From the IMG/VR virus record IMGVR_UViG_3300046694_000573, positions 1 to 23,311 of that record: DNA of 23,311 nucleotides. One strand, 5' to 3'. The DNA is from a virus. The translations under genes were made by a program, and so were the position numbers. How positions within the stretch are numbered: position 1 is the stretch's first letter; every line of letters begins with the position of its first letter. This document shows positions 1-23,311 of this stretch, one piece after another. The notes under the pieces were generated by a model that was given only the letters and a program-made list of their open reading frames with translations, did no database searches and was not told the origin of the DNA.

Positions 1-2
1 CC

Positions 3-1697
3 AAGCCGATGGCCGATGTTGTCGACATGATGGGCGAGTTGGGCAAGGGCAATTTCAAGCCGCAGCCGGTGGACATCGAGATCGACGAACTGGCCTATAT
101 GGCCGACGCCGCGCAGCAGACTGGCCAACAACTGCTGGCCAGTGAAGACGAGCGGCACAAGGCGCAAAGCCAATTGGAGCTGGTGCTGGAGAGCACCACC
201 GAAAGCCTCTGGGAAGTCGAGGCGCGGAGCATGACCATCACCGTGCGCGGTCGTGGGGTGAAGCGTTATGGCCTGAATATCCAGTGTCTGACCTTCGCCG
301 AGTTCAACCAGCGCGTGCACCCCGACGACCTCGACCGCCTGCGCCAGCTGCGCTTCGGTTTCGCCGACAGCAGCGAGGACACCTTCGAGGCGCAGTACCG
401 CTTTGCCGATGCCGACGGCCATTACGTCTGGCTGCTCAGTCGCGGCAAGGTGCTGGAGCGCGATGCCAAGGGCCGGGCCATGCGTGTGGCCGGTACCCAT
501 GTGGATATTTCCAGCCTCAAGCAGGTACAGGAAGACTTGCGCCGTACCAGCCTTGAGGCACAGGAGGCCAGCCAGGCCAAAAGCCGTTTCCTGTCGAGCA
601 TGAGCCACGAATTGCGCACGCCGTTGAACGCGATTTATGGCTTTGCCCAGTTGATCGAACTGGATGCCCAGGAGCAGCCAGGGAGCGAACAGCAGGCCGA
701 CTATGCGCGGGAAATCGTCAACGCCAGCCGCCACCTGACGGCGCTGGTGGAGGACATCCTCGACCTGTCCAGTATCGAAAGCCGTCGCCAGCAGTTGCAG
801 TTCTCCTCGGTGGATGTCGCCGAGCTGCTGCGCAGTTGCGCCGAGCTGGTGCAGCCGGAAGCCTCGCAACGCGGGCAACAATTGCAGGTGCTGGCGGCCG
901 AGCAGCCGGGCATGTATGTCTGGGCCGATGTGCGCCGCGTACGCCAGGTGCTGCTCAACCTGCTGTCCAACGCGATCAAATACAACAGCCCGCAAGGCAT
1001 GGTCAGCCTCGGTTATGAGGTGCGCCCGACCGGCATTCGGTTGTGGGTGCAAGACACCGGGCCGGGCCTTAACGACGAACAACAGGCGCTGCTGTTTCAG
1101 CCGTTTCAACGACTAGGCTGGGAAAACTCGACCATCCCCGGGGCCGGTATCGGCCTGGTACTGAGTCGCGAGCTGGCCGAGTTGATGGACGGCGAACTGG
1201 GCTTGTTGAGCACGCCCGGCATCGGCAGCCGCTTCTGGATCGACCTGCCTAGCGCTGCTGCTCCGGATAGCAGCGCCGCGGCACTGGCGCCAGCCGCTGA
1301 AGAAAGCAAAGAGCTGGCCGCGGTGCTGTGCGTGGAGGATCACCCAGCCTGCATGCGTGTGTTGCAGGAAGGGCTGCGGGAGATGGCCGATGTCCGTGGC
1401 GCAGCGTCCATTCAACGGGCCTATGCCTTGCTCGAAAGCTTCACCCCGGACCTGGTGCTGCTGGACCTCGACCTGCCCGATGGCGATGGCCTGCATATTC
1501 TCGACATGCTGCGCCGTACGCCGCACCTGAGTGACGTACCGGTGCTGGTGGTCAGCGCCGCTGCCGATGAGGATGTATTCGCCGATGCCGTGCGCCGAGG
1601 TGCACAAGCCTGTCTGGCCAAACCTATCGATCTGCAGCAATTGCGGCGATTGGCGATGGAGCTGCTAGTGGATGTGGTGGTGATCGATCAGGAGTGA
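3..1697 (+). CDS. Hybrid sensor histidine kinase/response regulator (5' partial)
   Basis: Host two-component signalling protein. The frame is open to the left edge, so the true start is probably outside; the first ATG is at 9. Numbering from that ATG: a PAS-like sensor fold at about 55-170, a HisKA H-box (SHELRTPLNAIYGF) with phospho-acceptor His200, and a HATPase_c domain with N-box Asn321, a DTGPG box at 349-353 and a GAGIGL box. A C-terminal receiver domain follows (about 437-555), with Asp486 as likely phospho-acceptor (LLDLDLPDGDG) and conserved Lys538. The visible N-terminus may follow a membrane or HAMP region that is missing here. The gene ends with TGA at 1695-1697, immediately before the predicted left end of the mobile element. 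The receiver domain looks complete, so the insertion seems not to disrupt it. The stimulus is unknown. Confidence 0.9.
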   Translation, partial: KPMADVVDMMGELGKGNFKPQPVDIEIDELAYMADAAQQTGQQLLASEDERHKAQSQLELVLESTTESLWEVEARSMTITVRGRGVKRYGLNIQCLTFAEFNQRVHPDDLDRLRQLRFGFADSSEDTFEAQYRFADADGHYVWLLSRGKVLERDAKGRAMRVAGTHVDISSLKQVQEDLRRTSLEAQEASQAKSRFLSSMSHELRTPLNAIYGFAQLIELDAQEQPGSEQQADYAREIVNASRHLTALVEDILDLSSIESRRQQLQFSSVDVAELLRSCAELVQPEASQRGQQLQVLAAEQPGMYVWADVRRVRQVLLNLLSNAIKYNSPQGMVSLGYEVRPTGIRLWVQDTGPGLNDEQQALLFQPFQRLGWENSTIPGAGIGLVLSRELAELMDGELGLLSTPGIGSRFWIDLPSAAAPDSSAAALAPAAEESKELAAVLCVEDHPACMRVLQEGLREMADVRGAASIQRAYALLESFTPDLVLLDLDLPDGDGLHILDMLRRTPHLSDVPVLVVSAAADEDVFADAVRRGAQACLAKPIDLQQLRRLAMELLVDVVVIDQE

Positions 1698-1723
1698 TGT
1701 GGGGAAGTGGGAGGTTTGGCACT
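1698..1723 (-). repeat. Left terminal inverted repeat with transposase site L1
   Basis: The sequence starts TGTGGGGAAG and contains TTTGGCA at 1715-1721, the inward-facing complement of the TGCCAAA core. The first 24 bp match the complement of 23001-23024 at 17 positions. It corresponds to L1 of Mu-type ends, where the transposase cuts and joins. The assignment comes from the internal repeat comparison only. Confidence 0.7.
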
Positions 1724-1783
1724 GATCCGCTTACTGGGCGCTACCGTACAGGCCACAACACACGCGGGATAGCGCTCAGTCGT

Positions 1784-1805
1784 TATGCCAAAACAGCGCG
1801 AAGGG
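1784..1805 (+). repeat. Candidate transposase-binding site L2
   Basis: ATGCCAAAACAGCGCGA closely resembles the right-end copy at 22943 (ATGCCAAATAGCGCGTGA). Its TGCCAAA core at 1786-1792 points opposite to L1, 71 bp inside it. Mu ends likewise carry three sites each, with L1 set apart from the inner two. Confidence 0.6.
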
Positions 1806-1835
1806 CGCAGGTGGCGGACTTATCCACAGCCCGCC

Positions 1836-1857
1836 ATTTGACAGGCTGTTTGGCCCC
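1836..1857 (-). repeat. Candidate transposase-binding site L3
   Basis: On the minus strand this reads GGGCCAAACAGCCTGTC, sharing GCCAAACAGC with L2 and oriented like L1. It lies just downstream of the repressor stop. The match is weaker than for L1 or L2 because the first core base differs. Confidence 0.45.
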
Positions 1858-1871
1858 GCGTTGCTGGCGGC

Positions 1872-2534
1872 CTAGATCATCCACGACGCATTCCACACCA
1901 CGCGCCCGACGATCTGCAGGTCGGCCAGGTGTTCCTTGGCGACGGTCATGGTGTGGTAGGCCGGGTTGGCGCTGATGATCGCGATGCCGCCGCCAATCTG
2001 ACGTTGCAGACGTTTGGCGAACAGGTGCTGGTCCAGCAGGATCACGTAAAAAGCCTCGCTCTCCACGGTGTTCTTGCTGTGGTCGACCATCACCGTGTCG
2101 CCGTCGCTGAGCAGTGGCTCGTTGGAATCGCCATCCAGGCGCACGGCGGACAGGTTGGCTGGGTCCAGGCCCTTCTTGCGCAAGCTGTAGCGGGTAAACG
2201 CCAGGTGCGTGAGCACGGTGGCGCCGTCGGACCAATTGCCGTGCCCGGAGCTGATCTGCGCGTCGTACAGCGGAATATGCGCGTAGGTTTCGTCGTCCGG
2301 TTCGGCCGCCGGCGCGATGCCTTGGCGGATATCACCTTCGCCTGAGGCCAGCCAGCCAATATCGACTCCCACCGCCTTGGCGATGTCGACACAGCGCGCC
2401 ACTTTTGGCTCGCTCGCCCCGGTCATGTAGTACTCCAGGGTCCGCCGCGGGATAGCGGTAATCCGCGCCAATTCATCGCCGCTTCCGGCTATCTCCGCGC
2501 ATTGCCTGATGCGTTCTGCCAAGCCTGCGCTCAT
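1872..2534 (-). CDS. S24/LexA-type phage repressor (c-like)
   Basis: A 220-residue repressor with an N-terminal HTH DNA-binding region (about 6-50) and a C-terminal S24 peptidase domain. The catalytic pair appears to be Ser137 (in GDSNEP) and Lys174 (in AKRLQR). They are 37 residues apart, as in LexA (Ser119/Lys156). The self-cleavage position, usually Ala-Gly, is here Ser96-Gly97 in ISSGHG, so cleavage may be slower or use a variant site. The gene is divergent from ner, with the operator array between them, as in Mu. By family knowledge, RecA-stimulated self-cleavage after DNA damage would relieve repression of the early operon; Mu's own repressor is not of this type. Start chosen at the ATG on 2534, next to the operators. 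Confidence 0.9.
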   Translation of the reverse strand: MSAGLAERIRQCAEIAGSGDELARITAIPRRTLEYYMTGASEPKVARCVDIAKAVGVDIGWLASGEGDIRQGIAPAAEPDDETYAHIPLYDAQISSGHGNWSDGATVLTHLAFTRYSLRKKGLDPANLSAVRLDGDSNEPLLSDGDTVMVDHSKNTVESEAFYVILLDQHLFAKRLQRQIGGGIAIISANPAYHTMTVAKEHLADLQIVGRVVWNASWMI

Positions 2535-2681
2535 TTCGTTTTGCCCTCGCAGGAAAGCGAAACGTCGCTCAGGGACAAAGCGAAATTTCGCTTTGTCGCG
2601 AACCCCAAATGAATCAATGGGTTAGCCATTTTCAGCCTCTATAAAGCCATAAATGGAAAGCGAAACGCCATTTTTCGCTTT
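2534..2681. promoter_or_regulatory. Repressor operator array (AAAGCGAAA half-sites)
   Basis: The divergent region between repressor and ner holds repeated half-sites. AAAGCGAAA lies at 2554-2562. A perfect 22 bp palindrome at 2575-2596 consists of ACAAAGCGAAA followed directly by its complement. AAAGCGAAA at 2657-2665 faces TTTCGCTTT at 2673-2681 across 7 bp. A one-mismatch half-site, TTTCGTTTT, overlaps the repressor start codon (2534-2542). This is the expected layout for repressor operators controlling both promoters. In Mu the operator also acts as a transpositional enhancer, which could hold here too. Which protein binds is inferred. Confidence 0.75.
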
Positions 2682-2707
2682 ACCTGATGGTTATAAATGG
2701 CTATGTT
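2679..2707 (+). promoter_or_regulatory. Candidate early promoter for ner-A-B
   Basis: The -35-like TTTACC (2679-2684) and -10-like TATGTT (2702-2707) are separated by 17 bp. The -35 overlaps the last TTTCGCTTT operator half-site, so a bound repressor would block polymerase. The -10 lies in an ATGGCTATGTTAT box repeated upstream of the transposase gene. Confidence 0.45.
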
Positions 2708-2733
2708 ATGCCCTAGGTAACGTTAGAACTTCC

Positions 2734-2758
2734 AAAAAAACCACCCTGCCAGGGGTGG
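2734..2758 (-). terminator. Leftward intrinsic terminator in the ner leader
   Basis: CCACCC (2741-2746) pairs with GGGTGG (2753-2758) around a 6-nt loop. Seven A bases at 2734-2740 become a U-run when read leftward. The hairpin sits between the operators and the ner ribosome-binding site. It could stop antisense transcripts from entering the operator/repressor region. Read rightward it has no U-run and would be only a leader hairpin. Confidence 0.5.
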
Positions 2759-2776
2759 CTAGAAAGGACGCTAGGC

Positions 2777-3118
2777 ATGAACAAAGCCGACATTCCGCTT
2801 GATCCCACCATCCGTTGGGAATGGATCAAGTACCAGCTGCGTGCCCAAGGCACGTCACTCGCCAAAATCGCCAGAGAGCTTGATGTCACTGGCCCGGCGG
2901 TCAAGAACGCGAAGCGCATTGCCTACCCACGCGTGGAGCGCGCCATTGCCAAGGCCCTGAGCCTGAAGCCGGTGCAACTGTGGCCGGAGCGTTGGAACAG
3001 CAACGACGACACTCCCAACCGTATTCGCGTACAGCGAGCAGAAAACAACGCAACTTATAGCCAAGAGAATAACCCAGGTTATATCTGCGAACACGCTAAA
3101 ACGGCGGAGGGCGTCTAG
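2777..3118 (+). CDS. ner: Ner/Nlp-family early regulator
   Basis: A 113-residue protein whose first ~75 residues match the Ner/Nlp pattern: a tryptophan-rich start (IRWEWIKYQL), then an HTH (SLAKIARELDVTGPAVKNAK), then VERAIAKALSL and a WPERW motif. Mu Ner is about 75 residues, so this carries a tail of roughly 40 residues (from about 74) rich in Asn, Asp and Glu with no recognised domain. In Mu, Ner damps the early and repressor promoters after induction. The gene is first in the rightward early operon, with AAAGGA about 10 bases before the ATG. Family assignment is firm; action on the nearby operators is inferred. Confidence 0.87.
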   Translation: MNKADIPLDPTIRWEWIKYQLRAQGTSLAKIARELDVTGPAVKNAKRIAYPRVERAIAKALSLKPVQLWPERWNSNDDTPNRIRVQRAENNATYSQENNPGYICEHAKTAEGV

Positions 3119-3120
3119 AC

Positions 3121-3231
3121 ATGCGTCATACCCAGCCCGTCGCCCTCGTGGTTGCAATAAAGCCAGATATGGCTATGTCATATAATGCCATCGTTGTTTC
3201 GCCGCGCCCGCGGGGTGAGCAGCATGCGTAA
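3121..3231 (+). CDS. Possible 36-aa small ORF between ner and A
   Basis: ATG at 3121 follows GGAGGG by a normal spacing and opens a 36-codon frame. It begins MRHTQPVALVV and ends at TAA 3229-3231, overlapping the transposase start by 8 bases. It resembles nothing I recognise. It could serve only to couple translation into the transposase gene. The same DNA contains promoter-like sequence, so the frame may be fortuitous. Confidence 0.22.
   Translation: MRHTQPVALVVAIKPDMAMSYNAIVVSPRPRGEQHA
3152..3186 (+). promoter_or_regulatory. Candidate second promoter/regulator box before transposase A
   Basis: ATGGCTATGTCAT at 3169-3181 repeats 12 of 13 bases of the box at 2697-2709 in the early promoter. 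TTGCAA (3152-3157) lies 16 bp before TATGTC (3174-3179). A perfect TATAAT lies at 3181-3186. Either could be a promoter giving extra transposase expression, or the box could be a Ner site. Evidence is sequence only. Confidence 0.35.
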
Positions 3232-5248
3232 TTGGTACACGGCCCAGGAACTGGCCGGCCTGCCAGGGCTGCCAGGTACCGAGCGGGCAATTCAATTGCG
3301 CGCCAAGCGCGAGCAGTGGCAAGGCCAACAGCGGCTCGGCAGCAAAGCCATGGAGTACGCCTTTGCGGTACTGCCATCCGCTACCCAGGCGGCGTTGCTA
3401 CAGGCGGCAGTGAAAGCCGAGCCGGCGGAAGCGAACGCGGTGGTCGCCGCTGAGCGGAGCGCGGCATGCCTTACCGACGACCAGCGCTCGGTGATGACCG
3501 CACGCCTGGCCTTCATTCGTGACATCGAACGCATGAGCGCCACCGTCAGCCAGCAACGGGCGATTCTCAGCCTGGTGCAGTTGGCCAAGGACGGACAGTT
3601 GAGTGCTTACCTCAGCGAGCGGGTAGTCCGTGCGAATGATCGCAAGACGGCGGATCGCACCCTGTCGGAACGCACCCTGAAACGTTGGCTCTCGGCCTAC
3701 CAGCACGGCGGCGAAGTCAGCCTGGCGCCACTGCGCCGGCAACAAGACATGGGCGTGCCCGACTGGGCGCCGGTGTTTCTGCGTTGCTACCAGCGGCCGA
3801 GCAAACCCAGTGTGGTGGCGGCTTACAGCGAGTTCGCGGTGAAGTGCCCCGGCGAGCGCCCAAGCATTCATGTGGTGCGCCGCTTTCTCGACAAGTTGAG
3901 CCCTGAGGTGCGCGAGACCGGTCGCCGCAGCCCGCAAGAGTTGAAGGCCCTGCAGCCGTTCAAGCGGCGCAGCACCCAGAGCCTGCGCCCCTGCGATGTG
4001 TTCACTGCCGACGGGCACAAGTTCGACGCCGAGGTGCTCAACCCGCGCACCGGCAACCCCTATCGGCCGGAAACCACCACGGTGCTCGATGTGCACACCC
4101 GCAAGGTGCTGGGCATCAGCATCGGCGAGGCGGAATCGACCATTGGCGTGATCGATGCGCTGCGTGATGCGGTGACCCGTGGCGGTATGTTCGCGATTTT
4201 TTATGTGGATAACGGTTCCGGTTTTGCCAACGCCACGGTGCGCGAAGTGGTCGACCGCCTCGGCGGCACCATGAGCCATGCGCTGCCCTACAACAGCCAG
4301 GCGCGCGGCTTGATCGAGCGTGCGCACCAGAGCATCTGGGTTAATGCGGCGAAAAAACTGACCAGCTACATCGGCGCCGACATGGACAAACACGCCGGCA
4401 GCAAGGTGCACCGCATCAGCCGCAAACAGCTGCGCGAAACCGGCAGCACACGCCTCATTCCAACCTTTGCCGCGTTCATGGCCGGGGTCGAGTTCGAGGT
4501 GCAGGCCTACAACAGCAAGCCGCACCGCGGCCTGGGCAAAATCCGCGATCCGTTGACCGGCAGCCTGCGCCATATGAGCCCCGACGAAGCCTGGGAAAAG
4601 GCCTGCGCCGAGGGTTGGGCACCGCTACAGGCGTCCGCCGCCGTGGTGCAGGACCTGATGCGCCCGCAGGTGCAGCGCCAGACCGTGCGTGGCGAAGTGA
4701 CCTGGGCCAATCAGCGCTATTTCCTCGCGGCCCTGCGCGACTTCCATGGCGAAGAAATCAACCTGTCCTACGACGTCCGCGATGCCTCGCGGGTCTGGGT
4801 TCGCACCCTGCAGGGTGAGTTCCTCGGCGAGGCGTTGCTGGACGGTAACGCCAGCGACTACATGCCGAAAAGCCTGCTCGAGCAAGCCTATGAAAAGCGC
4901 GAGCAGGGGCAGATGAAACGCGCCATCGACAAGTTGGAAACCCTCACCGGCAAACGGGTGCAGATGCTCGCCAGCCCCACCGCGCCCAGCGCCACCCTTG
5001 AGCCGCTGCAACTGCTCGACGCCCAGCGTTATGCCCAACGCCTGGACGCTCAAGCGGCGGCGAGTTTCCAGGTGCCCAACGACTCGATGGCGCGTTATCG
5101 CCTGTGGCAGCAGCTCGACAAACGCCAGGCCAGCGCCCAGGCGCTCAGCGACGCCGAAGCACGCTGGCACAGCCATTACCCGAGCACCCCGGATTTCGCC
5201 TCCGTTCAACGTATCTACGACTTCGCGGCCGCGCAGGCCAGCGCATGA
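3224..5248 (+). CDS. A: MuA-type DDE transposase
   Basis: A 674-residue transposase close in length to MuA (663). The N-terminus (MRNWYTAQELAGLPGLPGTE) parallels MuA MELWVSPKECANLPGLPKT, so I chose ATG 3224, preceded by GGTGAG, over the in-frame ATG at 3185. The catalytic DDE triad appears as Asp263 (TADGHKF), Asp329 (FYVDNGSGFAN) and Glu365 (ARGLIERAHQS). Upstream are end- and enhancer-binding domains; the C-terminal ~100 residues would contact the B ATPase. It should bind the six end sites and catalyse strand transfer. No frameshift or internal stop is seen, so the protein looks functional. It ends just upstream of the B gene, inside the same operon. Confidence 0.95.
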   Translation: MRNWYTAQELAGLPGLPGTERAIQLRAKREQWQGQQRLGSKAMEYAFAVLPSATQAALLQAAVKAEPAEANAVVAAERSAACLTDDQRSVMTARLAFIRDIERMSATVSQQRAILSLVQLAKDGQLSAYLSERVVRANDRKTADRTLSERTLKRWLSAYQHGGEVSLAPLRRQQDMGVPDWAPVFLRCYQRPSKPSVVAAYSEFAVKCPGERPSIHVVRRFLDKLSPEVRETGRRSPQELKALQPFKRRSTQSLRPCDVFTADGHKFDAEVLNPRTGNPYRPETTTVLDVHTRKVLGISIGEAESTIGVIDALRDAVTRGGMFAIFYVDNGSGFANATVREVVDRLGGTMSHALPYNSQARGLIERAHQSIWVNAAKKLTSYIGADMDKHAGSKVHRISRKQLRETGSTRLIPTFAAFMAGVEFEVQAYNSKPHRGLGKIRDPLTGSLRHMSPDEAWEKACAEGWAPLQASAAVVQDLMRPQVQRQTVRGEVTWANQRYFLAALRDFHGEEINLSYDVRDASRVWVRTLQGEFLGEALLDGNASDYMPKSLLEQAYEKREQGQMKRAIDKLETLTGKRVQMLASPTAPSATLEPLQLLDAQRYAQRLDAQAAASFQVPNDSMARYRLWQQLDKRQASAQALSDAEARWHSHYPSTPDFASVQRIYDFAAAQASA

Positions 5249-5265
5249 CCCTGGGAGTAAGCCCT

Positions 5266-5991
5266 ATGAGTGTTTCGAAAATCATCCCATTGACCAACGT
5301 CGGCCTGTTGGCCACCGCCATCGAACGCGCCATGCAGCGCCCTGAGGGTTTGCCGGGCCTGGTGGTGGCCTATGGGCCGAGTGGCCTGGGCAAGAGTGTC
5401 GCCGCCGGCTGGGCGGCCAATATGCACCGCGCCTATTACGTCGAATGCCGCGACACCTGGAGCAAAAAAGCCTTCCTGTTGGCGATCCTGCGGGAGATGG
5501 CCATCAGCCCGGCGCGCACCTTGAGCGAGATGGTCGACCAGATCGCCGAGCAGCTCAGCCGCAGCAACCGGCCGATCCTGGTCGACGATGTGCAGTACCT
5601 GTTGGACAAGGCCGCCGCCAACGTCCTCACCGATATCTACAACGCCAGCCAGGGCACCATCGTGCTGATCGGCGAGGAGCGGGTGCCCCATAGCCTGGCC
5701 AAGCTGGAGCGCCTGCATAACCGCGTGCTCGAGTGGGTGCCGGTGCAGGCCGCCACCCTCGACGACCTGCGCAGCCTGGCCGACGCCAGCTACCCGAGCC
5801 TGCTGATTGCCGACGACCTGCTCGATGACCTGCGCAAGAAAGTACGCGGCTGCCTGCGCCGGGTGTCGGTCAACCTCTACCGGGTGTTCAGCGAGGCGCA
5901 GGCGATTGGCTGGGAGCGGGTTGACCTCAACCAGTGGGGCAACCGCGGCTGGTTCACCGGCGACGCACCGGCGCGGAGGGCGTGCGCATGA
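5266..5991 (+). CDS. B: MuB-type AAA+ ATPase, transposition target selection
   Basis: A 241-residue P-loop ATPase with Walker A GPSGLGKS at 37-44 and Walker B ILVDD at 103-107, followed by an arginine-rich C-terminal helical region. In Mu, B binds DNA in an ATP-dependent manner, delivers target DNA to the transpososome and gives target immunity. MuB is about 312 residues; this protein starts nearly at the ATPase core, so it lacks most of the MuB N-terminal HTH domain, as in other shorter Pseudomonas phage relatives. The start at 5266 follows GGGAG; the longer upstream frame (from 5104) lies inside gene A and is rejected. It overlaps the next gene by ATGA. Confidence 0.92.
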   Translation: MSVSKIIPLTNVGLLATAIERAMQRPEGLPGLVVAYGPSGLGKSVAAGWAANMHRAYYVECRDTWSKKAFLLAILREMAISPARTLSEMVDQIAEQLSRSNRPILVDDVQYLLDKAAANVLTDIYNASQGTIVLIGEERVPHSLAKLERLHNRVLEWVPVQAATLDDLRSLADASYPSLLIADDLLDDLRKKVRGCLRRVSVNLYRVFSEAQAIGWERVDLNQWGNRGWFTGDAPARRACA

Positions 5992-6764
5992 GTGCCTCCA
6001 TACAACTTGCTATGACCGGTGGCAAAAGCCCTCACCAGCATGTCTGGGAAGCCGTGCGCCGCCTGCATGCCCGCTCGGGCGCACTGACCACCACAGCCAT
6101 TACCCGCCAGAGCGGGCAGGGCGATAAAACCACCCAGGCCTACCTCGGGGCGTTGGCCAAGGCCGGCATCATCGCCAAGCAGCGGCGCCTGGCCAAGCGC
6201 GATGCGCAGTGGCTGTTGCTGCAGGATCAGGGTGCAGAAGCGCCGCAGGTCAACCACAAAGGGCAGCGCAGCTACAGCGGCCTGGCCCTGGAAAACATCT
6301 GGCGGGCGTTGCGCATTGTCGGTGAGCTGAGCGCCGCCGAAGCCGCCGAACAGGCCAGCATCAATGCCGTGCTGATCAGTGAAGCCGCCGCGCGGGTTTA
6401 CCTGCAGGGCTTGTGCAGCGCCGGTTATCTCAGCCGTGTTGCCGGCACGGCGGGCTTGCCGACGCGCTATCGCCTGGTGCCCGACCGCAACACCGGTCCG
6501 CAGCCGCCGCAGTATCAGCGCAGCAGCTACGAGCAGCTGTTCGACCCCAACCTCAATCAGAAGGTGTGGAGCAAAGGCGAGGAGGGTGATGCCGCCGAAC
6601 TGTGCGCCCTGCGCCTGGAGTGCGATGGCATGAACCGCACACTGGCCGAGGTCGAGTACTTCCTCGCCAACCGCGATACCAGCCAGGGGCAGACGCGCGC
6701 CGAAGTGCGGCGCTTGCTGGCGCGGGTGCGGGCTTCGATGCAGATGTGCGAGGTGCAGCCATGA
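5988..6764 (+). CDS. Early phage protein with two winged-helix-like segments
   Basis: A 258-residue protein coupled to B by an ATGA overlap. Two segments resemble DNA-binding winged helices: about 17-75 (HVWEAVRRLHARSGALTTTAI, then a helical region ending in QWLLLQ) and about 95-165 (NIWRALRIVGELSAAEAAEQA, then YLSRVAGTAG and TRYRLV). The remainder carries a charged C-terminal helix (from about 205). No enzyme motif is seen. Its place directly after A-B suggests a role in replication or transposition or early regulation, but I do not recognise a named family. Confidence 0.75.
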   Translation: MSASIQLAMTGGKSPHQHVWEAVRRLHARSGALTTTAITRQSGQGDKTTQAYLGALAKAGIIAKQRRLAKRDAQWLLLQDQGAEAPQVNHKGQRSYSGLALENIWRALRIVGELSAAEAAEQASINAVLISEAAARVYLQGLCSAGYLSRVAGTAGLPTRYRLVPDRNTGPQPPQYQRSSYEQLFDPNLNQKVWSKGEEGDAAELCALRLECDGMNRTLAEVEYFLANRDTSQGQTRAEVRRLLARVRASMQMCEVQP

Positions 6765-7135
6765 ATGCGCCGCGTACCGAAGCCTGGGGCGCGCAGCCGC
6801 CGCTGTTCGTGCAACTGCTGGGCGCCGAAGTGGCCCGCAGCACCATCACCGCTACCGGCAAACGCATCGGCATGAGCCGCAGTGCCATCAGCCTGGTGCT
6901 CGCCAACCGTTACCCCTCGCCGAGCACCGCCGGGGTCGAGCGGCGGGTGCTGGCGGTGCTCGGGCGCATCGAGTGCCTGGTGGTGGGCGAGGGCATAACG
7001 GCTGACGAGTGCCAACGCTACCGGGACAAACCGGCACCCACCCACAACCCCCAAGCCATGCAGAAGTGGAAAGCCTGCCTGCATTGCCATTTCAACCCCG
7101 ATTGCCAGGAAGCCACGGCGAGTCGCCTGCACTGA
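6761..7135 (+). CDS. Small early HTH protein with Cys-rich C-terminus
   Basis: A 124-residue protein overlapping the previous stop by ATGA. The middle part (about 20-55: EVARSTITATGKRIGMSRSA followed by ISLVLANRYPSPST) looks like a helix-turn-helix, of the kind seen in Cro- or LacI-like regulators. The end holds closely spaced Cys and His residues (KACLHCHFNPDC), a possible metal-binding cluster. The specific function is unknown. A regulator or a replication accessory factor would fit an early phage operon. Confidence 0.75.
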   Translation: MNAPRTEAWGAQPPLFVQLLGAEVARSTITATGKRIGMSRSAISLVLANRYPSPSTAGVERRVLAVLGRIECLVVGEGITADECQRYRDKPAPTHNPQAMQKWKACLHCHFNPDCQEATASRLH

Positions 7136-7171
7136 GCCGCCGCAGCCCACCCATTGATCAAGGAGATAACT

Positions 7172-7789
7172 ATGCACGCACAACAGATTCCCAGCGGTTT
7201 TCGTCAGGACGCCCACGGCCGTCTCGTTCCCGAAGCGCTGATCAAACCCATCGACAAAGAGCGTGATCGCCTGGTGACCTTGCTGGTCGATCGCGCCACC
7301 GAACTGAACAACGAACTGGCCGATTACAAGGCCGTGGCCTTTGGTGATATCGAAGCCTTTATCGAACTGAGCGCCGAGCAATACGGCGCCAAGGTTGGCG
7401 GCCGCAAGGGCAACGTCACCCTGCTGAGCTTTGACGGGCGCTTCAAGATTGTCCGCGCGGTGCAGGAAAACATCGCCTTCGACGAGCGCCTGCAAGCGGC
7501 GCGCGCGTTGATCGACGACTGCCTGCACGAATGGACCCAAGGCGCTCGCCCCGAGGTGCTGACCCTGGTCAACGACGCCTTTCGCACCGACACCAAAGGC
7601 GAGATCCGCACGGCCAGGGTGCTGGCCCTGCGCCGTCTGGATATCCAGGACCCGCGCTGGCTGCGCGCCATGCAAGCGATTGGTGACGCCTGCCAGGTGA
7701 TCGGCTCGCGCTCGTATATCCGCGTGTACGAGCGCATGGGTGACAGCGACCAATACCAGCCCATCAGCCTTGATATCGCTGGGGTGTGA
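7172..7789 (+). CDS. DUF3164 family protein
   Basis: A 205-residue protein matching the DUF3164 pattern common in Mu-like phages: an N-terminal RQDAHGRLVPEALIKPIDKE segment, a long helical middle (ERDRLVTLLVDRATELNNEL) and the FDGRFKIVRAV core. The family has no established function. The helical character and early position fit a DNA-metabolism role but do not prove one. The start at ATG 7172 follows AAGGAG; the upstream ATT/ATC codons are not used. It is followed one base later by the next gene. Confidence 0.85.
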   Translation: MHAQQIPSGFRQDAHGRLVPEALIKPIDKERDRLVTLLVDRATELNNELADYKAVAFGDIEAFIELSAEQYGAKVGGRKGNVTLLSFDGRFKIVRAVQENIAFDERLQAARALIDDCLHEWTQGARPEVLTLVNDAFRTDTKGEIRTARVLALRRLDIQDPRWLRAMQAIGDACQVIGSRSYIRVYERMGDSDQYQPISLDIAGV

Positions 7790-7790
7790 G

Positions 7791-8057
7791 ATGGCCAGAA
7801 GCTATGCGATCTGCCGCATCAGCGGCGTTATCGAACTGGCGCACAGCGTGCCTGAGGGCTGCATCGCCCTTGCCGAAGGCGAGCGCGAAGCGTTGCGCCG
7901 CGTGATCAGCGCCACCGCGCAGATCAGCCCGGACGGCCTGACGGTTCCAGGCCTGACTCAAGCCGAAAACGAACAGCAACAGCGCTCGGCCATCGCTGCG
8001 TATATCCACACCCTGACCCCGCGCAACGGCGCACATTTCACTGCATTGGGAGCTTGA
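7791..8057 (+). CDS. Hypothetical early phage protein (88 aa)
   Basis: A small soluble protein beginning MARSYAICRISGVIELAHSV, starting one base after the DUF3164 stop and ending just before the next start. It has no membrane segment and no motif I recognise. Codon use and tight packing support a real gene. The function is unknown. Confidence 0.65.
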   Translation: MARSYAICRISGVIELAHSVPEGCIALAEGEREALRRVISATAQISPDGLTVPGLTQAENEQQQRSAIAAYIHTLTPRNGAHFTALGA

Positions 8058-8059
8058 AC

Positions 8060-8458
8060 ATGCACACGAATCACTCTGTTAAACCCGCCGCGGTGTCGAT
8101 GAACGCCGGGCTCAACCAGGCCGAGCATCAACGCATCGAGCAGGCCACCCGCGAGTTTCTCGCCCAGGGTGGCGAGATCGAGCAAGTCGGCTTTCAGATG
8201 CGCAGCGAAGCGCCGGTGTTTGTCATCAACCCCGAGCGCTCGCCGCTGTACCGCCAGCAGTTCTTCTCGGCGGCGTTGGTGGGCGCGCAAACCCTGGAGA
8301 AAACCCCGGCCGAACTGCGTTCCGAAGCCGCTGCCGTAATGGCCGCGGCGGCCTTGGGCAAGTCGCCCAAGTGGGTCGCGCAAAAGCTCAGCCTCAGCGA
8401 GAAGCGCGTGCGTCAGGTTGCCCGCGATTACCACATCACTTTTCGTACGCAGCGCTAG
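8060..8458 (+). CDS. Early phage protein with C-terminal HTH
   Basis: A 132-residue protein, start ATG 8060 (the upstream TTG at 8054 is less likely). The N-terminal two thirds is mixed helix with EHQRIEQATREFLAQGGEIE. The C-terminus (about 100-130) contains GKSPKWVAQKLSLSEKRVRQ, which reads as a helix-turn-helix, followed by VARDYHITF. Likely a DNA-binding early regulator, but I cannot name a family. It stops just before the strong AGGAGG of the next gene. Confidence 0.72.
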   Translation: MHTNHSVKPAAVSMNAGLNQAEHQRIEQATREFLAQGGEIEQVGFQMRSEAPVFVINPERSPLYRQQFFSAALVGAQTLEKTPAELRSEAAAVMAAAALGKSPKWVAQKLSLSEKRVRQVARDYHITFRTQR

Positions 8459-8466
8459 GAGGTTTC

Positions 8467-8679
8467 GTGGCGAAAATCACCATCACGTTAGAGGATCAGC
8501 GCCAGGGTGTTACATCCTCCCTGGACCTGCAGCAGGCCAGCCCGCGCGAAGCCGCCGGCCTGGTTCCCAGCCGGGCACTGAGCATGGGCCAGGCGCTGCT
8601 CGACATGGTCGCCATGCAGCAGGCCATCAATGCCGTGCCACGTTGCAGCCGCCTGCCGGTCTCAACCACGTTGCACTGA
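8467..8679 (+). CDS. Hypothetical small early protein (GTG start)
   Basis: A 70-residue frame starting with GTG at 8467, just after a perfect AGGAGG overlapping the previous stop. The protein begins (M)AKITITLEDQ and includes SMGQALLDMVAMQ. No function is recognised. The ribosome-binding site decides the start over longer upstream readings of the same frame, which overlap the previous gene. Confidence 0.55.
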   Translation: MAKITITLEDQRQGVTSSLDLQQASPREAAGLVPSRALSMGQALLDMVAMQQAINAVPRCSRLPVSTTLH

Positions 8680-8736
8680 GCGAAACCATCCCGGCCTGGC
8701 CGGCGATGGTCTACCGGGCGTGGTGGCCCGGTACTG

Positions 8737-8877
8737 ATGAGCAGCCAACACCGACCCCTGACGGCCGAGCAGCGCCCACATAGCCGCGGCGTGCGCAGTT
8801 CCGCCCGGGCACGAGCCACATGGGAGAATCACCGAATGGGAGAACCACCGCATGAGCGAGCCTTTATTCAGCAATGA
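8737..8877 (+). CDS. Possible 46-aa ORF overlapping the start of mor
   Basis: The 8680-8851 interval has no clear gene. The best small frame starts at ATG 8737 (MSSQHRPLTAEQRPHSRG), is rich in Arg, and ends at TGA 8875-8877, 26 bases inside mor. It has no clear ribosome-binding site. It may be fortuitous or a coupling leader for mor. No similarity is recognised. Confidence 0.18.
   Translation: MSSQHRPLTAEQRPHSRGVRSSARARATWENHRMGEPPHERAFIQQ
8820..8851 (+). repeat. 16-bp tandem duplication in the mor leader
   Basis: ATGGGAGAATCACCGA (8820-8835) is followed directly by ATGGGAGAACCACCGC (8836-8851), differing at two positions. The second copy ends at the mor ATG. Each copy carries a GGGAGAA ribosome-binding-site-like core, so the duplication places two potential binding sites before mor. 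Confidence 0.8.
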
Positions 8878-9289
8878 CAGCAACAAACTGGACCCCGCCA
8901 AGGTGCTGGCGCATATGACCGACCCGGCCGTGCTGACGCGCTGGGAAGGCACCCTGAAAGAGATGGTCGAAATCGCTGAAGCCAAGCTGCGCAGCGAGCT
9001 CGGCGATGTAGCTAACGTGCCGAGCCTGGCCCGTCATGTGGTGTTTGCTCTGTGCGACACCCTGGGCGGCAGCGTGGTTTATCTGCCGCGAGGGGATACT
9101 CTCAAACGTGCCATGCGCGACGCCGCGATCTTTCGCGACTGGCGCGACGGCGGCAAACAACCGGCCGACCTGGTACGCAAATACCGTCTGGCCAACCAGA
9201 CCATCTACGACATCATCGCCCGGCAACGGGCACTGCACCGCAAGCGCGAGCCGGACCTGTTCGGCACCGGCAATAACAGCGTGCATTAA
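8852..9289 (+). CDS. mor: Mor/C-family middle-late transcription activator
   Basis: A 145-residue protein of the Mor/C family. The central dimerisation region includes VYLPRGDTLKRAMRDAAIFR, a strongly conserved family motif. The C-terminal HTH includes LVRKYRLANQTIYDIIARQR. Mu Mor is 129 residues. In Mu, Mor activates the middle promoter for C, and C then activates late promoters; here no second family member is present, so this protein probably drives lysis and tail transcription directly. It is the last gene before a strong terminator, as Mor ends the early operon in Mu. The start is preceded by GGGAGAA. Confidence 0.93.
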   Translation: MSEPLFSNDSNKLDPAKVLAHMTDPAVLTRWEGTLKEMVEIAEAKLRSELGDVANVPSLARHVVFALCDTLGGSVVYLPRGDTLKRAMRDAAIFRDWRDGGKQPADLVRKYRLANQTIYDIIARQRALHRKREPDLFGTGNNSVH

Positions 9290-9320
9290 GCGCTCGTCTG
9301 CCCCTACAAATCCCCCTTTG

Positions 9321-9348
9321 AAAAGCCTCGCTGGCGCGCGGCTTTTTT
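9321..9348 (+). terminator. Intrinsic terminator after mor
   Basis: AAAAGCC pairs with GGCTTTT, extended by CGC/GCG across one mismatch with a short loop, followed by a T-run at 9343-9348. It ends the early operon 32 bases after the mor stop and separates it from the late genes. Confidence 0.85.
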
Positions 9349-9459
9349 CTTAAGTCCAGCTGACACTCCAGGCCAGTCGCGCTCGCGGCACCCTGGGGGC
9401 ATGAATACTCCCGCCTTCGGCCGCACGGGCCACCGACTTCTCGCCAGGGGCGTTACGCA
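9349..9459 (+). promoter_or_regulatory. Likely Mor-dependent late promoter region
   Basis: The interval between the terminator and the endolysin must hold the late promoter. There is an inverted repeat CCAGG (9368-9372) with CCTGG (9392-9396), and a weak -10-like AATACT at 9404-9409. No good -35 is present, as expected for an activator-dependent promoter. The exact Mor site is not proven. Confidence 0.35.
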
Positions 9460-9963
9460 ATGAGCGTAAAAGCCCGGCTCATGGCTGCCGCCATCACCTT
9501 GGCCACGCCCACCGTTCTGTACTTCGAGGGGCGCAGCCTGTTCGCCTACCTGGACCCGGTAGGCATCCCGACCATCTGCGATGGCTGGACCCAGGGCGTG
9601 CAGCTTGGCGATGTAGCCACCGCCACGCAGTGCGATGCCCATACCCGCGAGGGCCTGGAACAGGCTGCAGCGATCTTGCTGCGTTGGGTGCCGGGCGAGG
9701 TGCTGGCGGGCCTGAGTGCGCACAGCAGCGCGGCGTTTCTATCGTTTATCTACAACGTCGGCCCCGGCCAGCCCGGGGTCAAAGACGGCTTTGTCTGGCT
9801 GAAGAATGGTCGCCATTCCACCTTGTTGTTGCACCTGCAGGCCGGGCGCGTGGCGCAGGCGTGTAGCCAGCTTTCGGCATGGACCCGTGCCGGTGGCAAG
9901 GTGCTGAGAGGGCTCGAACGGCGCCGTGCGGCAGAGCGCGAACTGTGCGAGGCCGAGCTATGA
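9460..9963 (+). CDS. SAR-type endolysin, GH24 lysozyme
   Basis: A 167-residue muramidase that cuts the peptidoglycan glycan backbone. The Glu-8aa-Asp-5aa-Thr catalytic triad of phage lysozymes is exact: Glu23 (FEGRS), Asp32 (LDPVG), Thr38 (TICDG). Residues about 8-21 (MAAAITLATPTVLY) form a weakly hydrophobic, Ala/Thr-rich N-terminal segment typical of signal-arrest-release endolysins, which go through Sec and refold after release from the membrane. For a tailocin this releases particles by lysing the producer. First gene after the late promoter; it overlaps the spanin gene by ATGA. Confidence 0.93.
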   Translation: MSVKARLMAAAITLATPTVLYFEGRSLFAYLDPVGIPTICDGWTQGVQLGDVATATQCDAHTREGLEQAAAILLRWVPGEVLAGLSAHSSAAFLSFIYNVGPGQPGVKDGFVWLKNGRHSTLLLHLQAGRVAQACSQLSAWTRAGGKVLRGLERRRAAERELCEAEL

Positions 9964-10577
9964 ACCTGTCCGCCTGGAAAGCCCTGTGGCCGTTGCTGCT
10001 GGCCGCCGTGCTGGCGGCGCTGGTGTGGCGCTACGGCGCGGTGCAATGGCAGAGCGGTTATGCCCAGGCCAAGGCCGAAGGCGACAGTGCGTTGGCCGGG
10101 TTGCGCCTGCAGCACAGCCGCGAAGAGACCGAGCGCGCCGAGGCCGCCATGGTGCAAAACAGTCAGGCCACCCAGACCCTGCAGCGCGAGCAACAACGCG
10201 CCAACGACCTGGCCGCCGAACTGGCCAGCCAACAACGCCACAACCGCCAAACCACTGACCGCCTTAGCGGGGAGATTGCCCGTGTCAACGACCTGTATCG
10301 CGAGGCGCTGGATGCGCCGGCCAAGCCTTTGCCTGCTTGTGTGTTCACTGTTGGTTGGGTGCACATCTATGACCAAGCCAGCGGCGCCGCCCTGCCTGAC
10401 CCCGCAGATTCCAGCGGAACTGCTGCGCCGCCCAACGCCGCCAGTGCCGCTGCGCAACTGGACTCAGGGCTCAGCCAGCGTGAGCTTCTGGCCCACCATA
10501 TCCAGTACGCCGAACAATGCCGTAACACCACCCGGCAGCTGGAGCTGCTGATCGACCAGGTAACCGGTAAGCCATGA
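9960..10577 (+). CDS. Rz-like inner-membrane spanin (i-spanin)
   Basis: A 205-residue type II membrane protein: short N-terminus, one transmembrane segment (about 7-26, ALWPLLLAAVLAALVWRYGA), then a long coiled-coil periplasmic domain rich in Glu, Gln and Ala (about 35-115). This is the architecture of Rz, the inner-membrane partner in disrupting the outer membrane. It shares 240 bases with an embedded Rz1-like lipoprotein gene in another frame, as expected for Rz/Rz1. The C-terminal region beyond the overlap is unusually long and charged. Linked to the neighbours by ATGA overlaps on both sides. Confidence 0.87.
   Translation: MNLSAWKALWPLLLAAVLAALVWRYGAVQWQSGYAQAKAEGDSALAGLRLQHSREETERAEAAMVQNSQATQTLQREQQRANDLAAELASQQRHNRQTTDRLSGEIARVNDLYREALDAPAKPLPACVFTVGWVHIYDQASGAALPDPADSSGTAAPPNAASAAAQLDSGLSQRELLAHHIQYAEQCRNTTRQLELLIDQVTGKP
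10312..10551 (+). CDS. Rz1-like outer-membrane spanin lipoprotein, embedded in Rz
   Basis: A 79-residue frame entirely inside the Rz-like gene. It begins MRRPSLCLLVCSLLVGCTSM, with a lipobox ending at Cys17, and the mature part is Pro-rich (PAAPPCLTPQIP and RRPTPPVPL), as for Rz1 o-spanins. Rz1 is lipid-anchored in the outer membrane and pairs with Rz across the periplasm. Embedded Rz1 genes are typical and easily missed in annotation. Start at ATG 10312, with GAGGCGCTGG upstream. Confidence 0.85.
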   Translation: MRRPSLCLLVCSLLVGCTSMTKPAAPPCLTPQIPAELLRRPTPPVPLRNWTQGSASVSFWPTISSTPNNAVTPPGSWSC

Positions 10578-10957
10578 GTTTTTCAATCGGAGATCTGTTC
10601 ACCTGGGCCATCAGCCTGCTGGGAATCTTCACCACCCTGGTGTTCGGCCTGGTCAAGCTGCTGCTCTGGCAGTTCGAAAAACGCCTGGACGAGCGTTTCA
10701 GCGCTCAGGAAACCGCGCGCAAAGAAGCCAGCCAGGTGTGGGAGGGCAACTTCGAGAAAGTCTTGAGCCGTCAGGACAAAGACGCCGAAGCCCTGCGCCG
10801 CCTGGAGAATGAATTTCTGCGCTTCAAGGGTGAGCTGCCCCTGGAATACGTACGCCGCGAAGACTGGGTGCGCGGCCAGTCGGTGATCGAGGCCAAGCTC
10901 GATGGCCTTGCCCTCAAATTCGAAAATCTGCTGCTCAAACGCACCCGCCAAGACTGA
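10574..10957 (+). CDS. Mu gp25-like membrane protein (DUF2730)
   Basis: A 127-residue protein with one N-terminal membrane segment (about 5-30, containing LFTWAISLLGIFTTLVFGLVK) followed by a charged coiled-coil-like cytoplasmic or periplasmic domain. It resembles the DUF2730 family that includes Mu gp25, found between the lysis genes and the packaging genes. Its function is unknown; because no other holin candidate is present, a role in lysis timing is possible but speculative. It is the last gene before the head module would begin in Mu. Confidence 0.75.
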   Translation: MSFSIGDLFTWAISLLGIFTTLVFGLVKLLLWQFEKRLDERFSAQETARKEASQVWEGNFEKVLSRQDKDAEALRRLENEFLRFKGELPLEYVRREDWVRGQSVIEAKLDGLALKFENLLLKRTRQD

Positions 10958-11248
10958 CGCGCAACGCGTCGTTTTAACGCCTTCTCGGGCCTACTCGCCC
11001 GGGTTGTATCACCTGCGCCGGCAACCGGCGTTAGACCCCCGTTAGACACGTGCCCCAGCCCCTTGGTGAACCTTGTTCCCTTGGCGAACCTTCCCAGCCC
11101 CCACTCCATTGTTCGCGCCGCCTCTGCCCGCGTCCGGCTTTTATCTGCCTGGCCCTTGCAGCCTTACGCCGCACTGAAACTCCCGGTCGCTCGCCAGCCG
11201 CCAACATGGCGACATGCAACGAACCACCCCCAAGGGAGCCGCACACCC
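10958..11248 (+). promoter_or_regulatory. Gene-poor junction where the Mu head module would be
   Basis: About 290 bp separates the gp25-like gene from gp36, the place Mu carries gp26-gp35. I see no terminase, portal or capsid remnant. It holds CGGGC/GCCCG (10986-10990/10997-11001) and CGCCGG/CCGGCG (11016-11021/11025-11030) hairpins without T-runs, CGTTAGAC repeated 11 bp apart (11029 and 11040), and a near-identical 15 bp pair at 11060-11074 and 11078-11092 (CCCTTGGTGAACCTT, one base different). A tail-operon promoter may lie here. A 12-codon leader (11214-11252) overlaps the gp36 start. Confidence 0.55.
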
Positions 11249-11686
11249 ATGAACCTATCGCTACCGACGGCCAGCCAGATGCTCCTGCGTTTTGGTGCGC
11301 GTCGCCTCACCGAGCTGGCGGTGCCGGACACCGAACAAGTGATCGACCCACTGCTGCTGCAAGCGGCTGCGGCCGGTGCACCGCTGGACGAGTGGCTGAG
11401 CTCGGAGATCGCCATCGCCCAACAGGCCCTGGCCCGCATCGCCGATGCCGCCGGCCGGGCGCGCAGTGAAGTGCTGTTTTACCTGCGCTACCGCCAGGCC
11501 GAGCAGGCCGCCCCGGAGTGGGCGCTGGACGATGTGATGGAACTGGCCCGCTACCACCTGGTGGACAGCGCCGGCAAGAAGGGCTCCACCGTGCGGACCC
11601 GTTACCGCGATGTGCTCAAGCGCCTGCAGACCCTGGCTGCCGAAGACCGCGCCACTGCCGCGCCCACCAGCGCAGGTAGCAACTGA
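11249..11686 (+). CDS. Mu gp36-like protein (DUF1320), neck/tail-completion
   Basis: A 145-residue protein of the DUF1320 family: LPTASQMLLRFGARRLTELA parallels the Mu gp36 opening, with ARYHLVDSAGKKGSTVRTRY in the C-terminal half. In Mu this gene (J) lies between capsid and tail genes, near the connector. Retained here without any capsid, it may help complete the tail end that would meet the head. Start ATG 11249, with AGGGAG upstream, was chosen over an in-frame upstream start (11063) lying in the noncoding junction. It ends in a TGATG overlap with the next gene. Confidence 0.85.
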   Translation: MNLSLPTASQMLLRFGARRLTELAVPDTEQVIDPLLLQAAAAGAPLDEWLSSEIAIAQQALARIADAAGRARSEVLFYLRYRQAEQAAPEWALDDVMELARYHLVDSAGKKGSTVRTRYRDVLKRLQTLAAEDRATAAPTSAGSN

Positions 11687-12249
11687 TGCTGGGCGAGCTG
11701 GAAGACCTAATCCAGGCCCGCCTGGGGCTGCTACGCGGCTCGCTCAAGCGCCTGACCATCGGCAGCTACGGCGGTGAACTGCGTGACCGCGACCTGTTGC
11801 CGGCGCTGCTCTCGCGCTGCCCGGCGGTGCTGCTGGAAACCCCGCGAGCGGTGTTCCACAAACGCGCCAAGGGCCGCTACAGCATTGCCATCAGCTTTCG
11901 CCTGGTGATCGCCAGCCGCCACCTGCGTGGTGAGCGCGAAGGTCGTCGTGGCAACGCCGAAGAGATCGGCAGCTATGCGCTGTGGAGCGCCTGCATGGCG
12001 CAACTGGTGGACTGGCAACCCTGGCCCGAGCGGGCGCGGATCGAGCCCACCGAGCTGCTCAACCTGGTCAATGGCCAGGCGCAAGCAGACAGCCTGTCGG
12101 TGCTCGGCCAGTCGTTTGTGATCGAACTGGATTGGCAGAAACCGCTGGAAGAACTACCGGACCTGTTGGGCATTGACCTGCAGTTCCACGTACCCGCAGG
12201 CAACCCGTCTGCGGTGGCCAACGACTCCATCGAATTGGGGACTAGCTGA
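11686..12249 (+). CDS. Mu gp37-like protein (DUF1834), tail terminator candidate
   Basis: A 187-residue protein of the DUF1834 (gp37) family found before the sheath gene in Mu-like phages. The opening MLGELEDLIQARLGLLRGSL and the RDRDLLPALLSRCPAVLLET-like region (about 30-48) fit that family. In related contractile tails this protein caps the tail at the head-proximal end, so it is expected to be kept by a tail-only particle. It shares one base with gp36 and with the next gene. Function is inferred from family and order. Confidence 0.85.
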   Translation: MLGELEDLIQARLGLLRGSLKRLTIGSYGGELRDRDLLPALLSRCPAVLLETPRAVFHKRAKGRYSIAISFRLVIASRHLRGEREGRRGNAEEIGSYALWSACMAQLVDWQPWPERARIEPTELLNLVNGQAQADSLSVLGQSFVIELDWQKPLEELPDLLGIDLQFHVPAGNPSAVANDSIELGTS

Positions 12250-12452
12250 TGCGCGTTATCGCTGCACCTGATGCTCGCGTACCACAGGAAGGCACGCCGC
12301 GAGCCTTTATTGAACCTGCTCCGGCCAAGCCTGTGGACGTGCCGGACACCTCGTACTACCGCCGTCGGATTGCCGCGAAGGAGCTCCTGCTCGTTCCCGT
12401 CAGGCCTCGTCGCAGTGCCAAAGAAAACGCTAAAGGAGATACCCACGCATGA
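12249..12452 (+). CDS. Mu gp38-like small tail protein (DUF2635)
   Basis: A 67-residue basic protein matching DUF2635, the small protein always placed before the sheath in Mu-like phages. PDARVPQEG and the VPDTSYYRRRIAAKELL region are characteristic. Its function is not established. It overlaps the sheath gene start by ATGA, and its last codons include the sheath ribosome-binding site AAAGGAG. Confidence 0.85.
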   Translation: MRVIAAPDARVPQEGTPRAFIEPAPAKPVDVPDTSYYRRRIAAKELLLVPVRPRRSAKENAKGDTHA

Positions 12453-13546
12453 CCATTGCCTTTGACACCATCCCGGCGTCGATCCGTAAACCCGGCGCCT
12501 ATTTTGAATTCAACACCAGCCTGGCAGTTCGTACCCTGCCAACCAACGCCCAGAGCATCTGCTTCATCGTGCCCCTGAGCGAAGGCGCCACCGCGGCTGC
12601 CAACCAACCGGCGCAGGTGTACAGCGCTGCCGAAGCCAAGGCCCAGTTCGGCGTGGTCGCCGAAGAAATGGTCGCCGCGGCCATCAAGGCCTACCGCTAT
12701 GCCGCGATCTCCTGTGTCGGCGTAGTGGTTGAAGGCTCCACCGAGCCGGATATCAGCGCTGCCCTGGATGCCACCGCACAAGGCGAGTACAGCATCCTGG
12801 TACCGGCCTGGTACAGCCAGGCGGCCCTGACGGCGCTGCGTACCCACATCAACACCTACACCGATTCCATCGAGCAGCAAGGCATCCTCGGTGTCGGCGC
12901 GCTGACAACCACGTTGTCCGCCGCCACCACCCTGGCCAACTCCCTGAACGCTGGCCCGATCACCCTGGCACTGCTGCCGGGTACCGCCTCCAGCCCACGT
13001 GAAGTGGCCGCCGCCTACGCCGCCCTGATCGCCTCGGAAGAAGACCCGGCGCGTCCGCTGAACACCCTGGTGCTCACCGGTATCAAGGTGCCGGCGATTG
13101 CCAACCGCCTCGGCCGTGTCGAGCAGGAAACCTGCCTGGCCAATGGCGTGACGCCGCTGGAAGTGGGCGCTGGTGATGTGGTGCAGATCGTTCGTGCGGT
13201 GAGCACTTACACCAAATCTGCGGCCGGTGAGGACGACGTTTCCCTGCTCGATCTGACCACCCTGCGCACCCTCTACTACGTGCGCAAAGCCTGCCGTGCC
13301 CGCGTTCGCCTGCGCTTTCCGCGCGCCAAGCTGTCGAGCAAAACCCCGGCAGCGGTGCGCAGCGAACTGCTCGATGTGCTGAAGAAATGTGAAGAGCTGG
13401 AGATCCTCGAAGCGGTCGACGCCAACGCCGATGGCCTGATTGTCGAGCGCTCTCTGCAAGACGTTAACCGGCTCAACGGAGCCATCCCTGCTGATGTTGT
13501 GAACGGCCTGCACGTGTTTGCCGGTCGCATCGATCTGCTGCTGTAA
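12449..13546 (+). CDS. Contractile tail sheath protein (gpL-like, short form)
   Basis: A 365-residue sheath subunit. The opening IAFDTIPASIRKPGAYFEFN corresponds to the Mu gpL N-terminus, and the C-terminal end VNGLHVFAGRIDLLL fits the conserved sheath terminus that links subunits. Mu gpL is 495 residues, so about 130 residues are missing overall, most simply from a middle surface domain. The sheath forms the contracting outer cylinder that drives the tube through the target envelope. It is preceded by AAAGGAG and followed by tube in the usual order. No frameshift was seen, so the short length looks native. Confidence 0.9.
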   Translation: MTIAFDTIPASIRKPGAYFEFNTSLAVRTLPTNAQSICFIVPLSEGATAAANQPAQVYSAAEAKAQFGVVAEEMVAAAIKAYRYAAISCVGVVVEGSTEPDISAALDATAQGEYSILVPAWYSQAALTALRTHINTYTDSIEQQGILGVGALTTTLSAATTLANSLNAGPITLALLPGTASSPREVAAAYAALIASEEDPARPLNTLVLTGIKVPAIANRLGRVEQETCLANGVTPLEVGAGDVVQIVRAVSTYTKSAAGEDDVSLLDLTTLRTLYYVRKACRARVRLRFPRAKLSSKTPAAVRSELLDVLKKCEELEILEAVDANADGLIVERSLQDVNRLNGAIPADVVNGLHVFAGRIDLLL

Positions 13547-13556
13547 GGAGAAAATT

Positions 13557-13928
13557 ATGTCGGATAACTATGTTGGGCAGATCGTCCTCTCGGTCAACGG
13601 GGCGGACTATGAAATCAAAGAGCTGAACCACACCCTGAAAACCGGTCGCATCGTGGTCAAGACCATGAACCGCAAGGGTCGCCCGCTGGGTACTGCTGAG
13701 GGCGTGGAGGACTACTCGCTGACCGTCAGTGTCGCCATTCCTAAAGCGGGTGAACCGGACTGGCGCGCGATGCTGGACGCCAAGATCACCATCGAGCCGC
13801 TCGACGGCGGTGGTCAGCGTGAGACCTGGACCGGCGTATCGCTGGTGCAGATGGGCAGCAAGTACGTCCTGGAGGGCGAGGCGACTCGCAGCCTGGATCT
13901 GACCGCCCTGAACTACTACACGGAGTAA
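13557..13928 (+). CDS. Tail tube protein (gpM-like)
   Basis: A 123-residue tube protein (Mu gpM is about 118) starting MSDNYVGQIVLSVNGADYEI after TAAGGAG. The ALTVSVAIP-like beta-rich middle and the repeated Val/Ile/Thr alternation fit the tube fold. It polymerises inside the sheath around the tape measure. It lies between sheath and chaperone, in the Mu order. Start chosen by ribosome-binding site over the earlier in-frame start at 13518 inside the sheath gene. Confidence 0.88.
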   Translation: MSDNYVGQIVLSVNGADYEIKELNHTLKTGRIVVKTMNRKGRPLGTAEGVEDYSLTVSVAIPKAGEPDWRAMLDAKITIEPLDGGGQRETWTGVSLVQMGSKYVLEGEATRSLDLTALNYYTE

Positions 13929-13934
13929 GTCGGC

Positions 13935-14300
13935 ATGACGACCCACGAGAAACGCTGGGATGGCCTGACCATCACCCGTGATCTGGCGATAGGCGTTTTC
14001 TACGCGGGTTCTCGTCACAAGACCTTCACCCTGCGCGTACCCGTCGCTGGCGACTTGATTGCCGCCCAGCAAGCGTACCCGCAGGGCCCCATGCAACTGA
14101 TCAGCATCGACGTCTACCGCCAGCAATTGCTGGCCTTGGGCGAGATTCCGACAGAGGCATTGACGGTCGAGCTGTTGCGCGCCGAATTGGCTGAAACCGA
14201 TCTGGCGATCATCGCTCGCGCTGACGAAGACCTGGAAAAAAAGCTCGCGCCGCCGAGCGCGGCATCACCGATTGGCGACGGGTCGAACACGCCCTCGTAA
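13935..14300 (+). CDS. Tail assembly chaperone, unshifted product (gp41-like)
   Basis: A 121-residue protein in the position of Mu gp41, the short form of the tail assembly chaperone pair that helps tape measure and tube assemble. It begins MTTHEKRWDGLTITRDLAIG. Near its end the gene contains A AAA AAG at 14237-14243, in the exact register of a -1 slippery heptamer, allowing a longer fused form. It is soluble, with no enzyme motif. Confidence 0.85.
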   Translation: MTTHEKRWDGLTITRDLAIGVFYAGSRHKTFTLRVPVAGDLIAAQQAYPQGPMQLISIDVYRQQLLALGEIPTEALTVELLRAELAETDLAIIARADEDLEKKLAPPSAASPIGDGSNTPS

Positions 14301-14425
14301 AACACGGTTACCGGCTGGACGAAATCAGCCGCATGAGCCGCGCGGAAATCGACGCCCGCGTTGATCTTCTGGTAGGCCGCAAGGCCGGCACCACTCGCTA
14401 CGTCAGTCAACGAAAGCGCAAATAG
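13935..14425 (+). CDS. Tail assembly chaperone, -1 frameshift fusion product
   Basis: About 163 residues. The first 103 are shared with the short product. At 14237-14243 (A AAA AAG, the dnaX-type heptamer) ribosomes can slip back one base and continue from GCT at 14243 for 60 codons to TAG 14423-14425. The extension begins ARAAERGITDWRRVEHALVK and ends QRKRK. A GC stem (14246-14250 with 14257-14261) starts just downstream and could stimulate slippage. This matches the conserved programmed frameshift of tail chaperone genes between tube and tape measure. The annotation joins 13935-14243 to 14243-14425. Confidence 0.85.
14237..14243 (+). promoter_or_regulatory. -1 programmed frameshift slippery site
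   Basis: Heptamer A AAA AAG in the chaperone reading frame (codons GAA AAA AAG). The A-run spans 14236-14242. A 5-bp GC stem with a 6-nt loop follows at 14246-14261. The -1 frame stays open for a further 60 codons, just reaching the tape measure leader. Confidence 0.85.
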
Positions 14426-14434
14426 AGGTTAATC

Positions 14435-16168
14435 ATGAGTTCAGATCCAAGCGTCTCATTGCGCATTCAGACCGAAGCCAGCAAAGAGGGCGCCAAGGCC
14501 TTGGCCGACCAGGCTTACAAGGCCAACGTCGCGGCCAGCAACCTGGCTCAGGCCGGGGTGACCAGCTACCAGATGGCCCGCCAGGCGCTGCGCGATACGT
14601 CCACCCAGGGCGCGAGCCTGTTGCGTCAGGAACTGCAGAGCGCGGGCAGTACCCTACGCGCCGTGAAAGCCCTGGCGGGTGGTGGGCGCGGCGAGCAGCT
14701 GCGCAGCTTCGCCAGCAACGGCCTGCACGACAGCGCTAGCCTGGATCGCCAGCTGATTCGTCTGCAACAGAGCAGCGGTATGAGCAACGGCCAGCGCCAC
14801 GAGTGGCGTGACGAAGGGGCACGGATTGCCCGTGCCTATGGGCTTAATCGTGCGGATGTGGACAGCGGCTTCGGCACCTTGATTGGCGCCGGCCTGAGCT
14901 ACTCCGCCGCGAAAAAAGCCAGCGACGCCTTGGGCCGCACGAGTGCCGTTACCGGTAGCGATTCGGCCACCCTTGGGCAGGCCCTGCTCGGCGGCGCCAG
15001 TGCCTTTAACGTCGACCTTAACCAGGACGGCGCGGCACTCGGTCTGCTGCAGAAAATGACCGTGGCTGGCCGTCTTGGTGGGCCGGGGTTCGAGCAACTA
15101 ACCGAACTGTTCCCACGTATTGGCGCCAGTGCGGCGAGTGCCGGGTTATCGATCGAGCAGACTCTGGCGCTGCTGGGCACTTTGCCCAAAGCGGCGCTGC
15201 AAAGCGCGGAGGTTGGCGCCCTGATCAGTGCTGCCAGACCGGCGAACTTCTCGCCGGCCGCCGGTAGCAGCGTGACCAACTTAGGTGTGCGGGCCGGTCA
15301 GATTGGCAATGCCGCCGCGGTGTTCGGTAACGACCTGAACCAGAACCTGGCCAGCGCCAGCGGTACCTCGGCACGGGTAAAAGCCACTGTGGGGCAGGCG
15401 CTTGATCGTATGGCGCAACCGCTGAACAACAGCCTGGCACAGGCCGGCAGTTACCTGCTCGATGACCTCAACTTGTCCGGCGAGCACCTGTTGGGCACTG
15501 CCGCTGCGGCCGGTATTGGCGCGCATTACGCCGGACGTGGTGCCGGTGCGTTGTTCAACCGTTTTGTGGGGGCGCAGACCCTGCAAAACGTTGCAGTGGG
15601 CAAGGTGCTGCAGGACGCGGCAGGCGTCACCTCGGTGTTTGTCACCAACTGGCCTGTCGGCTCGTTGGGGATACCCGATATCGGGCTGGACACAGGCGGC
15701 GCTGGAGCGGGCAAAAAGCCTGGGCTGGGCCGGCTTAGGGGATTGTTAAAGGGCGGCGGTGTTCGCGGGCTTGTTCTGGCAGAACTGCTGGACAACGCCG
15801 ACGAGCTCTTCACTCCGCTTCCTGGCGATCGCCTTCCACAACCTGATGAAGAGAGTTCGGCCGCTCAGAACGCTGGTGCGGATTCCGCTTGGTTGCACAA
15901 GAACGCCGCGCGTATTCCTCAGGACGGCAGCGGCTTGAATGCCACTGATGGTGCCGCCAGCGAGTCCCAAGCCTGGGCCTCGGGCCTGTCTTCACGACTG
16001 GTCGACGGCGCCCTGGCGATGCCGATTGGCAGTGGTGCGCAGGCGGCCGAAACGCGCCTGGCGGAGCTGCTGAGCAAGCCCCTGGTGATCGAGGTCAGGA
16101 CCGACAGCGACATGATCATGGCGGAAGTTGAACGCCGTACCGAAATGCAGATGAGGCGTGGACAATGA
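14435..16168 (+). CDS. Tail tape measure protein
   Basis: A 577-residue tape measure: long Ala/Gly/Ser/Leu-rich helices, starting MSSDPSVSLRIQTEASKEGA, with a hydrophobic region around 355-385. It sits directly after the chaperone frameshift. In Mu-like tails this protein sets tail length, at about 1.5 angstrom per residue. Near 577 residues this suggests a tail of roughly 85-95 nm, an inference from length only. It is followed by a 4-base overlap with the gp43-like gene. Confidence 0.9.
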   Translation: MSSDPSVSLRIQTEASKEGAKALADQAYKANVAASNLAQAGVTSYQMARQALRDTSTQGASLLRQELQSAGSTLRAVKALAGGGRGEQLRSFASNGLHDSASLDRQLIRLQQSSGMSNGQRHEWRDEGARIARAYGLNRADVDSGFGTLIGAGLSYSAAKKASDALGRTSAVTGSDSATLGQALLGGASAFNVDLNQDGAALGLLQKMTVAGRLGGPGFEQLTELFPRIGASAASAGLSIEQTLALLGTLPKAALQSAEVGALISAARPANFSPAAGSSVTNLGVRAGQIGNAAAVFGNDLNQNLASASGTSARVKATVGQALDRMAQPLNNSLAQAGSYLLDDLNLSGEHLLGTAAAAGIGAHYAGRGAGALFNRFVGAQTLQNVAVGKVLQDAAGVTSVFVTNWPVGSLGIPDIGLDTGGAGAGKKPGLGRLRGLLKGGGVRGLVLAELLDNADELFTPLPGDRLPQPDEESSAAQNAGADSAWLHKNAARIPQDGSGLNATDGAASESQAWASGLSSRLVDGALAMPIGSGAQAAETRLAELLSKPLVIEVRTDSDMIMAEVERRTEMQMRRGQ

Positions 16169-17451
16169 GTTGGGCTGAAACGTTATTCGACGCCTCGTTC
16201 CGGGGTGTACCGCTACAGGTCATCAGCGAGAATCTGGAGGGCACCCGCGCGCTGTCGCAGCATGGCACGCCCTACAAAGACGGCGATGCCGTCGTCGACC
16301 TGGGCCGCGCGGCGCGCAAGTTCGAGCTGAACGTGGTGGTCTATGGCAACAGCTACGAGCGCGAGTTGCGCGAGCTGCTGGAGAGCCTGGATACCCTCGG
16401 CCCGGGCGAGCTGATTCACCCGGTGTACGGCAGCCTCAACGTGGTGGTGCAGGACTGGAAAGTCTTGCACGCGGCCGACCGGCCGAACTACGCAACGGTG
16501 ACCCTGCACGTTGTCGAAGCCAGTGCTGACGCACCGTTTTTCCCAGCCGATGAAACCGGCTGGCAGCATGGCCTGTACGACATGCTGGGGCGGGTCGACT
16601 CGCTGGTGGCGAAGGTTCAGGAGCTGATCAGTGGTGGTTGGGTCGGCTTGCTGGAAACCACCCTCGGCCTGCCGGGCATCGGCTTGCGTTTGCGCCAGCT
16701 GCGCTCGCAGATTCTCGGGGTGGTATCGGGGGTCACCTCGATGGCCAGCAACCCGGCAGGGGCTTTTGACCCGCTGCTTGATCTGCTGCGCACCCCCAGC
16801 GAAATCCGTGCGGCGATCCAGCTCAGCACCCCCAGCAGCCTGCGCGGCTTGCTGGCCCGCAGCGGTTTGCCGACCAGCGTGCCGGGCAGCGCCAGCCTGG
16901 TGGCGGAGGTGGCGCGGGTCGGTGCCGAGCTGTTGAGCAGTGCCCGAGTGGGCAATACCCCGGATGCCAGCCGCCTGCCGAACGCCATGCCGAGTGATCC
17001 GGTCAGCGCCAGCGCCTACGGCCTGCTGGTGCTGCTGACCACCGAGCTGGCGCTGTCCCACGCCCAGGCCGCCACGGCGTTGCTCGACGACGAGACGCAA
17101 ACCCAGACCCTCAGCCCGAATGAAATCGAAGGCCTGGCCAACCTGGTGCGCTCGCTGATCCAGGCCGCCATCCTGCTGCACCGCCGCCTGTATGACGTGG
17201 AAGTGGCGCTGCCGACCATCGAGGCGCTGCGCGGCATCGCCGCCCTGGTGCAGACCCGTGCCCAGCAAGTGATTCTGCTCAGCCCGCCGCTGCTCGAACG
17301 CACCCTGGAGTCCCCGGCCAGCCTGCGCCTGTTGGCCCACCGCTGGTACCAGGACCACAGCCGCGCCAACGAGCTGCTGCGCCTGAACCCCACCCTCAAA
17401 ACGCCGCACAACCTTGCGGCCGGCCAAGTGGTGCGTGCCTATGCCCAGTGA
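16165..17451 (+). CDS. Mu gp43-like protein (DNA circularisation N-terminal family)
   Basis: A 428-residue protein with the DNA_circ_N family opening (SWAETLFDASFRGVPLQVIS, then an RGAARKFELNVVVYG-like stretch at about 50-63). In Mu it is gpN (gp43), once proposed to help circularise injected DNA, now regarded as a tail/baseplate-associated protein; in a headless particle only the structural role is relevant. The C-terminal half is long helical, Leu/Ala rich, ending with a LysM-like PTLKTPHNLAAGQVVRAYAQ stretch. It shares 11 bases with the hub gene start (17441). Confidence 0.88.
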   Translation: MSWAETLFDASFRGVPLQVISENLEGTRALSQHGTPYKDGDAVVDLGRAARKFELNVVVYGNSYERELRELLESLDTLGPGELIHPVYGSLNVVVQDWKVLHAADRPNYATVTLHVVEASADAPFFPADETGWQHGLYDMLGRVDSLVAKVQELISGGWVGLLETTLGLPGIGLRLRQLRSQILGVVSGVTSMASNPAGAFDPLLDLLRTPSEIRAAIQLSTPSSLRGLLARSGLPTSVPGSASLVAEVARVGAELLSSARVGNTPDASRLPNAMPSDPVSASAYGLLVLLTTELALSHAQAATALLDDETQTQTLSPNEIEGLANLVRSLIQAAILLHRRLYDVEVALPTIEALRGIAALVQTRAQQVILLSPPLLERTLESPASLRLLAHRWYQDHSRANELLRLNPTLKTPHNLAAGQVVRAYAQ

Positions 17452-18541
17452 ATCGATAAGCCTGGCCATTGGCGGTGACGCCCATGCGCAGTGGGACAGC
17501 TGGTCGGTGGAGTCGGACTTGCGCACGCCAGCTGATGGCTTCGAGCTGGCGCTGCATACTCAGGACACGGCGCGTTTGTCAGAGCTGCTGGTGGCGGGTT
17601 CGGCCTGCACACTGAGCCTGGGCGCGGATCGGGTATTGACGGGCTGGATTGATGAGGTCATCCACGAGGTGTCGCGAGCAGGCGTGACCATCAAGGTTAC
17701 CGGTCGTGATGCGGCGGCGATCCTAGTGGATAGCACGCCACCCTTTATCTGCATGCACGATGCCGGGTTGCTGGAAGTGGTGGAGCAGATCGCCCGGCCT
17801 TTGGGAATAACCCGGGTGGACATTCATAACGTCGATCCCAAGAACTCCAAACGTGTGCAACTGGCGCCCACGCAGAAAGCATGGGATGCGATCAAGGCGG
17901 TAGCAGAGACGAACAACCTGTGGCCATGGATGGAGGCCGATGGCCGATTGGTGATTGGTGTTCCGGACTATTCCAGCGCCCCTGCGGACACCTTGCTGTT
18001 GCGCCTGGATGGTGTCGGCAACAACGTCAGCAACCTGTCTGTACGCCGCTCCTATGCCGACCGCTACAGCCATGTTTTTGTGTATGGCCAACATGGTCAG
18101 TACACCAGCGAAAACTATGACTTTGCTGGTAACCGGGTGGCGGCGGCGTTTCAGGACAAGACCATGGTCCGCTATCGACCGACAACGGTCGAGGCGCCCG
18201 TGCAAAACCAGCAGCATGCCGATCAGGTAGCCCGAGACCAGATTGCCAACAGTCGTCTGGAAGGGCTGGAAATACAGGCTGTCGTGCAAGGTCATCGGAC
18301 TGCCGCGGGCGATCTCTGGACACCAGGCCAACGGGTGATTGTGCGCAGCGAACCGCACGACCTGGACGCGACGTTTTTCCTGATGTCGCGCAAGCTCAGC
18401 CTGTCCCGCAGCAGCGGGCCAACCACGCTGTTGCGCCTGGTTGAGGACAAGGTGTGGAAATCCCACAGCTCGCTGGCCGATGCCTACAAGGGCAAGGCCA
18501 CCTCTGTTGAAACCTTTGTCGAAGTAAAGGCGGCGAAATGA
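17441..18541 (+). CDS. Baseplate hub protein (Mu gp44/gpP-like)
   Basis: A 366-residue hub protein, close to Mu gp44 (379). It begins MPSESISLAIGGDAHAQWDS, with beta-rich gpD-like domains: DRVLTGWIDEVIHEV (about 61-75) and KVTGRDAAAILVDSTPP (about 85-101). It forms the central ring holding spike and tube. Start at ATG 17441 (the upstream in-frame ATG at 17414 lies inside the preceding gene and gives nine extra residues). It ends with ATGA into the spike gene. Confidence 0.88.
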   Translation: MPSESISLAIGGDAHAQWDSWSVESDLRTPADGFELALHTQDTARLSELLVAGSACTLSLGADRVLTGWIDEVIHEVSRAGVTIKVTGRDAAAILVDSTPPFICMHDAGLLEVVEQIARPLGITRVDIHNVDPKNSKRVQLAPTQKAWDAIKAVAETNNLWPWMEADGRLVIGVPDYSSAPADTLLLRLDGVGNNVSNLSVRRSYADRYSHVFVYGQHGQYTSENYDFAGNRVAAAFQDKTMVRYRPTTVEAPVQNQQHADQVARDQIANSRLEGLEIQAVVQGHRTAAGDLWTPGQRVIVRSEPHDLDATFFLMSRKLSLSRSSGPTTLLRLVEDKVWKSHSSLADAYKGKATSVETFVEVKAAK

Positions 18542-19098
18542 AGACCTTTGCGCAAATGATGCGGCAACAGTCCGCCGCCGAACGCTCCAACTTCCGCCAG
18601 GCGTTCCGCGCTGTCGCTGCTCGCAATACCCAGGGCAAATTGATTGGCGTGGAGATGGAAGGCCTGGCCGGCGAAGCGGTGTCTGGCGAGTTGTTCCAGC
18701 ACTACGGCTTCACCTCCGCGCCGCTGGCCGGGGCCGAATTCATTGCCGTGCCGGTGGGCGGTAATAGCCGCCACACCGTGGTGGTCGCCAGTGAGGACGG
18801 GCGTTACCGCATCACCCTGCAGGACGGCGAGGTGGCCTTGTACAGCGACGAAGGCGACCGCGTGCACCTCAAGCGTGGGCGGGTGGTCGAGGTGGTGACC
18901 CAGACCCTGCTGGTCAGCGCCGGGCAGAAGGTGCGCTTCGACACGCCACTGCTCGAGGTCAGCGGCCAGGTGCAGGTGAGCGGCGATATCAGCAGTGCCG
19001 CCGAGGTTCGCGACCACACCCGCAGCCTGCAGGCCGACCGCGATATCTACAACGGCCATACCCATGGCAGCGGCCCGGCGCCCACGCAAAAGCAGTGA
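18538..19098 (+). CDS. Baseplate spike protein (Mu gp45/gpV-like)
   Basis: A 186-residue spike, similar in length to Mu gp45 (197). N-terminal OB-like region, then beta-helix type sequence with VALYSDEGDRVHLKRGRVVE and a tip containing His174-Thr-His176 near the C-terminus. The HxH pair is the iron-coordinating apex seen in such spikes. The trimer pierces the target outer membrane. A 92-base gap with no ORF or clear promoter follows before gp46. Confidence 0.9.
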   Translation: MKTFAQMMRQQSAAERSNFRQAFRAVAARNTQGKLIGVEMEGLAGEAVSGELFQHYGFTSAPLAGAEFIAVPVGGNSRHTVVVASEDGRYRITLQDGEVALYSDEGDRVHLKRGRVVEVVTQTLLVSAGQKVRFDTPLLEVSGQVQVSGDISSAAEVRDHTRSLQADRDIYNGHTHGSGPAPTQKQ

Positions 19099-19190
19099 GG
19101 CCGGTTTGACCCTACGCGCGCGTGGCAAGGCCTTGAGCCTTAAAACGCGCTGAAACTCCCCCCTGGTAACGCGCGAGGCAACCTACAGCC

Positions 19191-19541
19191 ATGGACGCAG
19201 GAATTGAAACGACGACAGGCGATTTGTCCGGTGAGCGCATCCGCTCGCTGGCCAACGCCGTGTATCTCCGACTGAAGACCCCGCTGGGCAGCTACTGGGC
19301 CGATGTGTCGCTGGGTTCGCGCCTGCATGAACTGGCGCGGGCCAAGGACCTGGCGCGGATCGGCAAGCTGGCCACGCAATACGCTGAGCAGGCCTTGCAG
19401 CCATTGCTCGATGACCGACGCGCGACGTCGGTGCAAGTGACCGCCCAGCAGCCCCATGACGGTTGGCTGCTGCTGGTGGTCGAGGTGGTGGATGCCGGTG
19501 GCAGCCCCCAGGTGTTCAAACATCTTGTGCAGGTGATCTGA
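19191..19541 (+). CDS. Baseplate wedge protein (Mu gp46, gp25-like/GPW family)
   Basis: A 116-residue protein of the gpW/T4 gp25 family: TPLGSYWADVSLGSRLHELA then a helical region and VQVTAQQPHDGWLLLVVEVV. It initiates sheath assembly at the baseplate. In the Mu order it lies between spike and gp47. Start ATG 19191, after GAGGC. It overlaps gp47 by one base (TGATG). Confidence 0.85.
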   Translation: MDAGIETTTGDLSGERIRSLANAVYLRLKTPLGSYWADVSLGSRLHELARAKDLARIGKLATQYAEQALQPLLDDRRATSVQVTAQQPHDGWLLLVVEVVDAGGSPQVFKHLVQVI

Positions 19542-20611
19542 TGGCCTTTGTAGCCAACACGTACGAAAACATTCTGGCCGGCATTCTGCGTGACATCCGC
19601 AGCCTGCAGCCACAAGCCGATATCGGCAGCGACAGCGACAACTACGTGCGCGCCGCCGCCTTTGCCGCGGCCACCGAAGGCCTCTATCAAAAGCTCGCCT
19701 GGCTGTACCGGCAGATCTTTCCCGATACCGCCGATGAGGAAGAGCTGCTGCACGTTGCCGCACTGCGCAAAGTGCTGCGCAAAGAGGCGGTCGCCGCCAC
19801 TGGCACGGTGCGCTTGAGCGGTGTCGCCGGTGTCGAACTGCTGCAGGGCGCCAGCCTCAAACACATCGCCAGTGGCGCGGTGTTCAACCTGCTGGACAGC
19901 GTGCGCATGGGCAGCGACGGCACCGCCTCAGTCGCGGTAAAAGCCGCCGTGGCCGGTGCCGCGCTGAACGCCCTGAGCGGCCCCTTGAGCGTCACCAGCC
20001 CGCCCTTGGGCCTCGATGCGGCAGCTGCGTTTGTGCAGCCAACCGAAGGTGGCGAAGACCAGGAATCCATCGACTCGGTGCTGGCGCGCTACCTCGACAT
20101 CCTGCAAAAACCACCCGCCGGTGGCGCCGATTACGACTTCGAGCGCTGGGCCAAGGAAGTCCCCGGCGTGGCCGGTGCCATCGCCCTGCCCAGACGCCGT
20201 GGCGCCGGCACAGTGGATGTGGTGATCACCGCCAGCAATGGCGCGCCGTCGCCTGAGGTCACTGCGGCTTGCCAAGCCGCTATCGAAGCGCAGTGCTCGG
20301 TGATCGCTGATGTCCAGGTATTTGTCCCGGCCTTGCGCGTAGTCAATTGCAGCGCCCGGGTGGAACTGGACAGCGACTACCACCTGGAGGACGTGCAGGT
20401 CGCAGCGCAGGCTGCCTACGAGGCCTTGTTGGGTGCCTTGCAGCCAATGGAGCCGCTCAAGCGCTCGCAACTGGAAGCGATGGTCAGCAACCTGGCCGGG
20501 ATCAAAGACCGCAGCGTGTTGACCCCGACTGGCAACGTCGCCGCAGCGGATGACCCCGAGCTGATCGGCTGGATTCGTCCCGGCACCATCACCCTGGAGC
20601 TGATGCCGTGA
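19541..20611 (+). CDS. Baseplate wedge protein J family (Mu gp47-like)
   Basis: A 356-residue baseplate J-like protein (Mu gp47 is about 360), starting MAFVANTYENILAGILRDIR. The core includes DNYVRAAAFAAATEGLYQKL and IFPDTADEEELLHVAALRKV, and the later RWAKEVPGVAGAIALPRRRG motif is typical of the family (VPGV around positions 205-208). It forms the wedge that transmits the signal from fibre binding to sheath contraction. Its start at 19541 is set by the TGATG overlap; the earlier start of this frame lies inside gp46. Confidence 0.9.
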   Translation: MAFVANTYENILAGILRDIRSLQPQADIGSDSDNYVRAAAFAAATEGLYQKLAWLYRQIFPDTADEEELLHVAALRKVLRKEAVAATGTVRLSGVAGVELLQGASLKHIASGAVFNLLDSVRMGSDGTASVAVKAAVAGAALNALSGPLSVTSPPLGLDAAAAFVQPTEGGEDQESIDSVLARYLDILQKPPAGGADYDFERWAKEVPGVAGAIALPRRRGAGTVDVVITASNGAPSPEVTAACQAAIEAQCSVIADVQVFVPALRVVNCSARVELDSDYHLEDVQVAAQAAYEALLGALQPMEPLKRSQLEAMVSNLAGIKDRSVLTPTGNVAAADDPELIGWIRPGTITLELMP

Positions 20612-21183
20612 CCAGCGTCGCCGACCAGCTACGGCTCCTGCTGCCCCCCGTAGCCTACGACCCCAACGCACCGCGCCTGTCGGCCGTGATTCAGGCCGAG
20701 GCAAATGCCTTGTCCACTGCCGAGAACCGCGGCGACGCGGTGTACCAAACGCTGTTCCCGGACACCGGCGAAGGCCTGTCCGACTGGGAACGGGTGCTGG
20801 CCTTGCCCGATCCGTGCCTGGTGGGCGAGACCCAGACCATCCGCCAGCGGGTGCACGCGGTGGTCAGCAAATGGCAAGGCAATGGCGGCCAGAGCCGGGC
20901 GTTTTTCATCGCCCTGGCTGAGGCCTTGGGTTACCAGATTTCCATCACCGTTTTTAAACCCGCGCTGGCGGGCCTTGCGCGAGCGGGCGACCCGGTCAAC
21001 GGCGGCGATTGGAACTTCGCCTGGCGGGTGAATGCACCCGCCGTGACCATCACCCGCGCCGTGGCGGGCCTGACGGGCGCAGGCGACCCACTGGCGGTCT
21101 GGGGCAACAAATCACTTGAATGCCGGCTTAGCCAAATGAAGCCGGCGGAATCGATCGTAATTTTTGGTTATGGAGACGACTAA
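20608..21183 (+). CDS. Baseplate/tail protein (Mu gp48-like, DUF2313/YmfQ)
   Basis: A 191-residue protein with the DUF2313 pattern (SVADQLRLLLPPVAYDPNAP, then TLFPDTGEGLSDWERVLALP). In Mu it lies between gp47 and the tail fibre, and probably links fibres to the baseplate (like P2 gpI). GTG start at 20608 overlaps the gp47 stop. Ends with one-base overlap with the tail fibre gene. Confidence 0.87.
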   Translation: MTSVADQLRLLLPPVAYDPNAPRLSAVIQAEANALSTAENRGDAVYQTLFPDTGEGLSDWERVLALPDPCLVGETQTIRQRVHAVVSKWQGNGGQSRAFFIALAEALGYQISITVFKPALAGLARAGDPVNGGDWNFAWRVNAPAVTITRAVAGLTGAGDPLAVWGNKSLECRLSQMKPAESIVIFGYGDD

Positions 21184-22325
21184 TGCAGAAGATCAGTAGC
21201 AGCACTGGTACGGCAACGCCGGCTGGTGAGTTCACCTCTGGCAGCTCTGCCGGCGGTATCCCAGCCACCCTCATTACTGCGGAGTGGTTGACCTCCGTCC
21301 AGCGCGAGCTGGCGGCTGTACTCAATGCCGCAGGCGTGGCGCTGAACCCGGCAAACGATGCCCAATTGCTCGAGGCCATTGGGGCGTTGAGTACCTGGGG
21401 CAACCTGCGCAACAAGCCGACCAGCTTTCCGCCGGTGGCGCACACCCATACCTGGGGCAGCATTGAAGGCAAGCCGACAGAATTTCCGGTGAGTTGGAGC
21501 TCTGTGGATAACAAACCCAACGCCATCAGTGCCCTGACGCGCGTCACGACCATTAGTGCTGATACGGCATTATCGGCTGCCCATATGGGGTTGGTGCTGG
21601 TGGATGCCAACGCGGCGGCACGCTCGATCACCCTGCCGCTGGCCAACGCCGATCTGGGGGTTGCGGACATCATCATCCGCCGCACGGATAACAGCGGTAA
21701 CCGTCTGGTGGTGAACGTCGCAGGCTCCAACAAGATCAAGTTCCACACCCATCTGCGACCCGAGGGCTATCCATTTCTGGTGCTGATGGGCGCGGGCGAC
21801 TGGTGGCATCTGCGCAGTGATGGTCAGGGCAACTGGTGGCCATTGAGCCGCCTGGATGGCGACGCGTTGGGGCGTCCGGTATTTGAGACCACCACGCTGG
21901 TGGCTCCAGGTGGCTGGGGTGTGTTCAGTGGCACCGTATTCAACCGGTCTGAATGGCCCTGGATGTGGGATCACGCCCAGCAGTCGGGCATGTTCACCAC
22001 CGAGGCCGCACGTGTCGGCATGGAAGGCGGCTGGACCAGCGGCGATGGCGCGCTGACGTTCCGTGGTCCGGATGGTCGGGGTGAGTTCCTGCGCATTCTG
22101 GATGGTGGTCGTGGCATTGACCCCTCGCGCGTTGCAGGTAGCTGGCAGGTCGACGATTTCAAATCGCACAGTCATGACACCAACGTCTATCCCGAAAAAC
22201 TGTCGGGCGGTAACTACTCCACTGTCCGCCCATCGACGGGCAGCGGTTACCTGACCTCCAACACCGGTGGCACGGAAACCCGTCCCCGCAACATCGCCTA
22301 TCCAGGCCGTATCAAGCTGATCTGA
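21183..22325 (+). CDS. Tail fibre / receptor-binding protein
   Basis: A 380-residue tail fibre protein. N-terminal baseplate-anchoring region (MQKISSSTGTATPAGEFTSG), a repeated WG(N/S)-like stretch (about 88-118: TWGNLRNKPTSF and TWGSIEGKPTEF), then a beta-rich domain and a collar-like C-terminus ending GGTETRPRNIAYPGRIKLI. That ending is a common phage tail-collar signature. It should decide which strains are bound and killed. It is short for an R-type fibre, and only one fibre gene with no invertase is present, so specificity seems fixed. Confidence 0.88.
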   Translation: MQKISSSTGTATPAGEFTSGSSAGGIPATLITAEWLTSVQRELAAVLNAAGVALNPANDAQLLEAIGALSTWGNLRNKPTSFPPVAHTHTWGSIEGKPTEFPVSWSSVDNKPNAISALTRVTTISADTALSAAHMGLVLVDANAAARSITLPLANADLGVADIIIRRTDNSGNRLVVNVAGSNKIKFHTHLRPEGYPFLVLMGAGDWWHLRSDGQGNWWPLSRLDGDALGRPVFETTTLVAPGGWGVFSGTVFNRSEWPWMWDHAQQSGMFTTEAARVGMEGGWTSGDGALTFRGPDGRGEFLRILDGGRGIDPSRVAGSWQVDDFKSHSHDTNVYPEKLSGGNYSTVRPSTGSGYLTSNTGGTETRPRNIAYPGRIKLI

Positions 22326-22332
22326 GGAACCC

Positions 22333-22887
22333 ATGAATATCTATCTGATCGATACCCAGGGCGCGCTGATCGGCCCAGTAGAACTGCAAGAAATCCCAGG
22401 GCTTGGCATTCAGCTCCCGGGCAACGCCATCTCCCTGACAGACTCGCTACCGGATGCTGAGGTAGGCAAGGCATGGGCGCTGGTCGAAGGCCAGCCGGTG
22501 CTACTGCAGGATAATCGTGGCGCGGTCTACAGCACCTCGACCGGTGTGCGAGAGAATTGGCAGCTACTGGGTGAACTACCTGCAGGCGTGACTGCGCAGC
22601 CATTCCCAGGCCCCTATTTTGTTTGGAGCGGTACTGCTTGGGCGCTTGACCAGAACGCCAAGCTTGCCGCCGAGACTGCTCACGCGCTGGCTGAGCGGGA
22701 TGAGCGAATGCAGGTTGCCACTGCACGGATTGCTCCACTGCAAGATGCCGTTGATCTCGGCGAGGCGACGGCCAACGAGGAGCCATTGCTGTTGGCTTGG
22801 AAGCGTTACCGAGTAGCGCTCAACCGTATCCAGCAGCAATCCGGGTTTCCGGTAGACATAGTGTGGCCGGACACTCCGGCAGCGTGA
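22333..22887 (+). CDS. Tail fibre assembly chaperone
   Basis: A 184-residue protein of the caudoviral tail-fibre-assembly family (Mu gpU-like): MNIYLIDTQGALIGPVELQE, an acidic proline-rich middle, WSGTAWALDQNA, then helical segments and a final VALNRIQQQSGFPVDIVWP motif typical of the family. It helps the fibre trimerise and is not in the mature particle. Usually it evolves together with the fibre. It follows the fibre by 7 bases and is the last gene of the element. Confidence 0.9.
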   Translation: MNIYLIDTQGALIGPVELQEIPGLGIQLPGNAISLTDSLPDAEVGKAWALVEGQPVLLQDNRGAVYSTSTGVRENWQLLGELPAGVTAQPFPGPYFVWSGTAWALDQNAKLAAETAHALAERDERMQVATARIAPLQDAVDLGEATANEEPLLLAWKRYRVALNRIQQQSGFPVDIVWPDTPAA

Positions 22888-22922
22888 GGAGAGGCGCTCT
22901 GGTGGCGGTCGTGAGAGCCGCC
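22866..22922 (+). other. Hairpins at the end of the tail operon
   Basis: GCCGGA CAC TCCGGC (22866-22880) is a perfect 6-bp stem spanning the last chaperone codons, and GGCGG/CCGCC (22904-22908/22918-22922) is another stem. Neither is followed by a T-run, so they are not convincing intrinsic terminators. They may end or stabilise the late transcript. Confidence 0.3.
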
Positions 22923-22941
22923 GTCTGGCGTCAGTCCGAGT

Positions 22942-22963
22942 GATGCCAAATAGCGCGTGAAAA
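22942..22963 (+). repeat. Candidate transposase-binding site R3
   Basis: ATGCCAAATAGCGCGTGA at 22943 closely matches left site L2. The TGCCAAA core lies at 22944-22950, 35 bp before the R2 core and in the same orientation. Confidence 0.6.
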
Positions 22964-22976
22964 AACGGCTCGCAGG

Positions 22977-22998
22977 GGTGCCAAATACCCTGCAAGCC
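22977..22998 (+). repeat. Candidate transposase-binding site R2
   Basis: GTGCCAAATACCCTGCAAG has the same core and orientation as R3 and lies exactly 22 bp before R1, so R2 and R1 are contiguous, as in Mu. Confidence 0.6.
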
Positions 22999-23024
22999 CA
23001 TGCCAATTCTGACGCGTCCTCACA
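22999..23024 (+). repeat. Right terminal inverted repeat with transposase site R1
   Basis: ATGCCAATTCTGACGCGTC runs into a terminal CCTCACA. The complement of 23001-23024 matches the left terminus at 17 of 24 positions, with TTGGCA at the identical offset from the terminal TG. This sets the right boundary at 23024. Confidence 0.7.
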
Positions 23025-23039
23025 TAAACACCCGCGCAC

Positions 23040-23064
23040 AAAAAAGCCGACTCAAGGCCGGCTT
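23040..23064 (-). terminator. Intrinsic terminator of the host small-protein gene
   Basis: AAGCCG (23044-23049) pairs with CGGCTT (23059-23064) around a 9-nt loop. The A-run at 23040-23045 becomes a U-run on the minus strand. It lies 27 bp past the stop of the leftward gene, in host DNA outside the element. Confidence 0.75.
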
Positions 23065-23090
23065 CTCTGATGGTCGTGCTAACCGGCCAA

Positions 23091-23311
23091 TCAACTGCCG
23101 TTATCGCCACTGCCTTCGCTGTTCGGTGCTTCCAGGCGTTTCACCGCCATGGCCGACACTTCTGTGCATTTCTTGTCGTCACCGGCGGCCTTGGCCTGTT
23201 CGGCTTTGGTTTGCAGGTCGGTCACTTCGTTTTTCAGTGACTCGCTGAGGGTGGCTTTTTCGGTGGTCAGGGTGTCTTTGATTTTTTGCAGGTTGGCGTC
23301 GCACAGGTCGG
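23091..23311 (-). CDS. Small probable exported host protein (5' partial)
   Basis: A leftward frame open to the right edge with stop TGA at 23091-23093; about 72 residues of the C-terminal part are visible. It reads DLCDANLQKIKDTLTTEKAT, a Lys/Glu/Ala-rich helix, then DDKKCTEVSAMAVKRLEAPN and a Ser/Gly/Asp tail. The two Cys residues could form a disulfide, fitting a small periplasmic protein of the kind common in Pseudomonas; any signal peptide lies outside the window. Function unknown. It converges on the sensor kinase gene, with the element inserted between. Confidence 0.7.
   Translation of the reverse strand, partial: DLCDANLQKIKDTLTTEKATLSESLKNEVTDLQTKAEQAKAAGDDKKCTEVSAMAVKRLEAPNSEGSGDNGS

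Follow-up and report, generated by a model that had tools for sequence, protein, structure and literature searches.

Results

A Mu-like element with a contractile tail and no head genes

The window, that is, the whole virus record of 23,311 bases that was analyzed, carries a Mu-like Pseudomonas element of 21,327 bp at positions 1698 to 23024. Its genes and end features are collected in Table 1. In transposase A, residues D276, D342, and E378 were nearly invariant among the compared loci, and the start of transposition protein B was set by alignment with a relative. The 187-amino-acid product encoded at 11686 to 12249 matched the "portal protein" family phrog_490 and corresponds by Pfam to a Mu gp37-like protein. 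PADLOC found no defence genes among seven early or accessory proteins, and the window contains no tRNA genes.

Table 1. Features of the element and its immediate flanks (window coordinates)
Feature	Position	Strand	Evidence or remark
Left 5-bp flank AGTGA, ending in the histidine-kinase stop codon	1693..1697	.	Unlike the right flank
Left terminus with site L1	1698..1721 (core 1715-1721, minus)	+	Base-exact alignment with termini of 17 relatives
Transposase site L2, 71 bp from L1	1786..1792	+	Shortest of the spacing ladder 71/83/94/106/116/139
Transposase site L3 (one mismatch), 63 bp from L2	1849..1855	-	Family L2-L3 mostly 64-65
CI-like repressor	1872..2534	-	phrog_4, E 2.7e-43
Ner-like repressor	2777..3118	+	phrog_769, PF13693
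Transposase A, MuA/D3112-type	3185..5248	+	phrog_310, E 3.2e-165; PF02316, PF09299
Transposition protein B, AAA ATPase	5266..5991	+	phrog_296, PF13401
Mor/C-type late activator	8852..9289	+	phrog_532, PF08765
Endolysin, Rz-like spanin, lipoprotein	9460..10957	+	
Junction without the relatives' 8.8-kb head and packaging module	10958..11212	.	
Mu gp36-like head-tail adaptor and gp37-like protein	11213..12249	+	PF07030, PF08873
Tail sheath	12449..13546	+	phrog_165, E 3.6e-112; PF04984
Tail tube, tail chaperone, short tape measure	13557..16168	+	
Tail/baseplate genes including gp44-like hub (17414-18541)	16165..21183	+	Hub exchanged between window and GV071
Tail fibre and fibre assembly chaperone	21183..22887	+	Exchanged between window and GV071
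Transposase site R3, 35 bp from R2	22944..22950	+	Most relatives 46, i.e., one turn more
Transposase site R2, 22 bp from R1	22979..22985	+	22 bp in 25/26 measured right ends
Right terminus with site R1 (TGCCAAT form)	23001..23024	-	Right termini of relatives
Right 5-bp flank TAAAC	23025..23029	.	

Several hallmarks of Mu-like transposable phages are present: a DDE transposase of the MuA type together with ATPase B, a set of three transposase sites at both ends, and TG/CA termini. Two others are absent: the element has neither head and packaging genes of its own nor a 5-bp target duplication (AGTGA on one side, TAAAC on the other). It is a derivative of a Mu-like transposable phage and not a complete phage. 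Measured against R-type tailocins, it combines a contractile tail, baseplate, fibre, and lysis genes with the absence of head genes, and its genes are intact and selected. It departs from the description in a review (PMC12090994), in which tailocins lack replication genes, in that transposase A and protein B are present and under selection.

The absence of head genes had gone unmentioned in the first-pass annotation. Searches with PHROGs and Pfam revealed no terminase, capsid, protease, or full-size portal within the element. In a full-length relative of 34.7 kb (G302), the window proteins matched in order on either side of a gap from 14,391 to 23,230, which holds the small and large terminase, portal, gp30-like, neck, protease, and major head genes; the module missing from the window element amounts to 8.8 kb. 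At the junction, positions 10901 to 10960 and the stretch from 11162 on matched relatives, with weak or no matches in between. The tape measure comprises 577 amino acids (14435 to 16168) versus 742 in the full-length relative, so that a shorter tail would be expected.

Using transposase A (3185 to 5248) as the query, 46 loci in species genomes and the best 80 of 138 loci in viral contigs were collected (126 in total), together with 75 sheath loci. Head genes occurred in 51 of the 52 sheath loci that were informative, having at least 8.5 kb upstream; the exception was the record of Pseudomonas sp. GV071 itself. Among the 95 of 126 transposase loci with at least 11.5 kb downstream, 83 led to a terminase, 2 to a sheath (both GV071), and 10 to neither. 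GV071 was thus the only further headless relative among the 126 transposase and 75 sheath loci. Two relatives had an internally deleted appearance: in L121, the transposase was joined near the tape measure, and in L180 (G313, contig 15), there were no head or tail matches between gp30 and gp47.

Ends of the element and transposase sites

Six TGCCAAA-type sites, three per end, had been named in the first-pass annotation. All are present, four as exact copies at 1715 (-), 1786 (+), 22944 (+), and 22979 (+) and two as one-mismatch forms at 1849 (-; GGCCAAA) and 23001 (+; TGCCAAT). A further exact copy is internal, at 12416 (+). The total of five exact copies in the window is no excess over chance (shuffle mean, 3.96; at least 5 in 36 of 100 shuffles), and four of the five lie within about 160 bp of an element end. 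It is their placement at the ends, rather than the motif count, that is the conspicuous feature. Recomputation returned the same figures as before for the termini: 1698 to 1721 and 23024 to 23001 share 17 of their 24 positions, and the core has an offset of 18 in each. A degenerate pattern built from both termini matched only those two places, even with three mismatches allowed, and occurred in 0 of 100 shuffles; derived from its own two targets, it is circular as a search and demonstrates the absence of a third copy.

Other copies of the element, which the annotation had proposed as a check, were obtained by fetching the right side of 18 genomic elements, and both ends were readable in 17. 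The remaining element (L030/L180) reaches the end of its contig close to the right side, where no terminus could be credibly identified. All 17 relatives carry the same terminus types, TGTGRGG...TGGCAC or close variants on the left and TGTAAGC... on the right, and in most of them R1 and R2 lie 24 and 46 bp from the end. The left terminus of the window scored nearly as high as those of the best relatives, with a matrix first derived from observed left ends, which makes the left scores partly circular; an independent check of the boundaries comes from the 5-bp repeats. The right terminus matched the family consensus at 18 of 24 positions and departed from it at 6 (counted by eye), and this end could be weakened. 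It starts with TGTGAGG, which resembles a left end, while TGTAAG stands at the start in 17 of 17 relatives. The site at 1849 aligns with the family L3 behind a GC-rich hairpin, in agreement with its earlier assignment to the left end. This hairpin (1827 to 1855) immediately adjoins L3 in many relatives and may terminate transcription of the leftward repressor gene.

Distances between L1 and L2 were determined for 53 left ends, namely those with a single exact L2 among 60 nonredundant ones. They fell at 71 (the window), 82 to 84, 92 to 95, 105 to 107, 114 to 118, and 139 to 140 bp, with a best period of 11.35 bp (vector length, 0.877; n = 53). The spacing therefore shifts in steps of about 11.3 bp, or about whole DNA turns. 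At least 15 changes of spacing class were counted on the transposase tree, the classes having been defined after the values were seen. In 5,000 simulations each, the observed vector length was never reached by random sets of 16 or 12 values and was reached by sets of 8 values in 0.4%. Likewise, L2-L3 (46 values: 44 to 45, 53, 63 to 65, and 74 to 75) and R2-R3 (19 right ends: 35 in the window, GV071, and L179, 45 in 1, and 46 in 15) shift by about one turn. R1-R2 was 22 bp in 25 of 26 right ends, and the 26th has a mutated R1 core. Whole-turn spacing changes support the view that the end sites are working transposase sites and that the 71-bp spacing is still in phase. No papers on helical phasing in Mu transposition were found by title or abstract opening, and the left-end ladder offers a natural data set on this question in Mu-type transpososomes.

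A missing target duplication at a shared insertion site

The differing flanks noticed earlier were confirmed: AGTGA and TAAAC disagree at all five positions, and the two 40-bp flanks have no 5-mer in common. That a 5-bp duplication is to be expected beside such Mu-like ends was borne out by the 17 relatives: the 5-bp repeat is exact in 15, L034 retains 4 of 5 bases, and L005 has no exact repeat. Because the termini align to the family and the relatives follow the 5-bp rule, both ends are correctly placed and the duplication is truly absent. The suggestion that the boundary was off by a few bases is thereby excluded, since both ends are base-exact against the family termini. In GV071 (L003 in G001), the same element occupies the identical site and is likewise bordered by AGTGA and TAAAC; its length there is 21,326 bp by arithmetic from contig coordinates. 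A search of GV071 with positions 1698 to 8400, the left part of the element, found a single copy. Identical junctions in the two strains mean that the missing duplication is inherited, and an assembly error as the cause of the unequal flanks was rejected.

The insertion point has a hybrid histidine-kinase gene on one side and, on the other, a small gene in convergent orientation. As had been recommended, empty sites were sought, and two of them, G122 (kinase gene, 84% identical) and G645 (82%), have both flanking genes as direct neighbors. The distance from the kinase stop codon to the terminator A-tract is 40 bp in G122 and 20 bp in G645; joining the window flanks gives 15 bp. A convergent homologue of the right-hand gene was present in 20 of 53 kinase-bearing loci, adjacent to the kinase gene or up to about 620 bp away; these loci carry about 1.5 kb per side, include some sites fetched twice, and in three cases are GV071. 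Kinase DNA searches of overlapping sets of 298, 115, 398, and 398 genomes yielded no empty sites closer than G122 and G645.

Judged from gene order, the empty sites show the flanking genes to be ancestral neighbors. Since these genes adjoin in G122 and G645, no large deletion or recombination with a distant copy is needed. What was lost is one 5-bp copy and perhaps more, at most about 25 bp in all, flush with one terminus or the other; as the empty sites are only 82 to 84% identical in the flank, they do not fix the exact lost bases. The junctions common to both strains place this small loss in the common ancestor of the window and GV071 copies. Of the later rearrangement or deletion proposed in the first-pass annotation, the smallest form (a loss of 5 to about 25 bp) stands, and the empty sites speak against a large rearrangement. 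The missing duplication is a small, old scar and is ordinary in itself.

Selection and module exchange

A comparison of 24 element genes between the window and GV071 gave 101 synonymous and 20 nonsynonymous changes (pN/pS, 0.066), and all of these genes are unbroken in both strains. Left out of this count were the host kinase gene, the gapped gp44-like hub gene, the diverged fibre and chaperone genes, and the overlapping frames 8418 and 9036. For transposase A alone, there were 25 synonymous and 5 nonsynonymous changes (binomial P of about 1e-11 against neutrality). Substitution patterns of this kind show transposase A and protein B to be under purifying selection.

Amino acid identity to GV071 was 61% for the hub, 58% for the fibre, and 52% for the fibre chaperone, versus mostly 98 to 100% for the other annotated element proteins. 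By this comparison, the baseplate hub, fibre, and fibre chaperone are shown to have been swapped between the two copies. The 35 bases that begin with R3 and stop short of R2 include 14 differences from GV071, with the R3 core and offset kept, and the last 46 bases of the element are identical. The fibre and chaperone genes and the R3 region all fall in an exchanged stretch at 21183 to 22978, and a breakpoint lies at R2 or immediately ahead of it.

In the kinase flank, 45 synonymous changes were found in 402 sites, a synonymous difference of about 11% versus about 2% in the element. Because the flank is more diverged than the element, recombination probably moved the locus or its flank. Recombination at the locus is thus likely, and descent since insertion may not have been strictly vertical. 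As both copies are headless, their common ancestor was, by parsimony, headless too. The headless form is represented by one insertion lineage in two strains, with no evidence of movement.

Discussion

The value of the finding lies in the headless element rather than in the missing duplication. We consider it probable that the locus is a tailocin-like, domesticated Mu-like element that suffered a small loss at one flank, lost its head module, and still has its transposition genes under selection. A Mu-like prophage would have inserted between the kinase gene and its small convergent neighbor, and one copy of the duplication (either AGTGA or TAAAC) would have disappeared flush with a terminus, possibly together with as many as about 25 further bp. 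Most simply, one gapped junction might have been misrepaired during insertion, or the transposase might have made a tiny adjacent deletion. Both kinds of event have parallels in two reports: 5 of 15 sequenced Mu insertions in an Escherichia coli priA mutant had rearranged junctions (PMC3325207), and transposition of the Mu-like phage DMS3 from a lysogen gave large deletions bounded by the phage ends (PMC11406979). The whole head and packaging module would have been lost before the window and GV071 copies separated. The outcome would be a repressor-controlled, tailocin-like locus with lysis genes, a contractile tail, and an exchangeable fibre and hub, from which killing particles may be produced.

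Three other explanations have to be weighed. The element could be an ordinary defective prophage heading for loss, its head genes gone by chance and the missing duplication another scar; plain damage of this sort is seen in relatives L121 and L180. We regard this as unlikely here, given 24 unbroken genes in both strains at a low pN/pS, a deletion limited to one functional module, and exchanged specificity genes. Considerably less likely still is a loss of the duplication through recombination between two element copies at different sites or through a large adjacent deletion. Such events are known causes of missing duplications in insertion sequence elements, according to PMC11708052, but the flanking genes adjoin in both empty sites, and GV071 has a single copy.

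Slightly less probable again, and very improbable overall, is a satellite that keeps its tail and transposase and travels in the heads of a helper phage. Retention of the gp36- and gp37-like head-tail joining proteins, together with a complete transposition module and its ends, would suit such a life-style. However, the element revealed neither a terminase nor a packaging gene of its own, whereas the relatives have their own terminase, and no copies at other sites were found in the GV071 search or among the transposase and sheath loci.

On the domesticated-element reading, transposase A, protein B, and all six end sites are retained. Replicative transposition upon induction might multiply the locus before lysis. 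We propose, tentatively and as one possibility, that this is a tailocin which amplifies its own genes, with the transposase, protein B, and the phased end sites kept to raise gene dose before lysis and transposition so turned from a means of spread into a weapon amplifier. If true, the element would illustrate either an intermediate step or a different outcome in the evolution of tailocins, one where DNA transposition works for the weapon of the host cell.

No report of a Mu-like tailocin retaining a transposase was found in the open-access library searched. The tailocin of Pseudomonas syringae resembles the window element in being headless, contractile, and Mu-derived, with variable fibres at a fixed locus; its Mu derivation is given in PMC12090994. 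It differs in adjoining trpG/trpE, as stated in PMC12208367, and tailocins as described in the former review lack the replication genes that the window element keeps. In the BceTMilo tailocin of Burkholderia cenocepacia, too, the head region present in a related complete prophage is missing, although this tailocin is P2/KL3-like and not Mu-like (PMC5411513).

Complete phages offer a further comparison. Transposase A is 41 to 42% identical over 97% to those of Mu-like phages of Pseudomonas aeruginosa, which we take to be of the D3112 type (D3112/JBD24). These differ in being records of 36.6 to 38 kb annotated as phages, and they were absent among the 12 best sheath matches. Haemophilus phage SuMu, a Mu-like myophage, shares the contractile tail, with a sheath 44% identical to that of the window element; it differs in being a 37-kb phage record and is presumably a complete phage with a head.

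Follow-up and report, generated by a model that had tools for sequence, protein, structure and literature searches.

Tailocins are usually regarded as domesticated, immobile remnants. Among the closest described systems, Mu-derived R-type syringacins are known in Pseudomonas syringae (Hockett 2015, as cited in PMC12090994), and swapping of the fibre and its chaperone by local recombination is known in P. syringae tailocins (PMC6331570). We analysed a 23,311-bp virus record (hereafter the window) which carries a Mu-like element. Judged from its genes, this element is likely a Mu-derived, R-type-tailocin-like locus that has kept its transposition kit, and particles and killing are predicted, whereas transposition is a possibility. 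Of the genes looked for in an R-type tailocin, those of the contractile tail, baseplate and fibre are intact, and head genes are absent; the element also has lysis genes and an S24 repressor, for which a response to DNA damage would be predicted.

Gene content and host site of the element

The element and its genes are as follows:

~1698 to 23024, plus strand: whole headless Mu-like element of ~21.3 kb (left end like that of the Pseudomonas sp. 8Z prophage; empty site in genome G122)
1872 to 2534, minus strand: repressor with an S24 (LexA/CI-type self-cleaving) peptidase domain (PF00717, E 9e-17; PHROG transcriptional repressor)
2777 to 3118, plus strand: Ner-like HTH regulator (PF13693, 3e-14)
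3185 to 5248, plus strand: MuA transposase (PF09299, PF02316, rve)
5248 to 5991, plus strand: MuB-like ATPase (PF13401; Walker A GPSGLGKS)
8852 to 9289, plus strand: Mor/C-type late activator (PF08765, 1e-21; PHROG 532)
9460 to 9963, plus strand: endolysin (PHROG 7, 6e-38)
9960 to 10577, plus strand: Rz-like spanin (PHROG 1403, 2e-48)
10574 to 10957, plus strand: gp25-like gene, the last before the missing head module (PHROG 462; full-length 8Z match)
11249 to 11686, plus strand: gp36 (PF07030)
11686 to 12249, plus strand: gp37 (PF08873)
12449 to 13546, plus strand: tail sheath (PHROG 165, 4e-112)
13554 to 13928, plus strand: tail tube (PHROG 185)
13935 to 14300, plus strand: tail assembly chaperone (PHROG 508)
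14435 to 16168, plus strand: tape measure, 577 aa (PHROG 973)
16165 to 21183, plus strand: baseplate genes gp43-gp48 (PHROG)
21183 to 22325, plus strand: tail fibre, replaced between strains (PHROG, strain comparison)
22333 to 22887, plus strand: tail fibre assembly chaperone, replaced between strains (PHROG, strain comparison)

The gene order in the first half is S24-type repressor, Ner-like gene, MuA, MuB, DUF3164, Mor/C, endolysin, Rz and gp25, and after 291 bp it continues with gp36, gp37, gp38, sheath, tube, chaperone, tape measure, baseplate, fibre and fibre chaperone. The tail, baseplate, fibre and lysis genes are all open, and the DDE motifs of MuA are intact (ADGHKF, YVDNGSGF and RGLIERAH at residues 275, 340 and 374). 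The tape measure has 577 aa in the copies of both strains that carry the element, versus 739-826 aa in 26 full phages. A hyper-conserved stretch of DNA upstream of Mor is a Type II hammerhead ribozyme (window 8678-8750, plus strand; Rfam RF02276, 72 bits), which is also found in the early or middle region of Pseudomonas sp. GV071, the 8Z prophage (twice), phage YPCBV-1 and L344, a partial record described below. The left end of the element, TGTGGGGAAGTGGGAGGTTTGGCAC, resembles that of the complete 8Z prophage, TGTGAGCTAGTGGGAGTATTGGCAC. The element has TG..CA ends, the right one being placed from its position and a weak inverted match, and this inverted counterpart alone lies within shuffled noise; a search for a 5-bp target duplication at the element found none.

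A second copy, in GV071, matches the window at 98-99% identity, also across the junction between gp25 and gp36, apart from a few swapped segments. In either strain the element sits at the same place, flanked on one side by a histidine kinase gene and on the other by a gene for a small secreted protein near lldP/lldD-like genes, and no transposition was seen; the fixed locus with variable fibres is known from two strains only. Genome G122, in which ~110 bp separate the host gene from the right flank, provides the empty site, and a search with the right-flank DNA gave mostly chance-level matches beyond GV071 and G122. Between the two strains the pooled pN/pS is 0.066 (102 synonymous versus 20 nonsynonymous changes) and no stop codons occur in the unswapped genes, a pattern by which the element is under purifying selection. 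The middle of the gp44 hub (17720-18508) was replaced between the strains, with 61% amino acid identity there as against 98-99% in its neighbours, so that recombination has acted here as well as at the fibre. The flanking histidine kinase gene (9-1697) has a dS of 0.12 versus 0.024 for the element, a roughly fivefold higher silent divergence, which hints that the two strains came to share the element recently. A tyrosine-recombinase-like gene (L064:11005-11991, minus strand) lies a few kb to the left of the GV071 element, which suggests another mobile element nearby.

The junction between gp25 and gp36

The initial annotation had noted that gp36 follows the gp25-like gene after 291 bp, without the packaging and capsid genes in between, and both points hold: the gp25-like gene stops at 10957, gp36 (PF07030, 3e-7) starts at 11249, and neither Pfam/PHROG scans nor tblastn revealed a head gene. 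In the scans, none of the window proteins came out as a capsid, portal or terminase protein; when ten proteins of the 8Z head module were compared with the window by tblastn, the best E value was 0.13. The gp25-gp36 spacing in full relatives is ~8-10.5 kb, as found for the measurable loci among the 45 obtained by a gp37 scan, the sole exception being the GV071 copy, which is in both collections. In 8Z the head module extends from gp26, overlapping the end of gp25, to gp35, overlapping the start of gp36. The junction contains the following features:

10958 to 11248, plus strand: junction, retained gp31(G)-gp32(I) intergenic region (blastn, alignment, gp25-stop-to-repeat length)
11029 to 11047, plus strand: CGTTAGAC-CCC-CGTTAGAC, 11-bp phased, candidate strong gyrase site (motif conservation, mid-genome position)
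11060 to 11092, plus strand: lineage-specific 15-bp direct repeat pair (11060, 11078), absent from the rest of the window
11155 to 11213, plus strand: leader at the P_I position, conserved as CCTTA..CC..CTGAAACTCCC..GCCGCC.ACATGGCGAC (blastn, alignment, shuffles)
11214 to 11252, plus strand: start codon of the lost gene I, opening a 12-codon ORF (alignment)

By its sequence, the junction is the intergenic region between gp31 (G) and gp32 (I) of the parent phage, a region situated inside the head module of full Mu-like phages. When the head regions of full phages were searched by blastn, two stretches of the junction matched away from the edges where it would be expected, namely just 5' of gene I, ~2.45 kb before gp36, in eight phages and with E down to 3e-6, and the reversed junction used as control gave a best value of 0.38 and no match 5' of gene I. 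The alignment with the phages continues through the start codon of gene I, and the distance from the upstream stop codon to the repeat is 73 bp in the window (from gp25) versus typically 74 bp in the phages (from gp31). The leader part reached a similarity of 18.7, compared with a shuffle maximum of 13.6; for the first 71 bp of the junction, similarity alone was not significant (50/200 shuffles). Taken together, the blastn placement, the repeat, the alignment and the gap length identify the junction as the G-I region and put the head loss on both sides of it, gp26-gp31 having gone from one side and gp32-gp35 from the other. The start codon of gene I now opens a 12-codon ORF whose TGA overlaps the ATG of gp36 (ATGA), with the Shine-Dalgarno sequence AAGGGAG at 11232. 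The junction gave no match in a phage database search and was found in GV071 alone among 398 genomes of the genus; since it is common to GV071 (three single-base differences), it is not an assembly error. A search for a sigma-70-like promoter in 8600-11700 found none. Remnants of capsid proteins inside the junction were also considered, and none is claimed, the tblastx signals being equal to those of the reversed control.

The initial annotation had proposed that the module was excised cleanly at one junction, with the repeats as possible recombination scars, and the repeats that it named are present (CGTTAGAC at 11029 and 11040, 11 bp apart, and the 15-bp pair, with one mismatch, at 11060 and 11078). 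Such a single-step excision would explain the intact stop of gp25 and start of gp36, the precision of the event and the presence of a local 15-bp repeat, but the 8-bp repeats and the leader occur in full, head-bearing phages, so the island stood between head genes before the loss. The CGTTAGAC repeats therefore predate the deletion and are not its scars, what remains as the junction is a conserved, non-coding piece of the interior of the head module rather than a one-step scar, and we give excision in a single step hardly any credence. Alignment to full Mu-like phages, the check set beforehand, thus bore out the loss of the head genes and replaced the one excision point by losses on both sides. 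The 15-bp pair is unusual in itself (one in 150 dinucleotide shuffles has such a pair) and has no conservation in the phage alignment.

The GTTAGA repeat as a candidate gyrase site

To our knowledge, Mu's own gyrase site has had few working equivalents. Within the window sequence the 8-mer pair is unremarkable, with 3 repeated 8-mers versus a shuffle mean of 2.1. In full prophages, GTTAGA-N5-GTTAGA was present in 37 of 40 stretches (several of them duplicate records) versus 0.09 expected, and in each of the other three a version that deviates by one or two mismatches lies in the corresponding region. Among these 37 stretches, the repeat lies 177-181 bp before gene I in 21 and 144 or 212 bp in four; in 12 it is further upstream with an extra gene between, as if the interval between repeat and gene I were a cargo insertion site in full Mu-like prophages. 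The extra genes found there are varied (L006, L008, L009, L011, L015, L019, L022, L104, L106 and L138). A motif scan of IMG/VR gave at least 120 loci, and 76 among the matches listed have recognisable Mu-like genes. Among these listed matches, 73 of the 76 placeable have the motif inside the head module, either downstream of F/G or 5' of I, and it is on the strand of the genes in 52/76 and on the opposite strand in 24/76, at similar distances. On average it lies at 0.528 of the contig (sd 0.026, 16 phages), and in the window element at 0.44. Each element has one copy, none being found before lys in the window, where the flank of the repeat departs from the phage consensus (GATT to GACA). Conservation across phages thus rules out chance repeats, although the 8-mer pair alone is ordinary, and the repeat is a functional-looking site.

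In Mu, replicative transposition is efficient only with the strong gyrase site (SGS) in a central position (PMC10052514, PMC6463007). According to the Mu annotation, gyrase cuts 176 bp before gene I and P_I (17977-18043) lies between the cut and the gene, so that the Mu SGS resembles the GTTAGA repeat in its place: mid-genome, in the G-I interval and ~176 bp upstream of gene I. Because its mid-genome place and its occurrence in both orientations fit a gyrase site, the GTTAGA repeat is probably the SGS of these Mu-like phages. The Mu SGS differs in having another sequence motif: it does not contain GTTAGA, and its right arm has a loose match with three mismatches that alone is not significant. 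Since Mu lacks the motif, we infer the gyrase role of the repeat, which is that of a candidate.

The alternative, suggested in part by the initial annotation, which had proposed sites for an activator of the tail operon, is that the repeat binds the late activator or another protein driving P_I and not gyrase. The near-constant distance 5' of gene I in 21 of the 37 stretches would suit such a role, as would the fact that Mu P_I is C-activated (PMC4461284), and a repeat upstream of inserted genes would still drive them. On the other hand, the motif is on the opposite strand in about a third of the IMG/VR occurrences listed, at similar distances, it occurs just once in each element and is absent ahead of lys in the window, P_I of Mu is nearer to the gene, and the repeat is always near mid-genome. 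The idea of a functional-looking site rather than chance repeats was sound, and a plain late-activator site, weakened by the dual orientation and the mid-genome position, is retained as a rival that we consider rather unlikely. With the gyrase reading preferred, the 11-bp-phased motif offers a concrete sequence for probing the central gyrase site in Mu-like phages.

Origin of the element and comparison with known systems

A second headless element was found in the partial record L344 (IMGVR_UViG_2880206526_000002), which carries MuA, MuB, Mor, lysis genes, gp25 (72%) and the GTTAGA repeat, followed by ATGAAAAC, an I-like ATG ~178 bp after the repeat, and then gp37 and tail genes. Head genes between the repeat and the tail are absent, the head proteins of YPCBV-1 gave no match, and gp36 is missing too. 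The sheath of L344 (539 aa) has its best phage match in Chromohalobacter phage YPCBV-1, the baseplate genes are present, and the tape measure has 546 aa versus 656 aa in YPCBV-1. As the tail lineage differs from that of the window, the head loss was separate, and on gene content L344 is an independent parallel with the plan of the window element.

The preferred explanation, a tailocin-like locus derived from Mu, would work as follows. Head genes were lost on both sides of a central non-coding region, which stays as the 291-bp junction. DNA damage would lead to cleavage of the repressor, and the early genes would then give the Mor/C activator and late transcription from a lysis promoter and the retained P_I-like region, producing contractile tails and cell lysis, with the tails killing related bacteria. 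Less certainly, the repeat may serve as an SGS helping to pair the ends for replicative transposition, and induction may still lead the element to increase its own copy number. A stronger version, which we advance only tentatively and hold to be possible rather than likely, is that of a self-amplifying and perhaps mobile tailocin with MuA, MuB, ends and a central gyrase site, which would have arisen at least twice. If so, induction would multiply the tail genes by transposition before lysis, the locus would move as a transposon, and GTTAGA-N5-GTTAGA would be the sequence that defines the central gyrase site throughout a large group of Mu-like phages.

The element could also be a decaying Mu-like prophage that lost its head genes by chance, with the rest uneroded and no particle function. 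Prophages do decay by deletion, neither the homology at the right end nor the target duplication is clean, and just two near-identical copies of the window element are known. Against this, the unswapped genes have no stops and changed mostly at synonymous sites (102 versus 20), the swap of fibre and chaperone is typical of tailocins (compare PMC6331570), a regulatory island was retained although all head genes went, and a second lineage, L344, has the same plan, so that we consider decay improbable. A satellite or tail donor receiving heads from another phage in trans is a still weaker contender, and a very improbable one. In its favour, the element retains the late activator, ends and transposition genes, and GV071 has another prophage with a capsid-like gene; the match of that capsid gene to gpT, however, is weak and partial and falls in a protease-capsid fusion, and the shortened tape measure argues for a new tail and not for donation. 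Head genes supplied from elsewhere were the case which the initial annotation had named against itself, and in GV071, the genome searched for them, the Mu-type portal profile (PF06074) had no match and PF10124, of the gpT family, one weak match in that other prophage; the portal model matches 8Z at 2e-102 and nothing in a control set. The reading of a tailocin-like locus with retained transposition genes thus stays the likely one.

Several described loci share part of this plan. The window sheath is 74-85% identical to the sheaths of full Mu-like prophages, and 14 of 398 genus genomes match it at 1e-40, those other than GV071 having head genes where checked (the G355 stretch includes gene I and the major head gene, and not gp25). 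Headless tail clusters are common in the genus (PMC8319346), but the sheaths of the mutS/cinA-type and other Mu-gp45-containing Pseudomonas loci sampled with a sheath match, whose type was assigned by position, are 26-32% identical to that of the window. BceTMilo, a P2-like element, likewise has head genes missing beside intact tail and lysis genes, and differs in belonging to the P2/KL3 lineage and in that transposition genes were not reported (PMC5411513). Of the full phages whose early genes can be compared, the nearest is the prophage of Pseudomonas sp. 8Z, which shares gene order, ends, Mor, MuA (55%) and the lysis and tail genes, but possesses a head module of ~10.5 kb, a total of 38,415 bp, a 5-bp target duplication (CAGAG) and a longer tape measure. 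Its F-like head protein (L099:6437-7714, minus strand) has a C-terminal PBECR2 nuclease-like domain.

A partial literature search found no description of a tailocin locus keeping MuA/MuB and a gyrase site. The window element and the unrelated L344 have both kept transposition genes and a mid-genome control site and dropped every recognised head gene, a contrast that tells dispensable phage functions from those retained en route to a tailocin, and that opens the idea of a transposing tailocin to test. Compared by description, the R-type syringacins are similar to the element in being contractile tail loci from a Mu-like phage, with heads lost and fibre and chaperone diversified; their locus lies between trp genes and that of the window at the histidine kinase/lld region, and, unlike them, the window element has MuA, MuB and the ends.
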